Position numbers and translations under genes: made by a program. Source: a virus. Taken from it: 51,213 nucleotides of DNA. Positions 1 to 51,213 of this stretch are shown in pieces; positions within the stretch are counted from its first letter, which is position 1, and the number at the start of each line of letters is the position of its first letter. The stretch covers positions 1-51,213 of IMG/VR virus record IMGVR_UViG_3300030103_005941; one strand, given 5' to 3'. The notes below the pieces were generated by a model. That model was not told the DNA's origin, did no database searches, and worked only from the letters and a program-made list of their open reading frames with translations.

Positions 1-3000
1 GCTCCAGCAGGAGATGTTAGAGATGATGGAAAGTTAAATCCAGCTGTTGCAGATGTAGGGAAGTCAGCAACATCTTCGTGTAAAAAGATATTTTGTTGTT
101 TTCCTTTTGTTTGGTCCGACTGTAATGGGGCAAACTTAGAATGTCTAAAAACAACAGCCGCAGTTCCATTACTAGCACAATCTATACCACCTTGACCTGT
201 AGGACCAGCTGGAGGCTGTGGTATAGTAGCAGGCAGTGTAGTTGTATCACCAGTGATTCTTTCGTACTCTGCCTTAAATGCGGCATAACTAGCAACTAAT
301 GGATGATCAACATGTACATCAATAGTATTATCGTTAGATCCAAAGAAGTTATTAGCCACTGTGGGGGCTCCGCTAGCGTCAAATCCACCGCCCCAATAAA
401 AATCAGTTCCACCAGTCGATTGCGTAGTTCTAGCATAAAAGTTTTCAGCAGTGTCCAAGTTAATTACAAACCTATCATCAGGGTTTATGTAACTGTAGAA
501 TGAATCTTCAGAGGAGACATCTTTAAACCTTGAATAAATGAACTGATTTTTATTTTGATCTGATTGGTACGGAGCCAATGATTTGATTTGACCAAATTGG
601 TTATTTGCGTCAACTGTTGGATTGGTCAATACGATTGGCGTAAGATCATACTTTCTTTGTCTGTTATAATCTATGTCAGCAGAATCATAAGTAGGTCTAG
701 AATCGCTTTGTTGTGCAGCTGCATTATCTAGATATGGGTAAACAGCAGGAAGTACTACAGTTCCATTCTGTGCTTCTGCTAAAGTAAATCCTGGGTTTTC
801 AGACTGGAAAGCCATCTTAAGCCTAGACCCGGCAATTCTAGCTATAAGTTGCAATGGAGTTTGTACAGCATTCGATATGTTGATAAAGAATGTCTTATTT
901 ACAATAGCACCCTTTGGATCATCAAGGTTTGCAACCTCATCTGAATAAAATCCTGCAAAAACTCTATTTACAGTGTCTCGAGCAATAGGAATTGTAGTAC
1001 CAGATTCATCGACAAGTTGTATTTTAAGCTCACCAATTCCTTGGTTTAGTATTTCAGCAAATTGGTTGATACTATTTTGGAATTCTGTTAGTTTAGAGAA
1101 TAGATCTATAGGTGTCTGCTCAGAAGATAAAAATCCAGACGCGATAACGTTAGAAGTGTGTGCAAAATAATTTTCATTTGCTGTGAATGAACTGCTTAAG
1201 TGCTCATCAATCCCTTTAGTTTCTAAGTCTTCTTCTAATGCTATTCTGGCTTGGTCCTCTCGATTTTGTTCTAAAATTTGAACGACGGCGTTATCTGAAC
1301 TCAGGTCTGCTGGGAATTCCACTCTTATAGGCTCAGAATAATCGCTTATTAAAGGATTGCTCGGCCAACCGGCTTCTGACACCGATCTAACTGATATTTC
1401 TACAATCTCACCCTTTCTAATAGGAATATCGAGCTGGTTAATGTTTATTTCCTCTGCATTCTCGTTATCGATATTTGCCCATTCGTATTTGCCAGTTAGT
1501 GAGTCTAATGTTCTAGGCCTAATTACACTATCTACTAATACATAGTTAGAAAATGCGCCCTGGCTTGTACTATCTCCATCTGTGAAGGTAATTTGATCAA
1601 CAGGATTTGCTGCGCCGTCTGCTGAAAGATAACGATATCTAATTTGGAATTTAACAATTTCTTGTACTCCAGTCTCAGGCGCAGTTCTTTCGGTAGGCAT
1701 TTGCCAAAATCCTCGTACTCTGAATTTAGGCGCTGCGCTTTCTATTGAGTTATCTTCTGCAAATGAAAGTATTTCTGTAACAACTGATGCAAACAGGTCA
1801 CTTTTAGATGACCTCTCTGTGATGAGTCCTCTAAGCTCACTCTTATCAGCATCACGTTCGACTTCAGTTGCATATGCTGTGGTTTGTATTCGAGTACGCT
1901 TTTGATCTATAGCCTGGTCTAATTGCCGTAACTCTGCAGAAAGTGTATTTTTCTGATTATTTAGATCAACTATTTGCACAGATGTTGCAGAGTCTGTAAT
2001 CTGGCCATTTATCAGTTTTACTTCAAAGTTAGTTGAATCTAAAGTTGGTGCATTAGGTTTTAGCCCTTCGCCTGATGTTGGTATTTTATCATTAGCAAAA
2101 GATAATAAAAATTTACCGAAGTCAACTGCCTGGCTCTGATAAAATTCAGCTAATGTCTGCTCAGTGCCATCGATATTGAATGTAGTAAGATCGTTAGTGT
2201 AGAATGCAGAACCTGGTGACCAGTTAGTTGCTGGTATTTTTGAATCAGGATCAATTGGCTTTAAGAACACAACCGACCTTTCATCAAATCCAACTGCAAC
2301 TTCTACACTCAATGTTTCGTCGGCGGCTGAAGATATTTTCAGAACATCAGATCCAATACTAATAGCCTTAGATCCTTCAACTAGCTCTAGCACTACTGAA
2401 TTGGTTGTTGAATCAACCTGAGATACAGTGTATCTAGTATCAACAGGATTTGACACAACTTCTAGGCTGTCACCAACCTTAAGTTGTACTGTATCTTGGA
2501 AATCAGCATCTACGCTTGAATAAGATAATTTATTTAGCTTATATAGCTTTTTAGTTGTTGTAATAGATACACCGTTGATTTCTTCTGTTACATCAACTTC
2601 ATTGATTCTAATAACACTAAACTTACCAAAGAATCTTTTATCTCTAGGTGGCAAATCAATAACATCCTCATCTAAAATATAAGAGATGTTTCTAGTTACA
2701 AGTTCTTCAAGAAATTCGTTATAGTCGACATCGGACTTACCTTTGTAAGTTTCATCAAAGAAGTTAATCTTTGCTTGAGTGTTTGTGTCTAAAATATATC
2801 GTTTAACAACAGCTCTTTCTGTATCGATAGGAGCCTGTCCAGTTATATCAAATGTTACAAATAAAAGAGGGTTTATAAGACTCTCAAAAAAGAAATTAGA
2901 TTTAAATTCAAACTGGTTAACTGAGTTTATGCTAGTTAAATCTTGTGCTTCTGTTGGAAGCTTTGAAAGTGCTAGCTTTCTAAAAGTACCATCAGGTAGT

Positions 3001-3257
3001 CTTAGCGAACTTCCTGCTCCTGTTAAATTTGTTATTGTATCAATGTTAGAATCAAGCCTTTCGATTGAGTTTTTCAAAAAGCCAAAGCTTGGTATAGTTA
3101 CCTTTTGTATTCTACCATCTTGGTTTTGTAAATCAATAGTGACAGACTCTCTATTTGATGTAATAGCCTGGTTAACCTTCTCGAAACTCTGCAAAGAGTT
3201 ATTAAAAAGTCTAAGTAGTTCAGGTAAGAGAGTTGATAATGAATTTTGTTCTGCCAT
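1..3257 (-). CDS. Large virion protein (baseplate or fibre), 3' end outside window
   Basis: Reading on the minus strand from an ATG at 3257 stays open to the window edge, giving at least 1085 residues with no stop seen. The translation starts MAEQNSLSTLLPELLRLF and is acidic, rich in Thr/Ser/Asn/Asp and beta-type sequence. A charged helical, coiled-coil-like segment lies roughly at residues 425-475 (QKNTLSAELRQLDQAIDQKR). It is followed by a fibronectin/Ig-like stretch with proline-rich boundaries. The gene is the most distal visible member of the tail operon, after the gp25/gp6/gp7-like wedge genes and two other fibre-like genes, so a peripheral baseplate or long fibre protein is likely. No enzymatic motif is seen. 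The start is preceded by AAAGAAAAGG, a weak purine-rich leader. The family is not recognised; the structural role is inferred from size, composition and neighbours. Confidence 0.75.
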   Translation of the reverse strand, partial: MAEQNSLSTLLPELLRLFNNSLQSFEKVNQAITSNRESVTIDLQNQDGRIQKVTIPSFGFLKNSIERLDSNIDTITNLTGAGSSLRLPDGTFRKLALSKLPTEAQDLTSINSVNQFEFKSNFFFESLINPLLFVTFDITGQAPIDTERAVVKRYILDTNTQAKINFFDETYKGKSDVDYNEFLEELVTRNISYILDEDVIDLPPRDKRFFGKFSVIRINEVDVTEEINGVSITTTKKLYKLNKLSYSSVDADFQDTVQLKVGDSLEVVSNPVDTRYTVSQVDSTTNSVVLELVEGSKAISIGSDVLKISSAADETLSVEVAVGFDERSVVFLKPIDPDSKIPATNWSPGSAFYTNDLTTFNIDGTEQTLAEFYQSQAVDFGKFLLSFANDKIPTSGEGLKPNAPTLDSTNFEVKLINGQITDSATSVQIVDLNNQKNTLSAELRQLDQAIDQKRTRIQTTAYATEVERDADKSELRGLITERSSKSDLFASVVTEILSFAEDNSIESAAPKFRVRGFWQMPTERTAPETGVQEIVKFQIRYRYLSADGAANPVDQITFTDGDSTSQGAFSNYVLVDSVIRPRTLDSLTGKYEWANIDNENAEEININQLDIPIRKGEIVEISVRSVSEAGWPSNPLISDYSEPIRVEFPADLSSDNAVVQILEQNREDQARIALEEDLETKGIDEHLSSSFTANENYFAHTSNVIASGFLSSEQTPIDLFSKLTEFQNSINQFAEILNQGIGELKIQLVDESGTTIPIARDTVNRVFAGFYSDEVANLDDPKGAIVNKTFFINISNAVQTPLQLIARIAGSRLKMAFQSENPGFTLAEAQNGTVVLPAVYPYLDNAAAQQSDSRPTYDSADIDYNRQRKYDLTPIVLTNPTVDANNQFGQIKSLAPYQSDQNKNQFIYSRFKDVSSEDSFYSYINPDDRFVINLDTAENFYARTTQSTGGTDFYWGGGFDASGAPTVANNFFGSNDNTIDVHVDHPLVASYAAFKAEYERITGDTTTLPATIPQPPAGPTGQGGIDCASNGTAAVVFRHSKFAPLQSDQTKGKQQNIFLHEDVADFPTSATAGFNFPSSLTSPAG

Positions 3258-3273
3258 CCTTTTCTTTACTTAT

Positions 3274-5385
3274 TTATTTAATAATGTCGAAGGTGAAATT
3301 AAGCACTCCTTGTTCTAGACAAATAAATTCAATTATGGGTCTTGTGCTTAAATCACTACTTGTTATATTAGCAATCTCCTTACCGTAAACACCAGTTCCT
3401 AATCTGTTAGATGAATCAGTAAATACTCTTATATTTCTAGATGTGTCTAGATCAGTTGTGAATACTAATCTTACAACCTGACCAGTTTTAAACTGTGTTG
3501 CTAGGTCGTCAATATAAATTAAAAGATCACCACCTGCAGTATTTTCAACAGGCAATCTTAACATATTAGTATATGTGGCCAACTCTACAAATACCTTTGG
3601 TATTGCAACATTTATATTTAAAGGAGCACTTGCAGTTATTTCAGTGCCATTTTCGTCAACAGGGGACATAAATTTATATTGTTGTACATTAGAGCTAAAC
3701 GTAATTTGGTTAGGAACTGTTTTATCTAATGTTATACCTGAACCCTGTCTTAGAACTGATGTATTATATTGTAATGTTGTAGAAACAGTTCCGTTTGCAA
3801 GATTTTGAATCTCATCAGCATTTTTAGCAATCAGATCAAGCAGTGTGCTACTATTTTGTAAAGCTATGCCAGTTTGGTTAAACTGGTTTTGCAAACTATT
3901 GATCTGTGATTGCAGCGAAGTTGCATCTGAAATACCATCAAGGGTGTTCTCTAATCCAGTGACCCTAGTTTCCAACCCATTTAATGTAACTTGTTGGTCT
4001 TGGAATATTCTAGCAGATTCTTGCAATTGTGCAGTGGCTTCACTAAACAGTTGCATTGAGAACGTATTGTAATCATTTATGATCGTGTCAACGCCAGATG
4101 TCCCTGGAGCGGCATCAAACCTAAGGTTTAGCTTGAATCCAAATGAATTACCATTCTGGCCAGTAGCTGCGTTAGGTTTAAATTTTGGAGATCTTTCGAT
4201 GAAACCACCATCTGTTGTGGGAGTGATATTATCTAGCAGTAAAAGTCCATATAGGTTAGTCGTATTGTTTGACGAATCATTTACATCGACCATATCATAA
4301 TAGACTAGCACAGAATTAAACTCAAAGTTGCTAGATAGATCTGTACCATTAAATTGAGATATTGTACTAATTGTTGGATCACTTGTGATCTGCTGATAGT
4401 CATTACTTTTGAAGTCAACAGAAATACCATCTAATCTAGATCTGAGATAAGCAACACCAGTGAATCCAGCTGGGCTTCCATAGTCTGCAGGATATTTTCT
4501 TATTTCAACAGTTGTCGGGTCATTTAAGGCAAAAGGCTCAGTGAAGTATGCATCAGTTACAGTTGGAGGAGTTTGTTCGTTCATCCAATTTGCATTCGGA
4601 TCAGTATATCCTGCTGGACCTGGTCCTTGTAATGCTTCATCATAATCATAGAAAGCATTCATAGACAGTCCCTGTGGATGTGACGATGAGGCGTTTCTAC
4701 CTGCTATGAATTCACTGCTACCCTGAATCTTTAGATTGGCAGAGTAATTTTCATCACTCAAAGATTCGAATAGTATAGTTGGTGTACCCCCAACTTCGGT
4801 GGGCACATTTATATAAACCTCAGTATATGATTCTCCAGCTAGTTCAACGTTGTTAACAACATCAATGTCCCCGATATATTTTACAACTCTTCTGTACTGC
4901 TGAGTACCAGTAGTTATTTCATCTTCTTCAGTGAATAGTTGTCCTGTAGCCGTACCGGATTGCTCAAGAGATGTGGCATTACGAAAGCGAATAGCTCCTG
5001 TCTCCTTAAGCCATTTAAAAAATACACGCTCAGAAACTGATTTATTTGTTGTATTGTCGTAATTAGTGTCGCTAATAATTAGCTCCTCTATATTTAAAGC
5101 ATAGTTTTGAAAACTTTCTGTAAAGTTTACATTTGGATCTGCTTTAAGACCTCCATTATTGATCATGCCATCAATAGTATCAAATTGCATAAAGTTTTGC
5201 TTACTGCTAAAACTATTAAAATTGAGTCTATCAAAATCAGGCAAGTTCAAAAGAACAAATTTAGAAAACACCAAACGTAAATTATCGTTGTTAAGCGTTC
5301 TAGACAAGTCCCTTGCAGCGGATGAAAATGTATAGAATGTCCCACCCTGCGCTTGAGGTGTTTTAATTAGAGGCGTTGTTGCCAT
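3274..5385 (-). CDS. Virion structural protein, fibre-like
   Basis: A 703-residue protein beginning MATTPLIKTPQAQGGTFYTF. The first ~450 residues are beta-rich with many Asn, Asp, Thr and aromatic residues. At about 455-520 there is a heptad-like coiled coil (SQINSLQNQFNQTGIALQNS), followed by a beta C-terminal domain ending FTFDIIK. The order globular domain, trimerising coil, globular domain is common in phage fibres and neck whiskers. It lies 16 nt from the next gene and in the same operon as the baseplate wedge genes, so it is probably attached to the baseplate. The leader AAATTAAAAAGTATAAATG is purely A/T-rich, with no Shine-Dalgarno. No family is recognised. Confidence 0.75.
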   Translation of the reverse strand: MATTPLIKTPQAQGGTFYTFSSAARDLSRTLNNDNLRLVFSKFVLLNLPDFDRLNFNSFSSKQNFMQFDTIDGMINNGGLKADPNVNFTESFQNYALNIEELIISDTNYDNTTNKSVSERVFFKWLKETGAIRFRNATSLEQSGTATGQLFTEEDEITTGTQQYRRVVKYIGDIDVVNNVELAGESYTEVYINVPTEVGGTPTILFESLSDENYSANLKIQGSSEFIAGRNASSSHPQGLSMNAFYDYDEALQGPGPAGYTDPNANWMNEQTPPTVTDAYFTEPFALNDPTTVEIRKYPADYGSPAGFTGVAYLRSRLDGISVDFKSNDYQQITSDPTISTISQFNGTDLSSNFEFNSVLVYYDMVDVNDSSNNTTNLYGLLLLDNITPTTDGGFIERSPKFKPNAATGQNGNSFGFKLNLRFDAAPGTSGVDTIINDYNTFSMQLFSEATAQLQESARIFQDQQVTLNGLETRVTGLENTLDGISDATSLQSQINSLQNQFNQTGIALQNSSTLLDLIAKNADEIQNLANGTVSTTLQYNTSVLRQGSGITLDKTVPNQITFSSNVQQYKFMSPVDENGTEITASAPLNINVAIPKVFVELATYTNMLRLPVENTAGGDLLIYIDDLATQFKTGQVVRLVFTTDLDTSRNIRVFTDSSNRLGTGVYGKEIANITSSDLSTRPIIEFICLEQGVLNFTFDIIK

Positions 5386-5401
5386 TTATACTTTTTAATT
5401 T

Positions 5402-6055
5402 TTATGATATTACGTAACCGTTACCTCCGACGAGATACCAGTCACCATTTCCTGTTCCATCATCAATACACAAAAGATGAACGCTGTCACCCTTTTCGCT
5501 TAGTGTCAATGTCGGAGTAGATCCAGCCCCAGGTAGGACTAATGCGTTTACAGCACCTGTAATTTCAACAGCACCTGTGTTTGCCTCAGAATAAACAAAG
5601 AAAATCTCTTGTCCAATTGCACCATCGTTAAGCAAGATATTAAGTGATCCAGTATCTGCATTTCCTACTCTTTCGATTGTGTAAGGAGGAACTGCAGTGC
5701 TCGTTCCAACATTAATCGTTAGTGATGCTCCAGCAAATGTATCGTTTAAGACCTGTGGGTCAATGTCATTTCTTACCAATCCACCGCCTGTTAGAGTAAG
5801 ATCACCATTGTTAATATCAACGTCAGTTAGTATATCAAAGGTACTAGCATTTATATCAAGCAGGACAGTGCTTAAGCCTACGCGCAATGCCTCTGTTCTA
5901 AGATCGTTTAGGTTGGTAATAGTACCAGCACTTGGGTTTATGTAATTTTCAATTGAGTTTATTTCAGCTGCTAGAATGTTAAAGTTATCGTTAATAACTA
6001 ATCTAGAGCCTGATATTGAATCTGTTCCGAGGATTTCCGTAACGCTAATTGCCAT
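5402..6055 (-). CDS. Small virion structural protein, fibre or baseplate accessory
   Basis: 217 residues. The N-terminus (MAISVTEILGTDSISGSRLV, followed by NDNFNILAAEINSIENYIN) is helical and resembles the short attachment segments found at the start of phage fibre and decoration proteins. The rest is beta-rich with Gly/Thr/Asn-rich turns. It ends in a Trp/Gly-rich strand pair (GNGDWYLVGGNGYV) typical of the last strand of fibre tips. It sits between the gp7-like gene and the 703-residue structural gene with short A/T-only gaps. Function beyond 'virion component' is inference. Confidence 0.65.
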   Translation of the reverse strand: MAISVTEILGTDSISGSRLVINDNFNILAAEINSIENYINPSAGTITNLNDLRTEALRVGLSTVLLDINASTFDILTDVDINNGDLTLTGGGLVRNDIDPQVLNDTFAGASLTINVGTSTAVPPYTIERVGNADTGSLNILLNDGAIGQEIFFVYSEANTGAVEITGAVNALVLPGAGSTPTLTLSEKGDSVHLLCIDDGTGNGDWYLVGGNGYVIS

Positions 6056-6081
6056 GTTTTTATTATTTTATTATTGTTTAT

Positions 6082-9000
6082 TTATTTAATTACAACCATG
6101 TTTCTGGTAGTTGAGTATTTATTTCCATTAGAATCTTCTAGTTCTAAAGATATTTCATATTTACCTTTTTCCTTAAACATATATGTCAAATGTTTACTTT
6201 CAAAATATATATCTATGCCGGTTTTACCTGTAGTTTCTTTAATTCTCCACTTGGGATTTTTCTTTCCAGCTATTTTACATTTATCGTAGACAAACATAGC
6301 CCAAGTATATCGAGGTAGCACCTTTCCATCATTTAAAAACTTAACTGTATTATATGTTGGATTATTAGTTCGGCTTTGTCCTGAGTCAAATATGATACTT
6401 TCACATCCAGTGGCTACAATATCTGCTGAGGTTGATTCTCTACAAATCCTGTTACCATTTTGATCTATCATGTCAATACTTGTAAAGTCACCATACTTAC
6501 CAGCATATCTAGCAGTTGCTTGTATATAAACGACAGAATCACCAGTTGCTGTGCTTTTTAAAACAGCATTGTAAATATATTTGCTTATAATAGGGTCTGT
6601 TGATTCGTTTAGCTGGCGCTTTGCTTCCAATAACGTTGATGTGCTTGTTGGAAAGAAATGTGTTCCAACTTCATTATTAACATCTATAATTTGCAAAAAT
6701 GACCCAGGCTCTACTTGATCAAATTCAAAATAGGCAGGAGTGTCTCCAGTTACCCTTGTCATGTCCCACCATAAATGGTAAGTATCATTCCAACTCCCCG
6801 TATCCATGTTGTCCCAGTAGTATGGTCCAGCAAAACTTACCTTTCCATTGCTTTGAAAGTTCATCATTTGGAAGCTGGGTGTTGCATTTATTCCAAACGT
6901 GTTTAATATTGCGTTCACGCTGTCTAAGGAATCATAAAGAGCAGGAGTTTCATCATTCACTAACACCTTTGGTGGTATAGGAAGATCCCAAAAAGCACCA
7001 TAATCTCCCCATGTATATTTGCTATCTTGCCATTTATATTCCAGTTGCCTAGCCTGATACCATCCACTGAATTCAACCTCAAGTGGTTCAACGCAGATAA
7101 AGTCAGACTTTATAGTTGATGAAATATTATTATATAGATCAAATAATTTTAATTCTACATTATATTTACCCAGCCCTGGTAAAATTACTGGTATAGAATC
7201 TAGCTCGTCTATGCTTCCTCTTATGGTATAGAAAAAAGATCCGCTATCTGCGTCAGCGTCTTTAAATACAGTCCATTCCATTTCGATGAAATTACCTCGA
7301 AGGATATTATCCCATGTATATAATAAATTTCCTGGGAGTTGGTTTTTAGTCAATGTTGCACTATTTAAACTAGAATCTAGTATCACACTAGGGACTAACC
7401 TGTTAGAGTCACTACCAGATATTACTAGTGCTATGCCATTATCATTTGTTTCTTTAGATATCTCATAAAGAAACCATGGTCTGTTACGTGCATCTATTTC
7501 CACTTGGACTGCATCAAAAAGACCATCCACAACGTCAGATGAATTGTCTCCTAAGACTGCAGTATATCTGACATCTGTTCCTGTTATAGGATCTGTAATT
7601 ATAAATACATCATTTACTGATACATTTTCAGGTATAAATTCAAATCTATAAATAACACCACTCCCGAGCTCATTATATGTTGAATTAATATCATCGTAAG
7701 TTAAGCTGTTGAACGAATCATTAGTTAAAACTACTGGATATCCTATTTCTATATCTGGCTTGTCTGGTAGCCGATTACTTGATCTGCCTGGTATGTGGTC
7801 AAGCGTATTAATATTAGGAGCATATCTACTGAAATATGCTAAATAAAAATCTGCTATATCAGAAATAGTAAAATCATTACCATCAACCGGTTCTCCAAGA
7901 ACACTATTTAGATCAGGCCCAAATAGAGTAGCTTCAATTTCTTCACCTGTGTCATATGGGCCTAGTACTAAATTCTGACCAGGATAACCTGGTATTGGGC
8001 ATATAAAGGTTTGCCCAATTATAGCATTGTCTACCTTTGTACATGGTGGAGCTAATTTTAAAAGGTCTCTAAGATCTTTTATATTACCACATCCGTCAGG
8101 AGTGATCTTAAAATCTACATTTACACCCGCGGTTATAGAATTAGTAAGGTTTCTACTTATAGAATTAGTAACTTCGTTCAAACCAAAAAAGTCAGCCTCA
8201 CCGATTATATCCTTAATTCTTGCATTGAGCGGCAAAAAGTCTTTTTCAAGTTTTCTTTTTAGTCCGAACAATTTTATGATCACCTCTTCGGTTGTAAATT
8301 CACTTGTCTCTTCTGTTATTGGAAGATCTTCATCTGTGAATTCACCAGGTTTTATGTCGTTTAATTTATAAACTAAAGAGAATAAGCTTGTTTTTCTAAA
8401 CTTCTTATTTGGTAAAGTTATACTTTGATCGTTAAAGTCGCTTGTCTTCATGTCAAGTACTACAGGTGTAGTTTGAATATACTTACCATATTTGGGAGAA
8501 GCCTTATCGATGTTCTTCCAATATTCTCTTATTGACATATTATCATAGCCGAAATACTTAAGAGCATTTACGAGTCCTTTGTACGAGCCTATGAATGGGT
8601 AAATGTTATGGCCCTCCATTATTATCTCCCTACGCTTTCTGTTTATTTCCTCAAAGTTAGGTAGGATCTCGTTTATGTCAGTGTTTCTGAATATTGTACT
8701 ATCGGTATCAATTATATTGTAACCTAAGTTTTGAGTTATAACCTTTAGCCTTTCATCTTCTTCAACTGACTCTCCGTAAAAAGTTATTTCTGCCAAAACC
8801 GTGTTTGTAACAGTATCAGTTATTACAAGTGTTCTCCTGTAAGTATTTCCTGTACTAGAACTAAAAGCTACATTAATTTCTAATGCCGCAGATGTAATTA
8901 TAGATGTTTCAAGGAAATCGTTTGTAAGTTGTACTTGATTCGCATCGTAATCTAATTTGTAAAAGATCTCGTCGTGCTCTTCTAAAGGTGGACCATCAGG

Positions 9001-9588
9001 CTCTCTTAACAACGCAGACTGCGTGCCCGACTGAAATGTTTTGTCGAAAGAAAATAGAAATATCTGTGTTGGATCAGTATCCTTCCAATCCACATTCCAC
9101 CCCTCGCCTCCATATACTGAGAAGCCGCCATTAGTGGACGCACCATGATTCATCGCACTATTTGGCATGTAAAAATCTATACCGGGATATTGGGTAAATC
9201 TATGAACATGAGCTAAACCGTTTGGTAGGCCTCCCATCGGTGGTCCATCATTCGCATCAATTGCATCTTGCTCATTAGTGTAAAGTGGATAATAATATCC
9301 TGTGCCATTACTAAAAACACTTTCGTCTGTGCCATAAACTGCCCAAGGACCAGACTGGTCTGTGTTAGGAATACTTTCGGCAGTTGTGTGTGGGTATCCA
9401 AACTCAAACGTATTCGTGCTTGCATTTACAAATTCTTGTACTATGAAGAGCTGTGCAGTTTCAAATAGATTTATAGAAACCTCCGACATGTAAATATCAC
9501 CAGTCCATTTGTCATTAGTCTGATCATACTTAAAGTTTAGGTTTTTACCATTCTTATCAAAAAATTGTAATTTACTCCAGAGTCCCAT
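6082..9588 (-). CDS. Baseplate wedge protein, T4 gp7-like by position and size
   Basis: 1168 residues, close in size to T4 gp7 (about 1030). The N-terminal ~270 residues are beta-rich. Around 300-460 is a helical segment including 'GSYKGLVNALKYFGYDN' and 'IKLFGLKRKLEKDFLPLNARI', which resembles the tail-protein-I-like helical part of gp7-type wedge proteins. Two Ig/PKD-like beta modules follow ('LYTWDNILRGNFIEMEWTVF', 'GLGKYNVELKLFDLYNN'), and a third closes the protein ('KEKGKYEISLELEDSNGN'). It is translated directly after the 85-residue gene (TAATG overlap) and after the gp6-like gene, matching the T4 order 25/6/7. The gp7 identity rests on synteny plus architecture rather than clear residue identity. 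Confidence 0.6.
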   Translation of the reverse strand: MGLWSKLQFFDKNGKNLNFKYDQTNDKWTGDIYMSEVSINLFETAQLFIVQEFVNASTNTFEFGYPHTTAESIPNTDQSGPWAVYGTDESVFSNGTGYYYPLYTNEQDAIDANDGPPMGGLPNGLAHVHRFTQYPGIDFYMPNSAMNHGASTNGGFSVYGGEGWNVDWKDTDPTQIFLFSFDKTFQSGTQSALLREPDGPPLEEHDEIFYKLDYDANQVQLTNDFLETSIITSAALEINVAFSSSTGNTYRRTLVITDTVTNTVLAEITFYGESVEEDERLKVITQNLGYNIIDTDSTIFRNTDINEILPNFEEINRKRREIIMEGHNIYPFIGSYKGLVNALKYFGYDNMSIREYWKNIDKASPKYGKYIQTTPVVLDMKTSDFNDQSITLPNKKFRKTSLFSLVYKLNDIKPGEFTDEDLPITEETSEFTTEEVIIKLFGLKRKLEKDFLPLNARIKDIIGEADFFGLNEVTNSISRNLTNSITAGVNVDFKITPDGCGNIKDLRDLLKLAPPCTKVDNAIIGQTFICPIPGYPGQNLVLGPYDTGEEIEATLFGPDLNSVLGEPVDGNDFTISDIADFYLAYFSRYAPNINTLDHIPGRSSNRLPDKPDIEIGYPVVLTNDSFNSLTYDDINSTYNELGSGVIYRFEFIPENVSVNDVFIITDPITGTDVRYTAVLGDNSSDVVDGLFDAVQVEIDARNRPWFLYEISKETNDNGIALVISGSDSNRLVPSVILDSSLNSATLTKNQLPGNLLYTWDNILRGNFIEMEWTVFKDADADSGSFFYTIRGSIDELDSIPVILPGLGKYNVELKLFDLYNNISSTIKSDFICVEPLEVEFSGWYQARQLEYKWQDSKYTWGDYGAFWDLPIPPKVLVNDETPALYDSLDSVNAILNTFGINATPSFQMMNFQSNGKVSFAGPYYWDNMDTGSWNDTYHLWWDMTRVTGDTPAYFEFDQVEPGSFLQIIDVNNEVGTHFFPTSTSTLLEAKRQLNESTDPIISKYIYNAVLKSTATGDSVVYIQATARYAGKYGDFTSIDMIDQNGNRICRESTSADIVATGCESIIFDSGQSRTNNPTYNTVKFLNDGKVLPRYTWAMFVYDKCKIAGKKNPKWRIKETTGKTGIDIYFESKHLTYMFKEKGKYEISLELEDSNGNKYSTTRNMVVIK

Positions 9589-9845
9589 TAGTTGATTTTG
9601 TCATAATCTTTTGGCACTGCAAAATTATTGTATATTCTCAAAAATTTAACAGAGTTAATGTATTTAACCATGATAGGTGTAAGGTGGTTTTCTAAAAATT
9701 CCCTCAGATTTTGGTTTCTAAACATGTAATTAGACAAAGTTCTATTCATTAACGTTTTAGAATAGTCATAACCCAGGCCCTTTAATTCCCATCCTTCTTC
9801 ATAAGTCGCTTTAAATCTACTATCAAATCCTACTCTTCTATCCAT
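9588..9845 (-). CDS. Small baseplate-cluster protein
   Basis: 85 residues, mostly helical, rich in Tyr, Asn and Arg (MDRRVGFDSRFKATYEEGW...). Its stop overlaps the ATG of the gp7-like gene by one base (TAATG) and it begins 12 nt after the gp6-like gene ends, so it is co-translated with wedge proteins. A short helical protein at this place could be a wedge linker, comparable in position but not visibly in sequence to small T4 wedge parts. Family not recognised. Confidence 0.7.
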   Translation of the reverse strand: MDRRVGFDSRFKATYEEGWELKGLGYDYSKTLMNRTLSNYMFRNQNLREFLENHLTPIMVKYINSVKFLRIYNNFAVPKDYDKIN

Positions 9846-9857
9846 GTCAAATTATAT

Positions 9858-11723
9858 TTAAGTACCGTAATTAGAGTCAGTCAGTGTATTAGGCCCTCCA
9901 AGTTGACCAGTAGTTCTAGTACTTGTTGTCGGCGCATTTGAGCTGATTGCTGGCGTAGTACCCCTATTTCTTCTTAAATTATTAAATGCATTCTGTTGTA
10001 AGTTTGAGTATAGATCATTCGGTACTGTGTCCTTGAAGAAAACATTTAATGGCCCAATTTTATTTCCTTCTGGCACATCGTTATAATAGTTTCCTTGTCG
10101 ATCTTCCCAGCCACCTCTTATAATTGCTAATTCTTGTTCACCAATCACTATATCACCAAAACTATCTAAGCCAAGACCTGGGTCTTCTCCCTGTTCTAGC
10201 ACTATTTTTTTATTCTCTATTAGAACTTGCTGGTCTGTTGCAGGATCAGTACCAAAGACTGGCACAAAATAATATCCATTTCTAATTGCATCTTCGTTCT
10301 CTTGCGATACAAAGAATACACTTACTGAATCAACACCTGGAGTCTGCTCTATCAATGCGACTAAGTCGGATCTTGGTATTCTATCACGACGCTTGACCGA
10401 TAAGAAATAATCATTTAGGGTTTTTCTAATACTATTTCTAATTTCAGCTTTATCAAAATTTTCAAAATATCTAAGAATTATATTTACAGCATATCTTTTA
10501 ATTTTTGGATCTACAATCCTAACTTCAGCTGTTACGACCTGTCTACCGCTTTCGTTGAGTATTTCTTTGACCTGTTCCTTTTCATCTGCTGTTAACGAGA
10601 ATTCATCTTCGGGAACTGTAAAATAGTCTAAATTAGTTGTTAGCTTTTTTTGAATATCAGGTATCAAAAACAAATAAATGATATTATCATCATCTAAATA
10701 CTGATCATCCTTTGTATTATATGCATTAATAAAGCTAAAGAAATCATACTTTCTTAAAAAATATATGTAGTTGTCTGGATTTGCTAAAACAAACGATCTG
10801 CTTGCACTTGGCGCAATGAGCCTAGTTAGATCCGGATCCTCGGAATTACTGCCTAAGCTTGGATTGCGTACAATCTTTATTTGCAAGAACTTATTAAGAT
10901 CGACATCTTCTCCTTGCTGATCTGTAGCAGGATCCTCAAACTCTAACGTTATGCCACTTCCACCAACATTACCGCTAGATCCACGCGTTTTCACATAATC
11001 TACTTCAATAATAGAACCAAGAGGCGGCGGAAACCCAAATTGTTGATTTCCAAAGAATATGCTAAGACCACCATTTACTGAAGTTTTCACTAGCACTGCC
11101 TTTGCACCTTTATCCATGTCATACAGAGATTCAACTATCTCGTATCTCTCAGCGTCAACTGTCACTGTTACAAGATGTTGGTCGGTTGCATCGGTAGTTG
11201 TTAAATTGTATGCCTGAATATCTCTACCAGTTCCTGTAAACTTTTGCGTATCCCTTTCTCCTTGAATTAGTTCAACATTTATAAAATCTGGATTTGATTT
11301 TTCTAGCCTTATAAAGTCGGAGTCAAAATTTAAAAAATATTTTTGATCATTGTTTACTACTTTACATTTAGCAAACCTGTTAATTTGTACATAGTCCCCT
11401 GGTATTTCTGAGGCCATTTGGTTAAGTCTAATACCAATTATTCCTCTAGCAGATATGCCACGAGTAGGATCATGACCTGTCAGCCTTGATAGTCCATAGA
11501 TCGATTCGATATTTCTGGCTCTAGATATATTTGATTCAGTTGCAACGGCTTCTATATAGAAAAATATAAGTTCACCAAGGTTAGCAACTACAGTAAGGAT
11601 CTGGCCAAAAGGAGAAGCAGGAGTAAATGTTTCTACAGCCTGATCATACTTTTCTTGCAAAAATCTAAAAGCATCTTGAAATAGCTCTGTAGCTTTTATT
11701 CTAGTTTTACTAAAAAATGACAT
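9858..11723 (-). CDS. Baseplate wedge protein, T4 gp6 / baseplate-J-like
   Basis: 621 residues, near the size of T4 gp6 (660). The N-terminus carries the typical helical gp6/J start: 'TRIKATELFQDAF', then 'SPFGQILTVVANLGELIFFYIE', then 'RARNIESIYGLSRLTGHDP'. In this family the segment packs the wedge dimer and holds the R-x2-NIxSIYGLxRLTGH motif. A middle beta domain (about 60-270) is followed by an alpha/beta 'VDPKIKRYAVNIILRYFENF' region (about 400-470), the J-like C-terminal fold. The tail end is Pro/Thr/Asn-rich and probably disordered. It follows the gp25-like gene, the canonical order. In T4, gp6 forms the inner ring of the baseplate that rearranges on contraction. Confidence 0.85.
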   Translation of the reverse strand: MSFFSKTRIKATELFQDAFRFLQEKYDQAVETFTPASPFGQILTVVANLGELIFFYIEAVATESNISRARNIESIYGLSRLTGHDPTRGISARGIIGIRLNQMASEIPGDYVQINRFAKCKVVNNDQKYFLNFDSDFIRLEKSNPDFINVELIQGERDTQKFTGTGRDIQAYNLTTTDATDQHLVTVTVDAERYEIVESLYDMDKGAKAVLVKTSVNGGLSIFFGNQQFGFPPPLGSIIEVDYVKTRGSSGNVGGSGITLEFEDPATDQQGEDVDLNKFLQIKIVRNPSLGSNSEDPDLTRLIAPSASRSFVLANPDNYIYFLRKYDFFSFINAYNTKDDQYLDDDNIIYLFLIPDIQKKLTTNLDYFTVPEDEFSLTADEKEQVKEILNESGRQVVTAEVRIVDPKIKRYAVNIILRYFENFDKAEIRNSIRKTLNDYFLSVKRRDRIPRSDLVALIEQTPGVDSVSVFFVSQENEDAIRNGYYFVPVFGTDPATDQQVLIENKKIVLEQGEDPGLGLDSFGDIVIGEQELAIIRGGWEDRQGNYYNDVPEGNKIGPLNVFFKDTVPNDLYSNLQQNAFNNLRRNRGTTPAISSNAPTTSTRTTGQLGGPNTLTDSNYGT

Positions 11724-11739
11724 TTATATTTTTAATTTT

Positions 11740-12102
11740 TTAAAAGACGACTCCTAATGCCCGTTGATCATTAATGAATATCTCTATCAAAGCTCCGCTT
11801 CTTTCTACCGTCTTGAAAAACTGGACCTTAGTATCATATGCAAATATATTAGGACCATTTAAGCAATAGTTTGATATTTGGGTATTTATCCTATTTCTTA
11901 TTTGGCTCTCATTAGATATTAGACTAAAGAGTAAATCATCGAGATTAGCCCCGAATCCAGATGCACCTAAAACTTCATGTCTTCGAGTAAATAGAGTATT
12001 TTCTATTTTTAATAAAAACTGTGATAGCGTATCCGTTACTTCTAGCCTGTTAGGATCAAACTTAGCGGAATCAGCCTCTCTATTATAAATGTCTCTTATC
12101 AT
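11740..12102 (-). CDS. Baseplate wedge protein gp25-like (GPW/gp25 fold)
   Basis: 120 residues, the usual length for gp25/GPW proteins (about 105-135). The C-terminal half has the expected alpha-beta-beta pattern. A helix 'ESQIRNRINTQISNYCLNGPN' is followed by a strand pair ending 'SGALIEIFINDQR'; this fold gave the family its old 'lysozyme-like' label. The signature 'GxxLDDLLFSLISNE' matches the gp25 segment that precedes the core helix. It lies directly upstream of the gp6-like gene, as in most contractile tails, where gp25 nucleates sheath and wedge contact. A 67-nt non-coding gap separates it from the preceding gene. Confidence 0.85.
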   Translation of the reverse strand: MIRDIYNREADSAKFDPNRLEVTDTLSQFLLKIENTLFTRRHEVLGASGFGANLDDLLFSLISNESQIRNRINTQISNYCLNGPNIFAYDTKVQFFKTVERSGALIEIFINDQRALGVVF

Positions 12103-12169
12103 TTTTACAGAATACAGTTTTTATATATATTCTGCTCAAAAGAAATGGCATACATATTATATTTTGACC

Positions 12170-13021
12170 TTATGCAGTGAAAAACCAATCAGCTCCGTCA
12201 TCTAACTTAATTTCTTCTATTAGCTTATCAATCTCATCAGTAGCCTCTGATTGTATTAAATCGTAATTTATTGTTATATTACCAGGTAAATTAAATTGGA
12301 AAGTACCAAGTATTCTAGATAATTGCTGTTTAGCTCTTGCAATTACATATCTCTGGAATGCCTCATCTGCAAATAATGCACAATCAGGCACTTTGATATA
12401 TGCTTGAAATATAACTTCGTTTTTAGGAAGTTCTCCGAGAAATCTAAATTTATGAGTTAGCCTATTATAGGAATAGCTTATTTGTTGTTGGAGAGCCTGT
12501 CTAGCATTATCAATAAATTTTTCGTTTATAACATAGTACATTAAATTCTCACTTGCTATTCCAGCACCAGCTCCGCGATACGCATCAGAATAAACAAACT
12601 TGTCAATGGCGAAATCCCGGTCCCCGGCTGAGAATGTTTGAGACCCAAATCCGCCATCTTCACCAGCAAATCTATTTACTTCAAAAACGTTATTGATAGA
12701 ATAAACCTGTTCTGGCATTGGAACAACACCTCTAGGTGAAGTTATATCAGAACTGTTCAAAACATCATCCTTACCAAAATTACCATTCATAAACGCATCA
12801 GTTGCAAATACAGCTCTCGGAAGTGCAAGATAAGTTTCTTCTACGCTATCTTCATATATTTTATAGAAATAGTCTTTAGCTCTGTTTATGATTCTAGCTA
12901 GTTCCTTTTTAGGAACTGTAAATGGTATTTGACAGGCAACAGTTAGATCGTCGTTTATTATCTTTACTAATTCATCAAGACAGTCTCTTGATGCATTATC
13001 ATCACAATTTATTATAGCCAT
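12170..13021 (-). CDS. Structural protein, possibly gp13-like neck protein
   Basis: 283 residues. The opening helical region is 'CLDELVKIINDDLTVACQIP', then 'VPKKELARIINRAKDYFYKIYEDSVEETYLALP'. It resembles the start of T4-type gp13 neck/head-completion proteins: a helix, a 'vxvtdeqi' turn, a long helix with Y/F...Y.D, then a beta strand. The rest mixes helices and strands, with a long helix near 215-240 (AFQRYVIARAKQQLSRILGT). Length is close to gp13 (309). It lies between the amidoligase-like gene and gp25-like gene, so a baseplate role is also possible. Assignment is tentative and rests on fold-like pattern only. Confidence 0.55.
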   Translation of the reverse strand: MAIINCDDNASRDCLDELVKIINDDLTVACQIPFTVPKKELARIINRAKDYFYKIYEDSVEETYLALPRAVFATDAFMNGNFGKDDVLNSSDITSPRGVVPMPEQVYSINNVFEVNRFAGEDGGFGSQTFSAGDRDFAIDKFVYSDAYRGAGAGIASENLMYYVINEKFIDNARQALQQQISYSYNRLTHKFRFLGELPKNEVIFQAYIKVPDCALFADEAFQRYVIARAKQQLSRILGTFQFNLPGNITINYDLIQSEATDEIDKLIEEIKLDDGADWFFTA

Positions 13022-13022
13022 T

Positions 13023-14324
13023 TTAATCTATTTTTTCTATCTCAATGATCTCAACTTTGTCATTAAGATCAGCATGCTTAGTAGCGCGACCCTTTCTGAA
13101 TATACCTCCTTTCATTGAACCACTAAATACACCGCGTTCTCCAAATACATATGAATCATTTACATTTACATTTCTACTAACATAGCAGTCTTCTAGTTTA
13201 GACCCTTGCACTTTAGTAGACCCAAATAAATTACACTCAAATAATGAAGATGAATTTATGTCAGAGTTGAATATATCGGATTTTACAACGTTGCCTGAAA
13301 TTTTACAATCAACAATGTCAACAGATTCTAGCAAAAAACATTTTGGTAAATCTGCATCTTTAATTTGTATTCTGCCTTGGTCAGAATCGTAGTTGATCAT
13401 ACCTTTTTGCATGCCTGTTTCGTTTAGTATCTTTAGTATACTGTCTCTGATAACAGTCCAATAAGAATCTATTATGTTTTTAGCAGTACTAAGATCTACC
13501 AATATTTTAATATCTTTAAAATGCTTTTTAAAGTCATCGTAACTCTTATAAGATTGTATAATAGGCAAGTGTAATTTTAGTATTTTATCAAGAGCTTCTA
13601 CATCTTTTTTATTGTACTCTGGGTTAACTAATACTTCATAAAGGCTTATGATGAAATGCTCTATCATACTCAAGACCTTTGGATATTTTTTCTCGTAATC
13701 CGCTCCGCCCAGATATCTAAATTCTAAATATCCCTTTGCAGCCTTACTAAAATTTACACCATAATATTTCTCTTTGACAAACTGAAAGTCCTTCCAGTTA
13801 ATTTTATCAGGGGTGCGTTGAACCATTCCGCTAAGCGGTGTAACAAATTTTATTGACTTAGCATAAACCGAGTCTTTTCTATTTGGAAACGCATCGTAAA
13901 CTTTATCCTCATCGAAGTTAAGTACAAACTTACCGATGTCTAAATTAGAAATATTTAGTTCTGTTCCTAATTTATCTCCGGAAAAAGAAATGTTAACATG
14001 TATCGAGCATCTGTCGTTAGTACTTCCATTCTTTTGAATCCACCCTAACATTTTGCCTAACAAGACCTTTGCTTCTGGAAACTCAAGTGCGCCTGTGACC
14101 ATTTCGATCATTCCAGATCCACCGGAATTATCAGGCTCTAATTTGAACTCATTATCTGTTGGATTAAATGCACTGTGTGCTTTGTCCTCGATGCGTATTT
14201 TCTTTCCTAGTAATCTTGAAAGTGAACTGGCAGTTTCTTTAAGATCTTTCTTTGAAAAGAACTCAAACTCAAATCCTATCTTGGATGCTAGTAATGCATT
14301 TTGTTTTTCGACTTTGCTTAACAA
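13023..14324 (-). CDS. Amidoligase-like enzyme with beta-helix C-terminus
   Basis: 433 residues from a TTG start. No in-frame ATG lies between the upstream stop and residue 72, and the conserved core begins earlier. Residues 17-23 (GFEFEFF), D65 in 'EPDNS', E74 in 'MIEMVTG', the 'DRCSIHVNISF' strand with H109 and 'YLEFRYLGG' (E201, R203) reproduce the order of motifs in the amidoligase family. That family has a glutamine-synthetase-like fold and forms amide bonds using ATP. From about 325 to 425 is a run of short strands with regularly spaced small or hydrophobic residues (for example 'SSSLFECNLFGSTKVQGSKL'), suggesting a pentapeptide- or beta-helix-like domain. It lies in the late operon between an S1-like and a neck-like gene, 2 nt from the latter. 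Substrate unknown; a virion or host protein/peptide could be modified. Confidence 0.7.
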   Translation of the reverse strand: MLSKVEKQNALLASKIGFEFEFFSKKDLKETASSLSRLLGKKIRIEDKAHSAFNPTDNEFKLEPDNSGGSGMIEMVTGALEFPEAKVLLGKMLGWIQKNGSTNDRCSIHVNISFSGDKLGTELNISNLDIGKFVLNFDEDKVYDAFPNRKDSVYAKSIKFVTPLSGMVQRTPDKINWKDFQFVKEKYYGVNFSKAAKGYLEFRYLGGADYEKKYPKVLSMIEHFIISLYEVLVNPEYNKKDVEALDKILKLHLPIIQSYKSYDDFKKHFKDIKILVDLSTAKNIIDSYWTVIRDSILKILNETGMQKGMINYDSDQGRIQIKDADLPKCFLLESVDIVDCKISGNVVKSDIFNSDINSSSLFECNLFGSTKVQGSKLEDCYVSRNVNVNDSYVFGERGVFSGSMKGGIFRKGRATKHADLNDKVEIIEIEKID

Positions 14325-14346
14325 AACTAAATTTTTTATTATATAT

Positions 14347-15480
14347 TTAGTTTGCTGCGAGAGAGAAATCTATTTTTTGTTCAACTTCATCAATTGAATT
14401 AATTCTAACCATCAATTCATCGCCTTTCGATAGCTTTTGACCCTTTTGTTTTGATATATGGAGCAATCCACTAATACCTTCTTCTAACTGAATAAAACTA
14501 CCGTATTTTGCTACCTTTACAACCAATCCCTTTGTTATTAAACCTGCTCGATACTTTTCACTAATACCCTCCCATGGGTTTTCTTTGACTCCCTTTTGGC
14601 TTAAAATTATTTTTTTATCAGAAACAATATCATGTGCCCAAAATGTTATAGAATCTCCAGGTTTTATTTGTCCATTATTAAATAACTCTCTAGTCTCTTC
14701 ATCTAACTCTTCAGCGGGAATCAAACCTGTAAGACAATCATTAAACTGCGCAAATACCCCGAACTTAGTAGTTCCGGTAACGAATCCCTTAACTTTTGTT
14801 TCAATGTTGCCTTTTAAGTTATCGATTGCATCAGGTATTAATGTTCTGAGGTATTCTCTATGCGAAACCACGACTACATTCTTTTCTCTTGAAAAGTTTA
14901 TAGCCATTACATAAATTTCTCGCCCTACTAAAGATTCAAAGTCATGTAATTTATTCAGACCTGCAACTGATCCTGGCATGAAGCAATCAATACCAGCAAT
15001 ATTTACCCAATATCCGCCATGTATTAATTCTTTAACATAACCCGGGAATGCAACAGTCTTGTCTCCTATGGAATCAAATAATTCTTGTTTAGTTTTTATC
15101 TTTATAGCCTCGGTTATTGATCCAATAATATCTCCCTTGTTAGTATGTCTAACATGAATATCAATTGCCATGTCGACTTCTAGTTGATCAATAACAGATC
15201 TACTTTCACTACTTAATTGAACAGCAGCTGTTCTCTTTTTGTCTATTTGAACAAGCGCAGTATCATCGGATAATCCTATGACAGTTCCTTCTGTTAGATA
15301 TGAATTATCATCAGAAATTGCAGGCTCTGACTGTTCAATAGTTAGTCCATACATTTCTAAGTGTTCTAAAGCATATGGCCTATTACATAAAAGTTTTACG
15401 TCTTTTGGTAAATCTACTTCAACTTTTTTAGTATCAAATGGATCATCACTGAGTTGAATCAGTATTTGCTGCTTTGGCAT
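14347..15480 (-). CDS. Ribosomal protein S1-like RNA-binding protein (about four S1/OB domains)
   Basis: 377 residues. Four OB-fold repeats can be seen: a degenerate one at ~60-107, a second at ~120-193 (FPGYVKELIHGGYWVNIAGI), a clear third at ~203-275 (VKGFVTGTTKFGVFAQFNDC, then LTGLIPAEEL) and a clear fourth at ~295-377 (TKGLVVKVAKYGSFIQLEEG, then ISGLLHISKQ). The G-x-V-x(3)-KFG-x-F-(V/I) and GL(I/L)(P/H) signatures are those of bacterial S1. Cellular S1 is longer (often 550-600 residues, six domains), so this is a shortened version. In the cell S1 recruits mRNA to the 30S subunit. A phage copy may favour phage mRNAs, which here lack Shine-Dalgarno sequences, or act as an RNA chaperone. It is co-transcribed with tail genes. 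Confidence 0.85.
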   Translation of the reverse strand: MPKQQILIQLSDDPFDTKKVEVDLPKDVKLLCNRPYALEHLEMYGLTIEQSEPAISDDNSYLTEGTVIGLSDDTALVQIDKKRTAAVQLSSESRSVIDQLEVDMAIDIHVRHTNKGDIIGSITEAIKIKTKQELFDSIGDKTVAFPGYVKELIHGGYWVNIAGIDCFMPGSVAGLNKLHDFESLVGREIYVMAINFSREKNVVVVSHREYLRTLIPDAIDNLKGNIETKVKGFVTGTTKFGVFAQFNDCLTGLIPAEELDEETRELFNNGQIKPGDSITFWAHDIVSDKKIILSQKGVKENPWEGISEKYRAGLITKGLVVKVAKYGSFIQLEEGISGLLHISKQKGQKLSKGDELMVRINSIDEVEQKIDFSLAAN

Positions 15481-15532
15481 TTTATTATTTTACAAGGTTA
15501 AAAACTATATTATATATCACATATTAGCTATG

Positions 15533-16090
15533 CTACTTAAGCCCATTCCAAGGAACAGTCAATGGTGTGCCAGCTGTGCTAGTTCCAACCCACTGTCCTT
15601 TTACACTTCTTAGGTGGTTCGTAAAGGCCCTGCCTAATGATTGGCTACTCTGTCTTGCGCTTCCCTCTAAAAATGCGTTTCGTAAATCTAGAGCTAATTT
15701 TGCTTGGTTACCTGGAAATGTAACAATGTTTACGCCTCCTGGAAGACCAAGTGGCGGCCCACCAGTTGATGGTGGAACTGCTGGGTTGAATACAACTCCA
15801 GTCCAATATAAAATTACCTGACGTGCAGCAGCTAACCAAATCCCTTGTGATATTTTGCCTAGAGGCAATGCACGAGAGGCTAAAAAGGATGACGTTAAGC
15901 CGGTTGCAATAATTTTAGGCCCTTTTAAGTTTACTGGAAATGCCGGTATTTTAAACTGCGTTCTCGGCGTTGCAGTTCTAGCAGCCAAGTTATATGCAGC
16001 AGCAATTGTAGCTGCAGTAACTGCTTCATTCGGAGACGCCAACGATGAGAAAAAGGCAGTATATTCGACTAGTTTACGATTAAATGCCAT
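15533..16090 (-). CDS. Virion-associated protein of the baseplate hub cluster
   Basis: 185 residues, Ala/Pro/Gly-rich. It has an Ala-rich helix (EAVTAATIAAAYNLAARTAT) followed by hydrophobic segments and a Pro/Gly loop (NPAVPPSTGGPPLGLPGG). Its ATG lies 2 nt after the end of the spike (gp5-like) gene, so translation is probably coupled and a role beside the spike is likely. Such small Ala/Pro-rich proteins occur beside spike genes, but I do not recognise this family and see no enzymatic residues. Confidence 0.65.
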   Translation of the reverse strand: MAFNRKLVEYTAFFSSLASPNEAVTAATIAAAYNLAARTATPRTQFKIPAFPVNLKGPKIIATGLTSSFLASRALPLGKISQGIWLAAARQVILYWTGVVFNPAVPPSTGGPPLGLPGGVNIVTFPGNQAKLALDLRNAFLEGSARQSSQSLGRAFTNHLRSVKGQWVGTSTAGTPLTVPWNGLK

Positions 16091-16092
16091 GA

Positions 16093-17034
16093 TTATCCAG
16101 TTGTAACGATTGTACTTAATGCTGGTGCGGCAGATGTTGTTGGAGGTCCACTTGGACCAACACCAGTTGGATGCACATGTGCATCAAAAATCTCTTGGAA
16201 TGTATTTCCTTTCATAATAGCCTCAGCTGCACCAGTGCCTAAGCTAACCGATGGAGCATCTATTGTAGCATTTCCTGATGCAGTTATAGCTACTGATGGT
16301 GCCTGGATATTAAATGCTCCTCCAGCTATCATTTTAATTTCAGCACCTCCCTGTATACCAATGTTACTTCCAGCCAGTATAAAACAGTTACTACCTGCAC
16401 TTGTCTCGATATTACTACCAGCCGTAGCGGTTATATTAGTACCAGCTCCAACAGTAATTGCACTACCTGCATCGACGTTTACATTACTACCTGCATTCAC
16501 AATAACTTCAGATGCTTGCTCAATAGTTACAGTTCCTCCAGCCATTGTAATAGTTCCTCCCGCATCATCTGTTATAAAAATAGTTTTGCTAGGCTGTATA
16601 TTAACCTGTGCGCCATTATAATCGATCATGAGTCCCTTTTCTTCAGTAAAGAAAACTTTGATTGGACCAGGAGCAGCCTCAGTATCATATATTAAGGAAT
16701 GTGCGTTTTTATAAGATCCTTGTATCTCTGCTTTTAATTCATCAGATGGATACAGATTATAGTGCCATATAGGAGCATATATTTGTCCCATTTCAAAAGT
16801 AACCCTTACAATTGAACCCTCTTTCGGCACGCTAAAGGTTCCAGATCCTGATATGGATCCTCCTGATGTATATGTTGCTGGTCTTGCCCATGGCAATTCT
16901 TCCAAGGACATACCGTCAAACTTACCGTATACTCTAATCTTACAGCGGCCTTCAAATAAGGGATCTTCATTACTTGCAACAAATCCGACCCATTGAGTAC
17001 CTACTAGATTGTCGTCGCCATTAATGTCTATCAT
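16093..17034 (-). CDS. Baseplate central spike, gp5-like, without lysozyme domain
   Basis: 313 residues. Residues ~1-110 form a gp5-type OB fold: 'QWVGFVASNEDPLFEGRCKIRVYG', then 'LPWARPATYTSG', then 'VPKEGSIVRVTFEMGQIYAPIW'. From ~150 to 270 come short repeats (NVNVDAGSAITVGAGTNITA...), the V/I-x-V-x-AGS pattern of the triple-stranded beta-helix needle. The C-terminus 'HVHPTGVGPSGPP' is the usual His-rich tip region of spike proteins. T4 gp5 carries a lysozyme domain between OB fold and needle; here the two are joined directly, so this spike has no muramidase. It overlaps the next upstream gene by 4 nt (ATGA). Confidence 0.9.
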   Translation of the reverse strand: MIDINGDDNLVGTQWVGFVASNEDPLFEGRCKIRVYGKFDGMSLEELPWARPATYTSGGSISGSGTFSVPKEGSIVRVTFEMGQIYAPIWHYNLYPSDELKAEIQGSYKNAHSLIYDTEAAPGPIKVFFTEEKGLMIDYNGAQVNIQPSKTIFITDDAGGTITMAGGTVTIEQASEVIVNAGSNVNVDAGSAITVGAGTNITATAGSNIETSAGSNCFILAGSNIGIQGGAEIKMIAGGAFNIQAPSVAITASGNATIDAPSVSLGTGAAEAIMKGNTFQEIFDAHVHPTGVGPSGPPTTSAAPALSTIVTTG

Positions 17035-18695
17035 TCAAATACATTTTTAGAAGTTAGTGAAGGGGGACCCGGTGGCACAGAAGATCCTAGTACATTCTTA
17101 CTCTCTAGTGGAGGCTGGCCATTAGGCGCAGCGCCTACAGCATTTTTACTCTGTAAAGGTGCCTGTCTACTCGGGCTATTACCAAATGGATTTTCTGCAT
17201 TTAGCCTTCTAGGCTCCCTACCATCGTTATTAGTTGGTTGATTTGCTGGTGGTAGTATTCGGTCTCCTAAATTTCTATTAAGTGCATTTAGCTGAACACC
17301 TAGAGTGTTTGATGCATCATCTAAAACTCCAATCAAAGCTTGTCCGAACTGAGTGCCTGATAATGCTTGAGTTGCAAGTCCAAATAAATTATCAACGCCA
17401 ATCGTTGCGAATCTTCTAGCTTGGCCTTCAGCCGCACCCTGAAGCCTATCACTTATACTGCTTAAACTAAGTCCACCGAATTGTGCAACCTTTCCTTTGA
17501 GCCTAGCCGCCGCAGCCTTAGCCGCACCACCAAATATATCTCCGACTCTTTCCCCGGCACTTGGTCGATTTGCAGCGGGATCTGCCTGGCCAGAATTCTC
17601 CCTATTAGGATATATTTGAAATGATTCTAAAGGTTCTTCATCTGAATTTAAAGGCTCATTTAGATTTGGATTTCTAGTAGCACCTTCAATTGTAGAAGCG
17701 GGTCTACTGATGTCTACTCTATCAAACATATTTCCACCAATTTTAGGTGCACTTGATTGCAAAGTACCAGGTGCGGCGGTCATTGATTCTTCGTTAAGTG
17801 GATTGCCCATTCCAGAAAATTCTCCAGAGAGTACCACATTGCCATATGAAAATTTTAAACTTTGTGTAGCCATTGCAGCTTCACCTGCGTTTGTTACTCC
17901 TTCAAATATTTTACCAGATGCCTCTGGTAAGAATAGGCAATCTGTAAACCTAAATTTAATAAAACTAACATTTTGATTTATAAATTCCAAAACCTCAGGA
18001 CCTCTTGCTCCTGGATCTCTAATGATATTCGTGACAGTGTGGAAATTTCTTAATTCATGAACAGTCACACTAATATTAAAATATCTTAGATTTTTAGGCA
18101 AAACAAACCTTCTAGCTATGTTGTCATATGCAGCTAGTCGATACTGCATCATCATAGCAGTTATCTTTAAGTCTATTGCTTCAAGTAAACCTATGGTTAT
18201 TCCCTCTTCAGCACTTGAACCTATATATGGATCTTCTCCAAATTTTGCTATTTTTTGGTATGCCTCTGGTAAACCCTCTATAGTTTGTATATAATATGCC
18301 TTTGTGGTTTGTAATTTATTTATATTATGCCCGAAATATGATAAGTATTTTGCTCTATTTTCAAGGCCAGAATTTTTTAAATATGCTAATGCAGTCCCAG
18401 CGTGTCCAGAGTTAAGTGTCGGAATAGTTCCAGCTCCCGTTGGCCTCGTGGTTGCTGATACATTACCATCACCTGGGCTTTGGTTATCTGCAGGTTGGGT
18501 GTTAAGTGAGGCATAAACCGCGCTTGGGTCCTGAAGCATGCCATCGAGAAGTGGTGAAAACGGATCAAATCTAAGCGTAAACCCTAAGTATGTTGGGTCG
18601 TCAAGACTCGTAAAACCAGTTTCATTCCTTTGTACAGGCTGCCTAGTGTTTTGTATAAACCTCTTTGCAATTTTATATGAATTAAACTGTGACAT
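17031..18695 (-). CDS. Baseplate hub / tail-tube initiator-type protein
   Basis: 554 residues. The first ~300 form an ordered domain with a tube-like beta signature: 'DPTYLGFTLRFDPFSPLLDG', 'LRYFNISVTVHELRNFH', 'FIKFRFTDCLFLPEASGKIF' and 'SLKFSYGNVVLSGEFSGMG'. This pattern fits gp48/gp54-type proteins that cap the hub and start the tail tube (inference). After ~310 the chain becomes Pro/Asn/Ala-rich with a helical Ala/Gly patch. It ends in three near-repeats of P-x-L-x-SKN-x2 (PLQSKNAVG, PLESKNVLG, SLTSKNVFE). It lies between hub (gp27-like) and spike (gp5-like) genes, overlapping the latter by 4 nt. Confidence 0.65.
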   Translation of the reverse strand: MSQFNSYKIAKRFIQNTRQPVQRNETGFTSLDDPTYLGFTLRFDPFSPLLDGMLQDPSAVYASLNTQPADNQSPGDGNVSATTRPTGAGTIPTLNSGHAGTALAYLKNSGLENRAKYLSYFGHNINKLQTTKAYYIQTIEGLPEAYQKIAKFGEDPYIGSSAEEGITIGLLEAIDLKITAMMMQYRLAAYDNIARRFVLPKNLRYFNISVTVHELRNFHTVTNIIRDPGARGPEVLEFINQNVSFIKFRFTDCLFLPEASGKIFEGVTNAGEAAMATQSLKFSYGNVVLSGEFSGMGNPLNEESMTAAPGTLQSSAPKIGGNMFDRVDISRPASTIEGATRNPNLNEPLNSDEEPLESFQIYPNRENSGQADPAANRPSAGERVGDIFGGAAKAAAARLKGKVAQFGGLSLSSISDRLQGAAEGQARRFATIGVDNLFGLATQALSGTQFGQALIGVLDDASNTLGVQLNALNRNLGDRILPPANQPTNNDGREPRRLNAENPFGNSPSRQAPLQSKNAVGAAPNGQPPLESKNVLGSSVPPGPPSLTSKNVFE

Positions 18696-18706
18696 ATATG
18701 TATTTA

Positions 18707-20218
18707 TTAAGTCGTTGGCTTGAAAGCTCTACGCTGCATGTACAGTCTTTGAAATACAGGCTGATTAGGTTCTTCTATAACAAAATCAAATCCAGATATT
18801 ACATAAAATCCAGATAAAAATTCATTAACTATTGCTGCACCCGGATTTGAAACGCCACCGCTTCCCTCAATTTCTGGCGATGTTTCCCTCTCTGCTGCAT
18901 TATCATTTCCTTCTTCTAGCTCTAGATTAGTGCCATCCTCCCTTTGAGTTTGTTTCAAATTCATTTTTGCATCTGCAGTATATTCAACAAAATGGCAATA
19001 CATTCTTGAATATCTAAGAACTGCAGGGTTTATAGTTGTTAAATCTACAGTCATACCCATTTTGTCAGTTTCTTGTAAATTTTGCTTATTTTGGACCATT
19101 GCAAAAATGTAATTTTCATGTACATTTTCTGTTTGGGATCCTAGGTACTTATATCTAACCTGTTCGTCCCTTGGGCCTTCAGGCCTGCCGTTAATAACCC
19201 GTCCCTTAGTGGCATTGATGTAACCTTCTTCATCGGTCGTTAGTGGGTCGACGAACTCACTAACAAATTCCTTTGTCCTATGATCCCAATATTGAGTATA
19301 TTTTTTATATCCTTGTTCTATTGAAACCGACCCAGTATTATTTTTCATTTTCTTTTCTTTAATATACCTTGCAGATCTATTAAACTGAGTTTGATTAGTC
19401 AATAAATTTGGGAATTCATCTGTTTCAGAATTAGACTGACCTAGTACATCATCAATTGCTGAAGAAAAACTTTCGCTTATCTCTACTGCGCCCTCCTGAC
19501 TAAAAAGCCTATTAACCTCTACAAAATTCATAATATAATAAGTGTCAATATATGCTGTCATGAAACTATCGTCGTTCAAATATGACTGACTTGCTATGTT
19601 TTTGATAAACGCACGAGTCTCGTCGTTTGAGTTGACCCATTTTTGTTCATCTGCAGTTTGCTCGATATTTGATGCAAAACCAAGCTGTAATTCAGTAGCA
19701 ATGTCTAACAGGGCATCAAAACTTGTTGATTGTAAAGCTTGCATGCTTTCTGTAAATAGATTTGGAATATATGCTACACCAAAAATATTGAATGAATTAG
19801 GCTGTGTTCCACCACCTCCACCAATTGGCTTACAGTCCACAATTGTAAAGTCCATTCTAATTGGCTTAAATGTATTCTCTTCTCCTTGTGATCTTAGGAA
19901 AAACTGCAACACATCTCCATCTTTAGGATAATGACGTGACTGGAATAATCCAGTCATATCTTTAAATGAAAGCTTGATAGTAGGTACAAATCCTCTATGG
20001 GACAGTGTCATTGTTTCTATAAACTGTGACTGTATTTCATATTCATTGATCCTAGCTAGAGGAAAAAAGCTAAGCATCTTTGAATATTCTAAACTAGCTG
20101 CAGGTTCAGACTGTGCGTTATCAGTACCACTCTCGGTATCTGGAATCGATAGCTCATCAAGTTGGATCGTTGGCTCTGTTATCGTAAGTATTGTTGTCTC
20201 TATTGAGCTTTCCGGCAT
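18707..20218 (-). CDS. Baseplate hub protein, gp27-like
   Basis: 503 residues. After an acidic, low-complexity N-terminal ~45 residues comes a hub-like beta domain: 'FFPLARINEYEIQSQFIETM', then 'FVPTIKLSFKDMTGLFQSRHYPKDGDVLQFFL'. Next are a helical/LysM-adjacent region, 'TSFDALLDIATELQLGFASN', and 'FIKNIASQSYLNDDSFMTAYIDTYYIMNFVEVNRLF', as in late-control-D/gp27 hub proteins that read as 'go to the next domain with a short stay of a few residues'. T4 gp27 is 391 residues; the extra length is a C-terminal acidic insert before the last strand. The first 62 nt overlap the preceding gene in another frame. An alternative start at Met48 (position 20077) would remove the overlap and the acidic leader. 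Confidence 0.75.
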   Translation of the reverse strand: MPESSIETTILTITEPTIQLDELSIPDTESGTDNAQSEPAASLEYSKMLSFFPLARINEYEIQSQFIETMTLSHRGFVPTIKLSFKDMTGLFQSRHYPKDGDVLQFFLRSQGEENTFKPIRMDFTIVDCKPIGGGGGTQPNSFNIFGVAYIPNLFTESMQALQSTSFDALLDIATELQLGFASNIEQTADEQKWVNSNDETRAFIKNIASQSYLNDDSFMTAYIDTYYIMNFVEVNRLFSQEGAVEISESFSSAIDDVLGQSNSETDEFPNLLTNQTQFNRSARYIKEKKMKNNTGSVSIEQGYKKYTQYWDHRTKEFVSEFVDPLTTDEEGYINATKGRVINGRPEGPRDEQVRYKYLGSQTENVHENYIFAMVQNKQNLQETDKMGMTVDLTTINPAVLRYSRMYCHFVEYTADAKMNLKQTQREDGTNLELEEGNDNAAERETSPEIEGSGGVSNPGAAIVNEFLSGFYVISGFDFVIEEPNQPVFQRLYMQRRAFKPTT

Positions 20219-20753
20219 ATCTGTTTGGGTTTCTTACTTGTAAATTAGTGCCAAGTTGAATTCTACCATCCCTAAGAGTCTTGGCCTGTTGTCCAGGCTG
20301 CAACATATTAGGTGGCAATGGTGATTCTACACCATTAGGTCTTTCTTTGGCTTTTTTCTTTAATCTATCTATTCTAGATTTATCTTTTTGTGATTGCGTG
20401 CCAGTGTCGATATATTGCGCTTGAGAAGGCTTATTTCTCTTAACGACCTTCGGTCTTATCCAAAGTCTGTCTTCTTGTCCAACTTCTGGTATAAACAGTA
20501 TGTCTCCTTCTTTAATAGAAAATGGATTAAAAATATTATTAGTTATACAGATAGCATCTACAAAGCTTCCACCACCATAGTAAATATCTGCAATAATATC
20601 TGGTCTTCCTTCTTGGTCTTTCAGAACATAATGAAGCGCCTTTACACCATTTGATGCTATGTATGTAAATACAGGTGCAGTCAGATCAAAATATTTGTCG
20701 CCATCTACCTGATCAGTTAATAAGTTTTTTAATGTCAAAGATTTTATATTCAT
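20157..20753 (-). CDS. gp53-like baseplate protein with LysM-like domain
   Basis: 198 residues. Positions ~30-95 read 'YVLKDQEGRPDIIADIYYGG', then 'ICITNNIFNPFSIKEGDILFIPE'. The iYG...N(N)I.nPF.i..Gd.L.iP pattern is that of gp53-type wedge proteins, whose core is LysM-like. The second half is basic and charged (QSQKDKSRIDRLKKKAKERP) and ends in an Asn/Arg-rich tail, probably flexible. It starts on a TAATG overlap with the upstream gene and overlaps the hub gene by 62 nt, so the three are translationally linked. gp53 in T4 completes the wedge; the family match is by pattern only. Confidence 0.65.
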   Translation of the reverse strand: MNIKSLTLKNLLTDQVDGDKYFDLTAPVFTYIASNGVKALHYVLKDQEGRPDIIADIYYGGGSFVDAICITNNIFNPFSIKEGDILFIPEVGQEDRLWIRPKVVKRNKPSQAQYIDTGTQSQKDKSRIDRLKKKAKERPNGVESPLPPNMLQPGQQAKTLRDGRIQLGTNLQVRNPNRYAGKLNRDNNTYDNRANDPT

Positions 20754-22642
20754 TACGATCCTATAATCATTTCAACATAGTTACCGAACCTCTCACCAAT
20801 AGTTACGTTATCAGGTGGATTATCATTGCCATTATTAGCGCTGCCGCTTTTAGCATTTGAGACTTGCGAATTACCGGCATCGGATGGTTTACCTGCATTT
20901 GCATTTGCAGTTACTCCACCACCTTGTGTTGGTTGAGTATTTTGTGTTCCTACATCAGATGCCACGCCATATGCAGCTACTTCAATACCTGACAAATTTA
21001 GTATATCCTTTTCGTCTCTAGCCGGAGCATAAATTCGTCCTTGTCCAGCGTTAAACATATTTTCAATATCACCCTTATCTCTGGGCTTACCATGTTTCAT
21101 ATCAATCTGAAATGATACTTCCATCGGAAAATCATCATATCCTAAACCTCCACCAAATGACATGGCACCTTTTTCACACAACATGTTTCCCATCATGACT
21201 ATAGGATTAAGCGGATTTCCAACAGTAACATGCCAGTCTCCAGTAGGCTCACCACTTATCACAGCCTTTGCTGCTTGTGGTCCACTACCACCACCTGTTC
21301 CAAAGTTTTCACCCAAGAACCCACCTAATGCATTTCCTAAAAACTGTTGACCTACACTCATTGCGCCCTTAAGTAGAGATTCTACATCAAACCCACCACT
21401 ACCATTTCCAAATACATTTCTTAGCCCGCTACTTACATCATCTGTTACGGAAGCAATATATCCTCCAAAGTCCCCTTGTCTTAGTTTTGACATATCACCA
21501 AAAGCCGAACCAGCTGCTCCGCCGCCACCGCCACCACCAAAATATCTATGGCCACCACCGTAAAACTGCCCATTATTAGTACACATAGTCAGCATGTTAC
21601 TAATCAGGTCAATCATTGCGATTTTTGGATTAACATATCCAAGAGATTTTAAATCATAGTCAAATTTTAAAGAAACTGCGTTATCAAAATTAATACCCCT
21701 ATCTCTCGTATTAGTTTTATTTACTACATTTACAGGTCCTAATACAAAGTTAGCATAGGTTGTTCCGTATGGATCTTGAGCAGATCCACCTGCTCCTCTA
21801 GTTCTCCTAAATTTAGTTCCTGGAGAAACGCCCTTCAATCTATCAGTGAAGGCTTGTCCACCACCTCCTAGTTTTGAGTAGAATCCCTGGTTATTGTAGC
21901 CACTACCACCACCGCTTCCCCCAGATAGTGTTTCCATTTGTGCAGTTATTTCTTTCCAAGTAAGACCAAATGACATATTAAGCAAACTATTCAAAGGATT
22001 TCCTGCAGATTCACCAAGATATGTACATGCAGTCACACCAGATATCATTGTTATATCTTCTAAATTCGAGCCATCTTTAGCTTCTGAAGTATCAGCCTCA
22101 AACTTAAAGATATTATCCATAACAGGCATTGGAAACCTCCTTAGTGTGATCAAATAGTTTGGCGGAATTTTATTATAAAACTTATGGTATAGAAAGTCCT
22201 CTCTTCTATAACCTATCTTTGGATAATTTTGATCAAAGAAATTAATTATATTTGAGAGTGAAACTGATTTAGATCCATCTACATTACCATTGACTGCATT
22301 TAGTAGCATTTTATCATCAAAATACTGGTTTTTTATATCACCACTAAGACCGCCATACATACCCCTATAGTTAAATAATGCAAATTTATTGAATATAGAT
22401 CTATATAGCTTTGTGTTCAGCATATCAGGCGGAACACCAGTATCGTTTGGAAATGCAGAATTTTGATAAAAGAAATTTGAAGCATATTCCTGTTCAACTG
22501 CGTCAGAAAAGCCAAATGTTTCACCAGGAGTTGCGGGGAATGTACCAATATGCCTACCTGGTGAAGTGTTGGGCTGTTGAGGTAAATTAGGCGTAATATC
22601 GTTATTTTGCTGCAAACTTATGGCCGACTGAGCTACTCCCAC
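20753..22642 (-). CDS. Baseplate / tail-tube-associated protein, Gly-rich
   Basis: 629 residues from a GTG start (the only start codon near the 5' end). The N-terminal ~60 residues are Gln/Asn/Pro-rich. Then comes an ordered beta domain: 'PPNYLITLRRFPMPVMDNIF', 'AVSLKFDYDLKSLGYVNPKIA' and 'ISGEPTGDWHVTVGNPLNPIV', plus a late 'GYDDFPMEVSFQIDMKHGKPRDKGDIENMF'. Two long Gly/Ser/Asn-rich linkers (~245-300 and ~365-460, including a run of seven Gly) interrupt it. The final 60 residues are again low-complexity. The tube-like strands and position upstream of the gp53/gp27 genes suggest a hub cap or tube-initiator protein (gp48-like). No close family is recognised; the function is inference. Confidence 0.65.
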   Translation of the reverse strand: MGVAQSAISLQQNNDITPNLPQQPNTSPGRHIGTFPATPGETFGFSDAVEQEYASNFFYQNSAFPNDTGVPPDMLNTKLYRSIFNKFALFNYRGMYGGLSGDIKNQYFDDKMLLNAVNGNVDGSKSVSLSNIINFFDQNYPKIGYRREDFLYHKFYNKIPPNYLITLRRFPMPVMDNIFKFEADTSEAKDGSNLEDITMISGVTACTYLGESAGNPLNSLLNMSFGLTWKEITAQMETLSGGSGGGSGYNNQGFYSKLGGGGQAFTDRLKGVSPGTKFRRTRGAGGSAQDPYGTTYANFVLGPVNVVNKTNTRDRGINFDNAVSLKFDYDLKSLGYVNPKIAMIDLISNMLTMCTNNGQFYGGGHRYFGGGGGGGAAGSAFGDMSKLRQGDFGGYIASVTDDVSSGLRNVFGNGSGGFDVESLLKGAMSVGQQFLGNALGGFLGENFGTGGGSGPQAAKAVISGEPTGDWHVTVGNPLNPIVMMGNMLCEKGAMSFGGGLGYDDFPMEVSFQIDMKHGKPRDKGDIENMFNAGQGRIYAPARDEKDILNLSGIEVAAYGVASDVGTQNTQPTQGGGVTANANAGKPSDAGNSQVSNAKSGSANNGNDNPPDNVTIGERFGNYVEMIIGS

Positions 22643-22669
22643 AATTAATCCTTTTTTTGTATATATCTC

Positions 22670-23233
22670 TTACTTAAGAGATCTAAGATATTTATCTATA
22701 GTAAAGTCTCCTTTAAACTTATCTGCCCATCCTTTTCTGAATCTAGTATCAAACTCCTTCACGCTATCTACAGATAAAGGACCCTTGAAAAAAGGCCTAC
22801 TAACAAATTGCCTGACCCTTTTTAGATTCTTTGAAATTAAGTAGAACTGAACCTTTTCAAAAAGATCCTGTAACTCAAGTCTTGTTTTAGTACACATTAT
22901 TGAATCTATGATCACATAGAATCTCTCACGGTCTTTTTCTCTGAGCCTTTCTTCTAGCTGAATTTTATTCTTGTAGTCCGTAGCATTCAGTTGCATTGGC
23001 CTAGACTGACCTTTAAACTCTCTTATGTAACTACAATCAAAGAAGTTCTCCCTTAGGAAGCCATAATTATCATAAAATTTAAGGATATGGATTTTATATT
23101 TGGGATTTACAGAATCCCACTGAACGTCTATTATTTTGCACTTGATTGGCATTACTGCATCTGGTATTGAACCAGACGAAAGGAGACCATAGACGGTTTC
23201 TCCTTTATTAAAAATTCTATGTTTCTTTTTCAT
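22670..23233 (-). CDS. Hypothetical late-operon protein
   Basis: 187 residues, basic (MKKKHRIFNKGETVYGLL...). The first ~60 residues look like a small beta-barrel/SH3-type domain (GETVYGLLSSGSIP, CKIIDVQWDSVNPKYKIHIL). They are followed by helices rich in Lys/Arg/Glu (KIQLEERLREKDRERFYVII). It overlaps the preceding gene by 4 nt (ATGA). Position between the hub genes and small assembly-type genes suggests a baseplate assembly factor, but no family is recognised. Confidence 0.65.
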   Translation of the reverse strand: MKKKHRIFNKGETVYGLLSSGSIPDAVMPIKCKIIDVQWDSVNPKYKIHILKFYDNYGFLRENFFDCSYIREFKGQSRPMQLNATDYKNKIQLEERLREKDRERFYVIIDSIMCTKTRLELQDLFEKVQFYLISKNLKRVRQFVSRPFFKGPLSVDSVKEFDTRFRKGWADKFKGDFTIDKYLRSLK

Positions 23234-23616
23234 TCAAAGAAGGACACAGTTTCAAAATCAAACTCTCCTTCAAATTTAGATTCTTCTGCAAGATGTAAGA
23301 AGAATTTGATAGGTTTTTCTGTAACAGAACTAATGTGGTATCTGATGTTATCAAGAATTGAGTCATCTAAAGAACTCAAAACGTAGTAGATGCAATTTAC
23401 ATCTTTCTTAGAAAGTGCTAGATTTAAGTTTTTTATTAAATATGAAGATAAAACTATATCAGAAGGCTCTTGTTTTAAGAAGTCATTCTTTTCAAGCTTA
23501 TTTAAGATATTTATATAATTTATACACTCGATGCTCCTAGGGATTCTACCTAAAAACGATTTTACTGTTACAGCATCAGGTGCATAAACAAAATTAAATT
23601 CTAAGACTTCCTGCAT
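23230..23616 (-). CDS. Hypothetical protein, possible baseplate-hub assembly factor
   Basis: 128 residues, mainly helical, acidic C-terminus ending FDFETVSFFE. It overlaps the upstream gene by 16 nt and the downstream gene by 4 nt, so it is co-translated within the late operon. In T4 small proteins (gp26, gp28, gp51) needed for hub assembly lie beside the hub genes; this position and size fit such a role, but no sequence signature is visible. Confidence 0.6.
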   Translation of the reverse strand: MQEVLEFNFVYAPDAVTVKSFLGRIPRSIECINYINILNKLEKNDFLKQEPSDIVLSSYLIKNLNLALSKKDVNCIYYVLSSLDDSILDNIRYHISSVTEKPIKFFLHLAEESKFEGEFDFETVSFFE

Positions 23617-23930
23617 GATTCTAATAGCTTGATTTCTAATTTTAAAGTTTTGAGCCTTTTGTCAATTTCTTCATCAGTCGGAGTATACTTAGATCCCCAT
23701 CCAACGTCAACACGAATCTGTTGATTGGAAAAATCACTTCCTGCACTGACTCCTAGATCTTCCATCATCTCATGAAAAAATCTAATTATATTTTTATATT
23801 TGTCTTCGGCAGTATCGTCTATTTCATAAACATCGACAGTATTACTTGCGGTAAGACTGCCTCCATGATTATCTTCAACGACTCTTTTGACTATGCCATT
23901 TCTGGCAGGTTCAATTATAACTTTAACCAT
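23601..23930 (-). CDS. Hypothetical late-operon protein
   Basis: 109 residues. A short beta N-terminus (MVKVIIEPARNGIVKRVVED, with a Gly/Ser loop) is followed by a helical segment (YKNIIRFFHEMMEDLG). A C-terminal charged helix (TDEEIDKRLKTLKLEIKLLE) could pair in a coiled coil. Both ends overlap neighbours (8 nt and 16 nt), a sign of tight translational coupling. Family not recognised. Confidence 0.65.
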   Translation of the reverse strand: MVKVIIEPARNGIVKRVVEDNHGGSLTASNTVDVYEIDDTAEDKYKNIIRFFHEMMEDLGVSAGSDFSNQQIRVDVGWGSKYTPTDEEIDKRLKTLKLEIKLLESCRKS

Positions 23931-24303
23931 TCTTTCTGGCTTTCCAAGATTTATCGACCTCTCTCATAATGGCACGTGCCCTCTTCTTGTCTTCTTTCCA
24001 AGTATCAATATCCTTATAAACTAAAATTGAAAAGGCCTCTTGTAGTTGGTTAATTTCTTCATCTGTATAACCTAGCTCCTTGTAGAAAGACATTTTAGAT
24101 CCCCAAATCTCTTCTACTTGTTCGTATGCGGTTCTTTCAAATCTTTCCATGTTTTGCTCATGAATCTCTTTGCCCTGTTCATTATTCTTTCTGAACAACT
24201 CAAGTCTTCCTTGAAAGTTTAACTTATTTTTATATTTGAAGAATCCCATTGCTTTCATGTGACGTCTTCTTTCTCTACGGTTTGGTATAGTGCTTGCGCT
24301 CAT
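23923..24303 (-). CDS. Hypothetical highly charged helical protein
   Basis: 126 residues, strongly basic at the N-terminus (NRRERRRHMKAMGFFKYKNK), then long charged helices and a Lys/Arg-rich end. It is possibly nucleic-acid binding or a scaffold/chaperone component. It overlaps the next gene by 8 nt. The ATG at 24303 is preceded by an A/T-rich leader. Family not recognised. Confidence 0.65.
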   Translation of the reverse strand: MSASTIPNRRERRRHMKAMGFFKYKNKLNFQGRLELFRKNNEQGKEIHEQNMERFERTAYEQVEEIWGSKMSFYKELGYTDEEINQLQEAFSILVYKDIDTWKEDKKRARAIMREVDKSWKARKNG

Positions 24304-24335
24304 AAGATATTATAGATTATATATTAGGTTAAAAA

Positions 24336-24806
24336 TTAAGCCTTAAAAAGGTTTTCAATTGCTTCAACAAGTGCCTTTTTAAATACTTCTTGATCTACCT
24401 GATCAATAACAAATGAATGTATTTCATCAATCGAATCGTCACCGAATGAATCAAGGAGAACAGAATAAAGTGAAGCTGTTGGAATTTGGACTGCGATATT
24501 AAACTCTAGATTTGAATATGCTAAATTTTTGCTAGAGTCTAATAGAGATCTAATTGGTGATTTTTGTGCAGGTTTTACTTCTTTCTCATTTACTGGTATT
24601 GGTTGATTCTGCGGTTCTAGATTTAGATCGCTAGAATCAATGACTCCAGAAATTGAGGTATCTAGCATGAATTCAGAAATAAGATTAGTTGCTATCCTGC
24701 CGCCTCCTTCGAATATGGTCCACTGCCCATCGGTTCCTTCTACTATTTCAACCGTGCCAGCTTTATCACCCTTTACCCATTGAAGTTTTACTTTTTCTTC
24801 AGACAT
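24336..24806 (-). CDS. Hypothetical protein with small N-terminal beta domain
   Basis: 156 residues, acidic. Residues 1-45 look like a small SH3-like beta domain (VKLQWVKGDKAGTVEIVEGT, then DGQWTIFEGGGRIA). A Pro/Lys/Gln linker (~65-85) follows, then a helical C-terminal domain rich in Asp/Glu/Val. It lies between the M23 peptidase and the small assembly-type genes. The leader is A/T-only (TTATAAAAATTAAAAATG). No family is recognised; a structural or chaperone role is a guess from position. Confidence 0.6.
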   Translation of the reverse strand: MSEEKVKLQWVKGDKAGTVEIVEGTDGQWTIFEGGGRIATNLISEFMLDTSISGVIDSSDLNLEPQNQPIPVNEKEVKPAQKSPIRSLLDSSKNLAYSNLEFNIAVQIPTASLYSVLLDSFGDDSIDEIHSFVIDQVDQEVFKKALVEAIENLFKA

Positions 24807-24832
24807 TTTTAATTTTTATAAGAAAAAATAAA

Positions 24833-25516
24833 TTATTGTTTAACTCGGTAAAATGATCCATACTTTGTAAGCTGAACAGTATCGTTCGCTATATAGCTCA
24901 GATCTTCCTTGCTCATGATCTTAAATGGATCAATTGGATAACCGAGAAATCTTAGCTCAAAGTGCAAATGTGGACCTCTTGAATTGCCAGTACTGCCAAC
25001 AATACCCAATGGCTGACCAGGCTGTACAGTGTCACCTTTCTCTACTAGTAGGCTCCAATGGTGCGCATAATAGCTTTCTAAACCATTGAAGTGCCTAACA
25101 ATGACAAGATTGCCGTATCCACCATTGTATCCTCTTTTTGACCATCTAACCACGCCGCCAAAACAGGATCTTGTAGTATCTTTATTGTTATGAGACCAGT
25201 CTAATCCTTTATGGCCTCTCTGAATCCCTCGCACATATCTACCAGTCTCGACCGGGACATTATAATTATTTGAATCATTTACCAACACTAGTTCAATAGT
25301 ATCAGGTCTATCCTCATGTTGTCTAAAATGCATGTTGGAACTTGAATTTTCTCCGTAGAGAGTATCTGCATTTAGTCTATAAAGAGAATCATAATTTATT
25401 GTGTCTACCTCTATAATTTCTGAAGCCTGTACTACCGGTTCAGTTTTGTATTTTGGTGCTTCTATCGGCGCCATAAAAAGCGCCGCTATGCACAATGTGT
25501 ATAAAAAAGTTTTCAT
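24833..25516 (-). CDS. Secreted M23-family metallo-endopeptidase (cell-wall hydrolase)
   Basis: 227 residues. An N-terminal signal peptide or membrane segment (KTFLYTLCIAALFMAP) is followed by a ~70-residue spacer. The M23/LytM domain then spans ~95-200. Its zinc ligands and catalytic residues are in order: H102 and D106 in 'GHKGLDWSH', H152/H153 in 'YYAHHWS' and the H-x-H at 183-185 in 'GPHLHFE'. M23 enzymes cut peptide cross-bridges of peptidoglycan with Zn2+. Because the spike lacks a lysozyme, this may be either the lysis enzyme or a virion-carried wall opener; the signal sequence favours export during lysis. It lies 9 nt downstream of the fibre gene. The catalytic set looks intact. Confidence 0.9.
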   Translation of the reverse strand: MKTFLYTLCIAALFMAPIEAPKYKTEPVVQASEIIEVDTINYDSLYRLNADTLYGENSSSNMHFRQHEDRPDTIELVLVNDSNNYNVPVETGRYVRGIQRGHKGLDWSHNNKDTTRSCFGGVVRWSKRGYNGGYGNLVIVRHFNGLESYYAHHWSLLVEKGDTVQPGQPLGIVGSTGNSRGPHLHFELRFLGYPIDPFKIMSKEDLSYIANDTVQLTKYGSFYRVKQ

Positions 25517-25525
25517 AAAAAAATA

Positions 25526-28252
25526 TTAAGAAATAACTGCTAAGGACCAGCCAATTTGGGCATTATCATTAGCAACATTACTGAAATTATCAAAAGCAAA
25601 TCCTATGAATAAACTGTCGTTCTCGTCGATGACTTCAGTTACAGTATGTGTAACTGCAAAGTTCCAATAAAAATTATTTCCTGCACTTTTGGATGCAGCT
25701 TGACTAACAACAGATTCTAACATTTCGATCCCAGTGTCATTATTAGTCACTTCAAAAACATCCCCAGCAGTCAACTTCATTATTGCAGCTTCAGCGGTAA
25801 GTGTGTTGGGATTTGAATCACGAATAATTGTTACTCTTAAGGTGAGCTTTAGGGTTGCTCCAACTGGAATGTCGAATGGGACAGGAATACCTGCACCTAG
25901 ATCTTCTTCCGTTATAGTACCGACCGATCCTGTACTTGTGCCTATGCTTACTGTTGCTGGGTTACCCCACTGATCAGATGACCACACACTTGCGACCTTT
26001 ACTGTAGGCAAACCTGTTAAAAAACTGTTACCAATTGCATAAGTTTGCGGGTTTGCCTGTGTGTCAGGGAAGCTGGTTGTATTATTTACATAGAATGCAG
26101 AAGAACCTAAGATTGTACTACCTACACTGGTAGATGATGCAGTACTAACTGCGCCAGTAGTAGAATTATAGAATAAAATATCTGATGTCGATGCGGTAGG
26201 AATACCTGTTAGTCTGATGCTAGACCCTGAGGCCTTTAGGTTTTGGGTATATGTTGTATTTGCTGCGTCTGCGGTTATAGCGCTTCCTAATATATGTACA
26301 TTGTCAAAAGTCGACGTTGAATTATTGCTTCCACCTGGTATAGAAGAGTTTAGTGAAGCAGAATTAATATTATTTAGGATACCTCCACCAATAAAACCAT
26401 TTTGTCCTGATGATGTATTTTGTGTACCTCCTGCAACTGTCGAATTCACGCCACTTGCTATATTACTAGATCCACCACCGACAGTAGCTTGCGCACCTGT
26501 AATAGCACTGTTACTAAACCCGCCACTAACTACTCCATATTGTGATGTAACTTCATTTTGTGTACCCGCGCCAATAAATCCGCCAGCACCTGATACCTCG
26601 TTAGTTTGCCCACCCGCTATAGCTGCATAGCTGTTGCCGGCAGTATTGATAGCGCCACCAAGTATAGCTGAATATATTGCAGTTGCTTGGTTACCATTTC
26701 CGCCAACAACAACAGACTGCGCCCCGCTTGTCTCATTACTAGTTCCACTACCAATAAACGAATAATCGTTTTGAACTTCATTATTATTACCACCAACTAC
26801 AACACCGCCTTGACTATCAACAATATTATTGCTTCCACCCCCTATAAACGCCTCAATCTCACTAACACTATTACCTTCACCAGCAACTATTACGCTACTT
26901 TCACCTCCACTAATACCATTATTAAATCCGTTACCTATAAAAGCTCTATCTGAATTAGTTATTGTATTATCACGACCACCTACAATTACTGAGCTCTCTT
27001 GGGTTGTTGCAGAAATTGTGTTACCATCACCAGCTAATATTGAAGAAAATGCACTATTGTTTGAATTTCCACCGCCATTATTTGGAGTTATGATATTTGA
27101 AGATGCCAGATTGTAAGCAAGGCCTACCGCAGTGGCTATTGTTGAGTTTTCAAAGTCTCCACTAGTAGAGTTATAAACTAATAAGTCTCCGTTAGAAAGT
27201 GAGGATAGCGCCACATCAGTAAGATCACCAATTGTAGGTGAGCCACCATCTAGGTTTGCTAAAGAAATAGCACCTTCATTAAAGGTGTGTGTAATCGTAT
27301 CAGAGGTTGCTGATATCGAGAATGCAGTACCTGTTGGCACATTTACAGCTAATCCCTTAAATCTTAGATCAACTCCAACTTTAGAGGCAAAGACACCTTG
27401 GCCAGAACCTAAATTAGAACCTGTGTTTATCTCGCCTGTTCCTAATGAAGAAGCCGCAACAGGGACAAAATTAGAACCATTCCATTGTAGTATATCGTTT
27501 AGGTTTGGTCCAGATGCATAATCAATATCACTCAACATGTCAGCGGTAGCAGCTCCTGAGTTTATATTTGCTAAATCTATGTTAGCTTCAGTAAGTGTGT
27601 ATGTTATATCGTCAGCAACAGTAGACACAGAAAGGATTGTGCTTCCTGAATTTGATGCCTGAAATCCTTTAAATGAAAGATCATCTCCTACCATTCCGGC
27701 ATAGACATCTTGATGGCCGACACTGGAGCTTAAATTAATTCCTTCATTATCTGTTCCACTAGATCCTAAATTGGTGATTCTTAGTGCATTAGTAGATGCA
27801 TCATGTTGTAATGAAATGCCAGTGCCTGCAACTATTTTTAGAGTATCACTTGCATTTTCGGCATCAAGTATCACATCATTGCCACTGTTGAATGTGGCTG
27901 CATCAGTGCTATTTACCTTGACCTTTCCAAATGCTTTAATCTGCTCAATGATAGAATCTGTAGTGCCAACTCCACCTATTAGATCCCATTCACTAGGATC
28001 AAAGACTCCACGAGTTGTTCTCTTGTTGGCTCTATACCAAACAAGTTCTTCATTGTCATCACCGGTATTTGTAACTTCTCCAGTAGCGGGAACTAGAGTA
28101 ACTGGATGGTAAACTATATTTCCAATGTCATATACCCTAGTAGAAACCCACGGGTTAGCCACCATTTTAAAGTTGTTATCAACTTCGCCATTTAGAAGCT
28201 CTCGCTTGATTTCCTGTCTAAACAGTATGTACTCTTGTAGATTAAATGCCAT
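25526..28252 (-). CDS. Tail fibre / adhesin with YadA-type head repeats
   Basis: 908 residues. The N-terminal ~90 residues contain a chitin-binding-V/XII-like module (NPWVSTRVYDIGNIVYHP, WYRANKRTTRGVFDPSEWDL). Then come repeated ~80-residue units containing 'GVFASKVGVDLRFKGL' / 'DVYAGMVGDDLSFKGF'. From ~390 to 640 is a long run of 14-15-residue repeats of the form G-G-x-x-N-x-(A/V)-(S/T)-x-x-x-(S/G)-x-(I/V), as in trimeric autotransporter (YadA) heads. The C-terminus (~690-908) is a compact beta domain, possibly receptor-binding. It is most likely a trimeric side-tail fibre or receptor-binding protein. The matching DNA repeats (26300-27100) are imperfect. Confidence 0.85.
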   Translation of the reverse strand: MAFNLQEYILFRQEIKRELLNGEVDNNFKMVANPWVSTRVYDIGNIVYHPVTLVPATGEVTNTGDDNEELVWYRANKRTTRGVFDPSEWDLIGGVGTTDSIIEQIKAFGKVKVNSTDAATFNSGNDVILDAENASDTLKIVAGTGISLQHDASTNALRITNLGSSGTDNEGINLSSSVGHQDVYAGMVGDDLSFKGFQASNSGSTILSVSTVADDITYTLTEANIDLANINSGAATADMLSDIDYASGPNLNDILQWNGSNFVPVAASSLGTGEINTGSNLGSGQGVFASKVGVDLRFKGLAVNVPTGTAFSISATSDTITHTFNEGAISLANLDGGSPTIGDLTDVALSSLSNGDLLVYNSTSGDFENSTIATAVGLAYNLASSNIITPNNGGGNSNNSAFSSILAGDGNTISATTQESSVIVGGRDNTITNSDRAFIGNGFNNGISGGESSVIVAGEGNSVSEIEAFIGGGSNNIVDSQGGVVVGGNNNEVQNDYSFIGSGTSNETSGAQSVVVGGNGNQATAIYSAILGGAINTAGNSYAAIAGGQTNEVSGAGGFIGAGTQNEVTSQYGVVSGGFSNSAITGAQATVGGGSSNIASGVNSTVAGGTQNTSSGQNGFIGGGILNNINSASLNSSIPGGSNNSTSTFDNVHILGSAITADAANTTYTQNLKASGSSIRLTGIPTASTSDILFYNSTTGAVSTASSTSVGSTILGSSAFYVNNTTSFPDTQANPQTYAIGNSFLTGLPTVKVASVWSSDQWGNPATVSIGTSTGSVGTITEEDLGAGIPVPFDIPVGATLKLTLRVTIIRDSNPNTLTAEAAIMKLTAGDVFEVTNNDTGIEMLESVVSQAASKSAGNNFYWNFAVTHTVTEVIDENDSLFIGFAFDNFSNVANDNAQIGWSLAVIS

Positions 28253-28264
28253 AATTATTTTTAT

Positions 28265-28909
28265 TTATCGAGGTAAAATAGTTGTTGTTCGCTCAAAAGA
28301 TTCTGGCGGTCTTTTTTGAATAACCTCGTTAGTATACGGGAACTTTGATATATCTGCTGGATCCGATAATGAAGAAGCAAATGCTCGGTTCTTAGGATCA
28401 GTAAAAGCTTGGCGTAATGAATTCAAATACCACGTGTTCTCACTCCAGCCCGGCTGTGCATAGCATGGGGAATATATTCCAGTCGTGAAGATGTTCTTGA
28501 TTTCATTGTAAAACTTATTGTATTCGCCAATTGATTGATTTATTAAAGTTATCTGTCTGTTTTGGTCTCTGGCTCTTTCAACATCACGCTGGCGATCATA
28601 CTGCCTACCTGGCACAAGTTTATAGTTACCAGTAATGTCTTGCAATCTGTAATCCGTACTGAAGTTATACGCGTCGCTGGTGGCTCGAAAACTAACTAGG
28701 CTAGCTAAATCACCAGAGCTACAAATATCTAGCGGTATATAGTTATCATTGTAGTAAGACTGCAACTCATCCAAATTTCTAAAATCAATAAATTCAGATT
28801 TTTCATTATCAAAGAATCCTATTCTAAGATTTGTACAATAAATCCTATACTTTTTAAAAAAAATTAGTAGGTCTAGAGATAGCTTTACACCTAATGCTTC
28901 AATAATCAA
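28265..28909 (-). CDS. Virion-cluster protein lacking internal methionine, TTG start
   Basis: 214 residues. There is no ATG anywhere in the frame between the upstream in-frame stop (28925) and the stop codon, so translation must begin at a rare start; TTG at 28909 is best. The leader contains AAAAAAAAAGTCTCGCC. The protein has an N-terminal hydrophobic/basic helix and a Tyr/Asp-rich middle. A charged stretch follows (ROD-like 'YDRQRDVERARDQNRQ'), then a C-terminal region with 'PGWSENTWYLNSLRQAF'. It sits between dCMP deaminase and the fibre gene, at the start of the virion block. Family not recognised; a fibre-hinge or tail accessory role is possible. Confidence 0.6.
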   Translation of the reverse strand: MIIEALGVKLSLDLLIFFKKYRIYCTNLRIGFFDNEKSEFIDFRNLDELQSYYNDNYIPLDICSSGDLASLVSFRATSDAYNFSTDYRLQDITGNYKLVPGRQYDRQRDVERARDQNRQITLINQSIGEYNKFYNEIKNIFTTGIYSPCYAQPGWSENTWYLNSLRQAFTDPKNRAFASSLSDPADISKFPYTNEVIQKRPPESFERTTTILPR

Positions 28910-28924
28910 GGCGAGACTTTTTTT

Positions 28925-29377
28925 TTATTTATCTAGAGTCGCATCAAACCTTCTTATAACGATACCCTTTGCTTCAACTGTTTTCAAAAGATCTTCGTGA
29001 TATTTTGAGCGTTCATATATCTCATCGTACACAATCTCTTTAATTCCACTTTGAATTAGTAAGAGCAGACATGTATTGCATGGCTGTAAACTACAATAAC
29101 ATGTGCAGCCATCTATGGAGATTCCCTGTTTAGCCGCCATGGCTATCGCATTCTGCTCTGCATGTATTTCATTTTTAATAGACCATTGATGATGGGCCTC
29201 AGCATCAAACTCATGGTCAAATATCTCACAACAATTCTTTGTGCCACTTACTGTTCCATTATATCCAGTTGATATAATTCTTCCATCCTTAACTATTACT
29301 GCTCCAACCTGTCTTGATACGCATTTAGATTGTGCCGCTAATGCATTAACTACTGTTAAAAAGAACTGTTCACTCAT
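28925..29377 (-). CDS. Deoxycytidylate (dCMP) deaminase
   Basis: 150 residues, a normal length for the family. The zinc-dependent deaminase motifs are intact: H72-A-E74 in 'NEIHAEQNA' and P-C100-x2-C103 in 'LQPCNTC'. The allosteric/second-zinc-type Cys/His region 'NCCEIFDHEFDAEAHHQW' matches phage-type dCMP deaminases. The enzyme converts dCMP to dUMP, which thymidylate synthase methylates using CH2-THF, linking it to the serine hydroxymethyltransferase in this window. It overlaps the phosphatase gene by 4 nt (ATGA), so the two are translated together. Confidence 0.93.
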   Translation of the reverse strand: MSEQFFLTVVNALAAQSKCVSRQVGAVIVKDGRIISTGYNGTVSGTKNCCEIFDHEFDAEAHHQWSIKNEIHAEQNAIAMAAKQGISIDGCTCYCSLQPCNTCLLLLIQSGIKEIVYDEIYERSKYHEDLLKTVEAKGIVIRRFDATLDK

Positions 29378-29943
29378 TTTTTAAATTCACTGAAGTTAGG
29401 AATCCATTTCTGCTTGATGTGCCTTGTTCTCATTTTAATGCCCTCTTTTTGCTTTAGGGCTTTTGCAAGTTCAATATTTTCAATGTCATCATCAAAGAAT
29501 GCAAAATCGTTAAATCCCATATCTATAAACTTTTTAAAAGCCTGCTGCTTCTTCTGAGCAGTCGACCCTTTAAAATTAAGAGAGGGATCATTGATTGCGA
29601 AAATATAATCTCGGTTAATTCTAACACCGTGTGACGATAAAAAATCATGGATTAGTTTTGCAGAATCTCTTGCAGTGATCACGCCGACCGGCTTTCCTTT
29701 TTTAATTGTTCTTTTCATGATATTAAAAACCCAGTCAATGATCTTACCACCTTTCATGATTTCTAAATCTTGAAAGTCTGAAAAATCAACGTCTTCATCA
29801 GGCGTCTTCTTATAAGTATTAAACTCTTGTGGAGTCAACTCATAAGTTTCACCAGTTTTCCTATTAGTGACTTTAATTCTTGCACCACTAACTAAGATTG
29901 TATCATCAATATCAAAAATGTTTATCGCCTTCTCCAATAGCAT
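29374..29943 (-). CDS. HAD-superfamily phosphatase
   Basis: 189 residues. HAD motif I is 'FDIDDTIL' (D11, D13) at the N-terminus. Motif II-like Thr lies in 'VGVITARDS' and motif IV-type acidic residues lie in 'FAFFDDDIENI'. Phage HAD proteins act as 5'-nucleotidases or nucleic-acid 3'/5'-phosphatases; together with dCMP deaminase a nucleotide role is plausible but the substrate cannot be read from sequence. The ATG lies 14 nt below a strong intrinsic terminator, so transcription probably starts anew or reads through. Confidence 0.8.
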   Translation of the reverse strand: MLLEKAINIFDIDDTILVSGARIKVTNRKTGETYELTPQEFNTYKKTPDEDVDFSDFQDLEIMKGGKIIDWVFNIMKRTIKKGKPVGVITARDSAKLIHDFLSSHGVRINRDYIFAINDPSLNFKGSTAQKKQQAFKKFIDMGFNDFAFFDDDIENIELAKALKQKEGIKMRTRHIKQKWIPNFSEFKK

Positions 29944-29956
29944 ATCCTATATATTT

Positions 29957-29983
29957 AAAAAAGGGCCAATTTTCATTGGCCCT
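29957..29983 (-). terminator. Intrinsic terminator after the RecA-like gene
   Basis: A perfect 9-bp stem, AGGGCCAAT/ATTGGCCCT (29962-29970 with 29975-29983), with a 4-nt loop. On the minus strand it is followed by TTTTTT. It sits 20 nt after the stop of the ATPase gene and 14 nt before the phosphatase ATG, so it ends or attenuates the upstream transcript. Confidence 0.88.
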
Positions 29984-30003
29984 CGGTAACAAACAAACAA
30001 CAT

Positions 30004-30858
30004 CTATTCTTCATCGTTTTTTGGATCAATTCCGAATAGCTGATTAAACTTAAGACCTTCTTCTTTAAGTTTGGTCTTTTCTTTCTTTTTAAGTTCTCTT
30101 AGGTTTTCACTCTTTTTGAAACGAGCCCAATCGTAGTTAACATCTCCAGTTCCACTGAGATCAAAAAACATTTGCTTTCCTACATGACCTCGTCGGTTTT
30201 TACTAAAGACTACGTAGCGTTCCTCTTGGTTAGTTTCATCAATAAAACGTATCTCCATCATTCCAGTAGTCATGTGCTTTAATTTGTTGCTACCGACAAA
30301 TACCCCGCCTTTGTTGACTTGCTGTATGTTAAGGAATGTGGTGTAGGTTTTAGATTTATTATTAGCAAGATTGTGCTTGTACATTGTATCTAGTAAGTAC
30401 TTCTCAGCACGGTTTCGGGTCATCTTGCATTCTTCTCTAATAATTTCTTGTAGCTCAACTAAACTATCAATAAGAACGATATCGTATCCGTCGTTTAGTA
30501 GTTGATCTAGAGCCTTCTTAGGATCCTTTCCGTTTAGTTCTTGGGGGAAGAAGATATCGATATCAGCAAACTTGGGATATCGCTCAACATAGAGATAAAG
30601 GTCAATCTGATTCATCTCGGCTGAAATGAACAGCACTTTTGAACCATTCTTTTTAGCATTTGAAATAATATCAAGAGTAACAGTTGACTTGCCAACTCCT
30701 GGATCACCTACAACCATCCAGTTTGTTGCTTTAGGAATTCCGCCTTTTATGCTAAATAACTGGTCTACAGGAGAATCAGTGAGATGTGCATCAAATAATT
30801 CCTTTTCGTATTTGATGTCTTTAATTCGAGTTACTAGATTTGAAGTTTTGTTTGCCAT
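30004..30858 (-). CDS. RecA/DnaB-fold ATPase (RadA-like or helicase-like)
   Basis: 284 residues. Walker A is 'GDPGVGKST' (51-59) and Walker B-type 'DIVLIDSL' is near 125-132. Downstream are 'LNIQQVNKGG' with a sensor Gln/Asn and a beta-strand pair ending 'VVFSKNRRGHVGK'. This order is that of RecA-superfamily ATPases (RadA/Sms, DnaB core, KaiC-like). There is no N-terminal DnaG-binding domain or zinc finger, so the role (recombination, helicase loading or replication) is uncertain. The C-terminus is a Lys/Glu-rich tail. It is the first gene of a transcript that begins at the TATATT-N3-A-R-TGTAA motif 15 nt upstream and ends at the hairpin after its stop. Confidence 0.8.
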   Translation of the reverse strand: MANKTSNLVTRIKDIKYEKELFDAHLTDSPVDQLFSIKGGIPKATNWMVVGDPGVGKSTVTLDIISNAKKNGSKVLFISAEMNQIDLYLYVERYPKFADIDIFFPQELNGKDPKKALDQLLNDGYDIVLIDSLVELQEIIREECKMTRNRAEKYLLDTMYKHNLANNKSKTYTTFLNIQQVNKGGVFVGSNKLKHMTTGMMEIRFIDETNQEERYVVFSKNRRGHVGKQMFFDLSGTGDVNYDWARFKKSENLRELKKKEKTKLKEEGLKFNQLFGIDPKNDEE

Positions 30859-30872
30859 TTAATTGTTTGTTG

Positions 30873-30888
30873 TTACATTCTTAATATA
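30873..30888 (-). promoter_or_regulatory. Promoter-like motif copy 1 (RecA-like gene)
   Basis: Plus-strand TTACATTCTTAATATA; minus-sense TATATTAAGAATGTAA. It fits the four-copy consensus TATATT-N3-A-R-TGTAA. It ends 14 nt before the ATG, so a -10-like TATATT with a very short leader is plausible. Confidence 0.65.
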
Positions 30889-30913
30889 ACACATTCCAAT
30901 TAATTTGAAACAT

Positions 30914-31096
30914 TTAATCTTCTTTTTTCTTAGTTTTTACTCGGTCTACCATATTATCTAATGATTGGCTAAGTTGCTCGATGCTATTTTCCATAGTTCC
31001 GATTTTAATAGGAGTCCATTTAGTAGCGATAGTCAATAAAACGACAGTTCCTATAAAATGCCAAAAGTCCGAAAAAATAAATTGTAAAGTTTCCAT
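30914..31096 (-). CDS. Small membrane protein with coiled tail
   Basis: 60 residues. One N-terminal membrane segment (FWHFIGTVVLLTIATKW) is followed by a charged, heptad-like helix (MENSIEQLSQSLDNMVDRVK) and a Lys-rich end. The organisation resembles small holin or spanin-like proteins, but it stands in a replication/chaperone neighbourhood, so this is only a possibility. Confidence 0.65.
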   Translation of the reverse strand: METLQFIFSDFWHFIGTVVLLTIATKWTPIKIGTMENSIEQLSQSLDNMVDRVKTKKKED

Positions 31097-31106
31097 TTTT
31101 ATCTTT

Positions 31107-31352
31107 TTATATGATTAAGTCCCTGATTTGTTTAATGTTCTCACATTTTTCGTACTCCTCTTGTTGCTCGAACCATTCAATTATTCTCCCAAGACTTGCG
31201 CGGCGCCTATCTGCTGGCATATCTTTATGCCTTATTACAGACTCTGGATCACTTACAATATAATTGTAAACCGTGTTCATAAATTTTGGATAATTATTTT
31301 TAATCATTTCATCCAACATGTTGTTAATAAACCCATCGTAATTATCGTCCAT
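31107..31352 (-). CDS. Hypothetical protein
   Basis: 81 residues, helical and charged, with Tyr/Asn-rich N-terminal third. The C-terminal half, 'RRRASLGRIIEWFEQQEEYE' followed by KCENIK, resembles helix-rich regulatory tails such as UvrB/UvrC motifs (E-x-Y-E-x-C/A). It overlaps the DnaJ gene by 11 nt, so it is co-translated with it. Family not recognised. Confidence 0.6.
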   Translation of the reverse strand: MDDNYDGFINNMLDEMIKNNYPKFMNTVYNYIVSDPESVIRHKDMPADRRRASLGRIIEWFEQQEEYEKCENIKQIRDLII

Positions 31353-32142
31353 ATCTTAAAAATCTTAGTTGTTCAAATAGTTTTATTTCTCTATCAGTTA
31401 GTTTTTCAGGCAATTTTATGTTAACAGTTAAGTATAAGTCATCTTTTTCTTCAGGATTTCGATACAAAGGAAAACCTTTGCCCTTTAATCTTAAGACTCC
31501 ACCGTTCTGTGTTCCAGGTGGAATGCTGAATGTATACTTATTTCCATAGACATCAATAGTATCAGTATGGCCTAAAATTGCATCGTATAACTCTATATTT
31601 ATTATTGTGTGGATTCCCTTATCATCCCTGTAAAAATCCTTGCTCTCTAAAATATCTAACGTAATTATTAAATCACCAGATTTTTCTTCTGTCTCGCCAA
31701 CCTGACCATAGCCTTTAATCTTTAGTTTTTGCTTATGTTTAACACCCTTTGGTATTTTAATGTCTATTGTTTTCATGCCTATCCTAATCCTTCGTTTAGA
31801 TCCATGATAGGCCTCCTCTAGCGTTAACGAAACATTAGTATTTACATTTCTACTTTTAGCTGTGGCAGATCTGCCATATACCTGGTTAAAGACATCCGCA
31901 AACCCTGATCCGTTCATAAAGTCAGAAAAAATATCTTCGGTATTTGTAGAATAACTCCAACCAGGTTGCCCTTTAGCTTTTGGATTTTTTATATTTTCAT
32001 AGGCATCGTTAATTTCTTTAAACTTTGCCTCATCACCTCCACGATCAGGATGGTGTTTTAACGTGAGTTTTCTATAAGCCTTCTTAACATCATCTAATGA
32101 TGCGCCTCTTTCAACGCCTAAAACAGAGTATGGATCATTCAT
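31342..32142 (-). CDS. DnaJ/CbpA-type J-domain cochaperone
   Basis: 266 residues. An N-terminal J domain (~1-65) contains the invariant HPD at 31-33 in 'LKHHPDRGG'. A short linker and two C-terminal substrate-binding beta domains follow ('GSKRRIRIGMKTIDIKIPKG', 'GKGFPLYRNPEEKDDLYLTV'). There is no CxxCxGxG zinc-finger region, so it is a type-II (CbpA-like) protein, somewhat shorter than cellular ones (~300). It would stimulate host DnaK, presumably for capsid/tail folding or replication complex remodelling. It is the third gene of a five-gene run with overlapping ends. Confidence 0.9.
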   Translation of the reverse strand: MNDPYSVLGVERGASLDDVKKAYRKLTLKHHPDRGGDEAKFKEINDAYENIKNPKAKGQPGWSYSTNTEDIFSDFMNGSGFADVFNQVYGRSATAKSRNVNTNVSLTLEEAYHGSKRRIRIGMKTIDIKIPKGVKHKQKLKIKGYGQVGETEEKSGDLIITLDILESKDFYRDDKGIHTIINIELYDAILGHTDTIDVYGNKYTFSIPPGTQNGGVLRLKGKGFPLYRNPEEKDDLYLTVNIKLPEKLTDREIKLFEQLRFLRYGR

Positions 32143-32398
32143 GACTGTATGCTTTATAGCCTAGGCTAACATAATAGTCGAAATGTTCTGAAATTTCCTT
32201 TGTAGTTATCCAGGTTGATTTTTGTGTAGAGATATTACCCTTAACCCTTTTGGTAAATGCCTTGTTGACAAACCATGGATCTCTCTTGCTTTCCATCCAG
32301 AAATAACACTTCTGCCAAGATCTAGGCTTGCGGAGAAATGGCTTTTTACCATCCTTAATCTCTGCTATAAAATCTTTTTTACTTATTTCTTTGCTCAT
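32135..32398 (-). CDS. Hypothetical protein
   Basis: 87 residues, basic, Lys/Trp/Tyr-rich (KPFLRKPRSWQKCYFWMESK). It overlaps the DnaJ gene by 8 nt and the preceding gene by 20 nt, a compact co-translated set. No motif is recognised. Confidence 0.6.
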   Translation of the reverse strand: MSKEISKKDFIAEIKDGKKPFLRKPRSWQKCYFWMESKRDPWFVNKAFTKRVKGNISTQKSTWITTKEISEHFDYYVSLGYKAYSHE

Positions 32399-32585
32399 TT
32401 AAGTTTCTGATTTGAGCTAACTTTAGCTTTTCTTCAAGTCTGTATTTCTTATCTTCGCGCTCGTTTAGAGATTTAAGCTGTATAGCTATTTGTTCTAATG
32501 CAAGCGTTAATCTCTTGTCATCACCGTTATTGCTAAGCTTAAAGCTTTGGCGAATTGTGCGTTGTCTTTCTCTACGTTCAGCCAT
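32379..32585 (-). CDS. Hypothetical charged helical protein
   Basis: 68 residues, almost all predicted helix, alternating Arg/Lys and Glu (MAERRERQRTIRQSFKLSNN; C-terminal LEEKLKLAQIRNLNEQRNK). It is the first gene of the minus-strand run below the divergent intergenic region. A small coiled-coil or RNA-associated protein is possible; no family is recognised. Confidence 0.6.
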   Translation of the reverse strand: MAERRERQRTIRQSFKLSNNGDDKRLTLALEQIAIQLKSLNEREDKKYRLEEKLKLAQIRNLNEQRNK

Positions 32586-32642
32586 TTTTTATTTTTATAT
32601 TATATATGTTGGTTAAGTTTCAATATATAAAAAAAGATTTAC
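32586..32642. promoter_or_regulatory. Divergent intergenic region
   Basis: 57 nt of almost pure A/T between divergently transcribed genes, containing TATATTATATATG and AATATATAAAAAAAG. It must hold promoters for both directions unless the plus-strand genes are read from further away. The plus-strand TATATTATATATGTTG partly resembles the four-copy motif, but mismatches its second half, so no exact site is called. Confidence 0.4.
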
Positions 32643-32942
32643 ATGTCTAGAATTTCCAAATTTAAAGATTTTGTTGCAGAAGACCTAGTAGCCGTTGGAT
32701 TTGGGCCTGGTGCAATATCACCAACTATAGCTGGTGCAGGTAGGCCAATGACAGGATATTCACTAGCTCCAATAACTGTTAATTTAACTAAATTAGGCGA
32801 AAGCGTTGCTGAACAGGCTTGCGCTTATGAGGCAAATGACAATCCAAAACATTCTGGTGATGATTATATGTTAGAGGCTAAAAATCATATTAACAACAAG
32901 TTAGATGAAATGTATGAAAAATACAAAAAAGGCCAAAGCTAA
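32643..32942 (+). CDS. Leader-bearing small protein, candidate packaged protein
   Basis: 99 residues, the first of three plus-strand genes. It begins MSRISKFKDFVAEDL, which resembles a T4 capsid-targeting leader (MKTYQEFIAE in T4 internal proteins), with an F-V-A-E site. The rest is a Gly/Pro/Ala-rich stretch (GFGPGAISPTIAGAGRPMTG) and a helical C-terminus with 'NHINNKLDEMYEKYKKG'. The stop lies 4 nt before the next gene's preferred ATG. Head-packaging is an inference from the leader only. Confidence 0.6.
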   Translation: MSRISKFKDFVAEDLVAVGFGPGAISPTIAGAGRPMTGYSLAPITVNLTKLGESVAEQACAYEANDNPKHSGDDYMLEAKNHINNKLDEMYEKYKKGQS

Positions 32943-32946
32943 ACAG

Positions 32947-33228
32947 ATGACTAAGATTCCAAAGTTTGATATTTTTGAATCTGATGATCATAATCAGATC
33001 AAGCTTGAAATTATTGAAGAGCAAGATGACTACGAGTTTGATCCTGCTGAAGCAAATGACAGGCTAAAGAGGCGTATGGATAAACATGTCCAAAGATTCA
33101 GAGCTGCTCAGGAAAGACAGGATAATTATTATATTGAGTATTACAAAATCATGATTCAAATTGATAAGTTGGATCAGAGCAAGCTAAAACTTAAGTCTCA
33201 ACTATATAAGTTAAAACAGAGCAAATAA
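32947..33228 (+). CDS. Leader-bearing coiled-coil protein
   Basis: 93 residues from ATG at 32947 (MTKIPKFDIFESDDH). An in-frame ATG at 32905 would overlap the previous gene and add a Lys-rich stretch; the downstream start gives the leader-like KFDIFE. The rest is a long charged helix (LKRRMDKHVQRFRAAQERQD..., KLDQSKLKLKSQLYKLKQSK), a likely coiled coil. The stop TAATG overlaps the next ATG. No family is recognised. Confidence 0.6.
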   Translation: MTKIPKFDIFESDDHNQIKLEIIEEQDDYEFDPAEANDRLKRRMDKHVQRFRAAQERQDNYYIEYYKIMIQIDKLDQSKLKLKSQLYKLKQSK

Positions 33229-33476
33229 TGAATGATCAAGAGAGAAAAGATCTTAAAAATATAAGATACTACAAAGGAACGGTTTCTGACTTCAAAAATT
33301 TCTTTGATGATAAGGCAAAAGAAACTACTGGTAAGGATGAGGATACTAATGCATTTGGAACTCCTGAATATAATGGATTCAATGATGTCCACCCGACTCG
33401 TGGTGCTAACCAAAGCCCACATTGGAAGACTAGTAATATAGATGAATCTGCTATTCCTAGATTCAAGGACTTTTAA
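33228..33476 (+). CDS. Hypothetical protein with C-terminal leader-like motif
   Basis: 82 residues, acidic and hydrophilic, probably partly disordered. It contains 'VSDFKNFFDDKAK' near residue 20 and ends 'SAIPRFKDF', echoing the KFKDF / PKFDIF leaders of the two preceding genes but at the C-terminus. It converges on bS21, overlapping its stop by 4 nt. No family is recognised. Confidence 0.55.
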   Translation: MNDQERKDLKNIRYYKGTVSDFKNFFDDKAKETTGKDEDTNAFGTPEYNGFNDVHPTRGANQSPHWKTSNIDESAIPRFKDF

Positions 33477-33667
33477 TCGTTATCTAAGTTTCTCTTTTTT
33501 TGCTTATATTTTGCATCAAGAAGCTCTTTTCTTCTTGCTACAGAAGGTTTAGTATATTCTTGACGATCTCTAAGTTCAGTTTGTATATCAGCCTTTCGTC
33601 GCTTTTGCTTATATCGCTTAAGCATTGCGTCAATGCTTTCTCCTTTTTTTCTTACGATTTTTATCAT
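33473..33667 (-). CDS. rpsU: Phage-encoded ribosomal protein bS21
   Basis: 64 residues. The N-terminus 'MIKIVRKKGESIDAMLKRYK' has the bS21 pattern (V/I-x-V-x-E/G-x-E-x-I-x(2)-A/M-L-(K/R)-(K/R)-F/Y-K). It is followed by 'IQTELRDRQEYTKPSVARRK' matching the bS21 'ELR-x-R-x-(F/Y)-x-KPS' segment. At 64 residues it resembles Bacteroidetes bS21 rather than the 71-residue E. coli form. bS21 sits on the 30S platform near the 16S 3' end (anti-Shine-Dalgarno) and can exchange on ribosomes. A phage copy could remodel host initiation. Its 5' end overlaps the preceding gene by 38 nt. Confidence 0.9.
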   Translation of the reverse strand: MIKIVRKKGESIDAMLKRYKQKRRKADIQTELRDRQEYTKPSVARRKELLDAKYKQKKRNLDND

Positions 33668-33980
33668 ATTCTGTATTGGGTTTTATATCTAAATCACTAC
33701 AATCCTCCGGCCATCTAAGATTATCTATCCCTTTTGGATCAACTTCGGTATTTGTCTGAAACAGATAAAGCGGGCCTTCATAGTCAGCATAGCCAGCTGC
33801 AATTCCTACCCGGCCCTTCTTATAATCTTTTTTTAATACTCTCCTCTTACCATCCCAGCTCCGGAACATTGACCATGTTACCCGTATCCATCTATCTTTT
33901 TGTTGATGGTAAACTTCAAGTGAGCAAGAAGGATCGTAATCAAAATACATCCCTTGAATTTCATGTTTTGTCTTTTGCAT
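33630..33980 (-). CDS. Hypothetical protein
   Basis: 117 residues starting at ATG 33980 (MQKTKHEIQGMYFDYDPSCS). This start is preferred over upstream Met codons because it overlaps the end of the small membrane gene just as neighbouring genes do. The fold looks beta-rich with many Trp/Tyr ('WIRVTWSMFRSWDGKRRVLK'), ending in a Lys/Arg-rich tail that overlaps bS21. No family is recognised. Confidence 0.55.
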   Translation of the reverse strand: MQKTKHEIQGMYFDYDPSCSLEVYHQQKDRWIRVTWSMFRSWDGKRRVLKKDYKKGRVGIAAGYADYEGPLYLFQTNTEVDPKGIDNLRWPEDCSDLDIKPNTEYDKNRKKKRRKH

Positions 33981-34110
33981 ACTTTTTGTTATCTGGTAAA
34001 TTCCAATCATCATCGTCATCATCTATGAAAACATAAAAAACAATGACATAAATGCCCAATATTGATATTGCAAATATAATTGGGTCAAGTATGTTCCAGA
34101 TGTTTGCCAT
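33961..34110 (-). CDS. Tiny membrane protein with acidic loop
   Basis: 49 residues (MANIWNILDPIIFAISILGI...). One long hydrophobic segment is followed by five-to-six consecutive Asp residues and a short polar tail. Start ATG 34110, stop TGA at 33961-33963, overlapping the next gene by 20 nt. Single-span protein of unknown role. Confidence 0.6.
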   Translation of the reverse strand: MANIWNILDPIIFAISILGIYVIVFYVFIDDDDDDWNLPDNKKYAKDKT

Positions 34111-34148
34111 ACTTATATCTATAGTAACAAGTATGGTTTATAATGAAA

Positions 34149-34373
34149 CTATTTGTCTGGCCAGTTTTTAAACTCACGCCACATTTGAAAGAATACGAGT
34201 TGGAATTCATCGCCGTCTAACGGGCTCGACATTTTGCTTAAAATATCATTTATCTTATCATCTAATTCATTAATCGTATCCTTTCTTCCCCTATTGTACA
34301 TTTCAAGTTTCAAACTCGAGTTATCTACATGTCTTGCACCTGGTTTTATAAAACTATAATCATTTTGAGCCAT
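34149..34373 (-). CDS. Hypothetical protein
   Basis: 74 residues from ATG 34373 (MAQNDYSFIKPGARHVDNSS), chosen because it falls 11 nt after the cysteine synthase stop; an upstream in-frame start would overlap that gene. Helical, with 'INELDDKINDILSKM' and a Trp-rich end (MWREFKNWPDK). No family is recognised. Confidence 0.6.
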   Translation of the reverse strand: MAQNDYSFIKPGARHVDNSSLKLEMYNRGRKDTINELDDKINDILSKMSSPLDGDEFQLVFFQMWREFKNWPDK

Positions 34374-34383
34374 ATCTAATTTT

Positions 34384-35262
34384 TTAGAGGCAACTAAAAT
34401 ACCTGTCGCCTCGGTCACATAAAAAAGTTACAACAATCCCTTCTGGATCGTTATCTTCTATCCATTTTTCGGCAGCTAGTATATTTGCACCGGCTGAAAT
34501 GCCAACAAATATTCCGTGTTCTTTTGCAAGTTTTCTAGAACGATTTTTGGCATCTTCTGTTTTTATTCTGGTGACTTCGTCAACCTCGTCCATGTCGACT
34601 AAGAATTTTGAGCCATCGCCGATTCCTTGTATTCCATGCAAGCCAGGTTCACCACCACTCATCACTGGCGATTCGTCTGGTTCTACTGCGACTACTTTCA
34701 TGTCTCTCCAAAATCCCTTAAGACTTTGTCCACAACCCATTAGTGTTCCGCCAGTACCAGTTCCAGTTACTAAAGCATCTATGGTGTGCGTATCTTTATA
34801 TTCTTGTATTATCTCTTGAGCAGTTGTAAAATAGTGCGAACTAATATTGATAGGATTGCCAAATTGGTTACAATTAAACCATCCATTTTTCTCACATAAT
34901 TCATCACGCATTCTAATCGCCTCATCAAAATCTCCAGCTGGAACTAAAACAAGTTCAGCGCCATAATATTCGAGAGTCTTTTTGCGCTCTTCTGACATGT
35001 TAGTAGGCATTACTATCACACAGTTATAGCCACGCTCAGCAGCTAACCACGCAAATGACACACCCATATTTCCAGATGTAGCTTCACAAATAGTTCCACC
35101 TGGTTTTAGCTTGCCAGATCTTTCAGCATCGTTTATTATCCAACTTGCTGGACGATCCTTGATAGATCCAGTAGGATTAAATATTTCAGCCTTTGCCCAC
35201 AACCTATCGCTAATTTTGATCATAGGTGTTTTTCCTATGCTATCGCTAAGTCTATTTTGCAT
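34384..35262 (-). CDS. cysK: Cysteine synthase (O-acetylserine sulfhydrylase)
   Basis: 292 residues from ATG 35262 (an earlier TTG at 35280 is possible). The PLP lysine is K35 in 'NPTGSIKDRPA', followed by the substrate loop 'ATSGNMGVSFAW' and the phosphate-binding 'TGTGTGGT'. The 'GISAGAN' segment and C-terminal 'CDRGDRYFSCL' are typical of CysK/CysM. It makes L-cysteine from O-acetylserine and sulfide. Catalytic motifs are intact and the length is near the usual ~300. A phage copy probably supports cysteine, Fe-S cluster or thiol supply. It lies next to serine hydroxymethyltransferase, so two serine-linked enzymes are adjacent. CysM cannot be excluded from sequence alone. Confidence 0.92.
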   Translation of the reverse strand: MQNRLSDSIGKTPMIKISDRLWAKAEIFNPTGSIKDRPASWIINDAERSGKLKPGGTICEATSGNMGVSFAWLAAERGYNCVIVMPTNMSEERKKTLEYYGAELVLVPAGDFDEAIRMRDELCEKNGWFNCNQFGNPINISSHYFTTAQEIIQEYKDTHTIDALVTGTGTGGTLMGCGQSLKGFWRDMKVVAVEPDESPVMSGGEPGLHGIQGIGDGSKFLVDMDEVDEVTRIKTEDAKNRSRKLAKEHGIFVGISAGANILAAEKWIEDNDPEGIVVTFLCDRGDRYFSCL

Positions 35263-35263
35263 A

Positions 35264-35539
35264 TTAAATGTAGTCTTCAACTATGTCATCATCAATCTCG
35301 CATATCTCACCAGCTTGGCCAAATTCTTCAGGATTTCCCCATTCTTGGCAACATGCATAGAGCACATCGGCAAGCTCATGGTCTCGCTCCCATCCTGATT
35401 CAGTTAGTATATGCACTTCTTGCCCGTCCCAGCCATCGTAATAACGGTATTCTAGACTTTCTCCTTTATACTCTAGTTCGCCTTGCCATAGTTGGTCTTC
35501 TTGTAAGTTTGCTGCCTTAATAACTTTAAAAATTGCCAT
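35264..35539 (-). CDS. Hypothetical acidic protein
   Basis: 91 residues, very acidic and aromatic-rich ('LEYRYYDGWDGQEVHILTES', C-terminus EICEIDDDIVEDYI), with two adjacent Cys (ACCQEW). The stop at 35264 lies one base before the cysteine synthase ATG. The 5' end overlaps the tiny membrane gene by 14 nt. Family not recognised. Confidence 0.65.
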   Translation of the reverse strand: MAIFKVIKAANLQEDQLWQGELEYKGESLEYRYYDGWDGQEVHILTESGWERDHELADVLYACCQEWGNPEEFGQAGEICEIDDDIVEDYI

Positions 35540-35651
35540 TTCGTTTTTTAAATATCCAATGAAAAAAATCTAAAATGTAGGAGATTGGCATGACTAATAC
35601 AAAATAGGTAAATGATAGTAACGCTATAATGATCTTGCCTTTTAAACTCAT
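35526..35651 (-). CDS. Tiny membrane protein
   Basis: 41 residues (MSLKGKIIIALLSFTYFVLV...). A basic start is followed by one long hydrophobic segment and a basic end (HWIFKKRNGNF), the usual charge pattern of a small single-span protein. ATG 35651, TAA at 35526-35528. It overlaps the following gene by 14 nt. Confidence 0.55.
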   Translation of the reverse strand: MSLKGKIIIALLSFTYFVLVMPISYILDFFHWIFKKRNGNF

Positions 35652-35699
35652 ACATTATCTATCATATAGATTGATTTAGATTTGTTTTACAATATATGG

Positions 35700-36101
35700 T
35701 TAAAACCATTTTTTACTTTTGAAATAATAACACATAATGCCTATAGTTGAAACCGTTAAAGCAGAAAAATAATAGAATCCATGATCACCATTTAGTAGCG
35801 GCACATCATCAAAGTTCATTCCCCACATTCCGGTATAGAAAGAAAGGGGTAAGAATATTGTTGACCATATTGCTAATATATTTAGCTTTTTATTCATTGC
35901 ATCATTTCGGCGTTTGTCGAACATGTCTTCGATTAGTAAGAATAGGTCTAGAAGATCTTTGACATGCTCCCTGTTATCAATGAGCTCCTTTTTCAAAAAG
36001 TAAAAATCCTTAAGATCTATTTCTTCACCTTTAAAAAAAGCATCTTCTAGTTCATAGATTCTGCTTTTTAGCAAACTGATTCTAGATTTATCCATAGCCA
36101 T
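35700..36101 (-). CDS. Mini-CorA: CorA-type Mg2+ transporter membrane domain
   Basis: 133 residues, versus ~316 for cellular CorA. A charged helix (~5-70) corresponds to the long pore helix. TM1 (~73-93) ends in 'FYTGMWGMNFDDVP', with the CorA signature G-M-N at 94-96; TM2 is ~109-127, followed by a Lys-rich C-terminus (SKKWF). The large N-terminal cytosolic sensor domain is absent. Such a protein could form a pentameric pore without normal gating, or could mix with host CorA. It lies 1 nt from the SHMT stop. Truncated but reading frame clean, so probably functional. Confidence 0.8.
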   Translation of the reverse strand: MAMDKSRISLLKSRIYELEDAFFKGEEIDLKDFYFLKKELIDNREHVKDLLDLFLLIEDMFDKRRNDAMNKKLNILAIWSTIFLPLSFYTGMWGMNFDDVPLLNGDHGFYYFSALTVSTIGIMCYYFKSKKWF

Positions 36102-37247
36102 TTAATTTTGTAGTGTGGAAATTATCTTACTGCATATTTCTTTAAAATAATCCTTATCAGGTCCTTTTTTAGTAACCATAGCTGCAGTTCCTAATCTTAT
36201 ACCCGACGTCTCCCAAACGCCCCTTGGATCATTAGGTATCGTATTTTTATTTACAACGATGTTATATTTAGATTCAAGACAATCTGATACTTCTGCACCC
36301 GACTTATTTCCGGTATGTATTAGAATTATATGTGAATCTGTTCCGCCGGTAGTAAGCTTGATTCCATGGTGTTCAAAAATTTCACACATATATTTTGACA
36401 TGTTAATAACATCTTTGGTATAAGTCTTGAAGGCTGGCTGTAGAGCTTCGTAATATGATTGCACCTTGCCAGCAACCTGGTTCATTAATGGCCCACCCTG
36501 TGTTCCTGGAAATACTCCTGAGTTTATTTTTCTTGAATATTCTTCATTATTCCATAAGATCATTCCACCTCTAGCACCTCTTAATGTTTTATGGGTCGTG
36601 GACGTAACGAAATCAGCAAAAGGAAACGGGCTTTGATATACTTTTCCGGCTATCAACCCACTATAATGAGCCATATCTACTAGTAGGTAAGCATCAACTG
36701 CGTCGGCTATTTCCCGAAATTTTTTGAAATCTATCTGTCGAGGGTAAGCTGATGCTCCAGCAATAATCAATTTTGGTTTTAATTGTAAGGCTTGTTTTTT
36801 AATGGATTCATAATCTAACCAACCATCTTGATCTACTCCATAAAAATTATTATCAAACCATTTACCACTAATATTAGCCTGAGAGCCGTGAGATAAATGA
36901 CCACCTGATGATAAATCCATTCCTAGTATGGAATCCCCAGGTTTTAGAAATGCTTTGAATATTGCTAGGTTTGCATTAGCTCCGCAATGTGGTTGTATGT
37001 TAGCGAAGTTACAACCATATAATTTAGTAACTAATTCTATGCCATATTTTTCTAACTCATCGTAGAACTGACAACCGTTATAATATCTCTTACCTGGATA
37101 ACCTTCCGCATATTTGTTTGTGAACTCAGATCCGCATAATTGCATAACCTCTTCAGAAGCAAAGTTTTCAGAGGCGATAAAGTTATGTTCTGCTTCCTGT
37201 CTATTCTTTTCCCTTTCAAGGATTAATCCTATATTTTTGTCAGTCAT
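36102..37247 (-). CDS. glyA: Serine hydroxymethyltransferase
   Basis: 381 residues, shorter than the usual ~417. Conserved parts are all visible: 'NFIASENF', 'TNKYAEGYPGKRYYNGC', 'NIQPHCGANANLAIF', 'GMDLSSGGHLSHGS', 'LLVDMAHYSGLIA', and the PLP lysine K220 in 'TTHKTLRGARGGM'. The C-terminal domain is somewhat trimmed. The enzyme converts serine plus THF to glycine plus CH2-THF, the one-carbon donor for thymidylate synthase, matching the phage dCMP deaminase. A TATAAATA sits 5 nt before the ATG, so close that a promoter role for this gene is doubtful. Confidence 0.95.
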   Translation of the reverse strand: MTDKNIGLILEREKNRQEAEHNFIASENFASEEVMQLCGSEFTNKYAEGYPGKRYYNGCQFYDELEKYGIELVTKLYGCNFANIQPHCGANANLAIFKAFLKPGDSILGMDLSSGGHLSHGSQANISGKWFDNNFYGVDQDGWLDYESIKKQALQLKPKLIIAGASAYPRQIDFKKFREIADAVDAYLLVDMAHYSGLIAGKVYQSPFPFADFVTSTTHKTLRGARGGMILWNNEEYSRKINSGVFPGTQGGPLMNQVAGKVQSYYEALQPAFKTYTKDVINMSKYMCEIFEHHGIKLTTGGTDSHIILIHTGNKSGAEVSDCLESKYNIVVNKNTIPNDPRGVWETSGIRLGTAAMVTKKGPDKDYFKEICSKIISTLQN

Positions 37248-37261
37248 TTAGTATTTATATG

Positions 37262-37334
37262 TGACTCGGCTGGGGTTCGAACCCAGGACCCATACATTAA
37301 AAGTGTATTGCTCTACCAGCTGAGCTACCGAGTC
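37262..37334 (-). tRNA. tRNA-Lys (UUU)
   Basis: Cloverleaf visible on the minus strand: acceptor GACTCGG/CCGAGTC, D-arm TAGCTCAGCTGGTAGAGC, anticodon stem ATACA/TGTAT with loop CTTTTAA giving anticodon UUU, and T-arm CTGGGTTCGAACCCCAG. 73 nt; 3' CCA is not encoded. Supplements AAA-rich phage codon use. Confidence 0.95.
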
Positions 37335-37340
37335 AATCCA

Positions 37341-37535
37341 TTAAAAGTAATTATACCCTACTATTACTATAGTAAACACTCCTACAATCAACATCAAAAA
37401 GAATCCAGCCATCTTAATAAGAAAAGAGGAATCTATAGGTGTTTGTTGAGCATCAGCCTTTACTCCTTCATGTAATAAGGAATAAACTCCAATTGAAAAG
37501 AGAACTGTTACTATAGCTGCTAATAAGCCTACCAT
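37341..37535 (-). CDS. Small two-span membrane protein
   Basis: 64 residues, two hydrophobic segments (MVGLLAAIVTVLFSIGVYSL and FLIKMAGFFLMLIVGVFTIV) separated by a polar loop. It is one base overlapped (TAATG) with the 56-residue membrane gene upstream, so the two are made together; a holin-like pair is one possibility, not shown. It lies 6 nt from tRNA-Lys, so the RNA is probably processed from a common transcript. Confidence 0.65.
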   Translation of the reverse strand: MVGLLAAIVTVLFSIGVYSLLHEGVKADAQQTPIDSSFLIKMAGFFLMLIVGVFTIVIVGYNYF

Positions 37536-37705
37536 TACTTATTCTTTAGAATATTCAAGTAGATACCAGCACATAAAATAGAAGGTACCCATTGACCAAT
37601 AAACATAGCTTGCTCTACACTACCAGTAAAGTACATATATTCCGAAGCTACTAAACTGATAACAGCCGTACTAAGGATGATTAAATTAGATTTCGAAAGT
37701 TTCAT
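37535..37705 (-). CDS. Small two-span membrane protein
   Basis: 56 residues (MKLSKSNLIILSTAVISLVA...), with two hydrophobic segments (~8-24 and ~32-52). ATG at 37705, TAA at 37535-37537 overlapping the next ATG. It lies between the two tRNAs. The predicted protein is one of several tiny membrane proteins in this window. Confidence 0.6.
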   Translation of the reverse strand: MKLSKSNLIILSTAVISLVASEYMYFTGSVEQAMFIGQWVPSILCAGIYLNILKNK

Positions 37706-37730
37706 AATATAAAATTTAGATTAAAAATAG

Positions 37731-37804
37731 TACTCCGACTAGGATTCGAACCTAGGACCTACTGCTTAGAAGGCAGTTGCTCTATCCAGCTGAGCTACCG
37801 GAGC
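37731..37804 (-). tRNA. tRNA-Arg (UCU)
   Basis: Acceptor GCTCCGG/TCGGAGT (two G-U pairs), D-arm TAGCTCAGCTGGATAGAGC, anticodon stem ACTGC/GCAGT with loop CTTCTAA giving anticodon UCU, and T-arm CCTAGGTTCGAATCCTAG. 74 nt; no encoded CCA. It reads AGA, common in A/T-rich phage genes. Confidence 0.95.
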
Positions 37805-37813
37805 ATGAGTTAA

Positions 37814-38050
37814 TTAGTCAGTTAAATGCAGTGCCCCATCTTTCCAAGCTAAATAAAATGCATCGTGATAAGGATCTCCGTCTTTTAGCTCGTCCCACTC
37901 ATCTTCTGCTTCATCAAGCACCAAAAATTCCATTCCCTTTGAGTTTTCGTAAATTCTAAATGTAATTTCAATATCGTCATCAAATTTACACGTATATTCA
38001 TTGGTAGTAGCCCAATAAACTTCACTCCCATTTGTAATTTCAAATTCCAT
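37814..38050 (-). CDS. Hypothetical acidic protein
   Basis: 78 residues from ATG 38050 (MEFEITNGSEVYWATTNEYT); an in-frame ATG at 38071 would add seven residues and overlap the nuclease gene. Acidic, beta-strand-rich with Trp/Tyr; ends 'AWKDGALHLTD'. No family is recognised. Confidence 0.6.
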   Translation of the reverse strand: MEFEITNGSEVYWATTNEYTCKFDDDIEITFRIYENSKGMEFLVLDEAEDEWDELKDGDPYHDAFYLAWKDGALHLTD

Positions 38051-38054
38051 TTTA

Positions 38055-38405
38055 TTATCTTTTTCCCCCATAATATTTTGTTGCGTGGCCTTCTGTAATT
38101 AACATCTCGTTCAGGCTCCATCCACCTAATTCAAGAAATAGTTCTCCTAAGCATCTACCATATTTTCCTACGCCATGCGACACTAAAACAAATTTATTAC
38201 CATTTGATTCTAATTGGTCTACCAAGTATTGTTTAGCCGCTAGGCCTTTTTTCTTTTCATCTAAGTCTCGTGTCCTCGATTCCCATGCATCAATACCGTT
38301 AAGTCTAATACGTACCTTTTTCCAGGTATCAAATCCTAAGTCCACTAGAGCATCAACGGTATCACCATCTACGACTCTTTCTAATTTTGCATTATAAGTA
38401 TACAT
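38055..38405 (-). CDS. SNase-type nuclease (thermonuclease-like)
   Basis: 116 residues, an SNase OB fold without signal peptide. Conserved residues in order: 'RVVDGDT' (D13, D15), 'VRIRLNGIDAWE' (R34, E42), and 'VGKYGRCLGEL' (R84). These are the metal-binding Asp and catalytic Arg/Glu/Arg of the family; the protein is short, close to the minimal domain (~110-130). It cleaves DNA or RNA with Ca2+; intracellular location suggests host DNA breakdown or nucleotide salvage. Its 5' end overlaps the 44-residue gene by 14 nt. Confidence 0.88.
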   Translation of the reverse strand: MYTYNAKLERVVDGDTVDALVDLGFDTWKKVRIRLNGIDAWESRTRDLDEKKKGLAAKQYLVDQLESNGNKFVLVSHGVGKYGRCLGELFLELGGWSLNEMLITEGHATKYYGGKR

Positions 38406-38526
38406 AAGCTATTTTATATAAAATTTCAGGGCATTGTTCTGACATGATTTCGTAGTATTGTAATGCCTCTTTTTTTGTCAAATCGTATTTTTCTTGGAGC
38501 AAACTAATTATTTTAGATTCCATCAT
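38392..38526 (-). CDS. Hypothetical small protein
   Basis: 44 residues (MMESKIISLLQEKYDLTKKE...), helical. Two consecutive ATGs occur at 38526 and 38523. It is 1 nt from the gene before it and overlaps the nuclease gene by 14 nt. Role unknown. Confidence 0.55.
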   Translation of the reverse strand: MMESKIISLLQEKYDLTKKEALQYYEIMSEQCPEILYKIAYVYL

Positions 38527-38527
38527 C

Positions 38528-38947
38528 CTATTTATTTCCTATATAGGTTAAGTTACGTAGTCTGTAGATATTCTTATAGCGGTTCCATTCAGGTATCCAT
38601 TCTATACAAAAATTTACCATACCTGAATCATAAAAAACATAAACAGCACTTCCTGGTTCATCAGGTGATTCTAGAGTATAGATATCTGCTCTAGACTCTA
38701 AATCATACCTCGTAAATGTAACATCCATGATATTACTAGTTTGATTTATGTAATCATAAATGACGATATTATTATGATAAAAAGAAACTTTAAGGTCTAC
38801 AGATCTGGTTTCTTCTATAACATAATATTCATCTGTAGATTTTACCGGGTCTAAAATCTCCATTGTAGTGCATGAAAAGTCGTAACCTGTTAGTGATTGG
38901 GATATTGCTACTAACGGAGCAAATAGAAATAAAAATAATAAGCGCAT
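38528..38947 (-). CDS. Secreted hypothetical protein
   Basis: 139 residues. A signal peptide (MRLLFLFLFAPLVAISQS) with a typical flavobacterial end is followed by a beta-rich domain with two Cys (SCTTMEIL, FCIEWIPEW). It lies 9 nt after the secreted transglycosylase, so it may act with it at the envelope, e.g. a periplasmic inhibitor, spanin-like or immunity protein. None of these is shown; no family is recognised. Confidence 0.7.
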   Translation of the reverse strand: MRLLFLFLFAPLVAISQSLTGYDFSCTTMEILDPVKSTDEYYVIEETRSVDLKVSFYHNNIVIYDYINQTSNIMDVTFTRYDLESRADIYTLESPDEPGSAVYVFYDSGMVNFCIEWIPEWNRYKNIYRLRNLTYIGNK

Positions 38948-38956
38948 AATAATAGT

Positions 38957-39388
38957 TTAGTGGTAATAAGCTAGGAGGTTAAGTTCTTTCTTCACCTTGT
39001 TCCAATAGCAATGTGTTCTTGAAGATCTATGGCCAGATGGGCCTCCATTCCAACATCGTGCTATAGTTTCCCAGTCTGAATTAGGATGGTAATATCCTCT
39101 CCAGATATGAAACATTTCAATTGATTTCTTTACGCTATATCGATCAGTGTATCCATACCTAACATCGCTTCCATCCTTTTCTAAGATTCGATTAACTTCC
39201 CGAACCATAATTGGCCAAATCTGCAATACTCCAACTGCCCATCCCCGGTCTCCTACTGCAGTAGAATCACCACGAGACTCAACTTGAATAATTGCCTCAA
39301 CTAAAAAGTCGATTGGCATATCCTCATATTGAGCATGAGAAACGCTTAGTGATAATGATAGTGTCAAAAATAATAGAAGTTTTTTCAT
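38957..39388 (-). CDS. Secreted lytic-transglycosylase-like endolysin
   Basis: 143 residues with a clear signal peptide (MKKLLLFLTLSLSLSVSHAQ). The mature part carries SLT/lysozyme-type motifs: catalytic Glu37 in 'IQVESRGDSTAVG', 'GVLQIWPI' and 'IARCWNGGP'. Length suits a single-domain muramidase. It would be exported by Sec and cut the glycan strand; with the M23 peptidase it gives two bond specificities for lysis. The following gene is also secreted. Confidence 0.85.
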   Translation of the reverse strand: MKKLLLFLTLSLSLSVSHAQYEDMPIDFLVEAIIQVESRGDSTAVGDRGWAVGVLQIWPIMVREVNRILEKDGSDVRYGYTDRYSVKKSIEMFHIWRGYYHPNSDWETIARCWNGGPSGHRSSRTHCYWNKVKKELNLLAYYH

Positions 39389-39392
39389 AGTT

Positions 39393-39779
39393 TTATTTTA
39401 AGAATTTAAGTTTAACCTTTTCCGAAATAGGAGTCGGATCTCCGGTCTCATCAATCTTGACGAATGTAATGTGTGTTGATAGTATTACTTTTTGCTTACC
39501 ACTGTAAACGTTATGCGATCGGGCTTCCATGTAGAGTTTTATTGAAGTATTCCCAACCTGCTCTACTACGCCATAAATTTTAATTAGTTGTCCTTCCTTT
39601 GCAGGTCTCTTAAATACGCACTTATCAATTTGTACTGTAACCATCCTAGGCCAATCGCAACACTCTGTAGCATACGCCGCCCCTGCAGCATCGAGCCATG
39701 CCAAGAGTTTGCCGCCAAACAGGTTTGCATGGAAGCCTAGATCTGATTTCTTAACAGGATGTGTAGTAATTAAGTCCAT
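39393..39779 (-). CDS. Hotdog-fold acyl-CoA thioesterase
   Basis: 128 residues with the YciA/BFIT-type start: 'HANLFGGKLLAWLDAAGAAY', where the Gly-Gly loop and D30 lie at the active site. A central strand 'VTVQIDKCVFKRPAKEGQLI' and the C-terminal 'VILSTHITFVKID' complete a single hotdog domain. Such enzymes hydrolyse acyl-CoA thioesters. A phage use could be altering fatty-acid/CoA pools or membrane lipids. It overlaps the preceding gene by 1 nt. Confidence 0.82.
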   Translation of the reverse strand: MDLITTHPVKKSDLGFHANLFGGKLLAWLDAAGAAYATECCDWPRMVTVQIDKCVFKRPAKEGQLIKIYGVVEQVGNTSIKLYMEARSHNVYSGKQKVILSTHITFVKIDETGDPTPISEKVKLKFLK

Positions 39780-40222
39780 TATTTTAAATCAATCTTGGTT
39801 TCATTCTTTCTTAATGCATATTCCTCAGCATAATACTGGTATAGCTCGATTGTGTCCATAGGCTCTTGTTCCATCGCCTCATCCCATAAACAAAAACCAA
39901 AATGATTACGAAGTTCTTTCTTTAGTGTATACAGTAAATAGTCCTCGTCAAGATTTGCATCCTCGAGAAGTTTATGAGATCTTATTTTCATGAGGTGCGA
40001 TGCCTCATTTGCAGCGTCTTGCCTATCTTGCTCATTGCATCCTAAATAATTGTCATAGGCATTCTTTGCCTTTTCATCAGCGAGTGCAGTTGCGTGCTTT
40101 GCCTGGGCAAAATAATCAGAATATTCAAAATCGCCATTTACGATTCTGTCAAAAAGGTGTACAGAAGAAGGAAGTTTCTTTTTCGTTCTAAATCTCCACC
40201 ATTTGAATTTGTTGTATCCCAT
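39779..40222 (-). CDS. Hypothetical acidic helical protein
   Basis: 147 residues. A basic N-terminus (YNKFKWWRFRTKKKLPSS) is followed by long helices rich in Asp, Glu and Ala (AKHATALADEKAKNAYDNYL). It ends one base into the thioesterase ATG (TAATG type). Family not recognised. Confidence 0.65.
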   Translation of the reverse strand: MGYNKFKWWRFRTKKKLPSSVHLFDRIVNGDFEYSDYFAQAKHATALADEKAKNAYDNYLGCNEQDRQDAANEASHLMKIRSHKLLEDANLDEDYLLYTLKKELRNHFGFCLWDEAMEQEPMDTIELYQYYAEEYALRKNETKIDLK

Positions 40223-40279
40223 AATCAGTTATACTATAACAATAACTATTATTATATGAAAAACAAATGATAGGTTTTT

Positions 40280-40450
40280 TTAATCAAAAATTTGTGTAAT
40301 AAAGATTGGTAGGTAAAATGGCCAAAATGCCACCCACATTACTCGGTTAGTGTTCGAGATTTTTACTTCTCTTTTAGCAATGTATTCACTGCAGAAATCT
40401 AAAACAAATGAAAAACAAAATCCAACTACAAAGTAGTAAATTAAATGCAT
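40280..40450 (-). CDS. Small membrane protein
   Basis: 56 residues (MHLIYYFVVGFCFSFVLDFC...), hydrophobic at both ends (second span 'VMWVAFWPFYLPIFITQIF') with a charged middle (SEYIAKREVK). ATG 40450, TAA at 40280-40282. It follows the kinase gene by 18 nt. Probably a two-span protein. Confidence 0.55.
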   Translation of the reverse strand: MHLIYYFVVGFCFSFVLDFCSEYIAKREVKISNTNRVMWVAFWPFYLPIFITQIFD

Positions 40451-40468
40451 TAAGTGGTTTTTAAAGGG

Positions 40469-41215
40469 TTATCGTTTAATAGCTGCTCTCTGATCTTTGA
40501 CCCATGCCTTGCCTACTGGGTTTTTAAGAGGTGCTGAAACAAATTTGTTTATTGCATTTCTGACCTCTTTGCCTGGAAGGCCGGCCATGGTATTATCAAC
40601 AACAGTGATATTTGATTGTCCAAATAACTGTTGGAATTTACCCATGTTCTGTTGTACATCACTCCAGATCTCTTTCACCAAAGCCTCAGGCAATGACCTG
40701 TTCCTGGCCTTATTTCTCTCCTGTGCAACTTCTAGTGACGTGTTTACAAATAACATGTAGGTGTCGTATCCTAGTGCTTCGAGTTTTGCTCTCTTGTTTG
40801 CTATTTTGTCATAGTTATCACCAGTTCCATCTAAGATCATACCAAGCCTTCCTGACTTGTACATCTCTTCCTTTTTCTGCTTCATGGTTTTAGCACGACC
40901 TCGAGGACTGTCTGGACCCATTGTTACTTTAGAAAACTCAGCAGGGCTCATTGTTCTGAGTTTTTTAGCATCAATACCAGCTTTGTCCATATAGTACTCA
41001 AACTCCCTGTCTGAATTAACTACCTTTAAACCACTAGGAGTCAAGTTGAAAAATTTACTTTCGTCAAAATCAAATAGATTAGAGGCAACGTAGCTCTTGC
41101 CAGATCCTGGGCCACCTGCTAAAAAAACTGCTTTAAGTATGCCAGGGTCATTGACGCCCTCAAGCAGCTCATCCTTTTCAGTAATGAAATTATTAAATGT
41201 TACTATGTGTTTCAT
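40469..41215 (-). CDS. Leader-tagged P-loop kinase (zeta-toxin/AAA-33-like), candidate packaged protein
   Basis: 248 residues. The leader 'MKHIVTFNNFITEKDE' fits the family leader, with I-T-E at 11-13. A P-loop NTPase domain follows: Walker A 'GGPGSGKS' (34-41), and 'MILDGTGDNYDKIAN' as a Walker-B/lid-like segment. Then come 'GYDTYMLFVNTSLEVAQERN' and 'KARNRSLPEALV'. This layout is that of zeta-toxin/polynucleotide-kinase-like proteins (AAA_33 type). If packaged it could act on host molecules at once. The C-terminus is basic. It ends the leader-tagged operon. Confidence 0.75.
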   Translation of the reverse strand: MKHIVTFNNFITEKDELLEGVNDPGILKAVFLAGGPGSGKSYVASNLFDFDESKFFNLTPSGLKVVNSDREFEYYMDKAGIDAKKLRTMSPAEFSKVTMGPDSPRGRAKTMKQKKEEMYKSGRLGMILDGTGDNYDKIANKRAKLEALGYDTYMLFVNTSLEVAQERNKARNRSLPEALVKEIWSDVQQNMGKFQQLFGQSNITVVDNTMAGLPGKEVRNAINKFVSAPLKNPVGKAWVKDQRAAIKR

Positions 41216-41219
41216 ATCC

Positions 41220-41546
41220 TTATTTTCTTACTGTTACTGTGCCCACTTGATTCATTCCTAAATGTGGATCACAATGGTAATTGTATTTTCCAGGCTTAGT
41301 AAATGTATGCGCATATGTCCAATCCTTTCCTACCTCGTTTCCAAAACTTTCAGGATTATCCTTGTTTCTTTTGTGGGATTTGTTACCATTCACATTATGA
41401 ACACCTTCTTCATTTATCCATTTAACGGTATCGCCAACCTGTATTACAATGTTCTCAGGAACAAACTTCATATCCTTTATCTCTACAGTATAGGTTTCAT
41501 CCTTATCTGCATTTATAAACTTTTCGTAAACTTTTATGTACTTCAT
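41220..41546 (-). CDS. Leader-tagged cupredoxin (amicyanin/plastocyanin-like)
   Basis: 108 residues from ATG 41546 (a longer in-frame start at 41576 is less likely because it hides the leader). The leader is 'MKYIKVYEKFINADKDE', then an eight-strand cupredoxin: 'VEIKDMKFVPENIVIQVGDT', 'VKWINEEGVHNV', 'AHTFTKPGKYNYHCDPHLGM'. The copper ligands H50, C92, H95 and M98 are all present, with C-x2-H-x2-M spacing as in amicyanin. Normal cupredoxins carry electrons in the periplasm; here there is no signal peptide but a head-type leader. An electron-transfer or copper role in the virion or injected state is inference. Confidence 0.85.
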   Translation of the reverse strand: MKYIKVYEKFINADKDETYTVEIKDMKFVPENIVIQVGDTVKWINEEGVHNVNGNKSHKRNKDNPESFGNEVGKDWTYAHTFTKPGKYNYHCDPHLGMNQVGTVTVRK

Positions 41547-41547
41547 G

Positions 41548-42042
41548 TTAATCGTCTTTATATAAGTCTGGGTCAATAGGGTTAGGATCTAACGCAGCTT
41601 TAAGGTTTCTTTTTTGCCACTCATAAGATACTTTATCTTTTTTAATTGGTCCTCCTGCTGCCCATGTATTACACGTTCTCGCTGAATGACACTTGAACTG
41701 ATGCATCCAACAATAGCCCAAGACTCCAAACTCATCCTCAACGGGTTCAGATGTTACTGCAGGAATGCATTTTTCAACCATTCTAGGAGATATATCAAAT
41801 GCTACACAATCACCACATCTTGACTTTTTTGCGGCTTTGACTGTCGTATCCCATTTTTTTGCAATCTTCTGCCAATAATCTCCAGGCTCTTCAACATTTA
41901 ACGGACCATAATTGATATAGTCAGAACGAATAGCTCTATCTCTATTTGCAGTGTTTAATGCAACGCTTTGGGTTGGGGCTGGACAGGTTTTTATGTCATT
42001 ATTTTCATTTATGAAATTTATAAACGGTACTACGTGCTTCAT
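41548..42042 (-). CDS. Leader-tagged Cys-rich protein
   Basis: 164 residues. The leader 'MKHVVPFINFINENNDI' has an I-N-E site. A Cys-rich domain follows with nine Cys (K-T-C-P, SRCGDC, EKCIPA, GYCWMH, FKCHSARTC) and several His, and includes 'CPAPTQSVALNTANRDRAI' and 'GPLNVEEPGDYWQKIAKKWD'. This combination appears in hypothetical proteins I associate with marine T4-like phages. The Cys/His pattern suggests a metal- or FeS-bound or disulfide-rich domain. It lies beside the cupredoxin, so the two might share a redox task. Confidence 0.65.
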   Translation of the reverse strand: MKHVVPFINFINENNDIKTCPAPTQSVALNTANRDRAIRSDYINYGPLNVEEPGDYWQKIAKKWDTTVKAAKKSRCGDCVAFDISPRMVEKCIPAVTSEPVEDEFGVLGYCWMHQFKCHSARTCNTWAAGGPIKKDKVSYEWQKRNLKAALDPNPIDPDLYKDD

Positions 42043-42049
42043 GTTTTAT

Positions 42050-42580
42050 TTATTTAAATGTTGCTACGATATCATTGCCATCGTATTTTGTATTCTTTAC
42101 CGGTAATTGTCTTTTGATATAAGCCATGTATAGTTTTGCACGCCTGTGGTCATCAAAGCCTTCTGTTTTTGAAGGTGATACTTTCATCGTTTTTATGCCT
42201 TTGGATTTATAATCAATGTCCTTCATAAACTCTTTGGCGGCTTTCACAATTGTAGCCATTACACTGAACAGGCGACCCTTGTTAACAACTTGGGTCCCAT
42301 CACCAAATCCGTCGTCTTCGGGTATCACAAAAAAGTCTATAGTGAAATATGGGCCACCGTACACACCACGTGCATAATAATGGTCACCCCAGAAAGCCTG
42401 TAATCTCACTTCATACAGATCACCGTCTTCCGTCTTGAATAGCACAGTTCTTTCGGCGCTATCATCATCGGCTGCTCGATTATCAGATTTTGTATACCTG
42501 TAAGCCTTTGCACTGCCTTCGCCTACTTCTAGAATTAGTTTCTCAAAAATAAAATTGCTAAATTTTGTAATGTGTTTCAT
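42050..42580 (-). CDS. Leader-tagged paralog 1 of five
   Basis: 176 residues. The leader 'MKHITKFSNFIFEKLILEVG' has two (I/L)-x-E-type sites, I-F-E and I-L-E. A family domain follows with 'GSAKAYRYTKSDN', 'VNKGRLFSVMATIVKAAKEF' and 'DDHRRAKLYMAYIKRQLP'. This copy is closest to paralogs 3-5. It overlaps paralog 2 by 4 nt (ATGA). The fold and activity are not recognised; R-R-A-x-LY-x-AY could be a structural helix. Confidence 0.7.
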   Translation of the reverse strand: MKHITKFSNFIFEKLILEVGEGSAKAYRYTKSDNRAADDDSAERTVLFKTEDGDLYEVRLQAFWGDHYYARGVYGGPYFTIDFFVIPEDDGFGDGTQVVNKGRLFSVMATIVKAAKEFMKDIDYKSKGIKTMKVSPSKTEGFDDHRRAKLYMAYIKRQLPVKNTKYDGNDIVATFK

Positions 42581-43092
42581 TCTCGTATGTCTACGCTTAT
42601 TTCAGTTCCGTCATCTTGTATATTCTTTACATTTGGTATATTCCTTCTAATATATGCCATGTAAAGATTATTTCTTCTTTGATCGTCTTTACTTCCCTTT
42701 TTAGTTTTTGCACCGGTAAATGTGAGTGTCTTTATATTTTTTCTTTTTTTAAGAATCTTTTTTGTTATATCTACTATTGTAGCCATAACTCTAAACAGTT
42801 CACCTTTATTAGTTTCAACGCTATAATCAAGTCCCTTAACGTCAACTACACCGAATTCAATTTTCATAATCTGCCACTCACCATCTTTTGAAAAATCTTC
42901 ATCAATTTCAAACATTACTTCATAACGAGTACCTAAATCGGTTACAAACTCATAAATCATATAATAATCTTTAAAGTAAGGTCCACTATCACTTCGAGTC
43001 AATTTATATTTGTATGGTTTTGATCCACCATCTCCTATTTCAAGTATTAGCTTTTCAAAAATAAAATCGTTAAATTCAGTGATGTGTTTCAT
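42577..43092 (-). CDS. Leader-tagged paralog 2 of five (most divergent)
   Basis: 171 residues. The leader 'MKHITEFNDFIFEKLILEIG' is followed by the domain. Conserved 'NKGELFRVMATIVDITKKIL' and 'DDQRRNNLYMAYIRRNIPNV' are present, but the core differs more: there is no FWGD segment and the middle is Asp/Lys-rich. It overlaps paralog 1. It is perhaps an older duplicate or under different selection. Confidence 0.7.
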   Translation of the reverse strand: MKHITEFNDFIFEKLILEIGDGGSKPYKYKLTRSDSGPYFKDYYMIYEFVTDLGTRYEVMFEIDEDFSKDGEWQIMKIEFGVVDVKGLDYSVETNKGELFRVMATIVDITKKILKKRKNIKTLTFTGAKTKKGSKDDQRRNNLYMAYIRRNIPNVKNIQDDGTEISVDIRE

Positions 43093-43098
43093 GTTAAG

Positions 43099-43626
43099 TT
43101 ATTTTAATTTAGCCGTAATTATTTTGCCATTATATTTGATGTTAGAAGTTGGTAGATGCTTCTTTATGTATGCCATGTAAAGATTAGCACGTCTGTGATC
43201 ACTCTTGCTAGATTTTGAAGGAAATATCATCATTTTTTTGATGTCCTTTTCCTTGTAGTCAATATCATTTATAAATTCTTTAGTGGCTTTTACTACGGTA
43301 GCCATCACTTTGAATAATCGGCCTTTGTTAACAACACGCTCGGCATCATCATATAAACCATAATCATCTTCTGTAGTGAAATCAACCTGAAAATACGGTT
43401 CAGGTTTAGCTTTATCACGCTCTATAGCCGGCCCCCAAAAAGCTTTCAGGTTTACTACGTAATTGTCTCCATCTTCTGTTTCGAATCTGATATCTCTATA
43501 TTTAGCCCCATCTCTCGTTGGGAAGTCATCATCGATTTTGTAAGGATATGCTTTGGCAGATCCTTCTCCAACTTCAAGTATAAGCTTCTCCAAAATGAAA
43601 TCTGTGAATTTATCGATATACTTCAT
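43099..43626 (-). CDS. Leader-tagged paralog 3 of five
   Basis: 175 residues: 'MKYIDKFTDFILEKLILEVG' leader, then 'GSAKAYPYKIDDD', 'RDIRFETEDGDNYVVNLKAF', 'VNKGRLFKVMATVVKATKEF', 'DHRRANLYMAYIKKHLP'. The order of blocks is the same as in the other copies. It lies 6 nt after paralog 2's ATG region, tandem and same strand. Likely product of local duplication. Confidence 0.7.
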   Translation of the reverse strand: MKYIDKFTDFILEKLILEVGEGSAKAYPYKIDDDFPTRDGAKYRDIRFETEDGDNYVVNLKAFWGPAIERDKAKPEPYFQVDFTTEDDYGLYDDAERVVNKGRLFKVMATVVKATKEFINDIDYKEKDIKKMMIFPSKSSKSDHRRANLYMAYIKKHLPTSNIKYNGKIITAKLK

Positions 43627-43630
43627 TAGT

Positions 43631-44149
43631 TTACTTAAGTTTTGCTACGATTTGATTGCCATCATATTTGACTCTGGCAACAGGTAATTGTCTTTTAATA
43701 TAAGCCATATAAAGTCTGGCACGCCTGTGGTCATCATCGTCTTTTGATTTTGTAGGTTCTATTATTAACGTATCTATACCTTTTTCTTTATAATCGATAT
43801 CCTTTAGAAATTCTCTAGCGGCTTTCACTACAGTAGACATCACTCTGAATAATCGACCTTTGTTAACAACAACATCTGCATCGTGAGTACCAAAGCCATA
43901 ATATATGTAAAAGTCTATTTGAATGTGAGAACCAAACTCCTTGGCTATGTAACCATCTCCCCAATATGCAGCCAGCACCACTTTATAGTCGTCACCATCC
44001 TCTGTTTTAAAAGATACCTCTCTACTATGGTCAGTCTTATCTGGTTGGTCTTCTTCGATTTTGAATTTATAAGGTTTAGCCGAACCTTCGCCAATCTCAA
44101 GTATTAGCTTCTCTGAAATAAAGTTACTGTAATTAATTATATGCTTCAT
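43631..44149 (-). CDS. Leader-tagged paralog 4 of five
   Basis: 172 residues: 'MKHIINYSNFISEKLILEIG' leader, 'GSAKPYKFKIEED', 'EVSFKTEDGDDYKVVLAAYW', 'VNKGRLFRVMSTVVKAAREF', 'DDHRRARLYMAYIKRQLPVA'. The (I/L)-x-E sites here are I-S-E and I-L-E. It lies 4 nt from its neighbours. Confidence 0.7.
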   Translation of the reverse strand: MKHIINYSNFISEKLILEIGEGSAKPYKFKIEEDQPDKTDHSREVSFKTEDGDDYKVVLAAYWGDGYIAKEFGSHIQIDFYIYYGFGTHDADVVVNKGRLFRVMSTVVKAAREFLKDIDYKEKGIDTLIIEPTKSKDDDDHRRARLYMAYIKRQLPVARVKYDGNQIVAKLK

Positions 44150-44153
44150 TTGG

Positions 44154-44681
44154 TTACCTAATTTTTGCTACTATTTCGTCGCCATCATATTTTATACTCG
44201 CTACAGGTAATTGTCTTTTGATATAAGCCATATACAGCTTGGCACGTCTATCATCAAAAGCACCTTCTGTTTTTGTAGGAGCCACTTTTAACAGATTTAT
44301 GTTATTTTTTTTATAATCTAAATCATTCATAAATTCTTTGGCTATTTGTACTACGGTAGCCATCACTCTAAATAATCGACCCTTATTTACAACAATATCA
44401 GTATCAATAAACTCTGTCTTTGGATCTTTAAGATAAAAGTCTATTGTGAAATGAGCGCCTTCTTTTTCAGCTACATAGTGATCGCCCCAAAATGCGTTCA
44501 TCGCTACATTATATTGGTCACCATCTTCGGTTTGAAAGGACACTCTTCTATATGCCCCATTTTTATTGCTATTTCTTTGATCATCCAGTATCTTAAAATT
44601 ATAGGGCCTGGATGATCCTTCTCCAATCTCGAGTATGAGTTTTTCTAAGAGAAAATCATTTAGAGTGTTTATGTGCTTCAT
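44154..44681 (-). CDS. Leader-tagged paralog 5 of five (first in transcript)
   Basis: 175 residues from ATG 44681; an in-frame GTG two codons upstream is less likely because it hides the family leader 'MKHINTLNDFLLEKLILEIG'. Same blocks: 'GSSRPYNFKILDD', 'RVSFQTEDGDQYNVAMNAFW', 'VNKGRLFRVMATVVQIAKEF', 'DDRRAKLYMAYIKRQLPVAS'. The ATG overlaps the preceding gene's stop (ATGA). First (I/L)-x-E is L-L-E, second I-L-E. Confidence 0.7.
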   Translation of the reverse strand: MKHINTLNDFLLEKLILEIGEGSSRPYNFKILDDQRNSNKNGAYRRVSFQTEDGDQYNVAMNAFWGDHYVAEKEGAHFTIDFYLKDPKTEFIDTDIVVNKGRLFRVMATVVQIAKEFMNDLDYKKNNINLLKVAPTKTEGAFDDRRAKLYMAYIKRQLPVASIKYDGDEIVAKIR

Positions 44682-45256
44682 GACCACGGGTGATTTCTTC
44701 TATATTTTTCTGGAAAGTTGATCAGTCCTAGCACCAATTTTCTAGGAATGTCAAAATTAATTTTATAGGTATCAGGATTGTAATTGAAGTGGGCCTGAAT
44801 GTTACCGTCCTTTAATTCACCCTTACGATGCCCAATCAGATAACCCCGCTGTGGCCCAGAATTGATCTTAGATATCACATTTCCAGGATTAAGTTTCTTG
44901 TAGTTAGCCAGAAATCTTTTGTAATCTCCTGGAAGCATTTCAGCAGAATCGCCAAAGAATCCAGAGTCCTTAGCCTCAGTTGCTAGATTTGCCTGAGGGA
45001 GTGAAGTCTCAATTTCAGATTGCATGTAGTCTGCTGCAGCTTTAATATACTCCTTGGCTTTAATAATTTTAGATTGTAACCAATGTGGAAAGTCAACCTG
45101 TTCAGGTCCGCCTCCTAGGTATTCAATCATATCATTTATTCTTTGGGCTGAATCTTTTATGATAAAAAGATCTTGTTGCATCATCCCAGGTTCATCGTCT
45201 TTGTGGCCAAAATCAATGTCCTCGTGGAATTGCTGTAAATTCTTTATGTTCTTCAT
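44678..45256 (-). CDS. Leader-like structural/hypothetical protein, first of operon
   Basis: 192 residues from ATG 45256; further upstream in-frame codons would run into the terminator zone. It begins 'MKNIKNLQQFHEDIDF', a weaker version of the leader. The motif 'VDFPHWLQSKIIKAKEYIKA' (~55-75) closely resembles a short helical segment that I associate with proteins of T4-like marine phages (often ending a protein). The C-terminal part ('INSGPQRGYLIGHRKGELKD') is beta-rich. It overlaps paralog 5 by 4 nt and follows a terminator, so it starts the leader-tagged operon. Function not known. Confidence 0.65.
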   Translation of the reverse strand: MKNIKNLQQFHEDIDFGHKDDEPGMMQQDLFIIKDSAQRINDMIEYLGGGPEQVDFPHWLQSKIIKAKEYIKAAADYMQSEIETSLPQANLATEAKDSGFFGDSAEMLPGDYKRFLANYKKLNPGNVISKINSGPQRGYLIGHRKGELKDGNIQAHFNYNPDTYKINFDIPRKLVLGLINFPEKYRRNHPWS

Positions 45257-45293
45257 AGTGTATCTATCTTTAAATGTATTAGTAAAAGTTTTG

Positions 45294-45321
45294 AAAAAAG
45301 AAGCCCTCACTTGGAGGGCTT
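45294..45321 (-). terminator. Intrinsic terminator between DUF932-like gene and leader operon
   Basis: A perfect 8-bp stem AAGCCCTC/GAGGGCTT (45301-45308 with 45314-45321), loop ACTTG. On the minus strand it is followed by TTTTTT. It would end transcripts coming from the 375-residue gene. On the plus strand a T-run also follows, so it may work both ways. Confidence 0.9.
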
Positions 45322-45329
45322 AGTTTTTT

Positions 45330-45346
45330 GGATCTTTGTCAGATCC
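45330..45346. other. Second hairpin beside the terminator
   Basis: A perfect 6-bp stem GGATCT/AGATCC (45330-45335 with 45341-45346), loop TTGTC. It lies in the gene-free 45257-45400 gap, close to the intrinsic terminator, and may add to it or be part of a 5'/3' RNA structure. Confidence 0.6.
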
Positions 45347-45400
45347 AATGTGCAGGGATTGGAAGAGAGAGATGTTACCTGCAAATTAATGTATTATATA

Positions 45401-46528
45401 TCATGATTCTCCACGTAAACGTTCCAATTGAGCCTCAGAAAGTAAATTATTTTTAGCAAATGGATTTACAGTTACCTCATCTTCTAGATTGTACTTATTT
45501 GCTAGTAATTGTCCAGCACCTACAGCTAGATTTCCTCTCGCAACAGTAAACTTACCTTCAGCGTTTGAAGCAGCATTTGTCATTCCATTTACAACGTCCC
45601 ATACCTTTACCCCCGAGTCAGCTCGACGCATTTGCTCTTGAGTAAAATCAGCAGGATCATGCCCTAATATCTTGTAAGCTTGTGAAGATCTGATAATAGG
45701 AGCATAGCGCTCTACAAACTCGTTATCACGACCAATTGCCTTTGCAATCATGTTATTAGCCTTTTGAAGCTCATTAAGTGATGCATTGGTATTCATTGCC
45801 CGAGTGACCATATCTTGGAAACCTCGTGGCTTAAAAGAATTAGCAGCTAGGGTTAACATATGCTCGTTAAATCGACGGATGTTATGTTCAGATAATGAAT
45901 TTAGAGAGATAGTATCTCCAATACTCTTAGTGGTCATTCCGTTAGCACACCAAAGGCGAGTCATATAAGGAGATACTTGGATCCCTTTGTCTGGCGTGTT
46001 TCTAAAAGTGACTCCTGTCTGAAAAACTTCTCGCTCCATGCCAGGAATCTTGAATGCACCGTCTGTAGAGCAATTGATAATTGCACCACTTCCGTTAGAA
46101 TCTGCAGTGTTGACATTTAGATCATACTCATCAACATAGCGTTCAATAGTGTTAAAGAAAGACTCATTATCAATTCCAGGAGACGATGCTTTCATAACTG
46201 CAACAATCTCACGAGTATTTATGTCAACCATTAGGGCAACTTCTGACTGTGGTGAAATTTGCTTTACAGCATCGATTAAGGACTGGAGACCTTCTGATCC
46301 AAATCCTTTCATCCAACGATTTACAAATGCAGATGGAATACGTAATGCATTTAGTAGCATCTTAAATGCATCCTTTGTCATTTTGATACCGACGCCATCA
46401 AGCTCGATATGGTCGTTTGATACCACTTTAAGTTCTGAGATATCAACTACTCGGCGTAAGGTAGTCTGATGTGATGCCTTTTCTTTGACTCGGTTCCAGG
46501 CTGTTGTAGATAAAGTTGTATGTTTCAT
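45401..46528 (-). CDS. DUF932-like phage/plasmid protein
   Basis: 375 residues. The middle part (~150-235), with 'PYMTRLWCANGMTTKSIGDT' and 'HNIRRFNEHMLTLA', resembles the DUF932/plasmid-phage protein pattern, where 'R-x-x-CxNG-x' is a typical motif. Beginning and end are helical and hydrophilic. DUF932 proteins are common in phages and plasmids; no function is assured. Motif copy 2 lies 17 nt upstream and a terminator lies downstream, so it is an independent transcription unit. Confidence 0.65.
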   Translation of the reverse strand: MKHTTLSTTAWNRVKEKASHQTTLRRVVDISELKVVSNDHIELDGVGIKMTKDAFKMLLNALRIPSAFVNRWMKGFGSEGLQSLIDAVKQISPQSEVALMVDINTREIVAVMKASSPGIDNESFFNTIERYVDEYDLNVNTADSNGSGAIINCSTDGAFKIPGMEREVFQTGVTFRNTPDKGIQVSPYMTRLWCANGMTTKSIGDTISLNSLSEHNIRRFNEHMLTLAANSFKPRGFQDMVTRAMNTNASLNELQKANNMIAKAIGRDNEFVERYAPIIRSSQAYKILGHDPADFTQEQMRRADSGVKVWDVVNGMTNAASNAEGKFTVARGNLAVGAGQLLANKYNLEDEVTVNPFAKNNLLSEAQLERLRGES

Positions 46529-46545
46529 AGATATTATTTATTGAT

Positions 46546-46561
46546 TTACACTTATAATATA
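46546..46561 (-). promoter_or_regulatory. Promoter-like motif copy 2 (DUF932-like gene)
   Basis: Plus-strand TTACACTTATAATATA; minus-sense TATATTATAAGTGTAA, an exact fit to TATATT-N3-A-R-TGTAA. It ends 17 nt before the ATG. It shares the flank TGTGT before TATATT with copy 1. Confidence 0.65.
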
Positions 46562-46634
46562 ACACAATGGGTAAAAGTTTAAACCTGTGGGTGAAAAAAA
46601 TGCGCCATAAACTAAAAAAAGTTTTCATGCATGC

Positions 46635-47132
46635 TTAATCGCCAAATTTGAACTTGATCTTGTCTCTTTGCCACTTGATCTTCATGATCTTGATCACATA
46701 GATCAGATGGTAAGTACATATGAACCAGATCTGGATGGCTTCGAAGATCAGCATATCTAAAAATATGGTAGGGTAGAACATAAGGCTGAGTTTACCGAAG
46801 TATTCAACTCGTTCGTCGTTCCACATTGCAGTTGTGGCTCCTATGAAAAACAGGGCTGCTGCAGTGTAGTGCATTACCGGTTGTTCAAATTTATCAAAGC
46901 ATGCAAGTATTACCAGCATACCTGCTGTGAACTGCCATTTAGGATCTGCGTGGATCATCAGGCCAATTGCCAGGATTGAGAACAGGATGCTGAAGTTTCC
47001 GAGCATCATTTCGTAGTAGGCTGAATAGCTGTCGAGTGGGCCGTATTGGGCCGGAAGTGCTGCAGTGGCATAGATGCCTCCAGTGGCTAAGATGAGTCTT
47101 AGCACTAGTGCGATCCATGTTCTGTTGAGCAT
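46635..47132 (-). CDS. Polytopic membrane protein
   Basis: 165 residues with about four to five hydrophobic segments (WIALVLRLILATGGIYAT, NFSILFSILAIGLMIHA, FTAGMLVILAC, YTAAALFFIGATTAMW, LDMLIFEAIQIWFICTY) and a basic C-terminus (KIKWQRDKIKFKFGD). No family is recognised; it may alter the host membrane, exclude superinfection or transport something. It stands alone, with ~110-nt non-coding flanks either side (46529-46634 and 47133-47247). Confidence 0.7.
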   Translation of the reverse strand: MLNRTWIALVLRLILATGGIYATAALPAQYGPLDSYSAYYEMMLGNFSILFSILAIGLMIHADPKWQFTAGMLVILACFDKFEQPVMHYTAAALFFIGATTAMWNDERVEYFGKLSLMFYPTIFLDMLIFEAIQIWFICTYHLIYVIKIMKIKWQRDKIKFKFGD

Positions 47133-47247
47133 CTTGTTTTGTGATTTATATTATTTATTTAGATGCTTCTGATTATCCTGCTAGGGAAATAGGACAAATT
47201 TTTGAAATAGGAAAAAAATACAGGAAAAAAATAACCAGACCAGAAAA

Positions 47248-47553
47248 TTAGTCATTGCCAGTGGTAACGACCTTTACCCCACGGATCCTTTGAAGCTGAT
47301 CACGATCTGCCTGATCAATAGAACCTTCGACTTCTAGGTGGTAAACTTTACCTATGAGTCCTGGTGAAGTCTCGGCCTCTTCTCGCTGGTATAACACCGG
47401 GCCAGGCCCATCGATGATCTTCCAGATCTTCTGATATCTACCTTTATACTGATTTGACGGCTTGACCCCTTGAATAGTAATATAGGCATTACCGGGCTTT
47501 GGCTCGTAAGACTCTTTTAATGACCATGCGAAAAATCCTGACACGTACTTCAC
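47248..47553 (-). CDS. Small protein with leader-like start
   Basis: 101 residues from a GTG start at 47553. It begins 'MKYVSGFFAWSLKESYE', which resembles the leader with an L-K-E site. A beta-rich rest follows (YITIQGVKPSNQYKGRYQ, VYHLEVEGSIDQADRD). It stands apart from the main leader operon, so packaging is only suggested by the N-terminus. Confidence 0.6.
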   Translation of the reverse strand: MKYVSGFFAWSLKESYEPKPGNAYITIQGVKPSNQYKGRYQKIWKIIDGPGPVLYQREEAETSPGLIGKVYHLEVEGSIDQADRDQLQRIRGVKVVTTGND

Positions 47554-47566
47554 TGTTTATATATTA

Positions 47567-47761
47567 TTAATCTAAGACCTGGGCTAGATGCTGTAATAGC
47601 TCAGGGTTCTCGTAATCCTGGCCACCGGGCCAATGCAACGAAATTTCTGATGGTCCTACAGGACCTTGTATCCAACGGATAATTATATCATCGCCTTTCC
47701 AGTTACAATGATATTCTAATTCTTGCCACTGCGGGTCTCCTAGTTCTATCTTATTACTCAT
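47567..47761 (-). CDS. Hypothetical protein
   Basis: 64 residues, Trp-rich and acidic (QWQELEYHCNWKGDDIIIRW). Member of a run of three small overlapping genes; the first base overlaps the next gene by 4 nt. No family is recognised. Confidence 0.6.
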   Translation of the reverse strand: MSNKIELGDPQWQELEYHCNWKGDDIIIRWIQGPVGPSEISLHWPGGQDYENPELLQHLAQVLD

Positions 47762-48000
47762 AGTCCTGTCTTATATGGATCATTCCAACCGGTCTCAGGA
47801 CTCCAGCCGGACTTCAGGGCCTCGACCATGGGTCCTGAGCGAAACTGTGACTTTGTTCTAGGATCTACTACTCTGAAAGTCCTTGCGGTTTCTGTCTGTA
47901 CATCGTAAATCCACAGGTCTTTACCCTGGTGATTCACCGTCCACCTTTTGGTTACCTGTAGGGACTCACAGGATACTATGTGTAGATCTTCAGTCTTCAT
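47758..48000 (-). CDS. Hypothetical protein
   Basis: 80 residues, beta-strand-rich (ESLQVTKRWTVNHQGKDLWI) with three Trp. It overlaps its neighbours by 4 and 11 nt. Layout like the following 71-residue protein, suggesting both derive from a similar small beta fold. Confidence 0.6.
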   Translation of the reverse strand: MKTEDLHIVSCESLQVTKRWTVNHQGKDLWIYDVQTETARTFRVVDPRTKSQFRSGPMVEALKSGWSPETGWNDPYKTGL

Positions 48001-48205
48001 TGACTTCTAGTAATTTAGGGTTATCTGTTATCTGATCAATTACCTCGTGCTCGTATAGCATCTCTTCGGTCTCATGGATGTAAAGCGTCATCGTACAATT
48101 ACCGGGCGAATCTACTCGGTATAGGGTCATCTGTTTTCCGTCTACCTGAAGCTCGTATGCCTTGGTCTCTGTTATTGGCATCTGTTTAAGGGTCTTAATA
48201 TCCAT
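47990..48205 (-). CDS. Hypothetical protein
   Basis: 71 residues (MDIKTLKQMPITETKAYELQ...), with an antiparallel-strand pattern (KAYELQVDGKQMTLYRVDSP) like its neighbour. It is the first gene downstream of the G+C-richer gene-free segment, so its transcript probably begins in or before that segment. Confidence 0.6.
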   Translation of the reverse strand: MDIKTLKQMPITETKAYELQVDGKQMTLYRVDSPGNCTMTLYIHETEEMLYEHEVIDQITDNPKLLEVNED

Positions 48206-48439
48206 TCTGAGTAATTTATTATTATATGCAAGGTTCTAGAAAAGTTTCTGGAGGCCTCTGAAAAATTTCTGGATTTTTTTTGGTTCTGGGACTTACTTTT
48301 TTTTCTCTCTCGATTCCTGGGCTCGATCCTGGGATACCCTGGATTTTCCGGGAGCGCCATGGCCGGCCTGGGACATTGCATATTGCCGGCAAATAATATG
48401 CTCGAGCGCATTATATACTCGCTATATGTACAAAATATG

Positions 48440-48459
48440 CTCCAGGAGCGCGCCTGGAG
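48440..48459. repeat. Inverted repeat in gene-free segment
   Basis: 7-bp perfect arms CTCCAGG/CCTGGAG (48440-48446 and 48453-48459) around AGCGCG. No T-run follows on either strand, so not a typical terminator. Confidence 0.7.
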
Positions 48460-48737
48460 GCCTCTGTGGGGCCCTGTGGAGGCCTTATAGGGACTTTTTA
48501 GCCATTTTATGCGCTTTTTTAGCCCCCAGAGGCCTTTTTGCGAGGCATTTAGGGACTTTTTGTCTTTTTTATGCCATATATGGCCTTTTTAGTCAGTACT
48601 AAGGGCTTTTATGTACTGTATATGCCTGTACAGTGCCTGTGTGCCATATAGGCTACCATATATGCTGTGTGGTTGTGTGTGGTATGGCCATAGTTGTTTT
48701 TTGCCTCGTAATATGAGCCTGTGGCGCGGTCCTGGGA

Positions 48738-48750
48738 GCCTCCTGGAGGC
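48738..48750. repeat. Short perfect palindrome in gene-free segment
   Basis: GCCTCC-T-GGAGGC, 6-bp arms around one base; same core (CTCC/GGAG) as the 48440 inverted repeat. Confidence 0.6.
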
Positions 48751-48946
48751 ACTTTTATGCGGTTTTTACCTTAAAAAAGGCTCTTTTCTGCGGTAACGTT
48801 GCGTGCAGCGTAGACTGTTTGTGTAGAAAAGTCGTTGTTTGTGGTAACACTCGTGAGGTACTGTACTAGGCCTCTGTGGCTAGGCTAGTGCTGCGGTAGT
48901 CTTGTGCTGTGGCAAGTAGATCTGCCTGTACAGGGTGCCTGTGGTA

Positions 48947-48971
48947 CTAAAAAGGGCCCACGTGGGGCCCT
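48947..48971 (-). terminator. Intrinsic terminator after the 53-residue membrane gene
   Basis: A 7-bp perfect stem AGGGCCC/GGGCCCT (48953-48959 with 48965-48971), loop ACGTG. On the minus strand it is followed by TTTTTAG. It lies 24 nt below the stop at 48995 and ends the 50.6-49.0 kb transcripts. Confidence 0.85.
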
Positions 48972-48994
48972 CTGTAACAAACACTGTGGTAGGC

Positions 48995-49156
48995 CTAGTC
49001 TGTGAGGCCGTCCACACCAAAGATCGTCTGTGGCACCTTAAAGGCTAACCACACCAGGAACAAGAGTCCCAGGGCAGCTGTTGCCTGTACAAGTAAGGGT
49101 GCGTCGTCAGTAGGGTCTAGGAGCCAGTTGTAGGCAGAAGTGATCAGTTTTAGCAT
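48995..49156 (-). CDS. Tiny single-span membrane protein
   Basis: 53 residues (MLKLITSAYNWLLDPTDDAP...). Hydrophobic span ~21-40 (LLVQATAALGLLFLVWLAFK). ATG 49156, TAG at 48995-48997, 4 nt after the DUF2958-like gene's stop; followed by a terminator. Last gene of its transcript. Confidence 0.65.
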   Translation of the reverse strand: MLKLITSAYNWLLDPTDDAPLLVQATAALGLLFLVWLAFKVPQTIFGVDGLTD

Positions 49157-49160
49157 GATT

Positions 49161-49475
49161 TTAAAGGGTTTGAGGTGAAAGTTGATCTTTTAGCTCTTTT
49201 AGGGTCGTTTTAGGGTCCCAGTAGAGGTCCCTCTCCACGTGGCCTAGATTAACTAGGTCCTGGACGTTAAAGTAGCCCAGTTCAGGGTAGTCGCCGTCCA
49301 CAAAGCCAAAGGCGTGGCCAGTGTCTGGATTTAGCTCTATGAGGTACCAGGTCCAATTTGACCAAGGAGTGAAGAATTTCGCGGTAATTTTAGTCTCTGA
49401 GGAGCCTAATTCCGCGGTTTCATGGATCTGGGGCGTTATTTTCGCGATTTGCTTAGTAATTAGCTTCATACTCAT
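49161..49475 (-). CDS. DUF2958-like protein
   Basis: 104 residues (an ATG two codons later at 49469 gives MKLITKQIAK...). The pattern 'KLITKQIAKITPQIHETAEL', 'AKFFTPWSNWTWYLIELNPD', 'FGFVDGDYPELGYFNVQDL', 'VERDLYW' follows DUF2958 proteins of plasmids and phages closely. Their function is not established. It overlaps the preceding gene by 1 nt. Confidence 0.85.
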   Translation of the reverse strand: MSMKLITKQIAKITPQIHETAELGSSETKITAKFFTPWSNWTWYLIELNPDTGHAFGFVDGDYPELGYFNVQDLVNLGHVERDLYWDPKTTLKELKDQLSPQTL

Positions 49476-49699
49476 TATCTGTACATTGTTACTACCTCGC
49501 CAAAGCTCTTATCGAACTCCTGGATAAGGTTTTCATAATCACCGCTTTTCATGCGGTCTAATAGCTCGGACTGGTATTTAGAGGTCATTCCGAAGTCCCG
49601 GCATAGCTTTTTAGCTAAACCTAGGATATAGAAGGCATTTCCTTCGGGTCCTGTGAGGTCAATTTCAATACCTGTCTTTTCTTGCTTGCTTTTAATCAA
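49475..49699 (-). CDS. Small phage protein, TTG start
   Basis: 74 residues from a TTG start at 49699 (MIKSKQEKTGIEIDLTGPEG...). No ATG lies between the upstream region and the conserved part. Helical, with 'LAKKLCRDFGMTSKYQSELL' and 'NLIQEFDKSFGEVVTMYR'; this type of small protein is common in phages but unassigned. Motif copy 4 lies 30 nt upstream. Confidence 0.65.
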   Translation of the reverse strand: MIKSKQEKTGIEIDLTGPEGNAFYILGLAKKLCRDFGMTSKYQSELLDRMKSGDYENLIQEFDKSFGEVVTMYR

Positions 49700-49729
49700 T
49701 TTTAAGGGATTTAGTGGTTAACTCAACAA

Positions 49730-49745
49730 TTACATTGTCAATATA
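49730..49745 (-). promoter_or_regulatory. Promoter-like motif copy 4 (49.7-kb gene set)
   Basis: Plus-strand TTACATTGTCAATATA; minus-sense TATATTGACAATGTAA. It fits the consensus exactly; a T-run (CTTTTTTAG) lies just before it, as with copy 3. It is 30 nt upstream of the TTG. A short hairpin (AGGCTA/TAGCCT, about 49764-49778) lies farther upstream. Confidence 0.65.
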
Positions 49746-49801
49746 CTAAAAAAGTGGCATATTGAGGCTATTTTAGCCTAAAAGTTATTAACATCCAGAT
49801 A

Positions 49802-50143
49802 TTAGTTATTAACAGTTTTATAGTGTTTGTCCCAATCACCAATCTGGACCCAGTTATACCAACTAGGTATATGTCCATAATCACCGTCATAGTGGCCTTC
49901 GCCCATACCTTCTCGCATGATCGGCAGCATTATATTCAACAGATCTTGGATATCTTGGCTATATTGATCAGGATAGTAGGTATTGAGTTGTTGATAGGTT
50001 GAACCCAGATCAATGGGTCCTTCCATGATTCGAACTCTGATGCCTGAATAGTCGCTATTAGTGACAGATAGTTTGTAATCCGGCAGGGCCTTTTTCAAGG
50101 CCTTACGTTTTGACTTAATTTGTTCTTTTGTGATGTATGGCAT
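49802..50143 (-). CDS. LPD29-like protein
   Basis: 113 residues: 'YITKEQIKSKRKALKKALPD', 'YKLSVTNSDYSGIRVRIMEG', 'PIDLGSTYQQLNTYYPDQ', plus a late aromatic region with 'GHYDGDYGHIPSWYNWVQIG'. This follows the 'large polyvalent protein domain 29' pattern (K..FPg.KFSVr..yysG..I.V.W.dGP). Such domains occur in mobile-element and phage multi-domain proteins, often with restriction-evading neighbours; function is unknown. Confidence 0.75.
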   Translation of the reverse strand: MPYITKEQIKSKRKALKKALPDYKLSVTNSDYSGIRVRIMEGPIDLGSTYQQLNTYYPDQYSQDIQDLLNIMLPIMREGMGEGHYDGDYGHIPSWYNWVQIGDWDKHYKTVNN

Positions 50144-50152
50144 ATCTAGGGA

Positions 50153-50587
50153 TTATTGACTTACTAATTCAGTTTCTTCAGAGACCTTATTTGGGCCATA
50201 GGCAAGATCTGCCCATGTTTTAGCTCCATTAGCCTTGTATTGATCTTGGCTATAAAGCCCAGTATTCAACCAATATGAGTTAATAGTCCCTACAGTCAAG
50301 CTATTCAAAATGAATTCATCAATATAGATGATCCTTTTGCCAGATCTAGAGAATACACCCAACCAGGTATCACTACCAGGAGCCTTGTATTCAATGGTCT
50401 GTAAAGCACCTTTTTTGAAATAGCCCAATAAGAAGTCAGGGTCATTGTGAAAGCGCTCGTTTTGCCAAGAGCTTACATCAACGATGCCATATCCACCAGC
50501 GCGGCCTTTTGACACGAAACGGAATTTACCTGGCTTTTCAGGGTTAATAATCGAGAATACTCGGAAGGGGAAGTTTGTCATAATCAT
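50153..50587 (-). CDS. Hypothetical protein
   Basis: About 144 residues; ATG codons at 50587 and 50581 are both possible (the second gives MTNFPFRVFSIINPEKPGKF). Beta-rich with aromatic residues, and 'GYFKKGALQTIEYKAPGSDT' plus 'TWLGVFSRSGKRIIYIDEF'. No family is recognised. Motif copy 3 ends 10-16 nt upstream, so the transcript leader is very short. Confidence 0.6.
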   Translation of the reverse strand: MIMTNFPFRVFSIINPEKPGKFRFVSKGRAGGYGIVDVSSWQNERFHNDPDFLLGYFKKGALQTIEYKAPGSDTWLGVFSRSGKRIIYIDEFILNSLTVGTINSYWLNTGLYSQDQYKANGAKTWADLAYGPNKVSEETELVSQ

Positions 50588-50597
50588 TATCAATTTG

Positions 50598-50613
50598 TTA
50601 CACTACCAATATA
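50598..50613 (-). promoter_or_regulatory. Promoter-like motif copy 3
   Basis: Plus-strand TTACACTACCAATATA; minus-sense TATATTGGTAGTGTAA, exact consensus match. A T-run (GGTTTTTTG) lies just before TATATT. It is followed upstream by the phased GTTAAA array at ~50-120 nt distance, which could hold an upstream activator or operator. Confidence 0.65.
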
Positions 50614-50661
50614 CAAAAAACCAATGACTTATTACAATGTTGGAGTAACTATTTTGCGGAT

Positions 50662-50734
50662 TTTAACGATTTTTAACATTTTCTTACAATCCGATGATTT
50701 TAACAAACTTTAACGGATTTTAACATTTTTTAAC
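50662..50734. repeat. Six TTTAAC (GTTAAA) units, mostly 10-bp phased
   Basis: TTTAAC starts at 50662, 50672, 50699, 50709, 50719 and 50729, giving spacings of 10, 27, 10, 10 and 10 bp. One unit per helical turn puts the A-tracts on one face, as in curved DNA or an iteron/operator array. It lies in the gap upstream of motif copy 3. Confidence 0.8.
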
Positions 50735-50744
50735 ACGCGCGGAC

Positions 50745-50945
50745 CTACTCCCAAATAGCTAATAGAAGCGTTATGGGTCCAAACATAGTCGCTGTTAATG
50801 CATCAGTCAGTGCATAGAAGTATCCATTGATATTAGAGCTATGATTAAGTACTCCTTTCATCCAAAGGATCAACCATCCAAAAAGACCAGACGCTGCCCA
50901 TAGTCCTAGGATCAGCCAGAAGTGGTTTGAAATGATTTCGTTCAT
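50745..50945 (-). CDS. Small two-span membrane protein
   Basis: 66 residues with two hydrophobic segments (HFWLILGLWAASGLFGWLIL and ALTATMFGPITLLLAIWE) joined by a loop (MKGVLNHSSNINGYFYALTD). It ends 1 nt before the phased repeats' left flank. No family is recognised. Confidence 0.65.
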   Translation of the reverse strand: MNEIISNHFWLILGLWAASGLFGWLILWMKGVLNHSSNINGYFYALTDALTATMFGPITLLLAIWE

Positions 50946-50946
50946 A

Positions 50947-51150
50947 TTAATAGAAGTTTTGCATCAGTGACTGAGTCGTGTCAGACCAAGGTGTGGTCTC
51001 TACGAAAGAGTCAACATTTACAGAAAGGTTTCCAACGTCACCCCACTTTTCAACTGCTTGCTTAATAGCCTGTTCCTTAGTAGGAGCCCATTCACTGTTC
51101 CAGCCATCTCCGTGAAAGCTGAATATAAAGAATTTGTTCTTGTTTGCCAT
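50947..51150 (-). CDS. Hypothetical protein
   Basis: 67 residues (MANKNKFFIFSFHGDGWNSE...) with an alpha/beta look ('EWAPTKEQAIKQAVEKWGD' helix). Aromatic N-terminus. Ends 1 nt before the membrane gene's ATG. No family is recognised. Confidence 0.65.
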   Translation of the reverse strand: MANKNKFFIFSFHGDGWNSEWAPTKEQAIKQAVEKWGDVGNLSVNVDSFVETTPWSDTTQSLMQNFY

Positions 51151-51151
51151 A

Positions 51152-51213
51152 TTAGTTATTAGATACTAGGTTAATTAAATCAGCTGTGTATAGTCGATTG
51201 ATCAGATCATTGA
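51152..51213 (-). CDS. C-terminal end of a gene, 5' part beyond window
   Basis: The last 20 codons of an open frame on the minus strand can be read to a TAA (51152-51154), ending NDLINRLYTADLINLVSNN. It stops 1 nt before the next gene's ATG, as is usual in this region. Too short to name. Confidence 0.45.
   Translation of the reverse strand, partial: NDLINRLYTADLINLVSNN

Follow-up and report, generated by a model that had tools for sequence, protein, structure and literature searches.

The window analysed here covers positions 1 to 51,213 of the virus record IMGVR_UViG_3300030103_005941 (IMG/VR; 51,213 nucleotides), and its ORF list contains, between 40469 and 45256, nine successive ORFs, all on the minus strand. 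Seven of the nine encode proteins that open with the same kind of 13-residue leader, and the other two carry degenerate versions of it. The genes of this operon, and one further gene on the opposite strand, are the following (a slash marks a predicted cut).

40469..41215, minus strand: P-loop kinase of the Zeta-toxin/AAA_33 type; leader MKHIVTFNNFITE at 41177-41215
41220..41546, minus strand: plastocyanin-type cupredoxin; degenerate leader MKYIKVYEKFINAD at 41508-41546, position 13 not being E
41548..42042, minus strand: Cys-rich protein; leader MKHVVPFINFINE at 42004-42042
42050..42580, minus strand: paralog 1; leader MKHITKFSNFIFE at 42542-42580, then KLILE/VGEG; AlphaFold model available
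42577..43092, minus strand: paralog 2; leader MKHITEFNDFIFE at 43054-43092, then KLILE/IGDG
43099..43626, minus strand: paralog 3; leader MKYIDKFTDFILE at 43588-43626, then KLILE/VGEG
43631..44149, minus strand: paralog 4; leader MKHIINYSNFISE at 44111-44149, then KLILE/IGEG
44154..44681, minus strand: paralog 5; leader MKHINTLNDFLLE at 44643-44681, then KLILE/IGEG
44678..45256, minus strand: 192-aa protein; degenerate leader MKNIKNLQQFHED, lacking [IL]xE
32643..32942, plus strand: 99-aa protein; leader MSRISKFKDFVAE, fitting apart from K2

A preliminary description of this DNA had counted eight successive minus-strand leader genes. The consecutive run is real, but of its nine ORFs seven fit the strict form MK-x-[IVL]-xx-[FYL]-xx-F-[IL]-x-E (the kinase, the Cys-rich protein and the five paralogs, 42050 to 44681), matches in the operon being scored with the pattern MK.[IVLFM]..[FYLI]..[FY][IVLM].E. 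The putative cut triplet [ILV]xE is likewise present in seven of the nine and missing in the cupredoxin and in the protein encoded at 44678..45256, whose place in the leader set is doubtful. Three outlying genes had also been proposed as members: the one at 32643, whose product matches no family, is a good match save for K2, but those at 32947 and 47553 are unconvincing. Since the five paralogs (42–59% identity to the first) inherited their leader jointly, the operon provides three strict independent families, namely the kinase, the Cys-rich protein and the paralogs, or four with 32643.

Several controls rule out chance as the source of the shared leader. Only 4.6e-4 matches are expected by chance in the 77 genes of the window, against seven found, and none of its 222 internal Met residues starts the motif; in four phage sequences tested, 57 N-terminal matches stand against none at 3,566 internal Met residues. 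A scan of viral contigs returned more than 119 leader stretches, in comparison with none for a spacing-permuted control, and reversed patterns gave no match in any control. The leader is therefore not confined to this locus. The codons of the leader differ from gene to gene, with synonymous codons varying at several positions, so that the likeness lies at the protein level and conserved DNA can be dismissed as its cause. When 306 leader ORFs were grouped by their bodies (blastp E<1e-3, single linkage), 157 families without detectable mutual similarity were obtained.

In order to keep positions 11 onwards unbiased, the leader was profiled on 88 ORFs picked on positions 2-10 only. Position 13 is E in 78 of these (background 7%), position 11 is I, L or V in 82 (background 21.6%), and the complete triplet [ILV]xE occupies 11-13 in 76. 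Conservation stops at position 14, which is mostly small (S, A, N, G), and no strong enrichment is seen from 15 onwards. Between residues 14 and 30 a further [IL]xE appears in 21/88 leaders, as compared with 102/665 windows taken from bodies, an enrichment too weak for a general second cut site to be retained. The leader also occurs in lineage dialects, such as MKHIKLFEQFINE, MKNIPTFEDFVNE and MKYI.EYEEF(I/L).E.

The bodies are diverse in character. The kinase matches PF06414 at 37.3 bits (cut-off 22.3), carries the Walker A motif GGPGSGKS and has no match in the PDB by sequence; a second candidate site lies at its body junction (LLE/GVNDPGILKA), and the junction [ILV]xE/G is kept in all 13 kinase homologues despite their unlike N-termini. 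The cupredoxin (41220-41546) scores 59.1 bits against PF00127 (cut-off 21.2) and possesses the type-1 copper ligands H, C, H and M (in GVHNV and YHCDPHLGM); one viral relative (L251) is a domain within a protein of ~1280 aa. The N-termini of the 46 relatives of the Cys-rich protein are very different, and many of them, not all, show L/I-x-E before the body. The paralogs are harder to place: their best score against DUF6934 is 20.3 bits, under the cut-off of 27, tblastn against phage records found no match, and a fold search of the PDB with the paralog model gave nothing below E 0.01, only weak GNAT/Elp3-like matches. Foldseek with the same model (pLDDT 73.6) retrieved Alt of phiAS5 (E 3.4e-4) and a Zeta-toxin protein of Atu_ph07 (E 2.2e-4). 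At the sequence level hhalign gave no significant match to the N-terminal domain of T4 Alt, and the model offers a hint of likeness to an Alt-associated domain at the level of the fold.

Among the 157 body families that carry the leader are kinase, 2H phosphoesterase, HD, Tad3 and PNK3P types. Tad3 inhibits Thoeris, a host defence system; among its homologues the leader is present on L303 and L305 and absent from L302 and L304, the first site of L305 reading T-D in place of T-E, with further L-x-E sites present. One leader protein was considered as Acb1, an identity abandoned because Acb1 fell below the cut-off and the generic 2H profile scored higher, and it is treated here as a 2H phosphoesterase.

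The likeness to a T4 capsid-targeting sequence, suggested in the preliminary description, has been borne out: the leader is N-terminal, its 13 conserved residues lie within the 10-19 aa typical of the short T4-type propeptide, it ends in [ILV]-x-E, it precedes over 150 body families, and the phages in which it occurs have head genes of the T4 type. IPII and IPIII of T4 (MKTYQEFIAE) share with it the short N-terminal position, the MK start, the spacing F/Y-x-x-F-I-x-E and the cut at L/I-x-E, and the T4 internal proteins and Alt, whose propeptide has six residues (MELITE), are likewise unrelated proteins that bear such leaders (PMC9026906). In the T4 sequence residues 4 and 7 serve targeting and residues 8 and 10 processing (PMC9026906). 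The leader described here is longer, at 13 residues, and contains an additional I-x-x-F turn; it differs also in its several lineage dialects and in numbers, since T4 has three internal proteins plus Alt and these genomes have dozens of leader genes (20 or more in some). The leader-bearing phages and their hosts are uncultured.

The preliminary description had also called for a gp21-like protease. A Peptidase_S77 (gp21-type) match is absent from the record of the window, from an overlapping contig of the same phage and from 41 relative fragments (28-81 kb each), all of them incomplete and none known to reach the head cluster; IMGVR_UViG_3300030103_004672 (88,677 bp), from the same phage, was read over 25340-46098. 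Other head genes were likewise looked for in vain on the contigs of this phage. Leader contigs from elsewhere do contain the protease: S77 occurs in 20 of 26 longer than 100 kb, Gp23 in all 11 tested, and Pfam finds T4-type portal, protease and capsid protein in order. The closest named relative, LR756500.1, combines 20 pattern matches with S77 and Gp23. In seven of 11 head clusters, and in two more, portal and protease are separated by a small leader-bearing gene with an acidic product, in the slot that holds gp67 and gp68 in T4; this gene has no Pfam match, and its likeness to gp67/gp68 is one of position, size and acidity. In its alignment (A4) the F..F block and [ILV]xE are both kept although indels change the distance from one to the other, which matches the T4 split into targeting and processing residues. 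A possible L-[YN]-E cut site in the capsid protein of these phages lies away from the T4 position, and so gives no independent support for the cutting specificity.

Taken as a whole, the sequences make it very probable that these proteins have in common a capsid-targeting propeptide of the T4 type. The front part, MK-x-I-xx-F-xx-F, would dock its protein on the core of the prohead while the head is being assembled; a gp21-type prohead protease would then cut after [I/L/V]-x-E, either at position 13 or at the further site where the body begins. The mature protein would stay behind in the head and would presumably leave it together with the DNA, to act at an early stage of infection. The modular nature of the tag, its two separable parts, the conserved junction consensus, the T4-type head genes and the use of the core slot all support such a mechanism. 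Packaging and cleavage of the leader proteins are what we infer most strongly; we also infer their injection into the host, as well as core binding, presence in the virion and action of the cargo in the host.

A role confined to assembly, in which the leader would send core or scaffold helpers to the prohead, there to be degraded and lost or kept structurally, is improbable. The leader family in the gp67/68 slot would suit it, and T4 core proteins are themselves cleaved at L/I-x-E sites and for the most part expelled (PMC9026906). However, 157 body families that include kinases, 2H phosphoesterases, HD and PNK3P types are implausible as scaffold. The same applies to Tad3, given its known target in the host. 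Still less probable is that the leader directs proteins to a membrane or another assembly site, or is a feature of translation start, with convergent resemblance to T4: it looks amphipathic by inspection, and several S77-bearing T4-like phages lack it, but its conserved [ILV]-x-E is the gp21 consensus, conservation ends straight after it, the triplet is retained when its distance to the front part shifts, and the synonymous codons vary.

That the leader is functional and not simply inherited had been claimed from the outset, a claim to which the five paralogs are an exception and which the pattern of constraint across unrelated bodies otherwise upholds. Spread of one functionless gene start by duplication or 5'-end recombination would explain the paralogs and the recurrence of leader genes with related bodies in other phages, yet it is scarcely credible and already disfavoured by the sequence constraint, which is strong at positions 4, 7, 10, 11 and 13 and gives way to free variation after 14. 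The varied codons, the lineage dialects and the homologous bodies that have exchanged leaders and kept the junction triplet point the same way.

Read most simply, then, the capsid-targeting propeptide would be a head-loading label that this environmental T4-related phage shares with dozens of other large phages related to it. It is more likely than not, beyond this, that a widespread set of uncultured T4-related jumbo phages loads an open-ended arsenal for takeover and anti-defence via one leader code, an arsenal that would take up about 5-7% of the genes and, in some genomes, number 20 or more; the dialects would be fitted to the core of each phage and genes would join by gaining the leader, so that injected effectors become readable from the genome. 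If so, a 13-residue motif would list from sequence alone the phage proteins delivered to the host, which otherwise requires virion proteomics; candidate early effectors so far are the Tad3 homologues, the 2H phosphoesterase and over 100 further body families with the leader, the majority of which match nothing in Pfam. The idea of T4 internal proteins, so far one of a handful of proteins, would widen to loading as a general system, and the leaders could serve as new tags with which to direct proteins into phage heads. Loading of this kind is known from T4, whilst its scale and the lineage dialects appear to be undescribed; no mention of the leader strings was found in the literature searched.

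Other phages offer partial parallels. In DarB of phage P1 a signal at the N-terminus is enough to bring a reporter into the capsid, and the cargo is anti-restriction, but the signal needs more than 9 residues and lies within 30, and the Dar proteins have no common consensus (PMC9024508). In phiKZ and SPN3US, N-terminal propeptides of head proteins are cut by the prohead protease and many of these proteins are ejected; the propeptides are mostly long, with an x-E motif that has A or S at P3, and lack a common short leader across many unrelated proteins (PMC5694885). Finally, Agrobacterium phage Atu_ph07 has another leader, M[KR]W..L.E, 13 times, 10 of them in one run, and these genes, AUZ94865-AUZ94874 (from the 53rd CDS onward by count) among them, fall in CDS 31-76, a range from which virion mass spectrometry detected 29 proteins (PMC6102473). 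As in the operon, neighbouring genes in a run share a short leader ending in L-x-E (M[KR]W..L[NT]E starts), although it has eight residues and another sequence and the payload is partly fused into polyproteins; the first gene of the cluster encodes such a polyprotein, with the same type of kinase behind an internal V-T-E.

In the window, which covers 51,213 of the 53,282 bases of its source virus record and carries T4-type tail genes (a baseplate wedge family match), a tandem run of nine minus-strand ORFs spans 40469-45256. Seven of the nine, encoding a kinase, a Cys-rich protein and five paralogs, begin with a 13-residue leader fitting MK.[IVLFM]..[FYLI]..[FY][IVLM].E, a pattern expected 4.6e-4 times by chance in 77 genes; across four phage sequences it marks 57 gene starts versus 0 of 3,566 internal methionines. 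The preliminary description had proposed eight consecutive leader genes: the run stands, with degenerate leaders on two members, cupredoxin (FINAD) and gene 44678 (FHED), and, among the outlying genes it had added, plus-strand gene 32643 (start MSRISKFKDFVAE) fits except at K2, while the starts of 32947 and 47248-47553 are unconvincing.

Judged from sequence, the leader very probably represents an expanded and diversified capsid-targeting propeptide system of the T4 type, which would serve targeting plus cutting; ejection of the leader proteins may follow, a step beyond these two. In the T4 capsid-targeting sequence, residues 4 and 7 serve targeting and residues 8 and 10 processing, and the prohead protease gp21 cleaves after L/I-x-E (PMC9026906). 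Among 88 non-redundant ORFs selected only on K2, [IVL]4, [FYL]7 and F10, position 13 is E in 78, position 11 is I/L/V in 82 and position 14 is mostly a small residue, with no strong enrichment of any residue beyond it. Lineages have their own dialects, such as MKHIKLFEQF(I/V/L)NE, MKN(I/L)PTFEDFVNE and MKYI.EYEEF(I/L).E, and since leader codons vary, conservation is at the protein level.

The search for further leader starts proved productive: back-translated MKHI..F..FI.E occurs in at least 119 stretches of viral contigs, commonly as MKHIKLFEQFINE, and the same residues at altered spacing gave zero matches there. In 29 long contigs, themselves chosen from the leader searches, a looser pattern occurs in 26, up to 23 times per contig, and its reversed form in none; among the genes called in three phages taken nearly whole, 10 of 197, 20 of 296 and 24 of 434 have the leader. 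That unrelated proteins follow a common leader was borne out by 306 leader ORFs falling into 157 body families (the body being the part behind the leader), including Zeta/AAA_33, Tad3, PNK3P, HD, 2H phosphoesterase and cytidyltransferase, among others; a Pfam search matched nothing for most bodies.

A gp21-like protease, also anticipated, is encoded (Peptidase_S77) in 20 of 26 leader contigs, and a Gp23 capsid gene in all 11 tested. The genes run from portal (PF07230) through a small acidic protein and the S77 protease to Gp23, for comparison with 20-67-68-21-22-23 in T4. The leader opens the small acidic protein itself in nine phages; the alignment of that protein keeps F7, E8, F10 and an [ILV]xE triplet, including where insertions of 3 to 7 residues separate the triplet from the other three. 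In three phages (contigs G004, G015, G028) a further leader gene separates the protease gene from the capsid gene. The S77 protease of leader phages has a long repetitive C-terminal half of ~450 residues (YSEHVAEKADQGIQYSEH..., stretches L159-L167), and looks like a protease-scaffold fusion.

The sequence of the window's phage is extended by a 54-kb contig that shares window 1-16019 at 99.8% and adds 38 kb and more leader genes (MKNLKSFGQFLNE, MARLLGFNDFLNE, MPRIKKFSELLTE, MKHILEMNDFLNE); from there a third contig, matching at 99.9%, leads into genes that by inspection look T4-type replicative. Within these contigs the protease went undetected, because the sequence read does not reach the head genes. 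Among named records the closest is LR756500.1 (462 kb), which shows 35% identity in one tail-region gene and has 20 leader-pattern matches, protease and capsid gene. The window's phage also encodes a 133-aa protein (L382:2562-2963; G070 40562-40963) in which HLNPNMNVQSMGEPSVPGNPG...QQTGSGD resembles the part of the capsid protein just past a candidate L-[YN]-E site, possibly as a shell-binding element; the C-terminal end of this 133-aa protein, LMTFEQFNNKNI, resembles the leader core.

Natural exchanges of N-termini bear on the cut site. In 13 of 13 kinase homologues with unlike, mostly short N-termini, one of them internal to a 778-aa Atu_ph07 polyprotein, [ILV]-x-E directly precedes the body start G-x-x-D; in relatives of the paralogs (I/L/V)-x-E is retained ahead of [VI]G[ED], even in long proteins that hold the domain internally. 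Two phages have Tad3 with the leader and two have it without, and alternative short starts are numerous on the Cys-rich body, frequently though not invariably with L/I-x-E. The junction triplet, being at a homologous position, could instead belong to the body, so these exchanges support, rather than prove, its role as a cut site.

Phage Atu_ph07, which encodes a gp21-type protease, offers an independent case beside the window-type leader: 13 M[KR]W..L.E starts, ten of them consecutive at 39.5-49.5 kb (L309, 39484-49507). By count these genes start at the 53rd CDS, within CDS 31-76, a block that as a whole yielded 29 products in virion mass spectrometry (PMC6102473). We read the run as a cluster of virion proteins that uses a second leader dialect. 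YRGM follows several of the ten starts.

As for the cargo, the operon kinase scores above cut-off with both Zeta toxin and AAA_33 profiles, and the cupredoxin retains its H, C, H and M ligands. The paralogs' predicted fold, a small alpha/beta domain (pLDDT 73.6), matches an Atu_ph07 Zeta-toxin protein and phiAS5 Alt, the link to Alt being unconfirmed by sequence profiles. Such cargo may act in early takeover or anti-defence in the host.

Leader-like cores also occur at C-termini (L177:6017-7888, L180:950-2791 and window 33228-33476, with IMTFEQFINKDI, LQTFNQFLKNI and AIPRFKDF); overall, their counts are near chance. T4 Alt is processed C-terminally as well (PMC9026906). Window 48172-48880 has few genes, G+C above the rest and no Rfam match. 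Other features of the window, the first four phage-borne and near the leader operon, are:

36102-37247, serine hydroxymethyltransferase
34384-35280, PLP enzyme of the PALP family
39393-39779, 4HBT thioesterase
38055-38405, SNase-type nuclease
37261-37334, tRNA-Lys(ttt)
37730-37804, tRNA-Arg(tct)
38957-39388, SLT transglycosylase domain with a signal-like N-terminus
31342-32142, DnaJ homologue
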